Part shown: in pieces, positions 1-64,000 of the stretch | How positions within the stretch are numbered: the first letter of the stretch is position 1 | How the letters are laid out: the number at the start of each line of letters is the position of its first letter | NCBI RefSeq assembly: GCF_020520425.1 | Contig: NC_079492.1 | Span: forward strand, 112,689,157-112,753,156 | Source of the DNA: Spinacia oleracea | Lineage: Eukaryota > Streptophyta > Magnoliopsida > Caryophyllales > Amaranthaceae | DNA: 64,000 bases | Direction of reading: 5' to 3' | Made by a program: the position numbers and the translations under genes | Notes under the pieces: model-generated | Seen by the model: only the letters and a program-made list of their open reading frames with translations | Databases searched by the model: none | Told to the model about the DNA's origin: nothing

Positions 1-689
1 CCACGCCAGGCCCAGCGCAAGGCCAGGCCCAGCAGGCTGCGCGCAGCGCGCAGCGCGCACAGCGCGCACAGCACGCGCAGCGCGCAGCGCGCGCGGGCGC
101 TGAGTGGGCTGCTGCTCGCGCGCACGCATGGGGCCCATCGTGGCTGCCGTGCGTGTGTGTGCAAGTGTTTGTGTTCGTGCACGTTTCCTAAAACATGCAG
201 AGTTCGGTTAATGATTAAATTCCTAATTCTATTTGATAAATTAATTAAATTAGAGTTCTTATAGGATTCTAGGTTTAATTAATTTGTATCTGAATAGGAT
301 TTCGATTCCCTTTCCATACCGCTATAAATATGAGGCTAGGGCTCACAATTTATAACACAAGTTTCAAAGTATTCAAAGTGAGTTTTTGAGAGAAAAATTC
401 AGTCACACATTTGCCTATAAAGTGCCGAAAATAATAGTACCTTAAGGGCGATTCTAGTTAGTCAATCTTAAGGCGGATCCGGACGTGCTGTGGACTATCT
501 ACGGAGGGACGACACTTGGAGTCCTAAAGACTTGTTCTTGTTCGGTTCGGGCGCAGCTAGGGAAGGCACGCAACAAAGAGTATGCATCTAATCTATGCTA
601 AATGATTATGTGTAAATAATATGCTTTCCTGGGTTTATGGTTTTTCCGCATGATTTATGAATTGTCATATGTATCATAACCTAACAAAT
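1..689 (+). repeat. LTR fragment with GC-rich tract (3' end of an LTR)
   Basis: No protein is encoded. The block opens with a tract rich in GCGC and GCGCGCAG words (about 1-170), followed by AT-rich sequence with a TATA-like 'ctataaatat' near 321. It ends in 'cataacctaaca'. The same order of words occurs reverse-complemented at 35.12-35.8 kb, including shared words around 'ggatccggacgtgctgtgga' and 'ttgttcggttcggg'. Two dispersed copies with a shared TG...CA-like edge suggest one LTR family in opposite orientations. The 5' end is outside the window. Confidence 0.6.
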
Positions 690-1143
690 AGGATCTAGGC
701 GGAGCCTTTTGTCAGATTTGGACTCTTAATCACGTAGCTTTTGAGACTTATCCGAGTTTCTTAGTGCGTATCAACTTATGACGGAATGCGTCTGGGCCCG
801 TTACGAACTCTAGGTTCGTTAGGAATTTAATTAATACGTAACTCTTATTTTCGAATTATAGCAGGAATAGAATTCCTTTTGCCAATTCTATCTCTTTTAG
901 GACTTATGTTGGAGTGCAACACCTAATTCTGACAGATTTCTATCTTTTATGACTTTGCCACTTTTAACAACTACTTCTTACGACAGTTACTATTTTTAGC
1001 AGGTTTCTATAAATAGCAGTTTTGGCTGAAATGAAAGGGTGATTGAGATTCGTTATTTTATAGGAGATGCATTTCCAAATGGAGATTTATGTTCTCATCA
1101 TCGAACCTTCCCTTTCGGGAATGGGGACAAAGGTAGGTGTCTA
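690..1143 (-). repeat. Second LTR-like fragment
   Basis: Noncoding. Read on the minus strand it begins TGTAGACACC at about 1143, the TG-type start expected of an LTR. Homology to the 35-kb LTR copy stops at about 689. Copia gag sequence begins immediately after 1143, so two breakpoints bound this block. The assignment rests on the terminal motif and context only. Confidence 0.35.
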
Positions 1144-4100
1144 CAACCACGAGGTCTCTTCTTGTTGGGCCCTTCACCCTTGTATTCATTGCAATAAGCC
1201 AGGCCACTCAAGTGACACATGTTATAAAGTGGTGGGCTATCCTGATCAACCCAAAACAGAAGGTCCAGCAAGGGGGAGAAATTCTTATAGAGGACGTGGA
1301 AGGGGTTCTGGACGTGGGCCTGCCCGCGCCAACGTTGCCCAGTCAGATCACACCTCTAGCATTGGGATTCCAGCGGACAACAACTCTATGGGCCAGTCCC
1401 AACTCTTTACCGCGGAAAAATGGATGGCTATAGTAGGCCTACTTGGTACCGCAAAAATTCTGGATAACCGTTTGAATGGTACGTTTAATACTAATTTGTG
1501 GATTGTTGATACAGGAGCATCACATCACGTTACAGGCGCTAGTCTTGGTTGTTTGATATTTCAAATATTTATATTTTCCCGTCTCTCTTCCTAACGGCAA
1601 AACAGAAAATGCAACACAAGCAGGCTCGGTCCGGCTATCTGAAAAAATAATTCTAAAAAACGTGCTTTATGTTCCTCAATTCAGTTGCAACTTACTTTCT
1701 GTTTCCCAATTAACTGATAATTGACAGAGTGATGTCAAATTTTATTCTTCTTTGTGTGCTATACAAGACCAAACGGGACAGCTGAACGGGAGTTAGACGA
1801 GATGGACTTTCCTACTTCGGAGAAGCTGACTCGGTGCAACATATTTCGGTTAATGGAGACGCATCAAATTTAGAATTATGGCACAAAAGGATGGGGCACC
1901 CTTCAGAAAAAGTAGTAAAGTTGCTTCCTCCAATTCTTAACCTCAAAGGTAGTTTAAATAAAGCATGTAAAGTTTGTTTTCGCGCTAAGCATCCTAGAGA
2001 CACATTTCCTATTAGTAATAATAAAGCAAGTCGTATTTTTGAAAAGATTCATTGTGATTTATGGGGCTCATATAGACACCCTTCCTCTTGCGGAGCTCGT
2101 TATTTTTTAACTATAGTTGATGCTTTTTCTCGAGTTGTGTGGGTTTATTTATTAGATACTAAAACAAAGGTATTAAATTTTTATGAATTTCATTGCCATG
2201 GTTAGACAATTTTCCCAAAAAATTAAAATTGTGCAAAGCGATAACGGGACGGAATTTAATTGTTTACGTGATTATTTTTCGGCGGTCGAGATTTTATTTT
2301 TCTCCTCCTGTGTTGATACCCCACAACAAAATGGGCGGGTTGAATAAAAACATAAACATATTTTAAATGTTGCTCGAGCCTTGCGATTTCAAGCAAAATT
2401 ACCTATCTATTTTTGGGCAGAATGTGTCCTAGCTTCCGCACATTTAATCAACCGCACTCCGTCCCCTTTATTAAATAATAAAACCCCATTTGAAATTTTA
2501 TTTGACTCCCCACCCTCCTATGACGCTATTCATACATTTGGATGCTTATGTTTTGCTCACAATCAAAAAACAAAGGGAGATGAATTTGAAAGTAGGAGTC
2601 GAAAGTGTGTTTTCTTGGGGTATCCATTCGGTAAAAAGGGTTAGACGGTTTTTTGATCTTGACAAGAAGGAATTTTTTGTGTCTCGCGCGGGATGTAAAA
2701 ATTTTTGAGGATATATTTCCAATTGTTGATCCAGAAGATGTAAACATTGACCCACAATCCACCGTCCCATTAATTAGGGAGGACGAAATTGACGTGGATT
2801 TTGCTTTACATAATCATGCTGCACCATTAAATGATGTTGCCACTACATTGCCTATTATTGAGCCCATTGTGGAAGACATAAGTTTGTCTTCTTCTGAGCC
2901 CAATCCAATATCCCCAATCCCCACAACACCTTATGAGGTCACACATTTAAATGAGCCCATAATAGAAAAAGAAGATTCTGCCCATGTGCCTTGCATTCAA
3001 AATCCATCACCATCACCCTTGCAGACCGCTACAGCAGGCCCACCTGCAGCGGTCCGCGAGCCTACTCCTACAGCTCACCCTCACTCTACACCCCATATTG
3101 CTGATCTGACCCACAATAGACCATCTCCTCTTCTCTCACAAACAGACCCACTTAACTGCAGCAGTGAACACGCGGCTCATAGCCCAGATCTGCCGCCTAC
3201 TTCCCCTACTAAGTTGGTTGATGAAGCCCAAACTTCAGGCTTGGGCCGTGGTTTAAGGGACAAAAATCCCCCTTCTTGGCTACAAGACTATGTTACTCAT
3301 ACAGTTATTTCTGCAAGTCCATCTCCATCTTTCTCACTTCCACAACACTCCTCAGGTACTCCTTATCCTATATCACACTATATTAATTGCAACAATTTCT
3401 CTATGAATTATCGTAAGTTTTTGGCATCTATTATTTCTGGGAAAGATCCAAAATCTTTCAGTGAGGCAATGCAGGATGATGGATGGAAGAAATCCATGCA
3501 GGAAGAAATACAAGCCTTGGAAGATAATGGGACATGGACTTTAGAGGAACTTCCTCCAGGGAAGCGTGCTTTGGGCAATCAATGGGTCTATAGAACCAAA
3601 TTTTTCTCAAGCGGTGATGTAGAACGTCTGAAGTCCAGATTGGTTGCTCTGGGAAATCATCAAAAAGAAGGTATTGATTATAATGAAACATTTGCTCCAG
3701 TTGCTAAAATGACTACTGTTCGTGCTTTTTCTTGCTATAGCTGCATCCAAAAATTGGGAACTCCATCAAATGGATGTTCACAATGCTTTCCTCCATGGTG
3801 ATCTAGAAGAAGAATTTTACATGAAATTACCCCCCGGGTTTGAGTGCTCTAACCCAAAGTTGGTATGTCGCCTACGCAAATCTTTGTACGGATCCAAGCA
3901 CTTAGATGTTGGTTTGAAAAGTTACTTCATGCTCTTAAAACATTTGGCTTCCTCCAGTCCTATTCCGACTAATCTTTATTTACATTCACTAAAGGCACTG
4001 TGCAATTGAATGTGTTGGTTTATGTTGATGATCATATTATTTCTGGGAACGATTCCGCTGCAATCACATCTTCAATTCATATTTGAGTGACTTCTTCAAA

Positions 4101-4901
4101 ATGAAATATTTGGGCTCTTTGAAGTATTTTCTTGGCATTGAGGTAGCCCGCAGTGCTTCTGGTTTGTTCTTATGCCAACGCAAGTATACTCTGGATATTA
4201 TCACTGAAGCAGGGATGTCAGGCGCCAAGCCTTGTGGTTTCCCAATAGAACAAATTCATCGTCTAAACCTTGCAAATGGTCTGATTCTCAAAGATCCTGA
4301 TGCCTATCTCCGCCTCGTAGGGCGCCTAGTATATTTGGCGGTAACCCACCCCGATCTTGCATATTCTGTCCATGTTTTATCGCAATTTTTGCAGGAACCC
4401 CGAGTCGCACATTGGGATGATGCGTTACGCGTGGTTCGTTATCTGAAAGGTACTCCAGGTCAAGGCATTCTTCTACATGCCGACATTGATCTAACTCTGC
4501 AGGGTTGGTGTGATTCAGATTGGGCTGCTTGCCCAATCACACGCCGATCCTTATCTAGTTGGCTTGTGTTTTTAGGCCATTCTCCTATTTCATGGAAGAC
4601 AAAGAAGCAACACACCGTTTCTCGCTCATCGGCGGAAGCAGAATATCGCTCTATGGCATCCCTTACATGCGAACTGAAGTGGTTGAAGGGGTTGTTATTA
4701 AGCCTTTGGGTTCAACATCCTAAGGCTATTCCCTTATTTTGTGATAGTCAATCTGCTTTACATATTGCAAAAAACCCGGTGTTTTATGAACGCACCAAAC
4801 ATATAGAGATTGACTGCCATTTTGTGCGAGATGCAGTCACAGAAGGAATTATTGCACCGTCATATGTCGATACAACATCACAATTGGCGGACAAGCACTA
4901 G
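1144..4901 (+). pseudogene. Copia gag-pol polyprotein, broken
   Basis: The open pieces show CX2CX4HX4C (CIHCNKPGHSSDTC, near 1178), protease LWIVDTGASHH (near 1498), and an integrase start (WHKRMGHP, then CKVCFRAKH) near 1880-1990. The conserved GAG-pre-integrase/RT hinge DNGTW and KSRLVALG lie near 3520-3650, YVDD near 4020, and RNase H SRSSAEAEYRSM near 4620. Frame changes occur near 1590, 2205, 2640, 3780 and 4010, and there is a TAA inside integrase near 2345. It is therefore not translatable as one polyprotein. Family membership is secure; the exact lineage within copia is not assigned. Confidence 0.9.
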
Positions 4902-4963
4902 GGAAGAAACAATTTGATTACTTGTTGTCCAAGTTGGGCATTCTTAATCCTCACCATGCTCCA

Positions 4964-5207
4964 ACTTGGGGGGGGGGGGTGTTAGGAAACATATCTCAAT
5001 TAGAATTGGATTACAGTACTGCCTTATGCGTATTCTTTAGATAATCTAGTATTCTAGACTACCTAAGCGACTAGTTCAAGTAGGATTCATCTATATTGTA
5101 CTATAAATACGTGATGCTTAATGCTATAATAAATCAAGTCTTCAAGATTCAAATATCATTCTATCAATTTGTCAAATATTTTGTAATTTGTGAACCATTC
5201 TCCTTCA
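4964..5207 (+). repeat. Copia polypurine tract and 3' LTR
   Basis: A run of 12 G residues ends at 4979 and abuts TGTTAGGAAACA, the expected polypurine tract/LTR junction. The LTR contains 'actataaatacg' near 5100, a likely TATA box. The end is placed at a CA near 5207 with low precision. Confidence 0.7.
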
Positions 5208-5958
5208 AAATACAAAGTACTTCGTATGTTTTAACCATTATTTTTTTTTAAAAATCCGAATGGAACATTTTACACAAAAAATGAAGTATAGTTTTTGTAC
5301 TTTTAAAGTCAAAATAAATCTATTCAACTTTTTATGATGAGGCAATAAAGTTAGGTTAGCCCTTAACAAAATCCAATCTAATCCATTTTTTTGAATAATG
5401 GAAGACAACAAATTATTATAAGATGTGAACTGACAAAACATGAAGGGTAGTTATGGGCTTATGGCTATAGTTAGCCATGCATGAAATCGACCCTTGATTT
5501 GTCTCCCGCCAGCAATGGCGGAAGAAATTATATCGAAATAAAAGAGAAATTTCTCTCGACATCCGCGATGATTTTATGAATTTCCCATGGAACATTTCAT
5601 TGACAGTTTTTTGTATTGTTGACGCGAGATTATCCCCTCCACTACGAGTTGTTTAACACCAACAAAGAGACCCCTTTAATGCCTTCAAACACCAAAGCAA
5701 GATGCCCCGAGTAATAGCCAATAAACTTTATACCTGCCAATTTGAGTGCACCGGAGTGGTTTCTAATTACGAATCCTAAAGTTGAACTTCCGTTAGAATA
5801 ATAGGTTCTAGAAATTAATTAGGAAAATGTAGACTAGAGGGCGCTAGCCAAAAAATATTCATTTTAGGTTTAAATTTGTTATACAGAGCAGTAGAGTACT
5901 ACTTACAACTTTATTTATTTAATGTCGACTTCTACGACTTATTATGTTATTCACAATA

Positions 5959-5997
<39 letters not shown>

Positions 5998-6450
5998 AAT
6001 CAAATACTAACAAAGTCAAATATTTTACAAATAGTTAGTGGGAAGTCAATTTGAGTGCACCACTACGAGTCAAATATTTTATTATAGGGAAATGTTATTC
6101 ACATATTAAATTATTAATGGAGGAAAACATTATTTTCATTATTAAATGTAAGAAAATTACTAATAAATACGGAGTAGAATTAAATTAATACAAGTGCTTG
6201 TTAATTCAAAACTTGATTAAAATATTTTCTTTTTGTCCCTTTTCACCTTTCAAAAAATTTCAAAAACGACACATACTGATTTTTATAACGGTCACAAAGC
6301 CAAAAATTCAAACGGACCACGTAATCCTAACGCCGTTATATCTCCCCTTACTCACTCTCCTTATTTATTTCCTTAACGACAATCCCCTTCCTAGTAACGG
6401 CGTCTATATCACGCCTCACTTTTTAACAAACCTTCCTCTCTCTAGAAAAT
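5208..6450. other. Intergenic stretch upstream of the kinesin gene, with (TTA)n microsatellite
   Basis: I see no supported gene. A (TTA)n tract of about 40 bp occupies 5957-5996. The rest is AT-rich and has only short spurious ORFs. Confidence 0.6.
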
Positions 6451-6994
6451 ACAAAAAGTGAAAAAAAAAGAAGAAATCACCAACTCACCATCTTCTCTGT
6501 TAATAACACAGTCCCACGCAGTCACATTCTTCCTTCATTTTGAAATCTTCTTCTTCAATTTTTCCAAGCTTCTCAATTTTGCCGGCCATTTTTTATTGTT
6601 CAAGGTTTCTCTCTCCTCACTTTCTCTCTCTACTTTATTTTCTCTCTTAATTATTTTTTTAATGAACTTTTGCCATATTGATCGGAGAAGATTTAGTCAT
6701 ATTCGATCTAGTTGCAATGTCACTGTTGAATTTTTCCTAGAATTAATTCTAATTTTAGTTATTATTTTTTGTTGTTCTTTTCTATTGATGATTGCTTTTT
6801 CTGTAGCTGTTAAATGCATCTGTCGCTTGAATTTTGATTTCTTGGGGAAAAGTTCTATAATGTGGATCGATTGAACTGGTTAGGGTTTTCTGATTATTGA
6901 TCAATTTCTTTTTTTATTGAATTCAGTGTGAAATTGTTGGTGATATATAATACAAGGAATTGTATTTGAGATTTTGCTGGAGTACATTTTGGTG
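6451..6994 (+). promoter_or_regulatory. Probable 5' UTR/leader of the kinesin-5 gene
   Basis: A pyrimidine-rich stretch with CTCTCTC and TTTCTC runs (about 6540-6650) precedes the start codon, as is common in plant leaders. A possible leader intron could end before 6970. The transcription start cannot be fixed from sequence alone. Confidence 0.4.
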
Positions 6995-9900
6995 ATGGAG
7001 AGGCAGGAAAGCAGAAGGAGAGGAGAAATTAACACTGTATCTCCGGCGCGTACGCCGAAGTCGATGGATAAGTCGACGAGAGATCTGCGGCCGGATACAA
7101 CGAATACAAGTAAAAATGATAGAGAGAAAGGTGTGAATGTTCAGGTTATTTTGAGATGCAGGTGAGATATATTTGAGTGAATTAGTTTCCTTTTGTGGAG
7201 TTTAGATGGAAGAACATACATTTTGTTGGTGGAACTGATTTTTAGGGGTTTTTTTGATGATTTTTCAGGCCTTTGAATGAGGATGAAAAGAGACTTCAGA
7301 CACCAGTGGTAATTACTTGCAATGAGATCAGAAGAGAGGTTTCTGCTGCTCAAGTAATAGCAAATAAGCAGATTGATAGGACATTTACCTTTGACAAGGT
7401 ACTGAATTTTTCCATTTTCATATTTTTGGAACTGATTCTAGTTTACTCATTTGTTAAGTTGTTTCTTTTGCGCTTTTGCATATGCATTTTGTAATGTGAG
7501 AAACAATCCATTTCTGTGAATATGTGAAGCAAAGATAACAACGCTGGTGGATTGGATTACAGGTTTTCGGTCCGACGTCAAAACAAAAGGACTTGTTTGA
7601 TCATGCTGTATCTCCTATTGTTTATGAAGTGTTAGAGGGATATAATTGCACTATCTTTGCCTATGGTCAGACGGGTACCGGGAAGACATATACTATGGAG
7701 GGAGGAGCTAGAAAAAAGGTTACCAGCTTTGCCTTTTTACAGTTTTGTGCATTGGTGGATTCTGAAATGTAGTCTATCTGTGATAGTAGTTGTTTGTATA
7801 GCTGATGATGGTTGTTTGGATTTCTGCAGAATGGGGAATTCCCAAGTGATGCAGGGGTCATTCCGCGGTCAGTTCGCCGGATTTTTGACATATTGGAAGA
7901 CCAACAAGCTGAGTATAACATGAAAGTTTCCTTTTTGGAGCTGTATAATGAGGATCTAACTGATCTTCTAGCCCCTGAGGAATGTTCAAAGTTCAATGAT
8001 GACAAGTCCAAGAAGCCGTTGGCACTTATGGAAGACGGTAAAGGAGGCGTGTTTGTCCGAGGCTTGGAGGAGGAGATAGTGACTACTGCAGACGAAATTT
8101 ACAAAATTTTGGAAAAGGGTTCAGCCAAGAGGCGTACAGCAGAAACGCTACTTAACAAACAAAGTAGTCGCTCACACTCTATATTTTCTATTACAATTCA
8201 CATCAAAGAGTTTACTCCGGAGGGTGAGGAGATGATCAAATGTGGAAAGCTTAATCTTGTTGACCTTGCTGGTTCGGAGAATATATCACGTTCTGGTGCT
8301 AGGGAGGTATTGCATGCTACTTGTTTTCTTTTTGTTCATATTGTATGCAACCGTGACTATGATGGAGAACATTCAGATGAAAATTATAATTTTGAAAATT
8401 TCTTGTTTAGGCATTAACAGTATGGTAACAGTTGTGTGGGAATGTGTTGGACAGGGCCGTGCACGGGAAGCTGGAGAGATTAACAAAAGCTTACTTACAC
8501 TTGGTCGATGCATTAATGCTCTAGTTGAACACTCTGGTCATGTTCCATTTAGGTATGAATTGGGGTGCCCTCTTCACTAATCCCTTGGCCTTTTTCTCTA
8601 TAGTTGTCTTCTACTTAATAAGAGAGTTTCTTGGGTTATCAGAGATAGCAAATTAACAAGACTATTGAGAGACTCCTTGGGAGGGAAAACAAAGACATGT
8701 ATAATTGCAACAATAGCTCCATCAGTTCCTTGTCTGGAGGAGACCCTTAGCACTTTGGACTATGCATACCGAGCAAAGAATATCAAGAACAAGCCAGAGG
8801 TTGGTGATCTAATGCCTTCTGTTTGCTGAGTCCTGCTTATTTGTTGTTGGTGCTACATGTATTGGTTATCGGAGGCAAATTCTTAGAAACTGCTATTTGA
8901 TTACTTTCTCAGGTGAATCAAAAGATGATGAAGACTGCATTGATGAAAGATCTGTACTACGAGATTGAACGGCTCAAGCAAGGTCTCTATTCTTTCTCTG
9001 TATTATCATGATTTTTTTTTCCTATTATTGCAGATTCCTGTACCACCTATATTCCAAAATGAGGATTTTACCATAATTTAGGTATTAACTTGAACGTAAA
9101 TGGGATATTCTTTAACCAGAGGTGTATGCGGCAAGAGAGAAGAATGGAATTTATATACCACGTGATCGTTATCTTCTAGACGAAGCAGAAAAGAAGGTAT
9201 ATCTTCCACCCTCAGTTGATCTGTGTCACTTGAAAGTTTGTAGCTTTTTGCTAACCATTCTGTGATGCATATTATCCAGGCATTGACAGAAAAAGTGGAG
9301 AAAATGGAGCTAGATATGGAGACCAAGGACAAGGTATATATGCTCAATTAATTTATGAAGCATTATGTAGTGACATGCAAATCATTTATGGCCTCAACTT
9401 CATGATGGTTACTAGCTGCCTTTCTGTTGTTGTTTAGCAACTAGTGGAACTTCAGGAACTCTATAATTCTCAACAACAGTCATCTGCTGAGTTGAGCAGT
9501 AAACTTGAAATGACACAGGTATAGTCCCGAAACTTACTGCTAGTGTACATAATTGATCATCAATTCCTATCCTTGTTGTTTTACTCTGTCTTCTGTTAAC
9601 ACACAAAACCGACATATCCACCAGAAAAAGCTTGAGGAAACTGAGCATGCATTCTCTGATCTTGAAGAGAAGCATAGGCAAGCAAATGCAACAATCAAAG
9701 AAAAGGAGTTCATAATAACTAATCTACTGAGATCAGGTGCGCAAAGTTAAAAATTTCCCTCATTAATTGTGCCTTGAGAAGGTGGACTTGAATTTCTGTT
9801 GTTTGCCTACTGGTAGTTTCTAAAAATAGTTAATTAAATTTCTGATACATTGGGTTTAGTATTGATGAATATTGACATAAAGAGTGAAACTATTATTTCA

Positions 9901-12789
9901 GAGAAAGCCCTAGTTGACCGGGCAATTGACCTACGTACAGAATTGGAGAGTGCTGCATCAGATATCTCTAGCTTATATGCAAAAATTGGTTGGTTATCCA
10001 AAAACTATACATGATTTAATCAGTATTTTTGGTGTAATAGTTGCTTATCCTCGGTCTGGGTTGCAGAGAGGAAGGATAGGATTGAGGATGGAAATAGAAC
10101 TCTTGTTCAGAAGTTCCAGTCTCAGTTGACACAGCAGCTTCAAGCCCTGCATAAAACTGTTGATGCTTCTGTTACCCAGCAAGAGCAGCAATTGAAAGAT
10201 ATGGAGGATGATATGCAATCTTTTGTATCAACAAAATCAGAGGTAACATCCAGTTAATACCTTTTCCCTGATAACTGAAATGCCATGCTTATTTATTGTG
10301 CTTGTATGTAGGCTGCTGAAGAATTAAGGCAACGGCTTGTAAAGGTGAAAACCATGTATGGCTCCGGCATCAAAGCATTGGATGATTTTGCCGGAGAACT
10401 TGAAGGAAACTCAGAGTTGACATTTGGAGCCTTGAACTCAGAAGTATTTAAGCACTCATCAGCCACTGAAGAGGTAAGATGTGTTAAATTTTGTGAGATT
10501 CCTAGTAAATTCTTCGAATTTTCACTGATAAAAGTTTCATGACAGCATTTCAATCAATTTGCTCATGAGGCTGATGCATTGTTGAATGGGCTTCAAAGAG
10601 GTCTGAATGATCAGGAAGAGAAGATAATAACATATGCTCAGAAGCAGCGCGAGGTCCGTTTTACTTATACAGTAATTATTGGTTGTACGTAAATTCAGAG
10701 TGTTCTTGGAAAATCATCAATATGCTTAACTAGTTATCTGTTTGTTTTGTGTAACCATTATAGGCACATTCAAGAACTGTGGACACTGCTCGTTCAATTT
10801 CTAAAGTTACTCTGAACTTTTTCAACACCTTAGATGCACATGCATCAAAATTGACTTGTATTGTGGAAGAATCACAAACTGTAAATGAGCAGAAGTTATC
10901 TGATTTGGAAAGAAAATTCGAGGTGATTTTATTTGTGTTTTTGACAGTAATTTGCATCTCCCACATTCTTGGCTCTAATATGATTTTGTTGCATTTGCAG
11001 GAGTGTGCTGCAAAGGAGGAAAGGCAATTATTGGAAAAAGTGGCAGAACTGCTTGCGACTTCAAATGCTAGGAAAAAGGAACTGGTTTGTTTCTACTTTT
11101 TTCTTCTCCTTTGTTGAATCACTTTCTTCATTGTTCCTTTGCCTCACTTTCACCCATACCACACCAAGGAATCTTGATGAATTCAACTCTGTACCACTAA
11201 TACCTTTCTTTTATTTCCAGTTTGGTTATCTTTTGACCTTAAACATGTGTGACTTCTTGTTGCAGGTTCAAGCAGCTGTTACTGGCCTTAGGGATAGTGC
11301 GGCCTCCAGGACTTCTCAACTTCAGCAAGAAATGTCAACTATGCGAGAAGATACGGCAGCTGTCAAGGACAACTGGACAGTCTATGTGGACAAAACTGAG
11401 TCCCAGTACCTTGAGGATACTTCTGCTGTAGAGAATGGAAAGAAAGACCTGGAAGGAGTCCTGCATAGCTGGTATGCTGATACTTACTTTATGACTAGCT
11501 TTTTGGCTATCTTTTTTCTAAGCTAATCATGTATTTAACAAACCCACAGTTTGGACAAGGCAAAGATGGGAGCACAACAGTGGAAGGATGCGCAACAGTC
11601 GTTGCTAAGCCTTTCAAAGAACAATATTTCTTCTATTGACAAAATTGTCAAGTAAGTGGCTCACTTTTGATTGATCAGTAAAGCGGGTTTAATGGGTGTA
11701 CTTACTAACTGATTCATGCAAACATTTGCAATTCAATCTTTAATTTATTAGGGGAGGAATGGAAGCTAATCAAAGGCTCCGGACAAAGTTTTCTTCTTCT
11801 GCGTCATCTACTTTAGAGGATGTAGATGTCACCAACAAGGGTCTCCTTGCTTCTGTTGACCGTGAGTGTCGAATTTTGTGAACTTCAATGTTGATCATAT
11901 CTGTCCTTGCTCTTTTTTATCCTAATAGCTGGTGGGGGAAACTGCAGATTCTTTGCAACTGGATCATGAAGCACGTGGAAATCTTGACTCTATCATTACT
12001 CCTTGTTGTGAAGATGTACGAGAACTAAAAAGTGGTCATCACCATAAAATCGTCGAAATCACCGACAGTGCAGGAAAATGCCTTTTAACTGAATACAAGG
12101 TAAGAAGCTAAAATAGTCTTCACATTACAGGATAGATGTTGGCACTTGTTATAGTTTCAGACGGGGAGATTTTCCATCCAACTATTCAAGGGAAATACCA
12201 TACCTAATCTTAGCTACTTTTCAATAGAGGCCTAATTCTCAGAGCTAAAGTTGAGGAAAGCATGACCTCACCTGAAAAACATTTTCAGAAAACTCTAATC
12301 ACCCAGGAAATGTTTACTCATGTTAGAGGGTGGGTTCCATTTTAGTAGCCACCATCTGCCTCTGTCTGATTTTCCATCTCCAGAGTGCGTTTCTTTCGGT
12401 CCCACGGATCTTAAATTTAGACTCATTTGCTATGACTTATGAGGACGTTTTTTTGTCTAAGAATTACTTTTCTAATTGTCTGAACATGTCATTAGATGAT
12501 AGGAACTGTGTTAATACCAGGAAAACTTTTGATTTTTTTCTTCTAATCTTTCTCATTCGAACAGGTGGATGAGCCAACTTGCTCTACTCCAAAGAAACGA
12601 TCAATCAACCTACCAAGTGTGACATCAATAGAAGAACTACGGACACCTGCTTTTGATGAGTTGTTGAAGTCGTTTTGGGACCAAAAGTCTGGGAAGCAAG
12701 CAAATGGTGATGTGAAACATATTTTTGGACAACTTGAGGGCGCTCAGTCTGTAAGAGACCCCAGGCTTCCTCTCACTGCTATTAACTAG
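6995..12789 (+). CDS. Kinesin-5 (BimC/Eg5 class) spindle motor, 22 exons, 1049 aa
   Basis: Plus-end-directed homotetrameric microtubule motor that slides antiparallel microtubules in spindle and phragmoplast. Exons by GT-AG: 6995-7161, 7269-7398, 7563-7718, 7830-8306, 8455-8552, 8643-8799, 8913-8982, 9120-9196, 9280-9333, 9438-9518, 9625-9736, 9902-9988, 10067-10242, 10312-10473, 10546-10653, 10764-10922, 11001-11084, 11266-11471, 11550-11651, 11752-11861, 11948-12099, 12565-12789. They sum to 3150 nt, one open frame. The motor domain (about residues 50-400) has P-loop GQTGTGKT, switch I NKQSSRSH and switch [11 protein letters not shown] neck and long coiled coil follow. Near the C-terminus the BimC box [12 protein letters not shown] keeps the Thr that CDK phosphorylates in this family. 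The start ATG is the first in frame in exon 1; an upstream TTG is not credible. The length fits plant kinesin-5 (about 1000-1050 aa). No defects seen. Confidence 0.95.
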
Positions 12790-13453
12790 AGTGAGTTGGC
12801 ATTTTGGTTATTAGATGCATATATAGCAGCACTATGCAGCAACCATGTACAGTATGTATATGAACCATGTAACTTCCATTTCTTTATTCGTTCATTGATT
12901 GTTGGATGAATCTCAACGTGTGTAATCCGGGAACATTCTGCAGAAAGAGTAAAATTTTCAGGAATCATTGTACCCTCTATGCTTACTGGTAATGTAGGAG
13001 CTCTACCAATGTATCTCGGTACTTGTTTACTTATTCCTTGAGGGCAAATGTTGCATTTACAGAGTCCTACTCATTCATTGTTCTTTAAAGCAGGACCTAA
13101 CTAATCTCAACTTCACCCACACCCGCTTACTCGAATTGCTAACTTTACTGATGTCTGAAAGCTCGGAACACTTCACACAGATCTTAATTTTACTGCTGCA
13201 ACCCCTGAGATTAGTCCTTTTCGGATAACTTCTGGTGAAGTCACGGCTTCTAGCCTTCTAGTAACAATTGTACTTCTACTTTGTCCTTTTGGGATAACTT
13301 TGTTGTTAAGGTCATTTACAGGAAATGATCTTTTTTGAATAGAGAATGAGTACTATTTCCATAAATTTCTTTAAGACAATTCTTTTGTACCCCTGGTTCT
13401 ACAACGATTTGACATTTGCACTAAGAATTTTTTCAAGATTTCAAAAAACTTAT
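12790..13453. other. Kinesin 3' UTR and spacer up to the Mutator-like element
   Basis: The sequence directly after the stop is presumably 3' UTR. No further gene is seen before the 9-bp target duplication at 13454. Confidence 0.5.
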
Positions 13454-13462
13454 TAGATTATT

Positions 13463-13551
13463 CGGATATTTCATGAAATGCCCCTGAGTTTTGATGTAAT
13501 TCACCAAATGCCCATCAAGTTCCAATAATTCACCAAATGCCCCTGACAAAT
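13463..13551 (+). repeat. MULE left terminal inverted repeat (89 bp)
   Basis: Starts CGGATATTTCATGAAATG and carries two copies of TTCACCAAATGCCC. It matches the right end (18479-18567) exactly in inverted orientation. A third related word, ATCATCAAATGCCC, lies just inside. Confidence 0.95.
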
Positions 13552-14157
13552 CGAACAATATCATCAAATGCCCACACAGTTAACGGACGTTAACGCTCCG
13601 TTAGAGGTAGTTTACTATATTGCCCTTATTTTGCTTTTGGGCGCCATAACCCATCCCTACCCCTGGTTACCCATTCTACAGTTCAAAAAATTTGCGACCC
13701 GTAAACTGCTTCTCTCTCTCTCTTTTTCCCCTGTTCTTCCTCATTCTTCCACCATAACTGCATCATCATTCACACAAAAAGCCTGGAAATTTTGGTGCAC
13801 ATTAAGTTGGAGAAGTCGTTTGCTGGGTTTTTGAACACACGCGAATTCTCAGAAAGGGGGTTTTTGCGAATTGCGTAAGGAAGCTGTAGAATTTCAAGTT
13901 CAAGTGTGAATTTCGCGTTCTTTGGTTATTCGCTCATCGATTAAGGTATGTAATGTGAATCGCTCAACTTTATTTTCGTTTTTACAAACTTCTGTTGCGC
14001 AAATTTAGGGTTTAGGGTTTCTGGACATTTGATGTTGGAGATGACTTGTTTGTTTGCGTTTTCATGAAATTAAGTATGATTTAATTGTTTAATGTCTTGC
14101 ATGTCAACTTAGTAATGGAAATTTTTGTTTTTTGTTGATGTTGTGTTGTTTGTTAGG

Positions 14158-17100
14158 ATGTCTGCAATATGGTTGTTGCTGCACTATAAGTCACATGATT
14201 TTGATGTTAGGGTTCTGGACACTGATAGATGTCAATTGATTGACATTTTCCAAGATATATTTGTGGAATCATCTAAGCTGCAGAATGTATTTTTGCCTCA
14301 TAAGTTTAGGTTGTACACTGAGTCACCCAAAGGGAGGGTAGAATTGATAGATGATAATGTGATGATGAGAATGTGGGGGTGGAATAGGGGGAAGGATACA
14401 GTGGAATTGTGGGTAGAGGAAACAGATACTCCTGGGGTAGCTTTTAGGTCTGCTGTAGCCTTGATTGAGAGTCAAAGAAAGGAGGAAGAAAAAAAATTAA
14501 GGGAGAGACAGGAAGAGCTTTTGAGGATGTAAAAGAGAGGCTGAAGAACAGAGGAGGGCAGAGGAAGAAAAGGAGAGGTTGAGGAGGGAAATGGAGGAAC
14601 AACTTAGGTACACAGTTGCTATGGAGGTTCCAGTGGTGGATTGTGAGGATGATGGGATTGAGTATGTGAGGATTTATGACACACTGGATGCTGATGAGGT
14701 GTTTCCTGGGGTTTCTCAGCCACAACCTGAACCAGAGCAAGAGTCCCCCCCTCCTAAGAAACCTTCCAAGGCCAAACCTAGGAAGAAACTCACCCCAAAA
14801 AAGAAGACACCAAAACCTGTCCCCCCACAACCCACTGAAACCACAAACACACAAGAAACAACACCACAAACACCCCCACATCAAACTGAACCTGAACCAG
14901 AAACAACCCAACAAACACAGGGAGCACCCCAGCCCACACAACCTGAACCAGAGCAAGCTGGACCTGAACCAGAGCAAGTTGGACCAGAACCAGTTGTTCC
15001 AACCAAACCCAAAAAAACAGGAAGGGCTAGACCTGAGGGGTTTAGGGTGGGGAAACCCACACTGGTGAAAATGGGAAAGTTTGTGTCTAAAGCTAGTATG
15101 GGAAACAAAAGGGCAGCTAGGACATGTAAGGGTAAGGGTGGTGCTGTGATATTTGAGGGTGAGGATGATGAAGACAGTGAGGATTCTGATTTTGAGGAAT
15201 CTGAGAGTGATGATGGTGATGTAGACAGTGATGATGAATCAGACATAGGGGATTTCATTGTTGAGGAGGAGGAGTTGGCAAGTATGGGGGATGACATCCA
15301 TGATATGTCATTTGAGGACTGTCTAGATGGGAGCTCAAAAAGGGACAAGAATTACAAGAATGGGAAGGTATATGTTGAGCAGCCCTATGGTTCTATTAAG
15401 CTTGAACCATGGTTGATATTTACAGATAGGGAGGCCTTCCTGGATGTCCTAAGAGACTACTGCATACAGGAAGGGTTTGGGTTGAGTGTTGAGAAGGCAG
15501 ACAGTAGAAGATACACTGCTATTTGTGCAGTGGAGGGTTGTGATTGGAGGATACATGCCTCAAAAATGGTGGATAAGTTTAGTTGGGCAATCAAATCCTT
15601 GACTGGGAAGCACAGACAGTGTGGTAGGCTTGAGGTTAACCCCATAGTGACCACCAAATGGTTGGTGGGGAAGTTGTTGCCAGAGATTGAGGCAAACTTA
15701 AATATCCCTGTCTTAACATTGAAGAAGATGACTCAACAGAAGTATAGGATACAAGTAAAAACAAGGCTGTTCTACAAGGTTAAAGCATTGGCTAAGGAGG
15801 TTATTAATGGGAGTTTTAGTGAGTCCTATGCACTGCTACCTAGGTATGCAGAGATGATAAAGGATACTAACCGTGGGAGTTATGCACTGATCACATGGCA
15901 TAGTGATCCTGGGGATGTGCAACCAAAGTTCAAGGCTTGCTTTTTTTCCTTTGGTGCACAAGTAAGGGGATTTCTTAAGGGGTGTAGGCCAATGATAGGA
16001 ATTGATGGAGCTCACCTCAGTGGGTTTTTCAAGGGATTCTTCTGTCAACCTTGGGGATTGATGGCAACAATGAGATCTTCTTGTTGGCTTATGGGGTTGT
16101 TGACACTGAAAGTCAAGAGAGCTGGAACTATTTTATGAGGAACCTCAGGGCACTGTTTGAGAGAGAAGGCTGCAGCAGGGATGACTGGACATTCATCAGT
16201 GACAGAATGAGGGTGAGATCTTAACTTTTATCTCTTATTCATCTTTTTATAAATTCACCAAATACCCCTAAGTTTAAAGTTATTTCACCAAATACCCCTA
16301 AGTTTAAAGTATTTTCACCAAATGCCCCTAAGTTTAAAGTTATTTCACCAAATACCCCTAAGTTTAAATAATTTCAGTACATTGTTTCACCAAATGCCCA
16401 TTCACTCTAAATGTTTGCTTTGCTTTGCCTTGCTTTGTAATTTCAGGGGGTGGATTTAGCTGTTCATGAAAACTTCCCAAGGGCCACTAGAAGGTGTTGT
16501 GCTCAGCATCTGTACATGAATTGCAAGAATGGAGGTTGGAGTGGAGAACTTTTCCACAAGCTCTTCTGGATAGCTGCAAATGCCTACAACCCCTTTGTTT
16601 ACAACAAGGCAATAGAGAAGATCACTGAATTTGATCCAAATGCAACAAAGTACCTGGACACATGTACTGAGCAGTGGTCAAGACATCAGTTTGATCCAGC
16701 AGTGTGTTGTGATCATAACACAACTAATTATGTGGAATCATTCAATGCTCTCACCAAGCCATACAGGGATTTACCTTTGTTGTCACTATTTGAAGGTAAA
16801 GTCTTCTATTTTTCTTCTCATTTGCTGTTTGTGTCAAAGTTTCAGTGACTGTTCTTATATTAACTTCTTATGTGTTTATTTGCAGCCATAAGGGAGTGGT
16901 CCATGGAGAGAATTGGGGTCAGGTTTGATAAAGCAGCAAACATGGAGCCTAACCACTTAACAGACTATGCCAAACATGAAATAGAGTTGAGAAGTGCAGA
17001 ATCCAGATTCTGTTACTCTACTGCATGTGGTGGTGGGGAGTTTGAGGTGAAGGATGGCAATGTGAAGTTCCCAGTCAATCTACACAACAGAACCTGTGGG

Positions 17101-17559
17101 TGTGGAGTATGTCAGGGGTCAGGTATGCCCTGCAAACATGGCTTGAGGGTCATCTACAACCAGAGACTTGACCCTGTCGACTTTGTTTCCACTTATTTCA
17201 AGGGTGCTGCTTATAAACAGGCATATGCAGAGCATATGCACCCAATGGCTGACCCTACTCAGTGGCCTGGATCCACACTGCCCACCATTAAACCACCTGG
17301 GATCAAGAGGGGTGCTGGAAGACCTCAAAAACAGAGAAGGAGGGGTGCCATGGAAGCTAGAAAGAGGAAGAGGCACACTTCAGTTAAGTGTAGCAAATGC
17401 AAGGAAATGGGCCAAAATGCAAGGACCTGCAAGTCTGGTGCAGGCACTTCCAAGGCACCACCAAAATAGAGAGCTGCAACAAATAAGAGGAAAACAACCT
17501 CTGATGGTGCAAGCACTTCCAAGGCAGCACCAAAGGGCAAGAAATCCAAGCAAGCCTGA
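14158..17559 (+). pseudogene. MULE transposase (mudrA-like), three exons, frame-disrupted
   Basis: Cuts and pastes the element. The ATG at 14158 follows a likely leader intron (about 13946-14157). The protein has an N-terminal domain, a charged and Pro/Gln/Glu-rich linker, an acidic patch, a DNA-binding region, and the MULE catalytic core with GIDGAHLSG (first D), SDRM (second D) and VESFNALT (E). A SWIM finger CGCGVCQGSGMPCKHG and a C-terminal knuckle follow. Introns: 16213-16446 and 16796-16885. Breaks: a one-base gain near 14521-14530, a one-base loss near 16033-16036, and TAG at 17467 with the same frame open to TGA at 17557. The knuckle CSKCKEMGQNARTC has Q where the usual His sits. Probably not functional as read, unless the breaks are sequencing errors. 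Confidence 0.85.
16249..16405 (+). repeat. Tandem ~30-bp repeats in the MULE intron
   Basis: Four near-identical units of the form 'caccaaatacccctaagttt' plus a spacer, and one degenerate unit, lie within the transposase intron. The core word CACCAAATGCCC is the one repeated in the TIRs, so the intron array looks derived from, or functionally linked to, the termini. Confidence 0.85.
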
Positions 17560-17793
17560 GGGGGGAAATGATCTGTCAACATATAAGATTTTTTGGGTAG
17601 TTTTTTGCACAAATGTTTTGATCTTGCAAATATTGAATGTTTTGTTTTTGAAGCTGAGAACAACATTAAAGTTAGTTGGTGCAATGTTTTGTATTTGAAG
17701 CTTAAATAGAATTGCATCCCATTTAGGTATTTTGTGCATATTTTGCAACAACAATAGTTAATGAAATGTGATATTATTACTCATTAATTGTGT

Positions 17794-18180
17794 TTACTTC
17801 ATGATTACAAATAGTAGGATTACAAACATCAATATCCCCATTTGTATTACAACGTTAACTACTTTTTGTTGATGTTTTAGCTTTTTCTTCATTTGCTTCA
17901 ATTCCTCTTCCATCTTATGGCTTCCCCTGTTTTCAGCATTTTCTCCTTCGTCTAAGCTTCCCCTTAGTTGTCCTTGCTGCCCCCTGTTTTCTTGCTCAAC
18001 TACTCCCTTGCACCATCTTAGATTGTTGCAAGGATCACACTTGTAGTACAACCTTTGTGGATTGAGCGTTGTATCGGAGCTTCGGATGGCAAATTTCCTA
18101 CCACAATAACAAACTTTGTTAGGTACTCTAATGTATGTGGACTCATTGTGTGTGGATGATGATTTGGAAACAAAACTCAT
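17794..18180 (-). CDS. GRF-type zinc-finger protein carried by the MULE, 128 aa
   Basis: Small ORF convergent with the transposase and fully inside the element. Residues about 20-60 read VCYCGRKFAIRS, then NPQRLYYKCDPC and LRWCK. This is the CxCG...NPxRxxYxC...W pattern of plant GRF zinc fingers, small domains thought to bind nucleic acid. A Gln/Glu/Lys-rich coiled coil (about 85-108) and a hydrophobic C-terminal helix (VVIQMGILMFVILLFVIM) follow, giving the layout of the plant proteins often annotated 'uncharacterized At4g04775-like' (from memory). The start ATG at 18180 is the first in frame; the gene ends at 17794. It could be an element accessory gene or a captured host gene. Its function is unknown. 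Confidence 0.65.
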   Translation of the reverse strand: MSFVSKSSSTHNESTYIRVPNKVCYCGRKFAIRSSDTTLNPQRLYYKCDPCNNLRWCKGVVEQENRGQQGQLRGSLDEGENAENRGSHKMEEELKQMKKKLKHQQKVVNVVIQMGILMFVILLFVIMK

Positions 18181-18478
18181 GACACAAATCTAATGAAATT
18201 AGCAAAGCAAAGCAAAACAACATCTACATGACAAGAAACATTCTGAAAATGGGTTTTTATAGCCAAGCAAGACCAACGGCTACTTTGGGGCATCAAAAAC
18301 TAGCCGTTGGAACATCAGAATACCTATTTCTAAGTTTGGGGCATTTGGTGAAATAAGTTTGATAATAGGGGTATTTGGTGAAATAAGTTTAAAAAAAGGG
18401 GCATTTGGTGAAATATGAAACTAGACTAACGACGGACTAACGGACCGTTATTAGTAAGGGTATTTTGGGTATTAAGTC

Positions 18479-18567
18479 ATTTGTCAGGGGCATTTGGTGA
18501 ATTATTGGAACTTGATGGGCATTTGGTGAATTACATCAAAACTCAGGGGCATTTCATGAAATATCCG
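18479..18567 (-). repeat. MULE right terminal inverted repeat (89 bp)
   Basis: Exact inverted copy of 13463-13551. Three further GGGGCATTTGGTGAAATA-type words lie at about 18335-18415, just inside this end. Confidence 0.95.
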
Positions 18568-18576
18568 TAGATTATT

Positions 18577-18937
18577 TCATACATTAATTTTGACCATATC
18601 TCTTCACTAATATAAATATTTGATTGTGCAATATGTTATTAGATCAGTCTTCAACTCCTTAATGTATGAAGTATATTTTTATAGTTGTTATTTATATAAT
18701 TGCATATATTTATGGTCAAACCAGTGTATTGGCAAGTGTGTCCGTGAAACTGTTGCAAGCATTATGAAAAAGATAAGTACTTTATTATTTTGTAACATAA
18801 TTTTCTATTTAAACGTAGAGAGAATGATGTAGACGGGATACGATAAGTAGTACCTTCTTAATAATTTAACCCATTATAATAATTGACATCCGCAATTAAT
18901 GATAGTAAGGGAAAATGCGTCTTACCTCTGTTCATCA
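18577..18937. other. Unassigned AT-rich spacer
   Basis: No gene or repeat recognised between the MULE and the next (TAA)n tract. Confidence 0.5.

Positions 18938-18993
<56 letters not shown>
18938..18993. repeat. (AAT)n microsatellite upstream of the truncated non-LTR copy
   Basis: About 18 units run directly into 'gattttcag', where homology with the full-length non-LTR element begins. It may be an original target tract. Confidence 0.9.
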
Positions 18994-20775
18994 GATTTTC
19001 AGAATGCTTTCATTTTAGTTGATCGATCGGCTTTGTTGCGTGAGGTTCGGCTCCATTATCCTGCTCTTTCGCGTTGGGTTGAATTCTGCTACTCTTCTCC
19101 AGCGCGGCTGTATTATGGGGAGCATACCTTGTGGTCTTGTCAGGGTGTGCAGCAAGGGGATCCTCTCGGCCCTTTGCTTTTTTCTCTGGTTCTACATCCA
19201 TTGGTGTGTCGAATTAGAGACTCATTTAATCTATCTCTTCAGGCTTGGTACTTGGACGATGACACTATCGTTGGTGACACTTTGGTGGTTGGACAGGTCT
19301 TGGTGTTGATTTTGGAGGAGGGTCCTCGTTTAGGTCTCCATGTTAATGTTGAGAAGACGGAGGTTTTCTGGCCTTCGGAGGACCCACGCAGTCGTCTAGA
19401 GGGTGTCTTTCCTACGGATATTGCTCGTCCTGCGCTTGGTGTTAAGTTGCTTGGTGGCCCAGTCAGTACGGATTCCTCTTTTTGTAAGGAGTTGGTTTCG
19501 CAGCGTGTGTCGAAGACTGTTGTGTTGATGGATGCTGTAGCCAAGCTTAATGATCCCCAGTGTGAGTTGTTGCTTCTTCGTGCGTGTACTGGAGTTTCTA
19601 AACTCTACTTTGCTATGCGCACTTGTCCGCCTCATCTTTTCGAAGCGGCCCAATTATCTTTTGATGTGGCTCTGCGGGCTTCTTTAGAGCGCATCGTGAC
19701 TGCTTCGGGACCTGGGTTCGGTGACTGGCAATGGCGCCTTGCCACCCTGCCTTATTCTTATGGAGGATTGGGTGTTTATTCAGCTGGTGATGTTCGGCAT
19801 TATGCTTTTCTTGCATCCCGTTTGCAGTCTTCTGGTTTGCAGGATTCGCTTCTTCGGCTTTCAGGTGTTGATGGTCCGGGATCGACCTTTGATGATGCTC
19901 TTGGTCTTTTCAATAGGACCGTGGAGACCGACCTTATGCGTAGCCCTAGTGAGATCGCTGCCCCCAAACTCATGAAAAAATTGGCAGACATATATTTCAC
20001 GAAGGTTACTGCTGATGCGGAATCCGCCTACTCCTTATCTTCACGTCTTGTTGCCCTATGGAAATCACAGCAGGGGGATCACTCCTCAGCTTGGTTGCGG
20101 GCGGTCCCCATCTCGGGGTTAGGCCAGACTATGAACGGTAAGACTTATCGTTCGGTTCTTTGCTATCGGTTGGGTATTCCGTTGTTCTCTGATTCGACGT
20201 CGTGTTCTGCTTGCTCTCGGGTTTTCGACGGGGACATTTATGGGGATCATGCCGTGTCTTGTGCTGGGATTGTGGGTATCAAACATCGACATAATGTTGT
20301 TCGTGATACCCTTTTGGATATTTGCTATCGGTCGGGGATTTCTGCTCGCAAGGAGGTTGATGTTGGGCTGACTAGTGGGAGTGATGGAGCTCTTCGTCCT
20401 GCAGATATATTGCTTTACTCATGGGATGGCGGTCTAGATGTGTGTGTTGACTTAACTGGGTCTTCCCCTATGACGCAATCTGGGTTGTCAGGCTTCATTC
20501 CGGGTCGGGTTGTGGCGGTTGCAGCGCAGGGGAAGCAGGATAAGTATGCGACACGTTGTAGGGCTTTGGGTTACGGTTTCTTTCCTTTTTCCTTCTCTTC
20601 TTTTGGGAAATTAGAGAAAGGGGTTGTTTCTTTGCTGAAGCGGGTCCAGACGTACTCCAGGGCTCAAGACATTGGGGCACGGGCAGCTGCCCACATTTTC
20701 AGTAGGATCGGGTTCGCCATAGCTAGAGGAGTGGGGGCCCAGATTGTATCTCGGCTCCCCTCCAACTTCTTGTAG
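18994..20775 (+). pseudogene. Truncated RT/endonuclease ORF
   Basis: Open from 18994 (DFQNAF) to the stop at 20775 with no N-terminus; the first internal ATG-type start is not meaningful. It retains GVQQGDPLGPLLF, YLDD (followed by D where the long copy has G), CSACSRVF...GDHAVSC, and RPADIL...DVCVDLT. It differs from the long copy at roughly 20-25 positions along about 580 residues. It lacks the fingers and part of the RT, so it cannot mobilise itself. Confidence 0.85.
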
Positions 20776-20826
20776 TTCACTTGATCTTTGTAGTTTGTTA
20801 AGCTTGTAACGTTTTGGTGGTTTCCC
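18994..20826 (+). mobile_element. 5'-truncated copy of a non-LTR retrotransposon
   Basis: Homologous to about 23110-24941 of the neighbouring full-length copy and starts mid reverse transcriptase. 5' truncation is the hallmark of target-primed reverse transcription. Like the long copy, it ends in 'ggtggtttccca' and then (TAA)n. The reading frame stays open throughout. Confidence 0.9.
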
Positions 20827-20880
<54 letters not shown>

Positions 20881-20881
20881 T
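20827..20881. repeat. (TAA)n tract between the two non-LTR copies
   Basis: About 18 units. It forms the 3' tail of the first copy and abuts the 5' end of the second, so the second copy seems to have inserted into it. Confidence 0.9.
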
Positions 20882-21698
20882 TCTCTCAAATTAGGCGATT
20901 ATGGGCGATTAGGGCAGCACATACGTCCATAATCCGGTGAGCGTTCCCGGCGACTACACCGGTCAGTTTCAGGCAGTTTCAGGCGGATTCGGGAGGTAGT
21001 TTCAGCCACGACATTTGCGGGCTGTTTACACGGAGTTTACAGGCAGTTTTCAGGTGACATTTTCAGGCGGTTTCCACGGAATTACAGGCAGCTTCGGTGC
21101 GGTTTCGGGCGGATTTTCGTGTAGTTATCGTCGGTAGGGCTCAGGGCTGTTGCTCCGGCGGTTGTTACGTTGTGTGGGTTTTGGATTTGGTTCGTAGGTT
21201 CTGGTTTTTTGCGGTGGTTTGGGCTTTTGTGTCTGCTATTTGCGGTTGTTGCGGTGGGTTCAGTGTTGCGTATTTGCGGTTCGTTTGGGTGTGGGGATTC
21301 AGGCGACATCTCAGGTGATTATTCGTGGGGGATTAAGACGGGCTTTCCGGTCAGGTGCAGCGTCGTTCAGGCTGTGTTTCCGGTCAGGTGTTGTGTTGTG
21401 GTGTTTCGTTCAGCGTGGGTGCAGCAGCAGCGTTATAATCAGCAAGGGTGCAGCGTAAGTGCAGTTGTTGTTCGGCTTTCCGGCGACTGTTCATTGTGGT
21501 TCAGCGTGGCTGTTTTGGGTCATTTTCGGGTTATTGTGGTGGTGAAGTAGTGTGGGTTGCGTTCTTGTTATTCTTGATTGTCGTAGCGGTCGGTGCTTGT
21601 GAATTGCGTTGTGTTTGGTGGCATTGCGTGGTTGTTGCGTTGTGAGGTTGTGTTTCTTGGTTGAGGTTTCAGATTCAGTGCGGTTGAAGTGCTTTGAT
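20882..21698 (+). other. 5' UTR of the non-LTR element
   Basis: G/T-rich leader with imperfect repeats of 'cagtttcagg' and 'ggcggttttc' at 20960-21120. It probably holds an internal promoter, as autonomous non-LTR elements do. No conserved promoter box was identified. Confidence 0.5.
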
Positions 21699-24600
21699 AT
21701 GGCGGCTTCCGTGGAGAAGTTTCATTGCCCTTTTGTGGGACTTAGCGGGTGTCAGGATGGAGGTGGGCGTGGTTTGGTGAGGAGTTCTCTGCTCACTCAC
21801 TTACGGGATCGTCACTGTTGCTTTGGTGTGCGGGATGCTACCCGTCATTCCCTTACTACCAATTTGCAGGTTTTTACTTCGGCTGAGGTGACCTTTCGTC
21901 GTATGGGAATTTGGCTATGTGGAGATTGTTACAAGACTCATACTCATCGTACTAGGTGTCGACATGGCAGTGGTTCTAGTACTGTTTTTGTGGACCCTCC
22001 TGATTCTGGGGATGGTATTCCCCGTTTTATTCTCTATGGTATTCAAAAACCCCTAGCTCCTACTTCCGAGCTGCCTTCTTCTGATGCGCCTCGGGAACAT
22101 CATTTTTCTTTTGATGTTGCTCTTCTAGACTCTTTGTTGTCTAAGCGGTTGCGTTCTGTGAAATCCATCCCTCCCAAATGTCGTTTGGGTTTTTCGCGGG
22201 TTCTGAAAGGGGCGCTTGATAAGGTGATTTGCAGATCAGATGACATCGCTTGTTGGGTTCAGTTGCTCGTGTTACCTCTTTGTGTCCTCACGACTTTTTC
22301 TCCGCGGAGTAATCGTGAGTGTTCATCCGGTGTTAGGCGTCGTCGTCAGGAAGAGAGTATCACCGCTGCTATTCGTTCTTGGGGTGTGCCTGGTGGTTCT
22401 GAGCAGCTTGTTATGGACACATTGGCTAGCGTGTCTCCCCCTCTATTGGATGTTGACGACGACCATGATTTGGCGGAGCGTAATATTAAGCAATGCAAGA
22501 GAAAAATTTCTGACGGTCACTACACGGCTGCCGTTAGAGTTCTTTCGTCCTCAGGTCTTGCCCCTTACAATGATGCTACTCTTGCTGATTTGCAAGCAAA
22601 GCACCCTTCAGTTCCGGAACCTACCTTTCCGGATATCCCAGTTGATCATCACCTTACTGCTTCCTCCGCTGTTGTGTTGGGGCAGATTAGGGGCTTTCCG
22701 CGTGGTACTTCGTGTGGTAGAGATGGCTTGCGTGCTCAACACCTTTTGGATTGCTTGGGTGGTGCTGCTGTAGCTGTTTCTGATGAGTTGGTGGACTCTA
22801 TCACTCAGGTAGTTAATCTCTTTCTTGCTGGAAAGTGTCCTGCTGAGCTTGGTGGATATATTGCTAGTGCTCCTCTTACGCCACTTGTTAAGCCGGGTGG
22901 TGGTATTCGGCCTATTGCTGTGGGCACTATTTGGAGGCGTCTTGTTTCTAAGGTTGGGGCTGCTATGATTGGTCCGCGTTTAGGGAACTACTTTGGGGGG
23001 CTTCAGTTTGGAGTTGGGGTTCCAGCAGGTGGTGAGGCTATTCTCCATGCTGTCAATCGTTTGGTTGAGGCTCGTGGGGCCGATGTTGGCCTCTCTATGT
23101 TATTGGTGGATTTTCAGAATGCATTCAATTTGGTTGATCGTTCGGCTTTGTTGCGTGAGGTTCGGCTACATTGTCCTGCTCTTTCGCGTTGGGTTGAATT
23201 CTGCTACTCTTCTCCAGCACGGTTGTATTATGGGGAGCATACCTTGTGGTCTTGTCAAGGTGTGCAGCAAGGGGATCCTCTCGGCCCTTTGCTATTTTCT
23301 TTGGTTCTACATCCATTGGTGTGTCGAATCAGGGACTCTTTTGATCTATCTCTGCAGGCGTGGTACTTGGATGATGGCACTATCGTTGGTGACAGTTTGG
23401 TGGTTGGAAAGGTCTTGGAGTTGATTTTGGAGGAGGGTCCTCATTTAGGTCTCCATGTTAATGTTGAGAAGACAGAGGTTTTCTGGCCTTCGGAGGACCC
23501 ACGCAGTCGTCTAGAGGGTGTCTTTCCTACTGGTATTGCTCGTCCCGCGCTTGGTGTTAAGTTGCTTGGTGGTCCAGTCAGTACGGATTCCTCTTTTTGT
23601 AAGGAGTTGGTTTCGCGACGGGTGTCGAAGACTGTTGTGTTGATGGATGCTGTAGCTAAGCTTAATGATCCCCAGTGTGAGTTGTTGCTTCTTCGTGCGT
23701 GCACTGGAGTTTCTAAACTCTATTTTGCTATGCGCACTTGTCCACCTCATCTTTTTGAAGCGGCCCAAGTATCTTTTGATGTGGCTCTTCGGGCTTCTTT
23801 AGAGCGTATCGTGACTGCTTCGGGACCTGGGTTCGGTGACTGGCAATGGCGTCTTGCTACCTTGCCTTATTCGTATGGAGGATTGGGTGTTTATTCAGCT
23901 GGTGATGTTCGGCATTATGCTTTTCTTGCATCCCGTTTGCAGTGTTCTGGTTTGCAGGATTCGCTTCTTCGGCTTTCAGGTGTTGATGGTCCGGGGTCGG
24001 CCTTTGATGATGCTCTTGGTCTTTTCAATAGGACCGTGGAGAGCGACCTTATGAGTAGCCCTAGTGAAATCGCTGCCCCCACTCTCATGAAGAAATTGGC
24101 AGACATATATTTCACGAAGGTTACTGCTGATGCGGTATCCGCCTACTCCTTATCTTCGCGTCATGTTGCCCTTTGGAAATCCCAGCAGGGGGATCACTCC
24201 TCAGCTTGGTTGCGGGCAGTCCCCATCTCGGGTTTAGGCCAGACTATGAACGGTAAGACTTATCGTTCGGTTCTTTGCTATCGGTTGGGTATTCCGTTGT
24301 TCTCTGATTCGACGCCGTGTTCTGCTTGCTCTCGGGTTTTCGATGGGGATATTTATGGGGATCATGCCGTGTCTTGTGCTGGGATCGTGGGTATCAAACA
24401 TCGACATAATGTTGTTCGTGATACCCTTTTGGATATTTGCTATCGGTCGGGGATTTCTGCTCGAAAGGAGGTTGATGTTGGGCTGACTAGTGAGAGTGAT
24501 GGAACTCTTCGTCCTGCAGATATATTGCTTTATTCTTGGGATGGCGGTGTAGATGTGTGTGTTGACTTGACTGGGTCTTCACCTATGACGCAATCTGGGT

Positions 24601-24890
24601 TGTCAGACTTCGTTCCGGGTCGGGTTGTGGCGGTTGCTGCGCAGCGGAAGCAGGCTAAGTATGCGGCACGTTGTAGGGCTTTGGGTTACGGTTTCTTTCC
24701 TTTTTCCTTCTCTTCTTTTGGGGAGTTAGAGAAAGGGGCTGTTTCGTTGCTGAAGCGGGTCCAGACGTACTCCAGGGCTCAAGACATAGGGGCACGGGCA
24801 GCTGCCCACATTTTCAGCAGGATCGGGTTCGCCATAGCTAGAGGAGTGGGGGCCCAGATTGTATCTCGGCTCCCCACCAACTTCTTGTAG
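21699..24890 (+). CDS. Reverse transcriptase with N-terminal fingers and putative restriction-like endonuclease, 1063 aa
   Basis: Copies element RNA into a nicked target. The start is the first ATG in frame (MAASVEKFHC); the frame is open upstream but without an ATG. Residues 10-39 form a C2H2-like finger (C10, C18, H34, H39), and a second Cys/His cluster (CGDCYKTHTHRTRC) follows at about 75-90. RT spans about 340-640, with FPRGTSCGRDGLRAQHL, GGIRPIAVG, LLVDFQNAFN, GVQQGDPLGPLLF (about 520) and YLDD (about 556). At about 874 comes CSAC...GDHAVSC, a CCHC-like knuckle, then KHRHNVVRDTL and RPADIL (about 938)...DVCVDLT. This resembles the knuckle plus PD-(D/E)XK core of R2/R4 endonucleases. The C-terminal call is by motif order, not by search. 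The ORF is intact. Confidence 0.85.
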   Translation: MAASVEKFHCPFVGLSGCQDGGGRGLVRSSLLTHLRDRHCCFGVRDATRHSLTTNLQVFTSAEVTFRRMGIWLCGDCYKTHTHRTRCRHGSGSSTVFVDPPDSGDGIPRFILYGIQKPLAPTSELPSSDAPREHHFSFDVALLDSLLSKRLRSVKSIPPKCRLGFSRVLKGALDKVICRSDDIACWVQLLVLPLCVLTTFSPRSNRECSSGVRRRRQEESITAAIRSWGVPGGSEQLVMDTLASVSPPLLDVDDDHDLAERNIKQCKRKISDGHYTAAVRVLSSSGLAPYNDATLADLQAKHPSVPEPTFPDIPVDHHLTASSAVVLGQIRGFPRGTSCGRDGLRAQHLLDCLGGAAVAVSDELVDSITQVVNLFLAGKCPAELGGYIASAPLTPLVKPGGGIRPIAVGTIWRRLVSKVGAAMIGPRLGNYFGGLQFGVGVPAGGEAILHAVNRLVEARGADVGLSMLLVDFQNAFNLVDRSALLREVRLHCPALSRWVEFCYSSPARLYYGEHTLWSCQGVQQGDPLGPLLFSLVLHPLVCRIRDSFDLSLQAWYLDDGTIVGDSLVVGKVLELILEEGPHLGLHVNVEKTEVFWPSEDPRSRLEGVFPTGIARPALGVKLLGGPVSTDSSFCKELVSRRVSKTVVLMDAVAKLNDPQCELLLLRACTGVSKLYFAMRTCPPHLFEAAQVSFDVALRASLERIVTASGPGFGDWQWRLATLPYSYGGLGVYSAGDVRHYAFLASRLQCSGLQDSLLRLSGVDGPGSAFDDALGLFNRTVESDLMSSPSEIAAPTLMKKLADIYFTKVTADAVSAYSLSSRHVALWKSQQGDHSSAWLRAVPISGLGQTMNGKTYRSVLCYRLGIPLFSDSTPCSACSRVFDGDIYGDHAVSCAGIVGIKHRHNVVRDTLLDICYRSGISARKEVDVGLTSESDGTLRPADILLYSWDGGVDVCVDLTGSSPMTQSGLSDFVPGRVVAVAAQRKQAKYAARCRALGYGFFPFSFSSFGELEKGAVSLLKRVQTYSRAQDIGARAAAHIFSRIGFAIARGVGAQIVSRLPTNFL

Positions 24891-24941
24891 TTTACTTGAT
24901 CTTTGTAGCTTGTTAAGCTTGTAACGTTTTGGTGGTTTCCC

Positions 24942-24971
<30 letters not shown>
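24942..24971. repeat. (TAA)n tail of the full-length non-LTR copy
   Basis: About 10 units directly after the 3' UTR, then unique sequence 'actttgcaag'. It may be an element tail, a residual target tract, or both. Confidence 0.9.
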
Positions 24972-24974
<3 letters not shown>

Positions 24975-25229
24975 TGCAAGATTTTCGGTTGATTTTTTAT
25001 TTAGTCACCCTATCCTTTAAAAAAAGATAAAACATCTATACAGCTAACAAAGTACGAAGTACTAAAACAATTAACAGTCAACGACCTATTGTCTAACGAG
25101 CTATTATACCATATCAGACGCACCTATATGGCTATAGCCTATACCGCTATACTCCATAATTATAAACCAAAACTATACACCACTAGAAAACAAAATGACA
25201 GTTAAGAGATCCAAATGATGAATCCTAAT
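24972..25229. other. Spacer
   Basis: No gene recognised. Confidence 0.4.
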
Positions 25230-25580
25230 CGGTAGGATGTTAACGAGCCGAGCCGAGTATTTGGCTGTTCGAGCTAGGTTTTATAAGAAATTTCTGAGTT
25301 CTATCTGAAGCTCGAACAACGAAAAATTAAATGAGCCAAGCTCGAACAGGAAAAATGAAAGCTCGGTTTAGCTCGGCTCGAGCTCGAACTCGGGAATTTC
25401 TTATTAAACCTAGCTCGACTCGGGAATTTCTTATAAAACCTAGCTCGGCTCGACTCGTCTGCTAATAGCTCGGTTCGACTCGAGCTCGAGCTAGGCTTTG
25501 AAATTTGTTGTTCGAGCTTTGCCCGTTAAGCATCCGACTGTCTCGAGCTCGGTTCGAGTTTGCTCGTTTAGCTCATACTT
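25230..25580. repeat. GAGCTCG-rich block with internal inverted repeat
   Basis: Dense GCTCG/CGAGC words. 'gagctaggttttataagaaa' near 25270 recurs inverted near 25420 ('tttcttataaaacctagctc'), and a second, similar inverted copy lies at about 25395-25415. No ORF. It resembles a fold-back or MITE-like noncoding repeat, but its ends are unclear. Confidence 0.5.
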
Positions 25581-25846
25581 TGAAAAATGATAAAATTGAG
25601 ATAAATCATATAATCAAGGAGAAACATAACAAAATATATGAATATGAAAGAATATTCAATGTGATCTTATACTGCATGATTGATTCACTTCCATTTTATA
25701 TATTATACTGTTCGAGCTTGACTCGTTTAATTATTGAGCCTAGAATTTTTGTTCATATTCGCTCATTACTTAATAGTATACAAGCTTTGATCGAGCTTAA
25801 TGAAAGTTATTCAAGAACATATTGGCTAATTTGCATCCCTATATAG

Positions 25847-26714
25847 TATACTACCCCTAAATAATTTACTAAAATAAAATCTCGAAAGAAACAACAAAAT
25901 AAATAAATAAATAAAATCTCTGCAACGGTCTGGGCTTGAGTCTCCGTCCCTCTTTTACGACCAACACACAAAAACATCAACAACAAAACGAAAACACACT
26001 CCCTCTTTGTCTTCCTTTCTCTTTCCTCCTTCACCTCTCTCTCTCTTCTGAAAAAAACCTTTCCTCTTTCACTTTCTCTCTCTTCTCTCCTTCCTCTTCT
26101 TCTCAATTTCCCCTGCCCCTTTTCGTCTTTTTCTCCCCTAAACACTAATCAGAGGGCCATTATTCCTCCACGTCGGCATCGTCTTCTTCCTCCTCCCCCG
26201 ATGTATATATAACCGCTTCTCCCTTACTTTCTCTCTCCTCCCCTATTATTTTTCACTCTTCCTCTCTCTAGTTTTCTAGGGTTTTCTGGGTTTCGCTGGT
26301 GTTACGCTGTGCGCAAGTTTTTCTCGATTTTCACACTTCCATGGCTGCTCACTCTATCTCCTCGTTGATTCGGTGCTCCCGCCAATCGCGAAATTAGGTA
26401 TTTCTCTGATCCAATTGGTTTGAATTTCTTTCGTTATTGCTTGGTTTTGTTGTTGAGGCATTGTTGATTTTTTTTGTATGTTTGAGGTTTTTGTTTTTCC
26501 CGCTAGTTTGCTGTTTTGGTGTAAAGTTTTTGAAAAATTTATTGTCATTATTTGTTGTTTCTAGGGTTTTGATTGGAGTTCCGATTTGATCAATTGAGGT
26601 CATCTAGTTTTGTTTTTGAGTTCTCCGCTGGGGGGATAAGAAGAATTCAAGTGTTTCTGAGCTGAGTTTGGGGAGGAGGTTAGTGTGTGTTTTGCTTTGT
26701 TATTGTTATGTTTA
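25847..26714 (+). promoter_or_regulatory. Promoter and leader of the NFRKB-like gene, probably with a leader intron
   Basis: CT-rich runs (25990-26115) and 'gatgtatatataaccgc' near 26200, a likely TATA box, precede 'ctctagttttctagggttt', a typical plant leader. 'aattaggtatttctctg' at 26392 looks like a splice donor, with candidate acceptors near 26565-26680. The exact exon edges need transcript data. Confidence 0.45.
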
Positions 26715-29700
26715 ATGGCTATTGAAAAGAACAACGTTAAGGCGGTGTCACGGCTTGATTCAGAGTTTTCTGTGGGGAGTAGGAGTAGGGAGAGTATGTC
26801 GAGTGACAATGATGAATTTCGTAGGAGGAATTCTGTGGATTCTGAGGATGATGATGAATTCGATGATGCTGATTCTGGGGCAGGATCGGATGATTTTGAT
26901 TTGTTAGAGTTAGGGGAAACGGGGTCTGAGTTTTGCCAAGTTGGAGATCAGACTTGTTGCATCCCATTTGAGCTTTATGATCTTCCTGATTTACACGGAA
27001 TTTTATCGTTGGATGTTTGGAATGATTGCTTGACGGAGGAAGAGAGGTTCAGTCTCACAAAGTACCTGCCTGACATGGATCAAGAGATGTTCATGCTGAC
27101 CTTGAAGGATCTGTTTGAAGGTGGAAATTTCCATTTTGGTAGTCCTATAACTGATCTTTATCAGATGTTGAAAGGAGGAGTGTGTGAGCCGAGAGTTGCT
27201 CTTTATCGCCAGGGGCTGAATTTCTTTCAGACACATCAGCACTTACATTTAGTGCGGAAGCATCAGGATTCAATGGTCAGTAATTTTTTGCAGATGAAGG
27301 AAGCTTGGCAGAATTGCAAGGGGTATAGCATTGAGGAGAAACTGCGTGTTTGGAATATAGTAAGAAGTCAAAAGAGTTTGATGGGGGAAAGGATTGAGGA
27401 CATGGGGTCTGATTCTTCTGAAAGGGAGTCGGGTGAGGCTTTGCTGAGTATGAGGTCGAAGGGACGGAGTACTGGGAAGAAAGCAGGACATGATCCTCTA
27501 TACGCTACCAGTCCTGCTTTTGATATCTTCTCTGGGGGAAGGGTAGCATCTGGCGATGTTACCAAATATGGGCAGCAGAATCCAAAAGGATTGCTGAAGA
27601 TAGGTGGAATTAAAAACCCTTTACCCAATGTAGCATCACGTAGCCATTCTCGTCTCTATGGTCATCAGGGCATGAACACTGGTCCCCATGGCTCAGACAT
27701 GGGTTTCTCACGAATGGGCAAGGCAGCTGTGCGTGATGGTATGCCAGTTAGCGGTGATGATGAGCACGAGATGTATGACATAGCTAACCAGAGACATTTG
27801 AATGTTATGGATGGAAGTATGATGGTTCGAGGCAGGTCTGTCAAATCAACAAAGAAACGCGAAGCTTTTGGAGATGACGAATGTGCTGGTGAGAGTTATT
27901 CAGGTCGGCATCAATCATCAAAGACTCATTTTCCTGTTCATTGTAGGGATTTGAACATTAATCAGCTGTCTGATATCAGAGTCTTGACTGCCAAGCCGTC
28001 AAATGTGAGAGGTCTGTATGATCCTATGTATGACAATCAAATGAGACCTGCCAAAGGCCGTTCTTCTCAGCTTGCTTTGAAAGGGAATCTGGCAGGCTAT
28101 GCAGATGTTGCGGAACCTTTTTGGAGGAAGAAACCACAAGGAGAGGCCTTCTTAACTGATCCCTCATTTGATTATGAAGATATTGATATTGAGACCAGGA
28201 AGCTGAAGCTGGGCCATGAATTTCCTGAGTATAGACTTAATGCTATGCAAGCTGCCCAACAGATTGAGGATAGAATTTTTCATCCAGAGAACAGAGCAAG
28301 GCTTTTTCCCGAGAATATTAGAGGGGCTTCATTGCGAAATGGAGGGTCCTATATGTATCCCATAAATGGTGGAAGAATGTTGCGTGGAGGTGAAGAAACA
28401 GAGTCAGACTCATCCGATAAACATGAGGAAGAAGAGGACAATGGTGCTCTAATCATGTCCAAACGAGCCAAACATGGCCGTTTGGAAAATTCTCGATCTT
28501 CCATGTCCAGGTCAAGTAATAAGGGTGTTAGAGGAAGTGTTCTGGCTCGTGAAGGGATGGTACCCGACTCTAGTACAATGGCTAATTTTGAAAGGCAATT
28601 TCCAAGGCCAGAGATGGAATCTTATTCCATGAAAATGAGGCGGAAGGCAAAGGCGAATAATCTGGATACTTTACAAAATTTTACCACAAGAGTATCAGAG
28701 GAATGTTATTATGGTGGTTCTGGAAACCCATATATTGAAAGTGATAGGAAGTCGACTTACAAACTTGGAAGGAATGGCCATGTCCTAGCTGAGGTTGCTG
28801 GAAGTTCTCCCATGTCTATGAACAGGGTCTCACCAATGGACAGAAGGCAGAAAGGAAATGTTGACTATGAATACTCCATGCAGTCCAAAAACTTGAGAGA
28901 CTGCAATATGGAAGAAGATGGGAGGTTATTTGAAGGATACTCAATGGGCAGAAGTTCCAGGGGAATGGATACTACCACAATAGTCGGTTGCACTTCATCT
29001 GCTAAGAAGAAGAAAAAGAGAAAGGATATGTCTACAGAAAATGATGGGCGAGATGGTTTTGATTACTTGCCTTCTCATCAGCAGCTTTCTGAATCTATTT
29101 CCTTGAAGAGTTGGGCAAAAAACAGACTGGAGGCAGAGTGTGGATCCCCAGGTGCCAGCACATCAGAGATTCCTATTCTAGAGGTTGGAATGGCTGAACC
29201 AGAGCTGGAAATTAAACCTCAAAAGAAGCCGTTCATTCCAATAACACCTACTATACATACTGGTTTCTCGTTTTCCATCATTGACCTTCTTTCTGCTGTA
29301 CGCATTGCGTTGATCACTTCCAGTTCCGATGATGCTTTGGAGGCTCAGAAGCAAAATGAGAACACTGGAGCCAAACCTGAGGACGCTATCGTGAAGCGTG
29401 AATGTGGAAATGGTTCCCTGGAGCGGCTGGATATGAATATTCAGTGTTCAGAAAACTCAAATGTCCCTTCTTTAACAGTTCAGGAAATTGTGAATCGTGT
29501 GAGATCTAATCCTGGCGATCCATGCATTCTTGAGACACAGGAGCCACTCCAAGATTTAGTTAGAGGAGTTTTGAAGATTTTCTCATCTAAAACAGCACCC
29601 CTTGGAGCCAAGGGCTGGAAGCCTCTGATATGTTATGAGAAGTCTACCAAATGCTGGTCTTGGACTGGCCCAGTTTCAGAAAATCCTACAGACCATGAAA

Positions 29701-30680
29701 CCCCTGAGGAGGTCACCTCCCCTGAGGTTTGGAAAATTTCTCGTAAGATGCTGGTGAAGTTGGTTGATGCATATGCCAATTGGCTTAAAAGTGGTCAAGA
29801 GACTTTGCAGCAAATCGGAAGCCTGCCTCCACCACCATTGGAATTAATGCAGCAAAACTTTGATGAAAAAGAAAGGTTCAGGGACTTGAGAGCTCAGAAG
29901 AGTCTAACCACCATCACTCGAAGCTCTGATGAAGTCAGGGATTATTTCCGTAAGGAAGAGCAACTGAGGTATTCAGTTCCTGACAGAGCATTTTCTTATA
30001 CAGCTGCTGATGGTAAGAAATCTATAGTTGCTCCGCTGAGAAGATGTGGTGGTAAACCGACTTCAAAAGCTCGAGATCATTTCATGTTGAAACGAGATCG
30101 ACCTCCTCATGTTACCATCCTTTGTCTTGTCAGAGATGCAGCTGCCAGGTTACCAGGGAGCATTGGTACTAGAGCTGATGTTTGCACTTTAATAAGAGAC
30201 TCTCAGTATATTGTGGAGGATGTCACTGATTCTCAGGTTAATCAGGTTGTTAGCGGGGCCCTGGATCGTTTGCATTATGAGCGTGATCCATGTGTACAGT
30301 TTGATGGGGAGAGGAAATTGTGGGTTTACTTGCATAGAGAACGGGAAGAAGAGGATTTTGAAGATGATGGTACCTCCTCTACAAAGAAATGGAAGAGGCA
30401 GAAGAAAGATGTTTCCGAGCAGGATGACCAAGTTACGGTTGCTAGTCAGGGAAACATAGAAACCAATGGTTTTGATTTGAGCGCTGATCTCAATGTCGTG
30501 CCGACATGCCTCAATAGTGAAAAAACATCAGAGGTTTTGTTTGATGATACAAGACATAGAACAGAAGACGAATCGAAAGCTATTCACGTGCCTGAAGAAG
30601 CCACTTTCCAGCAAAAACTTGAAAGTAGATCACAGTGCCAAGATAACTCCACAAATGAGAAAATTATTGACGAAACGTAA
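26715..30680 (+). CDS. NFRKB-like protein (predicted INO80 chromatin-remodelling subunit), 1321 aa
   Basis: Nuclear factor related to kappa-B-binding protein; in animals it is an INO80 subunit that recruits a deubiquitinase. Single coding exon. I start at ATG 26715 (MAIEKNNVK); the frame is open upstream without a better ATG. Residues about 85-160 (ELYDLPDLHGILSLDVWNDC to QMLKGG) look like the DEUBAD-type N-terminal domain. A long Ser/Lys/Met-rich, poorly ordered middle carries a basic patch KKKKKRK. Residues about 1128-1210 (PPHVTILCLVRDAAARLPG to LWVYLHRE) match the NFRKB winged helix. Acidic runs flank both domains. The length agrees with plant homologues (about 1300 aa, from memory). No defects seen. 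Confidence 0.88.
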   Translation: MAIEKNNVKAVSRLDSEFSVGSRSRESMSSDNDEFRRRNSVDSEDDDEFDDADSGAGSDDFDLLELGETGSEFCQVGDQTCCIPFELYDLPDLHGILSLDVWNDCLTEEERFSLTKYLPDMDQEMFMLTLKDLFEGGNFHFGSPITDLYQMLKGGVCEPRVALYRQGLNFFQTHQHLHLVRKHQDSMVSNFLQMKEAWQNCKGYSIEEKLRVWNIVRSQKSLMGERIEDMGSDSSERESGEALLSMRSKGRSTGKKAGHDPLYATSPAFDIFSGGRVASGDVTKYGQQNPKGLLKIGGIKNPLPNVASRSHSRLYGHQGMNTGPHGSDMGFSRMGKAAVRDGMPVSGDDEHEMYDIANQRHLNVMDGSMMVRGRSVKSTKKREAFGDDECAGESYSGRHQSSKTHFPVHCRDLNINQLSDIRVLTAKPSNVRGLYDPMYDNQMRPAKGRSSQLALKGNLAGYADVAEPFWRKKPQGEAFLTDPSFDYEDIDIETRKLKLGHEFPEYRLNAMQAAQQIEDRIFHPENRARLFPENIRGASLRNGGSYMYPINGGRMLRGGEETESDSSDKHEEEEDNGALIMSKRAKHGRLENSRSSMSRSSNKGVRGSVLAREGMVPDSSTMANFERQFPRPEMESYSMKMRRKAKANNLDTLQNFTTRVSEECYYGGSGNPYIESDRKSTYKLGRNGHVLAEVAGSSPMSMNRVSPMDRRQKGNVDYEYSMQSKNLRDCNMEEDGRLFEGYSMGRSSRGMDTTTIVGCTSSAKKKKKRKDMSTENDGRDGFDYLPSHQQLSESISLKSWAKNRLEAECGSPGASTSEIPILEVGMAEPELEIKPQKKPFIPITPTIHTGFSFSIIDLLSAVRIALITSSSDDALEAQKQNENTGAKPEDAIVKRECGNGSLERLDMNIQCSENSNVPSLTVQEIVNRVRSNPGDPCILETQEPLQDLVRGVLKIFSSKTAPLGAKGWKPLICYEKSTKCWSWTGPVSENPTDHETPEEVTSPEVWKISRKMLVKLVDAYANWLKSGQETLQQIGSLPPPPLELMQQNFDEKERFRDLRAQKSLTTITRSSDEVRDYFRKEEQLRYSVPDRAFSYTAADGKKSIVAPLRRCGGKPTSKARDHFMLKRDRPPHVTILCLVRDAAARLPGSIGTRADVCTLIRDSQYIVEDVTDSQVNQVVSGALDRLHYERDPCVQFDGERKLWVYLHREREEEDFEDDGTSSTKKWKRQKKDVSEQDDQVTVASQGNIETNGFDLSADLNVVPTCLNSEKTSEVLFDDTRHRTEDESKAIHVPEEATFQQKLESRSQCQDNSTNEKIIDET

Positions 30681-32246
30681 GAGAGAATAAGATATGGGTT
30701 GGACTTGTAAGAGCATTCTCATAAGCAGGCTTTTCCCAGGTACTAAATAATGATTATACATTGTATTTTCTTTTTCCTTTTAGATTAGAATATGAATAAT
30801 ACATTATAACTTGTGTAAGATTTCTGAACTTATTGCTATTTTGCTTAAATGACATATGTTCATTATGCTGTGCAATCTTTCAATATTATATCTGCTTGGG
30901 CTGAAGCTCCCTTATTTGTTCCGTCTTTTTAGGCTGGTTGTTATCATGATGCAATCTTTCAATATTGTTCCTTTTTAAGTTGTTTCCGGAACCATTGTAA
31001 TTGAAAATTATTGGACAACTCATGTTTTTATTATTTATTTTTGCAGGATTAAGCCCATGTCTATTCACCTTCCTGTCAAAGTCTTCACGATGTATGATAC
31101 ATATTACGAGTACGAGGTGCTACATATAATTTTTTTGTTTTTGTGTATTACTGATATTAAAGCTAATTGAGAAGCAGAGGAAAGAAGGGATAAAGGAAGT
31201 AAATGGGTTAATTTTTTTGGTCTTGTGAATACAGATAGTACAGGTAGGCTTTTTCTAACTTCTACAGTTGGGTAAATAATGTATCTGTTTTTAAACCATT
31301 CCGTATGATCTCTTTCACTTGAAAAGCAACATGTCTCCTTGTGAAATTTGTTTGTTGATTGTGTTTAGCATAATTTCCTAGTTGAACTGCTTGCTTCATG
31401 TTAATTATTTATTTATTAGATGAAGATCATGAGCCAAAAGGAAATCACCTATATTGCCATGCCTTGTTCACATTGATTACTTGCAGACTGAAATGTCATT
31501 TTGTATTTGTAACACTGTCAGTCTGAACAGACCATATACTTGCAAACATATGCTACCTGACGTGGAATAAACCAGGAGTTTCATCTATCAACCTTGTTTC
31601 CCTCTTCTTTGAGTAATCCCATTGACGAGGGCACTTGTGTTGAGAAATCTATTTAGGTGTAGTGGGGATGAGATGGAGCTCATATATGGACGCATGCATT
31701 GCAGATGCTGTTATCTTTTATTGTGTATGTTACAGAAGTTCACCTGGTTGAAATCACAGGAAACCGACGAGTGACTTTATTACGGGTTTGCTGCGTTCCC
31801 TTGAATGCAAATGTGAATATGAATATGTTTTGGGATGTTGTATTTCTTTGTTTCAGATTGAACCAGATCTGCTTGTGTAGACTTTCAAGTCTGAGAGGCA
31901 GCTGGTGTACATATTGATGTCTCTTTCTTTCGGCTGTTGCTAAGTTTACCTGGATGGTTTAATTCTCTTAATTGCAGTTGAATACCTGTCCTATTAAGAA
32001 AAAAGAAGGCGAGTAAGAGCCAATTCGGTACTCAGTAAAGCAGGAGTAGCATTTCAGTCTGATGCTCAGGAATAGGTGGAGAGCCTTAATTAGAGAACAT
32101 GTCTAGTTATTTGTATAAATTAATTTGAATATTTTGACTTAAATTACTCCCTGTTTGTTTGAGTCAATCTCTCATGTCTGAATAAAACCCAAAGATATCA
32201 CCTGCCATTGTATTACCTCATTTTCTTTAAGACATTTCATTCATTC
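30681..32246. other. 3' UTR and downstream region of the NFRKB-like gene
   Basis: AT-rich with only spurious short ORFs. A 3' UTR intron is possible ('cccaggtactaaat' near 30736 to 'ttgcaggatt' near 31043). A nearly identical word, 'gatgcaatctttcaatatt', occurs at 30874 and 30949. No other gene supported. Confidence 0.45.
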
Positions 32247-32561
32247 ACGGCCCGTTTGGTAGCCGGTAAAAAACGGTGGGAATGGGAATAAATCCTAGTG
32301 TTATTTGGCAAGAAATTAATATCATGATATCCATGGTAATGAAATTTTGTCTCAAGCTTTGTGTTTTTCTTCATAAATTTGCATTCCCACCTAATACCAC
32401 TCCCCAAATGGTAATGGATGGTAATGGAAATTTATAAAGAAAAAGAGATAATTTTGAGTGAATTAGCATTACCATGGGAATGAGTATTGATTTTCCTTAC
32501 AAATTTACATACAAATTCATTCCCATTGACACCATTTATAGCCGGTTACCAAACGGACCGT
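32247..32561. mobile_element. MITE-like element with ~20-bp imperfect inverted ends
   Basis: The left end ACGGCCCGTTTGGTAGCCGG matches the inverted right end ACGGTCCGTTTGGTAACCGG with two differences over 20 bp. The interior is AT-rich with paired words such as 'aatgggaat' and 'attcccat'. 315 bp, noncoding. I could not identify a convincing target duplication, so the superfamily (hAT-like or other) is left open. Confidence 0.75.
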
Positions 32562-33604
32562 CAGGGGTTTAACGTTGAGTTGGGAAAAGGAACATTGTTG
32601 TGGTTCAAATGACCAATTTAGAGTGCGGAGGAGAGTCGTTGAAATGGATACGGTGTAGTTGATGGAGTAACTGGAAGTGCTGCAAATGATAATTTCCAAG
32701 GAAAGGACAACAATTCTAGGAAATCTTCCGAGAAGATGTTCCAATGATAATGCTTTTGGTGGCATACTCCACCGAAGACAAATTTGGTATTGTCATCGTT
32801 ACCACGGCTAAGTGCTAACTACTTCATCTTTTACTATTGCAATTATGTGAATTATGTGAAAGTGATTTGGAAAAACATTGTACACCTTATGAGTAGAGTC
32901 GATTACAGCCCGGTTGCAAGGACTGTGGTAAATATTTTATCCGTTCTTTTTTTAGATAACACAATTTTTTAGGCACGTATATGAATGGACGATTTCAAAC
33001 ATTAATATCTTCGGTTATGGATAACAAAAAATTATATATAATTGATATTTTTTAAAAAAATATTGAGACAAATCTAATTTATTCCTCACTTTACTATATT
33101 TTTTCTCAAGTACAAAATCACACAAGGAAGTTAAAGGAGCTTATGTGAATAGTGTCAAAATTCAATTGTGTCATCTAATAAGAAATGGAGGAAGTATAAA
33201 CTTACTCCAGTAGTTAGCGCACCATATCAGCCGGCCGACGTGCCATGGTTGGAGCCAAGAAAATTTTGTTCAAAAGGCCTCTTTTGCCAAACCTACACCC
33301 ATAATATATGGTCTCACAAATCATTAACAGTGCGCTCTAGTTATTTGATTTTTACTTATTTTATCTTAACTTATTAGAACTTATCTAAATATATTTTAAT
33401 TATACATTGAACTTGGTCAACCTTTATCTTATACGAAGTATAACCTAAGTTGGGCTACATTTCCAGCCAAAACTTGGTTACCCAAACCCGCCCCCCTTTT
33501 TTAGATAATTTTTTAGTTTTTAGTTATAAAAAACTAAAAACTGATTTACATTTTTGTTTCTTATTTTTTAGCATTGACCAAACAAAACTACGAAGTACTG
33601 TTTT
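32562..33604. other. Unassigned spacer
   Basis: No gene or recognised repeat; AT-rich. Confidence 0.4.
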
Positions 33605-33805
33605 AGAATGAAAAACATACCACAAATTTCTTGTTGGTTCAGTGGTGATTTGATGCTGAACTTAGTAGGGAGGATCCCGTGTTCGATTCCCCCCAACAAC
33701 AATTTGGAGGGGACTGGAACCTACCCATTCAGAACTCGCTCCGAAACCGGATTAACCCTAAGGATGAACCCGGGTGGTACAACAAAAAAGAATGAAAAAC
33801 ATACC
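33605..33805 (+). mobile_element. tRNA-derived SINE with perfect 17-bp target duplication
   Basis: The body (33622-33788, about 167 bp) starts with 'cttgttggttcagtggtga' and contains 'gtgttcgattcccc', which reads as box A- and box B-like tRNA promoter elements. It ends in an A-rich tail 'gtacaacaaaaaa'. It is bracketed by identical 17-bp repeats AGAATGAAAAACATACC (33605-33621 and 33789-33805), the mark of LINE-mediated insertion. Confidence 0.88.
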
Positions 33806-35122
33806 CCTCCCTATTTTTTAGGAGTTATATACTCCGTGCATCATTTCCGGTAGTACTTTTTTATGAGTTATATTTTTATTTTGGTAACTTCCAAATTAAA
33901 ATATTACTCCGTATACTCAAATTCCATACTCCCATTTATTTATCATTTATCTCTCTCATGATCCCCGTCAGTGGAGTAACCAGAAATTTAAGAATGGCAG
34001 GGCAACGTTAAAATATAAAGCTTCAGAAGTGGTAAATAGTTGCTTTATTTTTTGTTAATACGAAGTATATGAAATAATCCCATCTTCATTATTGTAACTA
34101 TTGGCGCAATTAGAAGTACACTTGGTTCAAAATTTTAGTAACATATCCAAGTCCCAAATTCATAGAGTTAAAATGCTAGTCGATTACAAAAAAATTGAGT
34201 TTAAAAAAAAATTGATATAAGCCAAGAGCTGAGGTTAATTTGGTAATACACTTTTGGTGTCCCAAGCAAAAAGACCAAAATACCCCCACTTCCAATTTAA
34301 CCCCTGCCTCTCTTCTAAACCCTAAATATTCCGTGTCTCTTTCACCGCGCACCCTCTATCTCTCTCCTCCCCCTATCTCTTTTCTTCCGAATTCTTCTAC
34401 TCCCCCAAAACCTTCTCCCTACTTCATTCTCTCCATTGCCTCTCGCCGTCGCCATCACTATCACCATCACCATCACCATCACCATCTGATCTTTAGGGTT
34501 TCTTCCGCATAAGCCGTTGTAAACGCCGAAAAGATCGGAAACCACGACTGAGGAGGTAAAAAGTGGCGACTACGATGAGTCGCTACAATTGTTAAGATTC
34601 GTTGAAAAGAAGACCTCCACATTTTCTAGCTACAATTCGTGTGTCAATCCAAAAGTTTTCTTGCCTATTATTTGTTGTAATTGAATTACAAACCTACAGA
34701 GAGTAATTAATGCCCTTCCTTCCCAAAAACTTCCTTTGTCTTCTATGGCGATCCATCAGTGACGATAATCACAAACTCTATCAAGTTTTAAGCTTGAATT
34801 CGTCGTTTATGTTTTTATTTCTTCTTTCAATTTCAATATTTATTCATATAATTAATGATATCAAAATCTTGGGTTTTTCAGATGAACTTAATTGGGGAAA
34901 AACTGAAGACAAGATGGCGATAGAAATTCAATACTCCGTATGTCAATCCACTTACCCCATTTTATGGGTTTGATGATGCAGTCAATATTCCGCAGAAGCC
35001 GCCATTTTCGCCGTTGCTTCGTCTTACTCCCTCTCTTCCGCGACATCTACTCTTTGTCTCTCCTTCTATTCAGGTAGCTGTTCGTTAATTTTAATATTCA
35101 CAATTTTAATAGTTGCAATTGT
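33806..35122. other. Spacer with CT-rich leader-like segment and (ATCACC)n
   Basis: 34315-34560 looks like a plant 5' leader ('aaaccctaaat', CT runs, 'ctttagggtttcttccgc'). A hexanucleotide run of about six ATCACC units lies at 34453-34487. No downstream coding sequence is recognised before the LTR at 35123. It may be the remnant of a promoter or first exon. Confidence 0.4.
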
Positions 35123-36590
35123 TAGGTTATGAACAATCCAATGTCATGGGGAATAAACCATAAATTCTTGATTCCAAATTAAATTCACATAATCATTTAG
35201 CATAATTTAGTAACACACTTTGTGATGCGTGCCTTCCCTTGCTACTCCCGAACCGAACAAGAACAAGTTAGAACGCCAAACGTCGTCCCTCCGTAGAAAG
35301 TCTATAGCACGTTCGGATCCGCCTTAGATCGTACCAACTAGGATAGAAAATAAGGTTTATGATTCCAGGATCTCACTTTTAGGTGATAGGAAAAGTGTAT
35401 TGAATTGTGTGTTAATTCATGACCATAGGCCATGTATTTATAGGAAATAGGAAAAACCCTAGAAGCCAAAACCCTAGAATAATTTTGGCAGTTTTAGGAA
35501 ATCCAAAAACCCAAAACCTTAGTGTGTTGTCCGACCAACACAAAGCCTTGTGGCCCAAGCAAGCTTACGGAGCAAGCAAGCTTGGCGCCATAGGCCTTGT
35601 GCTGCACGCACAGTCCGCACAAGCCAGCACAGCTTTGCGCTGGCGTATGGGCCTTGTGCCTGGCGTGCTTGCGTTGGCGCTGAGCCTTGTGCTCGGCGCT
35701 ACGCTGCTGCCTTTGTGGGCTTGCTCATCGAGTGACGGGCTGGCCCATGTGCTAGCCTGTCGCTCGTCGAGCTTCCGGTTTGTTTTTCCGATTCCAGAAT
35801 TTGTTTCTGATTCGAAAAATATTTACGTTTCCGTTTAATATTTCCGATCCTGATAATATTTCCGATTTCGACAATATTTTCGATTCCGATAATATTTCCG
35901 TTTCCGATAATATTTCCGTTTCCGGCAATATTTCCGATTCCGACAATATTTCTATTTTCGATAATATTTCAGATACGAACCATATTTCCGTTCCCGGCAA
36001 TATCTTCGACTTGGATAATATTTATATTTCTGTTTTGAACCATACTTCCGTTTCCGGAAATATCTTTATTTCCGGTAAATATTCTTTCTTTTCCTTTTGA
36101 AAGTTTGTTTAGCTCCCTCTGAAACCAATATCCGTCATTTCCGAATATTCATAATTTGAGTATTTACTGAATATAATATTCTCCTAAATACTTGATCCGT
36201 TCACGTACTATTTGTGTGACCCTACGGGTATAGTCAAGAGTAAGCTGTTGTATTAATAACATTAATTCCACTTGAACTGAAACGACATCTAGCTAGGCAT
36301 TCAGATCACTTGATCTCACTGAATAATTAACTTGCTTAATTAATGTTGAATCGCATTTATTAGACTTAGCATTAAATGCATTAAATACAAACTTGGACCA
36401 AGGGCATTATGATTTATTTGCTTTAGTCTCTCACTTGTCCTTAGGGACAAGTGTGCATTTCCTAATTCCTTTGTCGCTCGATGTCTGCTCATGAACATAA
36501 GGTAAAACTGGTCATCCTTATTTCGGTCAGAGGTATTCCTCGGTATCAGAGTTCAACTAGTCAAATAAACAGATAATCATAGCCTATGAT
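35123..36590 (-). repeat. LTR copy (reverse orientation) related to positions 1-689
   Basis: Begins TGTTAGGTTATGA, the inverse of the edge at 689. It keeps the shared words around 'ccgaaccgaacaagaac' and 'cgtccctccgtagaaagtct', then a GC-rich Ala/Leu-type tract (35540-35765), then an 18-bp minisatellite, then AT-rich sequence. The far boundary near 36590 is uncertain; downstream sequence to about 36840 may still belong to the same element. Confidence 0.55.
35837..36084. repeat. 18-bp minisatellite
   Basis: About 13 degenerate units of the type 'aatatttccgattccgac' in near-perfect 18-bp register, with one 24-bp unit near 36020. Because 18 is a multiple of three, one frame is open throughout (NISDSD-like repeats). 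I regard that ORF as a by-product of the periodicity. Confidence 0.85.
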
Positions 36591-37509
36591 TCATCTGAGC
36601 ACGACCATGCATTTTACAGTTTCTAGCTCTCCGAGTGGCCTTTATACAAATTTTGGCATCTCTTCCCAATTTGCGGGAGGACAATCCCAATCTTGTGATC
36701 TTGAGGTTAGACTTCGTTTGATAGGTGATTACCCGATTGTTGCCGTTATGGTCTCCTTTTACGGTGCGACGGTTGACAACATCAAAGTAACCAGTTCTCC
36801 AAAAGAAAAGAAAATAACAAAATCACTAATTGATTAAAACCATCTTCATCAAATATAGGTCAATTCAACGGGGAAAAAGATTGCACATACCTTTGCTGCA
36901 AAATGAGCATGAGCAATTCTTCAGTGAGTCAATACCACCATCCAAACTAGAGTCATCACCCCCTTTCAATGTCGTGCATCTCTCTAATCCAAATCCTTTC
37001 AACTCCTGGAACGCTTTCAATTTCGAACTTACAACTGATTCAGAATGACTAGTCGTCAAGCACTCAACAACTCGGGGTTCCAAACCTTCATTGGTGATAC
37101 CATTGACATAACATCATAGATCTACACTATATACCGAAATGTGGCATCGAAAGTTCAAATTGAACAAATTCAACACCCATAACATCAATTTTTCGCAATA
37201 TCAGCATAAAATTAAGAAAAATGAATGCAGAAACGATAGATCTAGATAGAAGAAGAGAGGTTATATCTGAATACCATGCTCGAGACAGTAAAGCTACCAA
37301 CAAAAATGTTGAAAGAGGAGAGAGAAAGAGAACGAAATCGAGGGCGTTTATGAAGACACCTTCTTTGAAATTGTAGAGAATGAGGGAGAGGGAGAGAATA
37401 TAGACCTTCCATGGAAAGGGGCGAATGGTTTGAGGAGTTTTGAACCGGGAGAGAGGAGAGGGGAGAGAAGAGAGAGAAATGAATCTTTCAGGCTAACAGA
37501 AGAAATGAG
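36591..37509. other. Unassigned interior, probably LTR-element and CACTA sequence
   Basis: No conserved protein recognised. Purine-rich (GAGAGA) sequence at 37300-37530 leads into the CACTA subterminal repeats. Confidence 0.35.
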
Positions 37510-37727
37510 GAGGAGAGAGAATTAAAAATTGGAGTATATGCGAGATTATTTGTTGAAGCGAACATTTAATGCCCCCTTCAATAATTGCTATTGAAGCGAA
37601 CAACAAAAATGTTCGCTTCAACAACCATTTATAATGTTTGACCCGCGTTGACCGATTGGTTGTTGAAGCGTATTTCTCTATGCCCCCTCCAACAAGGAGG
37701 CTGCAACAAAGGTTTTTTCTACTAGTG
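37510..37727. mobile_element. CACTA (En/Spm) terminal region, one end only
   Basis: Ends 'ttttttctactagtg', the inverse of CACTAGTAGAAAAAA, a CACTA-type terminus. It is preceded by several subterminal words 'gttgaagcg' and 'gaagcgaac' in both orientations (about 37550-37670). The partner end was not found, so the element is truncated or split by the LTR insertion. Confidence 0.65.
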
Positions 37728-37797
37728 CCAATTAAAATATAATCAACGGAGAGTGTAAATAATAGTAGAAAAAACAGAGGATGTTAATATACGTTAC

Positions 37798-37941
37798 CTG
37801 CGCAACCTCGAGGAAGATAAGGATTCCCAATAAAGTCATCGTGACATTTGCAATGATAGCCATCTTGGTTGGGTGGATCTACACATAATGTGTTACTTTT
37901 ACACAAAGAATTCCCTTTGGCTTGAAAAACAGAACAATTAT
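37798..37941 (-). pseudogene. Wall-associated-kinase exon fragment, downstream part (EGF-like)
   Basis: The minus strand reads GNSLCKSNTLCVDPPNQDGY then HCKCHDDFIGNPYLPRGCA and a GT donor at 37797. This is the WAK-type EGF-like segment (C..C..GY.C.C..G..GNPYLP.GC) just before the usual intron. No kinase exon follows downstream. It is interrupted at 37941 by a 7.9-kb transposon and resumes at 45843. Confidence 0.75.
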
Positions 37942-37971
37942 GGGTGCGTTCTGTTCAACTTATTTGACCTG

Positions 37972-38100
37972 AACTTATCTGAACTTATCTGATCTTATCT
38001 GAACTTATCTGATCTGAACTTATCTGAACTTATTGGAACTTATTGGAACTTATTGAAACTTATTGGAACTTATCTGAACTTATCTGAACTTATTGAAACA
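37972..38100. repeat. GAACTTATCT-type decamer repeats, left
   Basis: About a dozen 10-bp units (gaacttatct / gaacttattg variants). A mirror set lies at 45660-45800 near the other end. Confidence 0.85.
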
Positions 38101-38105
38101 TATTA

Positions 38106-38230
38106 CTAATAATAAATAATAAATAATAAATAATAAATAATAAATAATAAATAATAAATAATAAATAATAAATAATAAATAATAAATAATAAATAATAAA
38201 TAATAAATAATAAATAATAAATAATAAATA
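38106..38230. repeat. (AATAATA)n heptamer array, left part
   Basis: About 17 units of 7 bp. The array continues at 45129-45260 beyond the mariner-like element, which inserted at a TA within it. Confidence 0.9.
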
Positions 38231-38762
38231 CTCCCTCCATTCCTTTTTGTTCTTCCCATTTCCTTTTTTAGCATTTCTTTTTGTTCTTCCCCTACTGAAT
38301 CTTTACTATTTTTGGCCATAGTTTTTTTACCAATTTACCCTAAGATTCCCCACTATTTACAAAAAATACCCTAAGATTCTACCCTTTCCCACCCACTTTT
38401 ACCCCACCCACCTTATTTAATTAATTAACCTAACCCCACCCCCCTCCCTTTATAACCCGTCCCTATCTCACAATCCCTCTCTCACCTCTCATTCTGATTT
38501 CTCTCTCTCACCTCTTCGGATCTCTCTCTCTCTCTCTTATTTCACTCTCTCTCTCTCTTAAAATCCCTCCCCTGTTCTTGAGAAAACCCTAGGTTTTCCG
38601 CCTCTGATCTGGGTTTTCCTCTCCAAATCTCGCAAATCTGAAACGTTTTCGCCGAAAAACGTTCATAAAAATTACTCGGATTCATTTTCCGATCAGATCC
38701 CCTCTATTTTTGTCCCCTTTTTGGTCCCTAATCGTCGCTGATCTCTGTTTTTCTGGTACTTT

Positions 38763-40053
38763 ATGGGTTCTTCTTTGTCTAGAACTCGAGGTGATTCTGG
38801 GGTGGGAACTTCTGGTCAAAGAATCCCCGATTCCAACTGTGATTGGGGATCCAAGTGCAACTGTCCCAATAACGAGCATTCCTACTCCGCCGAATATAAA
38901 AACAATCTGTATTTGGCCCAAAAAGAAAATACGAGTACTCGAAACTATTTGGAAGAATGGTTTCGGAAGAGGGAAGTGGAGCCAGGAGAGGAGGTTGAGT
39001 CAAAATATGACGATCGGAAACCCACTCCCTCAGATCTGCGTTTTTTTCGGTGAAGGAGATTCCGATGAGGTATTACTTTTGATTTTTTGCGATTTATTTA
39101 GGGTTATTGATGTCGGTTTTATTAAAATGGTTTGATGAATGTTTGCATGTCTAAAAAAGTGGGATTTGATAAATGTTTGATTTATTTGGAGTATTGTTCA
39201 TTAAACTCGGATTATTTTCTGGATTAGTTGCTCTGATTTCCCATTGCATGTGTTAAAAATGCAGATCTGGTATTATTTCGAATTTTTTGGGAATTTTTTG
39301 GAGATTTGTTGGATTCATTAGGGCTTTTTATGTTATTCTTTGCTCTGTTTTCTCATTGCATGTTGTTAAAATTGAGTTCTGATTTTATTTTGTGCTCTGT
39401 TTTTTCATTGCATGTTGTTAAAACTGAGTTATGATTTTATTTTGTGCTCTGTTTTTTCATTGCATGTTGTTAAAATTGAGTTATGATTTTATTTTGTGCT
39501 CTGTTTTTTCATTGCATGTTGTTAAAATTGAGTTCTGATTTTATTTGGAGCTATTTGGAAATTATTTGAAGAAAATCGGAATATTCATGTGTTTTGTTGA
39601 TCTGTTTTCCCATTGCATGTGGTTAAAAATGGGATCTGGATGTATTTGGGATATTATTTCACATTTTTTGGGTAAAAATGGGATCTGGATGTATTCGGAA
39701 AATTAGTTGGATTTTAATGGAATTATTGTGTGATTTGCTCTCATTTATCTCATTGCATGTGGTAACCATGGTGATCTGAAATTATTTGGAACTTTATTTT
39801 GAGTTGTTTGATTAAATCTGATTTTAATTCATGGTCCCCTGTTATTTTATGATGGCACTAATCATGTTGTTTGTCCCCTATTGATTGCAAGGAACCAAGT
39901 GGGTCTGATTCATTTGATCTGGTGTATGTTGGAGAGTGTGAAAATGAGAATGGTGATGCTGTTGGGTCTCCAGGACAACTTTCATCTGGTTATCCCTCCT
40001 CAAAGAAAGGAGAAAAGGGAAAAAAATCGGCTTCAGCATCTGATGATGCTTAG
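38763..40053 (+). pseudogene. Second gene of the mariner-like element, possibly a decayed GRF zinc-finger gene
   Basis: A CT-rich leader (38460-38760) with a 'tttataa' box precedes ATG 38763 (MGSSLSRTRG). Exon 1 ends at GAG|GT (39069) and exon 2 starts at 39892 after AG, giving GEGDSDE|EPSGSDSFDLVYVGE and a stop at 40053. The two halves of exon 1 are in different frames. Frame 1 begins MGSSLSRTRG and contains NCDWG; the frame that splices correctly contains DPSATVPITS and TPPN...WPKKK. Together they recall the CxCG...TS.T..N...CP pattern of GRF fingers with one or more frame breaks. This reading is tentative. The gene converges on the transposase, as in the MULE. Confidence 0.4.
39340..39547 (+). 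repeat. 52-bp tandem repeat, four units, inside the intron
   Basis: The word 'gcatgttgttaaaa' recurs at 39358, 39410, 39462 and 39514, exactly 52 bp apart. Degenerate relatives ('cattgcatgtggttaaaa') flank the array at about 39240, 39610 and 39755, so most of the intron is built from this unit. Confidence 0.9.
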
Positions 40054-40576
40054 ATAAGTCTGTCTCCTTTCTCCCTTTTTTCATTTTATTGAATGCTGGC
40101 TAGCTGTGGAGTCATAAGGTGGATGCCAACAACTGTGATCTGTTGTTGGCCAGGGGTGTTGTTGTTTGGATGATTATGTTGTGATTAGTTGTATGGATGT
40201 TGATGTTAGATAATGATGTTATGATATTGATATTGATAATGATGATTGGATGATGGTGTTTCCATATGGTTATGAAATTTTGTGGAATGTTGTCTGTGTG
40301 ATGAACATGATTTGATGGCTTAATGTCCCCTGTTTTATGGTATGTTTTGTGTATGATAAATATGATGCTTTGGTGAGTTTGAGATTTGATCAGTATAACT
40401 ATGTTTTGGATTAGTAAAGGCATGAAATGAATATAATTTGGGGATAGGGTTTGAGTTATTTCAGTCCTCTCAGTGTGGCCTGGTGTTGAATGCTTAATGT
40501 CCAAGCATGTCCCTTTAGGATACAATAATGTCCCTTCATTTATTGTGATCGATGATGAGTCTTTTTTTTGCTGAGG

Positions 40577-42563
40577 AACAAGTCCAACTAACCACAAATG
40601 CTCGTGCTGCCATTAGTATCAGTAATGATATTTCTCGGGCGCTAAGTGTTTGTGGTTTGGAGTTGTTTTAATGATGCTTGGGGACATTCTGAGATCAATA
40701 TTAGGAGGTTTGTGATCTTCAATGATGTGATTGTTGATATTCTGAGATCTTTGTTTTGATAATTGTCCTTTAACTTCTTTTGTCGAACGGAGTGAATGTC
40801 ATTTCACACAATGGAATGTGAATATCAATCATTCCGTTCGGCAGAAGAATGTTAAAGATATGATAGTATTGAAACTACTTGATCAATGATGTGTGTCAAT
40901 ATGTCTGAGAAATGAAACCCTACATGTTAATGATCTGTTTAATGCTTCATGTCCCATGAATCAGTGGAGGTCTGTGATGAGTCTTTCATTTGATGAGGTT
41001 CAAACCCTATGTTTTTATCAGTTCATGGTGATCTGATGCATTGTTGATTGTTATTGTTATGCTTGATCTGTGATGAGTCTTTCATTTGCTGAGACTCAAA
41101 CCCAATGTTCCAATAACACTTGTGCACCATTAGCATCATTGATGCTCTTCCGGAGCTAAGTGTTAGGGGATAGGGTTTGTGTCAATGATGCTTGGGGACA
41201 TTCTGAGATCTTATGTCAGGTTAGACAGGAGAGGCAATTCATGTCTTGCAAAACATGTATAATGTGTTTCTGATATTCAATGATGTTAGTGTTGATATTC
41301 TGAGATCTTTGTTTTGATAATTGTCCTTTAACTTCTTTTGTCGAACGGAGTGAATGTCATTTCACACAATGGAATGTGAATATCAATCATTCCATTCGGC
41401 AGAAGAATGTTAAAGATATGATAGTATTGAAACTACTTGATCAATGATGTGTGTCAATATGTCTGAGAAATGAAACCCTACATGTTAATGATCTGTTTAA
41501 TGCTTCATGTCCCATGAATCAGTGGAGGTCTGTGATGAGTCTTTCATTTGATGAGGTTCAAACCCTATGCTTTGATCAGTTCATGGTGATCTGATGCATT
41601 GTTGATTGTTATTGTTATGCTTGATCTGTGATGAGTCTTTCATTTGCTGAGACTCAAACCCAATGTTCCAATAACACTTGTGCACCATTAGCATCATTGA
41701 TCCGGAGCTAAGTGTTAGGGGATAGGGTTTGTGTCAATGATGCTTGGGGACATTCTGAGATCTTATGTCAGGTTAGACAGGAGAGGCAATTCATGTATTG
41801 CAAAACATGTATAATGTGTTTCTGATATTCAATGATGTTAGTGTTTCTGATCTGTGATGTATGTGTTGATAACCTGAGATATTTGATTCTAAACATGTCC
41901 CTCACCACCAATCACCAAAGGGAATACAGATCATGTCACATCATTGATTGATCTAGTATCCCCTTTGGTGAATTGGTGGTGAGGTTGTAAATCATTTAGA
42001 AACAAATCTGTCAATGATGTAAAACAACTTAACTGAGAGTCAATGATGTTGCCTTGTTCATTGCTTCCTTGTTTTTGCTGCTTTGTTCTTGTTTCTTTGT
42101 CCATTACATCTTTTGGCACATCGGCATCCAATGGGGAAGAATTTCCATCTGAAAATGATGTGATATGCATTCTTTCCATTTGGATGCCGATGTGCTTAGA
42201 GATGTGATGTGAAAAAGTTTTTGTACTTATGCCTTGTGATCTGTGATGAGTCTTCATTTTATGAGTGTCAAACCCTTTGTTTTTCAATCAAACTCATGCA
42301 CCATTAGCATCCATGATGTTTTTCAGGAGCTAAGTTTAATTGGAAAGGGTTTGATTCAATGATTTTTGGGGACATTCTGAGATATTTATGAATCTTTGTT
42401 TATGTGAGGCATATTCCATGTGTTATCAATGATGAATTGATTGTTTTTGTCAAAATTACATCTTTTGACGCATCGGTTTCAAAATGGGAATAATTTCCAT
42501 CTGAAAATGATGTGATATTATTATTTATTTCCATTTTGAAGCCGATGTGTTTAGAGTTGTGAT
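40577..42563. repeat. Array of about nine imperfect fold-backs (hairpin-forming)
   Basis: Fold-backs with arms of about 20-45 nt lie at 40577-40668, 40768-40857, 41093-41183, 41326-41415, 41651-41735, 41900-41984, 42106-42205, 42267-42357 and 42458-42563. Example: arm 'cctcaccaccaatcaccaaa' at 41900 pairs with 'tttggtgaattggtggtgag' near 41983. They are noncoding and lie between the second gene and the transposase. One set shares the upstream word 'gatgagtctt', a loop 'ccattagcatc' and a tail 'cttggggacattctgag' but has different stems; another shares the loop 'atttccatctgaaaatgatg'. Confidence 0.8.
40733..41845. repeat. 558-bp tandem duplication within the fold-back array
   Basis: 40733-41290 is repeated at 41291-41845 with few differences and one 6-bp loss ('gctctt' near 41155). 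Two fold-backs are duplicated within it. Confidence 0.9.
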
Positions 42564-42934
42564 ATTGCAAATGCTGCCTTGTTCTTAAGAACCCAATGCT
42601 GCCTTGTTTATAGTGTTGCCAATGCTGCCTTACCTCTTGTGCCTAGTACTTTTTCTGCCAATGCTGCCTTGTTCTTGTTATGTACTCATTTGATGTTTAT
42701 TGCCTTGCCTTGATTACTCTACATTGATGTGAATAAGAATGATGGAAAAAAAACTTTACTAAACTTAAACATGAGATTCATTCATTGATGCTTCCAAAAG
42801 ATATGCTTACAAAATGTTTTGCCTACATGTTATGCTTGCATTTAAGCTTACAAAAGTGACACATTGGTTTTACTTGTCAATTTAAAAACATGTCCCCAAA
42901 ACACAAAAAGTTATCTAATTGTTTTCACCTTGCT

Positions 42935-44581
42935 TCACTGGTTTGCTTTCCATTCATCATAGAGTTGCATGCATTCATTAACTGCCCATATAGGTGCCTT
43001 GACTTGCTCTGGCAGTCTGCCTTCATCTTCTAAAATCTTCTTCTTGTTGTGTGGAAGTTGGTAATCATTGTTGCCTTTGTGTTTTAGAATCTCATTAGAA
43101 ACAAACTGTAATGTCATCCACACATTAGACAATGTCTTAGGATGCAACTCATTAAAAGAATCATACACTGCTCCACTTAAGTCCTCCACAGTTTTAGGCA
43201 TTTTCTTGTGCATAAGTGATTGTATTGACCTGAAAAATCCCAAGTCCAAGATGTTGCAATCTGGACTGTTTGCTGGCTGTTGAGTCAACACAAAAGTGAA
43301 CCCATCTTGTTTGTAGTGTAGTTGCCATTCAGGATCATTTTGCAATATATGTGCCTTTGCATTATCTTGAATGATATAGATGACCTTTTCCCCTTCATGT
43401 GGTGGCCACTTTGCCTTGATTGCTGGAATTAGCATGTTGATCATCATTGCCCTTGTTTCAATTTGATTCACAGACTTCACTGGCTTTGTTTCAATGGTCC
43501 CCTTTACTCTGTTTTTTGATGTCCTCTTGGCTGCAACTGCATTTGTGAATGGAAATATGCCTATTTTACCATCAAATTCACAATTCCCATTTTCACCCCA
43601 CCTTGGTCTGGCTACTGCTGCCATGAACATGAATTTTGGTATCTTGGTTCTTGAACTTGCACTTCTATGTGGATAGGGTTCATTGTTTGCAAGATAAACT
43701 CTCTGGTTTTTTTGAGTCAAATAAAACCACTTCTCATCAATATGAATGAAGTCATACATGCTGTAATATGTTGGTTCTTGTGGTATAGTGTAATCCATTA
43801 TTAGTCTGAGTACCCACCTCATCCTTGCCATTTTGCATGCATCTGAAATGCCTGGATGCAAGGGACTTGAGTGTGGCTTAATAATTTTCCTCTTGATGAG
43901 CCTCCATACTGTTGTTGGTCCCAAATTGAGCATTCTTGCAAGATCTACAATGCATGTTCTGTCCCCCATGGCTATTTGTGCAATAGAGTCATATGTGACT
44001 TGAACCTTTTTCCTGCCACACTTGTGATACTTACTTTCCACCACATATGAATTCATTGCTGCCTTCTGCTTCTTTGCTTTGTCCCATATTGACCCTATGG
44101 TTTTTCTGTTGTAATCAAATTCTATGGCTGCATCCCTTATTGTCCCAAACAAAAGAGTTTCTGAATCTGGAATTTTTCTATTCAGCAGGTACACCAAAAT
44201 TTCAAGCCTCAATTCATTATTTATTCTAGGAGTCCTAGGCTTATGATGATCTGTTCTGGGTGTTGCTGTTTGATGATGAATTGGTGATGCATTTTCTGAT
44301 GGTGGTGGAAAGTTCAAATCAAAAAGAAATGGTACCTCTTGAAAGTTGGTAGTTTGCTGCTGCCCTTCCCCTTCTACTTCTGGTACTTGCTGTACATATT
44401 CAGTGCTGTTTGGTACATCTTCATTAAACCCAATGTCCCCAAAATCAGCAGCAGTATTTTGAGAAGCTTGTACCAAGTCAGCAGCATCATCACCTACCTC
44501 TGAGTCAGAATCGGAGTTAATGCCATCGCCTTCATCATCAGAAAATCCGAGGAAATCGTCATCCTCTTGATCTGAAGCCAT
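42935..44581 (-). CDS. Mariner-like transposase, DD39D, 548 aa
   Basis: Catalyses cut-and-paste transposition of the surrounding element. An acidic N-terminus (residues 1-100) precedes a helix-turn-helix region (about 125-250), then the DDE/D core. HIDEKWF holds the first Asp (about 283), IIQDNAKAH the second (about 406), and NSPDCNILDLGFF the third (about 446). The spacing of 39 residues between second and third gives the DD39D signature of plant mariner-like elements. The start is ATG 44581, 547 bp inside the right end, so the promoter must lie between 44582 and the TIR. One uninterrupted exon; no missing catalytic residue. It could be active and could mobilise Stowaway MITEs with similar ends. 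Confidence 0.95.
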   Translation of the reverse strand: MASDQEDDDFLGFSDDEGDGINSDSDSEVGDDAADLVQASQNTAADFGDIGFNEDVPNSTEYVQQVPEVEGEGQQQTTNFQEVPFLFDLNFPPPSENASPIHHQTATPRTDHHKPRTPRINNELRLEILVYLLNRKIPDSETLLFGTIRDAAIEFDYNRKTIGSIWDKAKKQKAAMNSYVVESKYHKCGRKKVQVTYDSIAQIAMGDRTCIVDLARMLNLGPTTVWRLIKRKIIKPHSSPLHPGISDACKMARMRWVLRLIMDYTIPQEPTYYSMYDFIHIDEKWFYLTQKNQRVYLANNEPYPHRSASSRTKIPKFMFMAAVARPRWGENGNCEFDGKIGIFPFTNAVAAKRTSKNRVKGTIETKPVKSVNQIETRAMMINMLIPAIKAKWPPHEGEKVIYIIQDNAKAHILQNDPEWQLHYKQDGFTFVLTQQPANSPDCNILDLGFFRSIQSLMHKKMPKTVEDLSGAVYDSFNELHPKTLSNVWMTLQFVSNEILKHKGNNDYQLPHNKKKILEDEGRLPEQVKAPIWAVNECMQLYDEWKANQ

Positions 44582-45128
44582 TAAGTCCCCTGTTTTTTTG
44601 CTATTTAATGCTGAATTGAGGAATAAATTTTGGTGTTTTGCTTGTATTTATTGAACTTGGTAAAAGTCAGATTTTGGTCTTTTGTGGGGGGAAAGTGACC
44701 CTATTTATAAAGGGAATTCACTATGTCAACCCCTCAAATATTTGGAGGGAAATTAAAAATCCCCTGTTTTTTTATTTGGGGGGAAAATTTGGAGGGAAAA
44801 CTGAAATCAATTGTTTGGGCTTAATTTCCAGCCAAAAAAAACGTGAGTCATTGTATGATTAAATCTGATTGGTCCATGTAACAGCTGATGGGTCCCATAC
44901 CCCATGTGACTGAAATTTTTTGCTGATTTCTTTCATTACTTTAATAAAATATCTACTTTTCTCCCTATTAATTAAATACTTTCTCTTTCTTTACTTTATT
45001 CAATTTCTTACACCCAATCATTATTCTTACACCCAATCATTACTCATTTCCCAATACAAACCAAGATTCAGTTTTCTTAAACCACACCCAACATTCTTTA
45101 GGGGAAGAACAAAAGGGAATGGAGGGAG

Positions 45129-45655
45129 TAATAAATAATAAATAATAAATAATAAATAATAAATAATAAATAATAAATAATAAATAATAAATAATAAATA
45201 ATAAATAATAAATAATAAATAATAAATAATAAATAATAAATAATAAATAATAAATAATTATTAACAAATTATTAATTATTAATAATTAATAATAAATTAT
45301 TAATTATTAATAATTAATAATTAATAATTAATAATTAATAATTAATAATTAATAATTAATAATAATTAATAATAAATAATAAAAAATAAATAATAAATAA
45401 TAAATAATTAATAATAAATAATAAATGATAAATAATAATAATAAATAATTAATAATAAATAATTAGTATTTAATAATTAATAACTAATATTTAATAATTA
45501 ATAATTAATAAAAAATAATAAAAAATAAAAAATAAATAATAAATAATAAATAATTAATATTAATAATAATAAATAATAAATAATAATATTAATATAAATA
45601 ATAATAAATAATAATAATAATAATATTAATAATAATAAATAATAATATTATTATT
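45129..45655. repeat. Heptamer array, right part, and degenerate AAT/AATT-rich tract
   Basis: Perfect AATAATA units to about 45260 decay into mixed 'aataattaat' and 'aataataat' motifs. Pure A/T for more than 300 bp; no ORF of interest. Confidence 0.9.
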
Positions 45656-45659
45656 AATA

Positions 45660-45800
45660 TTGAAACTTATTGGAACTTATTGTAACTTATTGAAACTTAT
45701 TGAAACTTATCTGAACTTATCTGAACTTATTGGAACCTTTTGGAACTTATCTGAACATATTGGAACTTATCTGAACTTATCTGAACTTATCTGAACTTAT
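45660..45800. repeat. GAACTTATCT-type decamer repeats, right
   Basis: Matches the left set at 37972-38100 in direct orientation. Confidence 0.85.
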
Positions 45801-45842
45801 TGGACCTGAAACGTATTTATTTAAGGTGAACAGAACGCACCC

Positions 45843-45953
45843 TATGTGTTCCAATTGCCCAATTAAAAACCACAATTATGTCCTTTTAGTAATGATCTTT
45901 CTAGCTTGGATTTCTTTGATAACATGATTTCCCCCTTTTATGTAGATTTTATG
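45843..45953 (-). pseudogene. Wall-associated-kinase exon fragment, upstream part
   Basis: The minus strand reads IIVVFNWAIGTHN up to the insertion; WAKs have a (V)VLDWAIG-type motif just before the EGF-like cysteines. Removing 37942-45842 plus one copy of the 'tat' duplication joins this frame to 37798-37941 without a break. Going upstream the frame meets a stop near 45954, so only part of one exon survives. Confidence 0.65.
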
Positions 45954-46272
45954 TTAAATTGTCTTTGGACTTATTTGTTAAAAGTTCTGTATTTTCTGTC
46001 AGCAATCTATTTTAATCGTCATACCAGGTGGCTTGATTTAAAGCTCTCTTATGTTCATTTCTCATCGTGGCAGGGAGATCTGCAGTCTCATTTAAAAAAC
46101 TGCTTTGTGGGTGTTTTTGCATCTGTATGCATATTTCCATTTTTAATTAATGGAGAGACTTCACCCTTTCCTCTTATCAACTTCAGGAGAATGAAATTCA
46201 ATGGGTTGTGTTTCCTACCTATCTTTCTTGCCACTCGTTGATGTCCTATCTTTATTAATATCAAATTCGGAC
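45954..46272. other. Unassigned, probably Helitron interior
   Basis: No conserved gene recognised; it lies between the WAK and SMC5-like fragments. Confidence 0.35.
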
Positions 46273-46452
46273 AATTTTAGAAAGTCAATATAACTGGAAA
46301 ATACAAGGACATGGAAGAATTGAAGAGGCATGAAGAATCACGCCAGCAATGAATTTTGAAGGCTAGAGATGATCTTGCAACTGCTAAACTAGGACTAGCA
46401 AACTTGCCACCTTATGATATGAGCCTTCAAGGGATGAATTTGTATGTTATGT
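46273..46452 (+). pseudogene. SMC5-like coiled-coil gene fragment
   Basis: The forward frame reads VNITGKYKDMEELKRHEESRQQ, then a stop (TGA near 46350), then ILKARDDLATAKLGLANLPPYD. From memory this resembles the coiled-coil segment of plant SMC5, a subunit of the SMC5/6 DNA-repair complex (AREDL.AAE.EL..LP.YE). It is short, stop-containing and without flanking exons. It sits upstream of a Helitron 3' terminus, consistent with a captured fragment. The identity is not certain. Confidence 0.45.
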
Positions 46453-46980
46453 AGTTTGTTTCAGTTTCCGTTCTTACAAGAAAATATGCATATGAGCCTC
46501 AATCATTGTATGCAGGATTTCCTAACACCTTTTGTATGAAATTAAAATTTGACCTTAAATTCCTTCTCCCGAGATCCCTTTTATGGCTCTCTTTGTAAGC
46601 ATCATTGTATAGACGTATGTGAATGTAGTTTTTTTATTCATTGTTTTATTCTTCTTTGTCTTCCTCTCCTGGCAGCCTCTTTGAAGTTTTGTCATATTTT
46701 TTTTCGTATATTCTTATTATCTTAGTTCTTGATATCAAATGTGTTTAATTCAGGAAAGATTGGGGGCCAAAATTGTAGAGCCTGAACAAACTATTTCATA
46801 TCTTCTAATACTACCATTTCTATTTCTACACGAGAAGGTTATTGAAATAATTACTTTAATGCATTATGATCAACTTAGTTTAGTAACTCATAATCAACAC
46901 TTAGGTGTCCATGTAAGATTTTTTGTATAAAACGTTGGAAAATTACTTGCGCATATATCAATTCAGATTTTTAAAAACAT

Positions 46981-47008
46981 CGGCACGCATCGCGTGCATA
47001 TAGACTAG
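46981..47008 (+). mobile_element. Helitron 3' terminus (hairpin + CTAG)
   Basis: GCACGC-atc-GCGTGC forms a 6-bp perfect stem. It is followed 7 nt later by CTAG at 47005-47008 and then T. A hairpin about ten bases before CTRR with T as the next base is the canonical Helitron end. The matching 5' TC end was not found; the element may include both gene fragments to its left. Confidence 0.7.
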
Positions 47009-47009
47009 T

Positions 47010-48582
47010 ATTCTAGACCTTCAGATTTATTGTTCCCCGAACAAACCCTATTCTATTGTATGTATATATACCTTATTGTTCATGGAATAAGCCTATTCCC
47101 CGAAATGTTTCACTACCATTGAGATTCTGGGCTGTTACCAAAAATCTGAGGGCCTCAAAGAATTCACTAGTCCTTAACTCGAGCCAAACTCAAAATCTTA
47201 CATAAAATTTAAAATAAACAATATGGAGTACTTGGTATAAAAAAAAGGAAGAAGAAGAAGAAACCAAGGTAATTAGTGGAGAACCTCAATTAGAGAACGT
47301 GGGTACAAGTCAGCAATACTACTACCAACCATTTTTAATTTGTTGGTTCTAAGTTGCTTGTTAATTAGACCAACATGAATTTCATTGAAAATTGAAACTT
47401 CTGGTTTGTTTCCCATTTTTATTTTCTAAGGATCTTTGTTTTTTCCCCTACCATCATGCGTCACTCTTTTTAATTCCCACTAATTCTTGAGATCACATTC
47501 TAATTTACAACTTTGCCATCTAACTAAGACAACTTTGACCTTTGCTCTAGTCGGTTCTTTTTTAATTGTGGTATGTAATAATACCATCATATTTATACGT
47601 ATAATATATTACCAAGCAAATCAACGGTTAATTATCGTCTTAATCATTGTCTTTGATTTATTCCTTTCTCTTCACATTATCATTGATTGTCTTTAGATGA
47701 CTAACCTCCCTTTGTTGCAACAAAGATTAACCAAGAACAACCAACGACAACAACAACAAATGATCTGAAATTTTACTAATTTTGAGGAGAAATAGGCAAC
47801 AATTGAGAAGGGTAACTCGACAAAACAAATCCTTGGCCCCCAACACGCAAAATAGGACTCGTGGTTTATCGTGGACGTATATATTAATTTAAGGCATGTT
47901 CTAATATGTTTCTTAATGCATAAGTTCACTTAAATGTTGTACCAGTTAGAATGAATTATAGTGTTGTGTCTTTCCATCACAAATTCGCTATACACAAATT
48001 ATTACTCTGCATAGTAGAGTTGAGTTTGGTTAAACATAAAACAATAAAAGTTAAGGCGTACAGAGATTGGATTAAAAAAGTTTACATTTGGTTGTTTAGA
48101 TGATCTATAATAAAAATAACAACAAATTTCCTTATCGTTCAATTGTACAGTTTGTTTCGAGACGGGTTGCACGCGTGATACTGAGACATTACCAGTGCAC
48201 CAAATGTACCATCTTTGCGTCACCCGTTGCATGAGCAAAGAGGAGAAAAGAGGTAACAAGAGAGAGTGGACTTGGAATTGAGAAAGAAATGTTGCACCCC
48301 TCTAATCTCTATGGATCTATATTTAGAAAACCAAAACCAACACCAACTGTTTTAACTGTACCATTTGTATGCCTTCGGCTCCCTCCTTTAACTCATTGAC
48401 CTCCTCCCATTTTTTTCTCTCTTTCTCTCTCCAAATATGTTCATAATATTAACCTTAAATCTTTGATTCCATTTTCTTAGGAAAAACAACCCAAAAATCC
48501 CACCTACATTGCCAAATTCACAAACCCAAAACCCTGCAAATTTTAATTGGGGAATTTAATCAAACAGGAAGAGGGCATTGTG
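47010..48582. other. Spacer and probable promoter/leader of the RBOH gene
   Basis: No gene recognised. A CT-rich stretch at 48410-48435 followed by an A-rich leader precedes the RBOH ATG. No regulatory motif can be assigned with confidence. Confidence 0.45.
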
Positions 48583-51500
48583 ATGAGCAACAATCACAAA
48601 GAAGGTGATTCCTCAAAATGGATTCTTGATAGCGTTGAAATTGATCAAATTACAGATGCGCCCAACCATAATGAGAGCAGCAGCAGCAGCAGTAGTAATA
48701 ATAATAATCATAATAACATCCCTCAGAAAAGTCCCAGGGGACTGAATTTTAGTAGAATTGGAAGCAATACCAAGAAAAGGTTTGGAATTCTGGGAAATGG
48801 GAATGCAAATGGTAATGGGAATAGCAACGCTGCTCAACCTAAGATGGGAAGGATGCGATCAACTGCTGCAAGAGGTTTGCAGAGTCTTAGATTCCTCGAT
48901 GGCGCCACCGGTAAGGATGGCGATGCCTGGAAACCTGTTGAGAAGAGGTTTAAACAGAATGCTGTCAATGGCAGAGTCCCTAGAGACAAGTTTAGTGCTG
49001 TCATTGGTAAACCCTTTGCTTTTTTTTTTTTCTACTCTTTTTTGTGTGTGGCTTTAATCTGTATGTTTGTCCCATGAGATAGACTCTCAGATCATGCAAC
49101 CGACCTGTCTCTTTAGGATTAAGGCTATGGCTTTGGGTGTTTGACTTTTTGTGTGTGTATATGATTATCATTGTGTTTATTTTGGTTTTGTCACTTTGGA
49201 TTGTGAATGATTTGTTTTTGGTGGAAAAAAGGAATGGGAAATTCGAAAGAATTTGCAGGGGAATTGTATGATACATTAGCTAGAAGAAGGAATTTGGATG
49301 CTTCAAATGGGATTACACTTGATGAAATGAGGATGTTTTGGGAAGATATGACTAGTCAAGAGATTGATGCCCGTTTGCAGATCTTCTTTGATATGTAAGC
49401 TGATTTCTTTTTTCCTGAGTTTTCCTCTGTTTTTGCTCCTTAGAAAAGGTCAAATCTTGATGGATTTTGTTCATTGTAGGTGTGACAAGAATGGAGATGG
49501 GAAATTATCAGAAGATGAGGTTCGCGAGGTAATTAAATCGAATGGTTCTATGAAGTTTTTGATTATATAGTTTACTCAGAACTGACTTGAAACTCCCTTT
49601 ACATTAGGTGTTAGTGTTGAGTGCCTCAGCTAACCAACTAAATAAACTCAAGTCACAAGCAGGAAACTACGCAGCTTTGATCATGGAAGAATTAGACCCT
49701 GATCACCAAGGATACATAGAGGTCTTTCATTCTTTGCATGTCATGTCTCAATAAGCATTTGTATCCTATTTTCTTATACTGAAGTAATATTACTATACAG
49801 TTATGGCAACTTGAAACTTTGCTAAGGGGAATGGTGACTTCTACCGATGAAGGAACCAAGCTTAAGAGGACCCAAACCCTAACAAAAACCATGATCCCAA
49901 AGATGTTCAGGAACCCAGTTTCGAAAGTGGTAAATAGCACAAAAGAGTTTATTCTGGATAATGGGAAGAGAATTTGGGCAGTTGGACTTTGGCTAACTAT
50001 AAATATCTGCCTCTTCTATTATAAGTTTCACTATTATGAGAAGCATCCAGCCTTTCAAGTTATGGGTTATTGTGTCTGTGTTGCAAAGGGTGCTGCTGAG
50101 ACTCTCAAATTCAATATGGCCCTCATCTTGCTTCCAGTTTGTAGAAGAACTCTTACCCGGTTAAGATCAACATTTCTTAGTAGAATTTTTCCTTTCGATG
50201 ATAATATCAACTTTCACAAGATGGTAGCTGCTGGGATCACAATTGGGACTTTTTTGCATGTTTTAATGCACTTGAGTTGTGATTTTCCAAGGCTCATTTT
50301 ATGTCCAAAAAACAAATTTATGAGGTGGCTCGGTCCAAACTTTAACTTCAAGCAGCCAAATTTTCTTGATTTGGTTAGTAGCATACCGGGAATGACTGGT
50401 ATTATCATGATCCTTCTTATGGCTTTTGCCTTCACACTAGCAACTCACTCTTTTAGAAGGAATGTTATCAAGTTGCCGTGGCCATTCCTTCAATTGGCCG
50501 GGTTTAATGCCTTCTGGTATGCGCATCACCTGCTGTTTGTTGTCTATATTCTCTTGGTTGTTCATGGGTATTTCCTGTTTCTCACTAAGGAGTGGTTCAA
50601 CAAAACGGTATGCATTTGCAATTCTTCTTGTTATTTTTTATCACCAAATGCATCATCCTGTCATCAATATCCATCTATATTGACCATGGTCTATTTTTGT
50701 GTGAAAATCAATGCAGACATGGATGTATCTTGTTTTCCCGGTTTTGCTGTATGCTAGTGAGAGAACATTGACATCCATACATGACCACAATCATCATGTC
50801 AACATCCTAAAGGTCTTTGAAACAACTGTCTTTTATATTTCTGACGAAACTGGGGAAACATTGCATGGTTTCTTACCCTTATAGTTTTGCAGGCTGTCGT
50901 ATATGAAGGAAATGTCCTGGCGTTATACATGAGCAAACCACCTGGTTTTAAGTACAAGAGTGGAATGTACTTGTTCGTCAAGTGTCCGGATATCTCAAGC
51001 TTTGAATGGTAACTAAAAACTGATGGTTTGCATGAATATGATTGGAAAATACCTCTTTAGATATCATTTATGACTGTTCCTGTTTGTAACAGGCATCCCT
51101 TCTCTATTACTTCAGCACCTGGTGATGCCTATTTGAGTGTACATATTAGAGCCTTGGGAGATTGGACAAATGCACTTCGGGATAGATTTGCTAAGGTAAC
51201 ATCCATATTCTTGTGCCTGCGAGGCTGCAACCAATCTGTTATTGGCTGGTGGATTCAAGCTTTATTTTAGTTTGTTATTGTTGGTTGGGTGGAAGGAGAG
51301 AATTGAACGCAATGAAATGAGATTTCATGTCACTATGATATCTCACATCTGCAATGCTATTGCTATGAAATACAGACCTGTGAACCTACAACCAGTCGTC
51401 CTGCAAAAGGGAGGCTCATGAGAATGGAAACCAAACAAATGAATGACTTCGACATACAACCACCAAGGTAAGACCATAGCCTTCTGAATCATATTTATAA

Positions 51501-52615
51501 TATGTTTCTGCATAACACTTTCCACTGCATTTGCAAATGGTCAGTTAACTTAGCTGGAAAAGCATCGGAGAATTGTAGAAAAGAGTCATTCTGAAATCAG
51601 TTCTTTCATGTATGTTCTTTTGCAGTTTTCCACATATAATCATCAAAGGCCCATATGGAGCACCAGCACAGAATTATAAAAAGTATGACATTCTTTTACT
51701 TATTGGACTCGGGATTGGAGCAACTCCCTTTATCAGCATTCTCAAGGATCTCTTAAATAACTTGAAAGAAAACAATACAGAGGTACTACTGAATCTGATT
51801 AAGCTGTGTAGTGTTGATTGTGAGACCTTCTAAAATCTTGTTTGAGCGGGTGTTCTGAAACAAATGCAGGATATAGAGAGACAAAAGGGGCCTCAAAGAG
51901 CGTACTTCTATTGGTCTACCAGAGAACAAGCCTCCTTTGATTGGTTTAAGGGTGTCATGGATGATATTGCAGAATATGATACAGATGTGTGTATTTAATT
52001 TCAGACCACAAAACCCAATTCATTCTTAGCTATTAATAAAAGTATTGATTTAATTAACCACTTACCTTGTGTTTTGTTGAAATCTGATTAACAGAATGTG
52101 ATAGAAATGCATAACTACTTAACTAGTGTGTATGAAGAAGGTGATGCTCGATCAGCACTTATTCAAATGGTGCAGTCATTGCAGCATGCTAAGAATGGAG
52201 TCGATGTGGTGTCTGAAAGCCGGGTATTTTTAACTTCCATCATTAAATCAAATTGACTACCTTAAAAATGATGGCTCTGCAAGCTGCTGCTGCTGCATCT
52301 AACATGAAATCTTTACAGATAAGAACCCATTTTGCAAGGCCTAACTGGAGAAAGGTGTTTACACAATTAGCTGCATCACACGCATCACAAAGAATAGGTA
52401 AATAAAGTTGTCAATAGCTTATAAAAGTCATTTTAACTTTGAAAACTGACAACCAAAAACTTGAAACTGATGTTGAAATTTGTTGCATGATTACTTATAC
52501 TGCAGGTGTTTTCTATTGTGGAAGCCCAAATCTGACTAAACCGCTGAGGCTGCTTTGCCAAGAATTCAGTCTTACCAGTACCACCCGTTTCCACTTCCAC
52601 AAGGAGAACTTTTAG
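48583..52615 (+). CDS. RBOH: Respiratory burst oxidase homologue (NADPH oxidase), 14 exons, 851 aa
   Basis: Plasma-membrane enzyme moving electrons from cytosolic NADPH via FAD and two haems to apoplastic O2, giving superoxide. Exons: 48583-49006, 49232-49394, 49480-49528, 49608-49721, 49801-50607, 50717-50812, 50893-51008, 51093-51195, 51376-51467, 51626-51782, 51870-51986, 52095-52223, 52319-52397, 52506-52615; total 2556 nt in one frame. An N-terminal Ser/Asn-rich tail is followed by the NADPH_Ox domain. EF-hand [12 protein letters not shown] (about 198-209) implies Ca2+ control; a second, [10 protein letters not shown], is weaker. Six helices carry paired haem His ([20 protein letters not shown]). 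FAD site [11 protein letters not shown] (about 591), NADPH sites IKGPYGAP and LGIGATPF, and C-terminus RFHFHKENF follow. The N-terminus [12 protein letters not shown] recalls pollen RBOHH/J of Arabidopsis (from memory). No defects seen. Confidence 0.96.
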
Positions 52616-53308
52616 GTGTATGTAGTATAAATTTTGCTGGTAGATTGTATCTTATGTTAGAATGAGTTCTGCCTGTTTCTTTTCCTTCCCTCTTTTTGTT
52701 CATACAACATACTATATTACTAACAACACAACATAAACTAAAAAACCAAGCTTCGGTTTTTCAGTTTTTTGTTTGGGTAGCAGTAGGTCGATCTTTATAC
52801 TAAACGAAAGTGAGCTATGCTTGTTTGTTACTCCTTATACGGTACCAAAGCTTAAAATTTTGTGTTTTTCATAGAAGATTTGTCTACATTGATTGTGAAT
52901 CTAGTAACTAGTAAAAAGTTGTCCGAACTACTCGTTTGCCCCCTCTATATAATACCATTGAGGCACCAACCATAGCATGGGGTTGAAAATTTTGTACGAA
53001 GTATTAATTAATTACCTGAAGAGAGTACGAGTACACAACCAAATGGGAAACCCATAATTTTGATTTGCTAAAAAAAATAAAGGTAGATCCAAAGGCAAAG
53101 GTATATCAGATCACATGCAACTTCTCAATGACAAATACAATGCCCATATGCGCGCAAAGGGTTCATGTCTTGTCTCCAAAACGCAAGGCTAAACGTTAAG
53201 GCACGCACATGCAGCATAAGCCAATGCCAAGTTTAAGGACAAGGTGGGTGTGTGCATGGGGTGGTTGTTGTGGTAAGTCTCTATTACATTGGGAAGTAAT
53301 TAAAGAAA
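52616..53308. other. RBOH 3' UTR and spacer
   Basis: The 3' UTR probably ends within about 150 bp; no further gene recognised. Confidence 0.45.
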
Positions 53309-56300
53309 TCTATCTATCTATAACTATACTAAAAGAGAAGCCCCTAAAAGCAAAAGTCACACGTGTCGCTCTCACAATTAAAAAAAATTCGCACTTTTGT
53401 CTTGCCCTAATTAAACAGAATAATTATATTCTATATTTGATTTATAACAATATTTTTCCTTCCTAAATTAGAAAGAATAATTGTATACTTTACTTGATTT
53501 ATGATAACACTATATTATTATGTATGTTAAGAAAATATAGATTGTTAACTAATGAAAATCTTTTAAATGTAGTATTTATATTCTAGATATATGAAATTTT
53601 ACGAATTTTCCAAAGATTCTACTATTTTGTACAGTACTAAATATGGACATAAAAATTTAAAAACTTATTGTTTATCATAGACACATTTTGTCAGCTTTGG
53701 TAAGAGCATGTCATATAATTTTATTTTTTGTTAGCTTTTAAGAATTCTTTATTATATCAACTTTATTAGCGAATGGGGGTATAGAAAATATAAACAAAGA
53801 ATATGATGCTACGCTGTAGAAAAATTATCTCCACATCATGTGGCTACACCTAAATTTGGTATAAATTTAAGTTTCCCCCTCACTTCCTAATATATATCTC
53901 AATAAATTCTTATTTAATCTTCTACAAATTATATTTTGTGCTCTTTAACGAAAAATATTATTTAAAGTATTTTATTGCAATATACGGCTAATAAGAATGC
54001 TAGCTAAGAGTATGAAACTAAGTTAAGTAGGGGTGCGTTTTTTCTCAATGTCCATTAAACAGAAGGGTTTAGATAGGATAATATATCGATGCAATAAAGG
54101 TTTTATGCATATTTTTAACTTCACAATATTTTCTTTTGTTTGAATAAATTTCGTTCAAATATAATAATCTAATTTTTTTTATTAAATTTAGTTCATTAAT
54201 TATTGTTGAGGTTATGATTAGTGGTAACTTGCTAAAGAGAATTCAAAAAGAAAAGTGAGAATTATACTTTGGGAAATACCGAATTACAACCAATAGGAAA
54301 TTTGCTCACTCAAAATGTATTGGTTAACAAGAAGGTAGATCCCTTGAGAAAGTAAATAAAACACATAGTACAATCTAGCTAATTTTATATAATATGGAGT
54401 AAGATACATCCCAACATTCCTAATGTTCCGCAATCTTTAAAATACCTGTCAATCTAAAATATTTTGTGTCAAATATTCTATCATTGATTACCAATATATC
54501 ATATCAAAAGAAAAAACCAGTACCATGTGAAAACCAAATAATCTAACTTAATCGCCAATATTTTTATTTTTTTATTTTTAAATGAAGATTTGAATCATAT
54601 TGGAAATTTAAAATTATCGAACGTTGAGGTAATTAGTAGTATCACATATTCACATTAATACCAAAAATTAAAGAGATGTAACATTTGACATTCATAATTT
54701 ATAAATATACTAAACAAAGTACAAGCAGTCAAGCACCAATGATCCTTCATTCCTATCCATTTAGGATTGTAACGGTAATGTTTTGATATAGTGTTAACCT
54801 ATAAACTTAATTATTCTTTTAGACTTATTCCCTCCAACGGAAAAACGGTTAAATTAGGAGAGATACAGAGGGCATGAAATTTTATGCAAACTCATTATCT
54901 AAATTTATGAATTTGTCGATGGAACAATTTAACAATACATCTATTGAGTACTCAAATTGTGGTAATCAATATAATATGAATAAGTGACTAATATACGGTT
55001 AGTGTGAGATTAGGGACAAAACTTTGCCAAATTACGAATGAACTAGAAACGTAACCAACAAAACATAATGAAAATAAATAGTGAACCAAACCAATAAAAA
55101 ACAAAAACAAAAAAGACGGAGGGAATACTTCAATTCTCATCAATACTTAGTATTTAAAAAAGATAACCATCCATATTTTAAAGACACGTAAGAAACATCG
55201 TTATAAAGATATGTGGTGGATACATCAGCATCACCCATATTCCCCGCTACCTTCTTGTGAGCATTCAATTGTCCCTCTCTAATTAAACCTTCAGTTCAAA
55301 TTTCATTCAAACTCGATTCAATTAAACCTTTAATTCAATCCTTTAATCTATTCTCATTAACTCTACCTTTATAATTTAATTCTCAATTTCCGGTAGAATT
55401 TCAACCAAACCCGCCATCTTCTCTCTTCCCCCAATATTATTCAATATAATTAATTCAATCCCTTAACTTTCTCCTCTGCAATTACCAACTCAGTAGTTTT
55501 AATTTATATATACTACCGTTCACTAGCTATTTATAGTTGAGACAATTTGGTGGTGAAATTCATATCCCCAAGTATCCAACCTTTCCAAATACCTTCGCTA
55601 ATGGAATCAAAAGAAATCAATAAGCATTATTGCACATGCAAACTATCAATCCACAATTTGGATCAAATCCAATATATTTACAAATAACACAAACTACCCA
55701 AATATCTTGCACTTCCATATCAAATTGTAATAGAATGTGTGACAGTGTGGGTTAGGCGGTAGAAAATCAGGAGATGAATAACAATTATCAGATGATTTTA
55801 GAGATAAATTGTTGTAGAATGTGAGAGTTCAGGCGATAGAATGTGAGAAATGGAAATTAATTTGTGGTTTACAGTGGTTAGGAGGAACAATGAGCAGTGA
55901 TCGGATAGCGCACAAAAGTGAGTGGAGGGGGTATTCTCATTTTCTAGAGTTTTTTTTTTTGTTTTTCACTTTTTTTTAAAATTTGTTTTTATAGTAGGGG
56001 ATCCTCCTTTTCTTTTTCTTAATAGCAACGTTTGATGTTTCACACTTCACAATAATGCATACATTTAACCAATAATATCTTGAGTTGGAGGTACAATATA
56101 AATTATCTACTAGTATGCATTAATCCAAATGAGGTATCGGTCTAATGGTAAAGACGGAGAGAATATGCACGATAATTCTCATGTTTATTTCTCCTCCTCC
56201 AATTGTAATTGTATTGTCTTTGTGCTCATTACACACTATACACAAAAATTATTAATTCCGTTGCTCGATCTTCTTATTTACTGATTTAAATATTACTACA

Positions 56301-56474
56301 TATTAATTTAATGTAACTTTTACCAGTTATGCACAAGACGTCTCCAATATGTAAGTTTGTAACTTTCAACACTCCCTATAACAATGCTTAGTATAACTGT
56401 ATAACTATACTTTCTTACAAGAATTCATATTTTTCTTACTACTAGCCCTTTCGTTGAATGGGCCATAAAACTAG
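53309..56474 (+). mobile_element. Non-autonomous Helitron, about 3.2 kb
   Basis: The 5' end TCTATCTATCTATAACTATA, followed by 'ctaaaagagaagcccct', is the usual plant Helitron start and is preceded by A (53308). The 3' end has GCCC-t-TTC-gtt-GAA-t-GGGC, which folds, and ends ...ACTAG at 56474 with T next, giving A|T insertion. The interior is AT-rich with no Rep/helicase or other ORF of note. The exact 5' base is ambiguous within the TATC repeats. Confidence 0.7.
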
Positions 56475-57689
56475 TTATATTAAACTTATTTGGTTTTGTA
56501 CAAATTAAGTATTTGAATTTTTAAACAGTGTATATTGCATGGGTACAAGTGCACATGTGCTACAACATGCTTATGATTAGATCTAAATGCTCGTGATATA
56601 TACGTGCCTCAAATTTTAAATAACGTGTTTGACAGCTATTTTAAAATAGTAAAATGTAATGTCAATGTAAATATTTAAGTCAGACATCAGAGTAAAATGT
56701 AATGATACTCAATGACTTATTCTTTTATAGACTTGCTATATTTTTTCTATATTTATTGTTATTAATTTTATTTTTTCACTCATCAATATATTAAATTCTA
56801 ATTATGTCGTCATTTAAAAAAATTTAAAAGTTGTCAAATTAAATATCAAGAAAGATACGAATATGATGAATCATACGAGACAAGTAATTTTATTCAATTG
56901 CATCATGCATCTTGAGAGAATCCGGTCTGGTAATTTATCAAGTTGTAAAAAATTTATGATTAACCTTCCAATGTAGTAGCATTAAGTTTGATGTGAAACT
57001 TTGCATATTCGATGATTTGTAAATATAAAGCATAAATTTCTTAAAACTTGTGTTGAATGAGTTGCAGATGTGTGATCATCGAAATAAAATTATCCTAGTG
57101 CATCTTAGAACTATTTTTTATCACGGAATAATTGGTAAACTTTAGGAGGATATTTTTCCCATACATTAGGATAGCCACTATCGAGGATAAAATCTCAGCA
57201 GAGTGATCACATGAGAAACTAATTTAATATTTTTATATTTTAGTGCATTTAAAATTCATAGGATATTTTCAAACATTATGATTACATTATTGTTTATTTC
57301 CAAAACAATTTTACAATATATTAATCATCTACACCATCAGAAAATACAGGTATTATTTTGCCCATTTATGGGCCTTTTCATTAGTATAGTACTGGGCGGC
57401 CTATTGGCTCTATATAATAATTAGGCACTCATTTGAAGGAGATTGTAATTGTATGTTTGTCCACTAATTATGAAAGAAAATTTGTTCCAATTCATAGTTA
57501 AAGTCACCTTAGAAATCAAAATGAATACTGCGTACAATATAGGTTGAACATGTGCGTATTTTACTTTTATTTTTATAAAAATGAGTATGCAAATCCAAAC
57601 AAAAATATCGTAGTTTGAAAATTAACAATAAAGGTGCAACTATACGTTTAGTGATAAGGAGATTTTCGGTCGTTGAACAAACACCGCCT
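56475..57689. other. Unassigned AT-rich spacer
   Basis: No gene or recognised element. A short dyad 'gcccatttatgggc' at about 57360 lacks a CTAG end. Confidence 0.4.
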
Positions 57690-58260
57690 ACCAAACAAAA
57701 TTTATAAAACTCCTAATCCAACACACTATATTGGCTATAGCGGCAAGTTTAGGGATCGTCCCAAGAGAACGAAGCGACTTGAGTTTAAAACAAACAAGCC
57801 AGATTAGAAGAGTGATTGAATTGATTTGGACGAAACTAACGAATCTAAACTAATATGGCAAACAATCAATTAAGGAAAAGCTAGGGGGATTGGGGATCAA
57901 CTTGAGTTTCATTGGGGAAAACGAATTGAATAACATACATGATGATGCAAAGACATGCTTTCTAGGGAGCAACCAACTATTGTAGCGATTCACCCCTCTC
58001 GATTAGAACGCAATGCCAATCTAGATCCTATAGCACGCTCTCGCGTCACCTAAGACCTAGAATGGTTCATTAAATAAACAAGCTACTCATATGCAATTAC
58101 ACACTCTCAATCTCTTGACAAGTATATGATGAACACTCCAATTTCAATAACAATCATAGTATTTTCAACTACCAATCATGTTAAACATGGAAATCCTATC
58201 TAGCATATCACAATTTAATCACATAACCATCAACAATTCAATTCTACATCCCCAACTACT
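57690..58260. repeat. Older LTR-type fragment, interrupted at 58260
   Basis: Carries 'tttagggatcgtcccaagag', parallel to 'gggatcgtatccacagggaa' of the neighbouring young LTR, and similar AC-rich lineup text after it. This suggests a related LTR family. It ends exactly where the young element begins. Confidence 0.45.
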
Positions 58261-59746
58261 TGACAGGCTAAATCGTACTCCTATCAAAGATAAACCTAAC
58301 GTTCACCAACTAAAAATATAGCAAGGGAAGCAGGGATCGTATCCACAGGGAAACAGGCGTTCTTTCTACTATTAAATTATTAATCTAGACTACTGGTAAC
58401 AAGAGTTTGGATTGGGTTGTGTATTAAACTAAAGCAAATAATCAAATCGGAAAATAACAATATTAAAGGAATCTAGGGCAGCAGTTCACCATAAATGCAG
58501 ACCGGGATTGGACAACGAACAATGACAATCAATTAACAATCATAACTAGGAAAACATGCATCTCTCGAATCTTATGAATTCCTTAGGATAGAACAACTAG
58601 CGGGCTCTCGCTACGTACTAGAAATAATTCCTATCTAATAGCCACAGACCAAAAACATCAGATTTATACCTCTCGGCGCATAATCCAAGGTTAATCAAAC
58701 TCAAATCAAAATAGTCCGGCCGAACAGAATTGACGAGCAATAATAATAAGCTATAGAAATTATAATCAATCAATCAATAATCAAGCCCACATATAATCCC
58801 AATCATGCATTCAAGGATCCCCTAAACCCTAGAAATTAAACTACTCACTCATGATAATAAATAACAAAGCAATTAGCATAATGGAAAACATGATTAAAGC
58901 AACAAAATAAATTAAGGTAGGAAATAATACCGACTTGAAGAACAATGGAATAATAAAGCTTGAATCTTTGATTAAAATTAAAACTAAGTGTTTGGAGAAA
59001 ATAGAGAGAACTAAAATAGACTAAGTAATTAGAAAACTAGAAAAAAAAGATGTCACTAAAAATATAAGGGGCTAGTATTTATAGTTTGCCCAAAATAGAG
59101 CCCAAAACCGGAAATAAAATCTCGCGAAATACGCTGGAGGTTGGCGTGGCCCGATCGGGCGACGCTTCGCCCGATCGGGCGATGTGCTCGATAGTACTAG
59201 ACCCGATCGGGCGAAATTCCGCCCGATCGGGCGGTTGCAAAATGCCCAGAACAGCGCCCAGAATGACCGCCCGATCCGGATCGGGCGAAGCCCGCCCGAT
59301 CGGGCGCGTGTTGAAACTGCACGATCCTCTATCTTAAAAATACCATATCTCCTTCGTTATAAGTTGGAATTAGGCGAGTGACCACTCGTTGGAAAGCTCT
59401 TGAAGTCTAGACTCCAACCCAATTTGAATCGCTGCATTTGGAGTTGTATAACTCGAGTTATGATCAAAAGAGTGGACGACATTCAGTTTTCTACTTCTTT
59501 CACTATTCGCTTTGCATGCAAATTCTTCCAACTCAATGTTTGCGCTCTCGAAAGTATATAATCTTTTGTATTGATTCAAATGAGTAGGAAATGCACAAAA
59601 ATATGCTAATTCCTACAATGATGAACCTGAAACTACAAACACACTACAAGGAGCACATTAGTACTAAAATCGCTCCGAAGAGCTCATTTGAGATCAAAAA
59701 GTACTAAGGGACGGGGGTAAAAACTCTATATAAAACGCATATATCA
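58261..59746 (-). repeat. 3' LTR (about 1486 bp)
   Basis: On the minus strand it starts TGATATATGCG directly after the polypurine tract and ends CCTGTCA at 58261, giving TG...CA. 'ttttatatagag' just inside is a possible TATA region. It contains six CCCGATCGGG-type palindromes. Confidence 0.75.
59150..59303. repeat. CCCGATCGGG palindrome array in the LTR
   Basis: Perfect copies at 59150, 59170, 59202, 59222 and 59294, plus the extended palindrome CCCGATCCGGATCGGG at 59270-59285. The flanking bases are often G and C, extending the dyad to 12-14 bp. Confidence 0.95.
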
Positions 59747-59760
59747 AACTCCCCCAAGCT
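59747..59760 (-). other. Polypurine tract
   Basis: The minus strand reads AGCTTGGGGGAGTT immediately before the LTR start TGATATATG. The word 'ctcccccaagcta' recurs near 60670 and a variant near 61262. Confidence 0.7.
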
Positions 59761-61355
59761 AGATCCTTGCTTGTCCCTAAGCAAGGAAATCATCGATGAA
59801 TACAAGATCAACTTCACCCCTAACATATTTCAAAACGAAAGACATAATTCACGGCAAAATCTAACGAGCATGCATCAATGTCAACCAATCAAATCCACCA
59901 ACCACAAATCCTCCCTAACAATCGTCACGCAAAGCGAACCACAAATGCACAATGGAATTCAAGACTAGTGCTCACACACTCGTCACTCATTTATGTGGCG
60001 GATAAAAGATGTACCCGTTCGCTCTCCTCCCAACATATAAGTGTACAATGCCCTCCCAAAACTCACAACACTCGTGTGTCTAGAAAAACATACACTCAAC
60101 CTAATAGTCGACTCGGAATATGTCATGTCATAACTTGCATTGATAAACAACTACTTTCACATTAATATGACTCTATGCACAAAGGTCGGAAGGTCTTCAA
60201 AGCTTGTAATGATAGGCTTAGGTAAGGGTGCGGTAAATTTGGGTATAATGTGAGCTTTAAAGCCTTGGCTTTGGGGAGCATAAATCCTAAAAACAACCGT
60301 GATCAATCAACATAATGACCATAATCTCCCACTCAACACATGACAAAACAACAAATAGCCAACACCATACTTTCTTGTATTTTTTTCACAATTGTAACCA
60401 ATCACTCATAAGGATATGAATTTGCAGAACTTGATTGAAACAACACTTTGAACTTTTTTATGAGAGTAATAGATTTTTCTCTTTCTTTTCCTTTTCAATC
60501 TCTCTTTCTTTCTTTCTTTTTAGAAACCTTCACATTTGTTTTGTTCTTTCATCTCTTTTCATTTTCAACTCATTTTCAACAACAAACATGATAAGACGAA
60601 CTCCTTTTTCAATACCTACTTTGTGCTCAAAATGTAGCACATTACAACTCCCTCACCTCACTACTATTAGCTCCCCCAAGCTAGGCTTGGGACTAGTAAC
60701 CAATGGGGTTTTTCATGGGCTTGTAATATGGCTAGTCACCGAATAAAAGGGCACAAGCAACAACATGGGTAGAAAAGGAGGGGACAAATGTATCTAATTT
60801 CATCTGAAGGCTACCTAAATAGAAAAATGCCTTCGTCCTCCACAATGTGCATGTATATGAGTCATAAAACACTACTAATAGTTGCAAATCAATACTCAAA
60901 ATCAATGACACACCAGGAAGCTATCACACATCCTAACCAAATCAACTAGTCAAGCACCAAGTCCACAAATAGTTAGTCGGAGTTGACTCATGTTAAGGCA
61001 TCAAAGCAATCGAATATCAAATCATGGCTAACACATCTACATTGCCCATCATCAAATACCAAGAATCAAAACAATTTTCGTTCAAGGGGCACAGGGAAGC
61101 ATGATATTGTATTCATCGGAACGTATTTTTGTATTTTTTTTTTTCAAAGCAATAAACTACTCTAGAAAACATTAAACACACCAAAATAAACACACAAAAA
61201 CAAGTAAATGCAAAAATAAAAGGAAAAACATACCTAATATGTACAAGTGAGTGAAACACCCCCCAAGCTAATTCAGACAATGTCCTCATTGGCTCAAGGG
61301 GTATCATGAGGAAAGTGAGCAAACCGTGGCTTATTTGTCGCTGATTCGCAAATCG
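59761..61355. other. Noncoding interior of the gag-only element
   Basis: No pol motifs in any frame; only short ORFs. It contains lineage-typical 'tcccccaagct' words near 60670 and 61262. Confidence 0.6.
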
Positions 61356-61721
61356 CCCGATCGGGCAGCAGATCGCCCGATCGGGCAGCATTTCGCCCGA
61401 TCGGGCAGCAGATCGCCCGATCGGGCGAATTTCGAACCTTTCCGTTGAATCTGTGCGCGCCCGATCGGGCGCACCTCGCCCGATCCGGATCGGGCGAAAT
61501 GCAATGCCTTTTTTTATTGACTTTTCTCAGCCCAGAATCCTTCCTTGACCTTCCTACGACGTCATCATCAACCGCCCGATCGGGCGGAATTTCGCCCGAT
61601 CGGGCATTTCACTCGCCTTTTGAGTGGATCGGGCAACCGTCGCCCGTTCGGGCGATTTTCCAACATTTTCCTTGAATCGACACGCGCCCGATCGGGCGCT
61701 CCTCGCCCGATCCGGATCGGG
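61356..61721. repeat. CCCGATCGGG palindrome array downstream of gag
   Basis: Perfect copies at 61356, 61376, 61396 and 61416 (exact 20-bp steps), then 61460, 61574, 61594 and 61687. Extended CCCGATCCGGATCGGG at 61479 and 61706, and a variant CCCGTTCGGG at 61643. Noncoding; the surrounding sequence is AT-rich, so the sites stand out in composition. Confidence 0.95.
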
Positions 61722-62186
61722 CAAAACGCAGACTACTCCGTTTCAGCTTGAATTCAACTTTTTCGAACTTGGAGCCTTAGACCTGCACAGCATTAAACGT
61801 CCAAACCGTAAAATACCCTCTTCTCACCTCTCTAACACCAAAAACTACAATGAAACACACACTTGCTCAAAAATTATACTAAAACACACAAACAAAAGCG
61901 AAAAATACACTACGAAAAGCAATAAATGGATAGTGAAATACTCATCCCCTATTAGATTGATGCAATGTCCCCATTTCACAATCTTAGTTTATGTACAGAC
62001 AACGAAAGGAAGGGGATGAGAGCCACGACAACTCATCGAATGGGGGCACCAAAGATGGTGCCATCTGGTGTCGAATCAATTGCCTTGGATGAGCTATGTG
62101 GCGCGGGAAGTGACAGACCACGACCCCGATCATGAATACGGTGCCCACCGTTCACCGAGCTTTCGGCCTTTCGGGTCTCAGCATCA

Positions 62187-63620
62187 TCAAATCGTGCCTC
62201 CCGCAAAGAGATTGGTTAGTAAATAACCAACGAACGAGCGCAGAAGCTTGTCATGCGCACTCGCACAACTTTCGTGCAACAAGACATGCACGATAATCAA
62301 CAACAACATTTGCATAAAGTCCGAATGAACTCTATGCCAGTAAGGAATAGGATGCCTAAAGGAAGAAGAACAAAAAGAAAAAATAACAATAAAAGAAGAA
62401 TAAGAAAAGGAAGGAAAAGAGAAAGTAGGCATACTCTCCTTATGGAAGTTGTTTTTACGGACTATTGATTCTTCAACCTCAATGATCAATGAAATAGCTC
62501 TCTCTGTATTTTGGAATTCATGGTGGATAGGCTCTTCACCATATAGAGCTCTCTGCAAAGCATCCACCTCTTCTTTGTAAGTATTGTAAGTACCTGCGAA
62601 AGATTCACAAAGAGGAACATACTCTATTGGGTCATTGGGCTTTTGATTTTCATGGGGAGGAGGAAGATCCTCAAGTAAAGGTTTTATGGGGAAAGAGAAG
62701 GGGAGTGAGACGGTGTAAACGGGGCTAAGAATAACCCTTCTTGGACTTGGAATATGAGGGGTAGGGGTTGACACAACAACAAGGGTTTTATCAACTTCAA
62801 CTTCCTCATGGACTTGCTCTATGACATATGGCTTTTCAGTTTCAACAAATCCTTCATCCATTGATCCAACAGTCAAATCATCATCCTCCCACTCATCCTC
62901 AGTCTCTGTTATAAGCTCCTCCCACTCTTGGTTGCCTATGGGTTCACTCAGTTGATCCCCATCCCCAACACAACTCGAATCATTATTTTCAATAATTTCT
63001 TGAACTTTTCTAAATCTCTCAAGAGTAGCCTTACTAGCTTTAATAATCTCATTAGTAGCCTCTTGAGATCTAGTACACTGAATCTCAATCTCAGAGTTTA
63101 ATCTTCTTATTTCCTCTAAGAAGCTATCTCTGCTTTCTGATTCGGGTTGAACAAGATTGAGCAAGGGTTCACAATAATACACGGGAGAAGCAACAGTGGA
63201 ATCATGAGGCAAAACATTGATATCCATGCAAGGGTTAGATAAGTCGTTAGAATATACATGATTATCATAAATATTAGAATGCACCTCATTATAACAAGCA
63301 TTCAAGGGAGAGGGGGTAGAAACATGTAGATTATGCTCATAATTTGGATTAGCACATGTAACATGAATCGCCATTTCACGCTCATACAAATCCCTTGCAA
63401 ACCACATATAGTAATCCCACATATCATCCAAAGACAAGGCTCGAAAATCACCATTAAATCTACTTTCTATCACATTCCTTGTATACTCATTTAAACCACC
63501 ATAAGCAAAACCACAAGAATCCCAAAGATTAAAATTGTGGTAACCAATAAAATCATTTAGCCTATCGAAATACACCCAAAAAGGCTCATTTAAGAATTGA
63601 GGGAAAGAATAATAATCCAT
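62187..63620 (-). CDS. Gag-like protein of the LTR element, 477 aa
   Basis: The first ORF after the primer binding site on the minus strand, starting at ATG 63620 (MDYYSFPQF). Residues about 10-85 (LNEPFWVYFDRLNDFIGYHN, then GLNEYTRNVIESRFNGDF) fit the helical core of Ty3-type gag (...E.F..Y..R......GL....R..V.......G). The rest is acidic and low in conserved motifs; no CCHC knuckle is seen. A hydrophobic Ser/Phe-rich patch (about 405-430) is odd for gag and may reflect read-through into noncoding sequence. Capsid-like function is inferred from position and the N-terminal pattern; other parts are unknown. Confidence 0.6.
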   Translation of the reverse strand: MDYYSFPQFLNEPFWVYFDRLNDFIGYHNFNLWDSCGFAYGGLNEYTRNVIESRFNGDFRALSLDDMWDYYMWFARDLYEREMAIHVTCANPNYEHNLHVSTPSPLNACYNEVHSNIYDNHVYSNDLSNPCMDINVLPHDSTVASPVYYCEPLLNLVQPESESRDSFLEEIRRLNSEIEIQCTRSQEATNEIIKASKATLERFRKVQEIIENNDSSCVGDGDQLSEPIGNQEWEELITETEDEWEDDDLTVGSMDEGFVETEKPYVIEQVHEEVEVDKTLVVVSTPTPHIPSPRRVILSPVYTVSLPFSFPIKPLLEDLPPPHENQKPNDPIEYVPLCESFAGTYNTYKEEVDALQRALYGEEPIHHEFQNTERAISLIIEVEESIVRKNNFHKESMPTFSFPSFSYSSFIVIFSFCSSSFRHPIPYWHRVHSDFMQMLLLIIVHVLLHESCASAHDKLLRSFVGYLLTNLFAGGTI

Positions 63621-63784
63621 TTTTTTCAGGGGAAAAAAAATTTAAAAAATTAAAAATAAAAAATAATAAAATAAAGAAAATAAAGAAAATAAAATATATA
63701 CATGGTCTCAAAGAACAGGAAGTTCTATGAGACTCAAGAAAATAATCTAGATCATAAAATTAGTAGCAGAAAATTAAACCGTTT

Positions 63785-63801
63785 CCCCGGCAACGGCGCC
63801 A
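63785..63801 (-). other. Primer binding site (tRNA-Asp type)
   Basis: The minus strand reads TGGCGCCGTTGCCGGGG, complementary to the 3' end of plant tRNA-Asp (from memory) and used by many Athila/Tat-like Ty3 elements. It lies 5 nt from the LTR edge. Confidence 0.85.
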
Positions 63802-63806
63802 AAATT

Positions 63807-64000
63807 TGACAGGCTAAATCGTACTCCTATCAAAGATAAACCTAACGTTCACCAACTAAAAATATAGCAAGGGAAGCAGGGATCGTATCCACAGGGAAAC
63901 AGGCGTTCTTTCTACTATTAAATTATTAATCTAGACTACTGGTAACAAGAGTTTGGATTGGGTTGTGTATTAAACTAAAGCAAATAATCAAATCGGAAAA
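63807..64000 (-). repeat. 5' LTR, inner 194 bp
   Basis: Identical to 58261-58454; runs off the window. Confidence 0.9.

What the first reader, a model, noticed from the sequence alone, without database searches (positions are those of the whole stretch)
40577..42563. Array of imperfect fold-backs with conserved loops and flanks but different self-complementary stems
About nine hairpin-capable units sit between the two genes of a mariner-like element. Units at 40577, 41093 (and its duplicate 41651) and 42267 share lead word, loop and tail yet have unrelated stems that still pair with themselves; units at 42106 and 42458 share another loop. MIR loci normally keep stems and lose loops, so this is the reverse. 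Possible meanings: small-RNA precursors with changing guide sequences, structured RNA under compensatory change, or copies of a hairpin-making replication process.
Basis: partly seen in the sequence, partly recalled or inferred. Interest (0 to 1): 0.9.

Follow-up and report, generated by a model that had tools for sequence, protein, structure and literature searches.

The report
Box C/D-type RNA array in a mariner
A cut-and-paste transposon of spinach carries, between its two genes, a row of folded RNA units whose ends carry the sequence and base-pairing signature of snoRNAs (small nucleolar RNAs) and whose hairpin stems change sequence while staying paired, which suggests that the transposon makes its own set of structured non-coding RNAs.

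Summary
The hairpins are real (z -3.5 to -10.5 on the + strand), in a two-gene spinach mariner-like element. Five copies from two further families carry the same kind of array. Stems change by compensatory substitution: class A (19 units) has 97.1% of cells paired, two-sided changes in 16 of 29 pairs, and 29-45% paired when partners are slid. G.U outnumbers A.C 89 to 5, pointing to + strand RNA. Boxes C, D and D' are 95-100% conserved, C' 82%; class A inner arms 57-67%, flanks 40-55%. That is scaffold behaviour in class A; class F and G arms are well conserved. Codon-like periodicity was weak (one of five tests p=0.035); two target searches gave nothing above control. I read this as a transposon-encoded cluster of box C/D-like RNAs. 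Transcription, protein binding and function are untested.

The parts
38231..45128 (.). mariner-like element (Stowaway-type ends CTCCCTCCATTCC..., TA target repeats at 38229-38230 and 45129-45130)
   Evidence: read by eye; many near-identical copies in the genome
38763..39069 (+). gene 1, exon 1, limits inferred (frame disturbed near its end in this copy; intact annotated relatives exist, P0121/P0123)
39891..40052 (+). gene 1, exon 2, limits inferred
40125..40150 (+). short conserved stem-loop GCCAACAAC...GTTGTTGGC just downstream of gene 1
   Evidence: clustered in 4 of 6 arrays
40547..40696 (+). unit 1 (H1, class A1): outer stem GATC/GATC, box C 40552-40558, box D 40689-40692, inner hairpin
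40717..40912 (+). unit 2 (H2, class B): double kink-turn with long inner hairpin
41065..41210 (+). unit 3 (H3, class A2)
41275..41470 (+). unit 4 (H4, duplicate of unit 2)
41623..41762 (+). unit 5 (H5, duplicate of unit 3 with a short loop deletion)
41849..42040 (+). unit 6 (H6, class E): double kink-turn, near-perfect inner hairpin
42095..42218 (+). H7, class C hairpin; loop CTGAAAATGATG; no complete kink-turn frame
42238..42384 (+). unit 7 (H8, class A2): D' CTGA to ATGA matched by C' GATG to GATT, keeping the pair; outer stem imperfect (GATC/GATA)
42446..42572 (+). H9, class C hairpin, paralogue of H7 with compensatory stem changes
40962..41048 (+). decayed class A unit (model R2, 27.9 bits); second copy at 41520-41606 (24.8 bits)
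42935..44584 (-). transposase gene, convergent with gene 1

Best explanation
The element encodes, on its + strand downstream of gene 1, a cluster of structured non-coding RNAs of the box C/D (double kink-turn) type. Each full unit is closed by a short covarying outer stem flush with a C/D kink-turn, has two spacers of 11-15 bases that pair weakly with each other, a second (D'/C') kink-turn, and an inner hairpin. SHOWN from sequence: the architecture, the strand, the covariation and the conservation. INFERRED: the RNA is transcribed from the + strand, probably with gene 1 or from its promoter; the kink-turns bind the SNU13/15.5K (L7Ae-family) protein and perhaps the rest of the C/D snoRNP; this stabilises and places the RNA in the nucleus; the inner hairpins are held mainly for their shape (processing sites, or baits for double-strand RNA enzymes). 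What the element gains is most likely stabilisation of its RNA or interference with host silencing; this last step is conjecture.
For: Class A, 19 units from 6 arrays: UGAUGA 19 of 19, D CUGA 18 of 19, D' CUGA 17 of 19, C' GAUG 13 of 19, outer 4-bp stem fully paired in 16 of 19 with three different pairings; 97.1% of cells paired, 16 of 29 pairs changed on both sides, slid controls 29-45%. Geometry equals the published box C/D kink-turn: 3-nt bulge with invariant U, tandem G.A, 3b:3n U:U, 4b:4n G:C (passages of PMC5689011; section 2 of PMC8162545). Class B/E, 7 units: 95.0% paired, 18 of 58 pairs two-sided. Class C, 9 hairpins: 96.6%, 5 of 39. C-to-D gaps: 45 of the 49 gaps of 0-18 nt are 12-15 nt, none of the counted pairs on the minus strand. 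Kink-turn plus stem: 22 in the window array against shuffle mean 1.14, max 5; minus strand 0. G.U 89 against A.C 5 in classes A and C. Sub-family copy L030: array 99.1% identical, intron 96.0%, transposase part 96.2%.
Against: No Rfam family reaches its threshold. Units are about 140-196 nt, longer than the 60-90 nt average. The two spacers pair with each other, so a free guide is doubtful, and no rRNA/snRNA target was tested. By eye, class C, F and G hairpins do not sit in a complete frame; nor do 3 of 10 B/E hairpins by the relaxed pattern. Class F and G arms are well conserved, which a pure scaffold does not require. No transcript, small-RNA or protein-binding data. The 19 units descend from few ancestors, so covarying events are fewer than the cell counts. 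With word numbers kept and positions shifted, the C-to-D excess is weaker (4 to 23 of 2000 shifts reach it).
Confidence: 0.7

Rival explanations
1. The hairpins are transposon-encoded miRNA precursors (like rice miR820) whose arms act on host or element RNAs; the kink-turn frames are processing aids.
For: H2, H6, H7 and H9 have long, nearly perfect stems. Class F and G arms are well conserved between families. Sub-threshold resemblance to MIR models. snoRNA-miRNA dicistronic genes exist in Arabidopsis (abstract of PMC4660826).
Against: Class A arms are the least conserved part of their units and class C arms (80-85%) are below their loop (90%). Codon-like periodicity is weak in five tests (p 0.035, 0.12, 0.16, 0.28, 0.45). 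Degenerate B/D/E pattern: 3 genome hits against 5 control hits. H7 arm with up to 3 mismatches, element flanks excluded: 0 hits, control 0. Only these were tested; mismatch-rich targets and the other classes could be missed.
Confidence: 0.22
2. The units are true guide box C/D RNAs: the conserved spacers pair with rRNA, snRNA or the element's own RNA and direct 2'-O-methylation. (A special case of the best explanation.)
For: Spacers sit directly upstream of D and D' with near-fixed length; the second class A spacer is 99% conserved; TGTCCC words, complementary to it, exceed the shuffle mean in all six stretches examined (3-8 against 0.69-1.27), in 4 of 6 above the maximum of 200 shuffles.
Against: Spacers of one unit pair with each other; the first spacer varies; in 2 of 6 stretches the TGTCCC count lies within the shuffled maximum; rRNA could not be fetched.
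Confidence: 0.2
3. A DNA-level feature: repeated binding sites for the transposase or hairpins formed in single-stranded DNA.
For: The array is repetitive and inside a transposon.
Against: G.U tolerance is one-sided (89 against 5); 7 of 9 hairpins fold better on + (H6 and H8 excepted); the C/D patterns were not found on the minus strands examined.
Confidence: 0.03

Closest known systems
Eukaryotic/archaeal box C/D RNAs (section 2 of PMC8162545; passages of PMC5689011)
   Same: RUGAUGA and CUGA boxes, terminal stem, 3-nt bulge with U, U:U and G:C in the kink-turn, C'/D' second motif; clustered like plant snoRNA genes
   Different: carried by a DNA transposon; about 140-196 nt; long inner hairpin; spacers complementary to each other; no match in Rfam
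Dicistronic snoRNA-miRNA genes of Arabidopsis (abstract of PMC4660826)
   Same: snoRNA-type and pre-miRNA-like parts in one region
   Different: there one host precursor gives a snoRNA and a miRNA; here the hairpin is inside each C/D unit, in a transposon
miR820 in rice CACTA transposons (abstract of PMC3459959)
   Same: hairpin RNA in a DNA transposon; sequence changes that keep base-pairing
   Different: miR820 co-evolves with a target (OsDRM2); here pairing is kept within the hairpin and no target was found in two searches
TIGR arrays (abstract and passages of PMC12045711)
   Same: tandem array of C/D-type units with two short spacers in mobile genomes; a second array type has stem-loops of variable but palindromic sequence
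   Different: phage and bacteria; spacers mostly 9 nt and variable; a Nop-domain Tas protein; compact repeats rather than snoRNA-type kink-turns. Here no Nop domain was found in the element's proteins
Plant mariner-like elements (Osmar, Soymar, Vulmar; recalled)
   Same: ends, TA repeats, transposase type
   Different: about 6.9 kb with a second gene and the RNA array

Membership tests
box C/D RNA | box C (RUGAUGA) and box D (CUGA) with a terminal stem | tested here: met
   class A: 19 of 19, 18 of 19, full stem 16 of 19; stem covaries
box C/D RNA | kink-turn: 3-nt bulge with U, tandem G.A, U:U at 3b:3n, G:C at 4b:4n | tested here: met
   columns 12-19 with 162-165 of alignment A2; rule from PMC5689011
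box C/D RNA | internal C'/D' motif | tested here: met
   D' CTGA 17 of 19, C' GATG 13 of 19 (weak in the five A3 units and H8); C' bulge lacks the U in 3 of 19; compensated change in H8
box C/D RNA | typical length 60-90 nt | tested here: not met
   about 140-196 nt; an average, not a limit; long members such as U3 exist (recalled)
box C/D RNA | guide complementary to rRNA/snRNA | not tested
   no plant rRNA was at hand
box C/D RNA | bound by SNU13, NOP56/58, fibrillarin | not testable with these tools
   needs RIP or in vitro binding
known RNA family (Rfam 15) | gathering score | tested here: not met
   0 matches in the window; weak sub-threshold MIR and snoRNA matches
plant miRNA gene | conserved mature sequence in a hairpin arm | tested here: inconclusive
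   class A arms 57-67%, class C 80-85%: against; class F and G arms well conserved: for
plant miRNA gene | near-perfect target | tested here: inconclusive
   none above control for the patterns; other classes untested
plant miRNA gene | discrete small RNAs | not testable with these tools
   no reads
mariner-like element | TA target repeat, terminal inverted repeats, mariner-type transposase | tested here: met
   ends read by eye; relatives named Mariner or Tc1-like transposase
TIGR-Tas | Nop-domain protein with the array | tested here: not met
   gene 1 relatives P0121 and P0123: no Pfam family at its cut-off; transposase: helix-turn-helix models only

The most novel reading that the evidence does not exclude
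A eukaryotic DNA transposon that carries its own box C/D-type RNA cassette with an accessory protein (gene 1), forming an element-specific RNP: the kink-turns recruit the host SNU13/NOP/fibrillarin core, and the conserved spacers or evolving hairpins act in trans (guiding modification of element RNA, or occupying Dicer-type enzymes) to help the element escape silencing. It would be a plant counterpart in spirit to RNA-equipped mobile elements.
Probability: 0.25. Interest if true: 0.95.

Novelty: new variant of a known kind. Interest (0 to 1): 0.8.

Why it matters
Cut-and-paste transposons are usually described as a transposase between two ends. Here a young family (70 of the 79 best-scoring transposase copies read without a stop) holds an array of C/D-type RNAs that, in the one sub-family comparison made, is less diverged than its own intron and transposase. 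If it holds up, selfish DNA can own structured RNA genes. It makes testable how such elements persist under plant RNA silencing, and offers a source for orphan C/D-like RNAs in plants.

Tried and rejected
1) Coding-like (third-position) pattern in the arms, suggesting host mRNA targets: striking by eye, but the permutation tests were weak and the genome patterns gave nothing above control. For the B/D/E test I gave 14 distinct arms copied by hand, dropping identical ones, and left class F out.

2) Hairpin arms derived from elsewhere in the window: longest exact matches (9-14 bases) do not exceed the longest found with 60 shuffled versions of each arm (H3's 3' arm equals its maximum).

3) Known snoRNA or miRNA families: none at threshold; weak hits only.

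4) Pairing of the spacers with the element's own RNA: TGTCCC words exceed the shuffle mean in all six stretches and the shuffled maximum in 4 of 6; left as a lead. A resemblance of GGGGACAT and ATTAGCAT to U6 snRNA is recalled and untested.

5) Gene 1 fold: AlphaFold mean pLDDT 45 from 5 sequences; no fold search made.

6) Model R1 was built with a structure string that I mistyped; it was not used. R2 is the correct one; it was only searched against the window.

7) The cluster of 21 contains 2 decayed window units and one unit cut by the fold; the 19 units are all that its pattern found. The class B/E count uses 7 of 10 hairpins; the other 3 lack a complete frame even under a pattern that tolerates box variants.

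8) A stricter automated pairing of half-units gave 12 combinations, some of which join neighbouring units; stems paired above permuted ones (outer 46 of 48 against a mean of 40.6, 6 of 5000 permutations as high; inner 42 against 35.5, 3 of 5000). I rest instead.

9) In one search ten of thirty loci (minus-strand matches) were aligned unturned and count for nothing there, which aligns either strand, replaces it.

10) Literature: ten answered searches (one search was rejected for its wording). The listings showed no report of box C/D RNAs in a mariner element; the library lacks most subscription papers.

Full report
WHERE IT IS. The window is G000:C6:112689157-112753156 of an 894 Mb plant genome. 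Transposase relatives named Spinacia oleracea lie on contigs of the same lengths as G000's C4 and C6, so I take the host to be spinach. The element runs from 38231 to 45128 with CTCCCTCC ends and TA repeats (read). Gene 1 is on + (two exons, inferred), the transposase on -, and the array lies between them. For the array, 40 of 291 genome candidates were scored: 16 full-length at 99-100%, one truncated at 99%, and 23 reported at 93-94% from query position 525 or 532 on. These 23 lack one copy of the tandem duplication (seen in the consensus of 13 of them); in the 7 of them compared the array itself is 99.0-99.5% identical. For the transposase, 79 of 695 candidates were scored, all at 94% or more; 70 of 79 had no stop inside. 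Only best candidates are scored, so these are lower bounds and favour young copies.

THE OBSERVATION. All nine hairpins fold better than shuffles: z from -3.5 (H8) to -10.5 (H7) on +. Seven of nine have a lower energy on + than on -; H6 and H8 do not (with longer stretches, only H6). A window-wide scan for stable 110-base folds listed 33 places; seven lie in the array (-40.9 to -64.1 kcal/mol at 30-43% GC) and the other 26 at 39-76% GC.

RELATIVES. I fetched stretches beside five other transposase copies of two families whose type members P0002 and P0003 are about 73-75% identical to the window's transposase: L061 and L064 (100% and 88% to P0002), L062, L065 and L063 (100%, 92% and 84% to P0003). 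All five hold hairpin arrays of the same kind; L062's is shorter and has only classes A and G in the stretch read. Clustering gave class A (21 members), B/E (10), C (9), D (6), G (5), F (4), a short stem-loop after gene 1 (4) and one singleton. The array aligns between the window and these five at 84-87% over 598 to 1577 of 2031 positions, while in L061 and L062, which contain the intron, fewer than 61 intron positions aligned.

COMPENSATORY CHANGE. Class A (19 units, all that the pattern found): RNAalifold predicts 29 pairs, 15 with two-sided changes. With the kink-turn pairs written in, 97.1% of 551 cells pair and 16 of 29 pairs change on both sides; 0 of 500 shuffles reach the covariation score (27 of 500 reach the number of pair types), and sliding the partners by 1-3 columns gives 29.4-44.8%. 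Class C (9 of 9): 96.6%, 5 of 39 (19 of 500 shuffles reach 5), slid 36-47%. Class B/E (7 of 10): 95.0%, 18 of 58 (1 of 500), pair types 63 of 500, slid 39-49%. The units are related, so cells are not independent events, and the structures were derived from these same alignments, which favours them over the slid controls. The size of the effect and the two-letter exchanges (GC to CG, AU to GC, CG to UA, AU to UA) are still hard to explain otherwise. G.U pairs outnumber A.C oppositions 36 to 4 (class A) and 53 to 1 (class C), which points to the + strand as RNA.

BOX C AND BOX D. The shared lead is NRTGATGA and the shared tail CTGA. In six arrays the gap from RTGATG to CTGA is 12-15 bases in 45 of the 49 cases with a gap of 0-18. 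The window array has 13 such pairs against a shuffle mean of 0.48 (max 4); the others 5-10 against 0.10-0.34 (max 2-4); the minus strands have none. With the words kept and one set shifted along the array, 4, 7, 23, 9, 4 and 6 of 2000 shifts reach the observed number. The columns fit the published box C/D kink-turn base for base: closing pair C:G, a three-base bulge whose last base is U in 19 of 19, then G.A, A.G, U:U and G:C (rules from passages of PMC5689011, and section 2 of PMC8162545). The outer stem is GATC/GATC in 6, GGTC/GACC in 5, CATC/GATG in 5 and imperfect in 3 of 19. The inner hairpin is closed by a second, facing kink-turn (D' then C'). In H8 the D' C became A and the matching C' G became T, keeping the pair. 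The five class A3 units have C' GAAG or AAAG, a weaker motif, and three A2 units lack the U in the C' bulge. Counting every NRTGATG plus CTGA with three stem pairs gives 22, 12, 9, 10, 11 and 14 in the six arrays against shuffle means of 0.13-1.14 (maxima 2-5) and 0 on minus; in the whole 64 kb window 28 were found on +, 6 of them outside the array, and 0 on minus. The window array holds the 558-base duplication, so its counts are inflated. Class B/E shows the same double frame in 7 of 10 hairpins, under a pattern that tolerates box variants. By eye, class C, F and G hairpins do not sit in a complete frame, and some D hairpins share an outer GTTC/GAAC; these were not counted.

WHAT IS CONSERVED. 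Class A mean column identity: box C core 100%, D 97%, D' 95%, C' 82%, second spacer 99%, first spacer 87%, outer stem and apical loop region 77%, inner arms 57% and 67%, sequence just outside 55% and 40%. Class A mixes three sub-classes, which lowers the arm figure. Class C: loop 90%, arms 80% and 85%. In the sub-family copy L030 the array differs by 0.9%, the intron by 4.0%, the compared transposase part by 3.8%. Purifying selection or gene conversion could both do this.

WHAT IT PROBABLY DOES. The most likely reading is a cluster of C/D-like RNAs of the element. Two facts speak against simple guide RNAs: the spacers of a unit pair with each other (GTC/GAC in class A, GTTGA/TCAAC in B/E), and the first spacer varies. 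One fact speaks for something specific about the second class A spacer: its near-total conservation, together with an excess of the complementary word TGTCCC in the element. The miRNA reading keeps some weight because stems of B, C and E are longer and cleaner than a scaffold needs and F and G arms are conserved. Expression, protein binding and targets are not shown by anything here.

GENE 1. It corresponds to 155-residue spinach proteins (P0121, P0123) with no Pfam family at its cut-off; five relatives were found, two named spinach and three without a name. Its first exon in the window copy is disturbed near the end; intact relatives exist. A telo-box word (AAACCCTA) lies at 38584 upstream of gene 1. 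Telo-boxes together with site II words mark plant snoRNA promoters (abstract of PMC4660826), but 20 AAACCCTA words occur in the 64 kb window and no site II word lies between the element's left end and the gene 1 start, so this is only a hint.

COMPARISON. It works like a box C/D RNA in architecture; membership in the snoRNA class is not claimed because guide function and protein binding were not tested, and Rfam has no match. It differs from miR820 (abstract) and from TIGR arrays (passages; abstract) as listed.

Noticed in passing
window about 40708-41265 and 41266-41817: A tandem duplication of about 558 bases inside the array separates sub-families of the element; 23 of the 40 scored copies lack one unit of it.
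   Followed up: partly
window 38120-38230 and 45130-45460: The element sits inside long (AATA)n-type repeats on both sides; the repeat may have grown from, or attracted, the TA insertion.
   Followed up: no
window 40323, 40507, 40528, 40949, 41507, 41895, 42890, 44433: The word ATGTCCC is about 30 times denser on the element's + strand than in the rest of the window (8 in 6.9 kb against 2 in 57 kb).
   Followed up: partly
L030 (sub-family copy): The array is less diverged (0.9%) than the transposase part (3.8%) and intron (4.0%) of the same element.
   Followed up: partly
window 41226-41260 and 41778-41812: By eye, remnants of a class G hairpin arm (TTAGACAGGAGAGGCAATTCATG), whole in L062-L065.
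   Followed up: no
window 18994-24890: Two long LINE-like reverse-transcriptase frames in the same orientation (593 and 1095 aa), judged by eye.
   Followed up: no
window 14116-17469: MuDR-type transposase gene (Pfam DBD_Tnp_Mut in 14525-16138).
   Followed up: no
window 26662-26986: Four of the six kink-turn-like C/D hits outside the array cluster at the start of the NFRKB-like gene; probably chance in a GAT-rich coding stretch.
   Followed up: no
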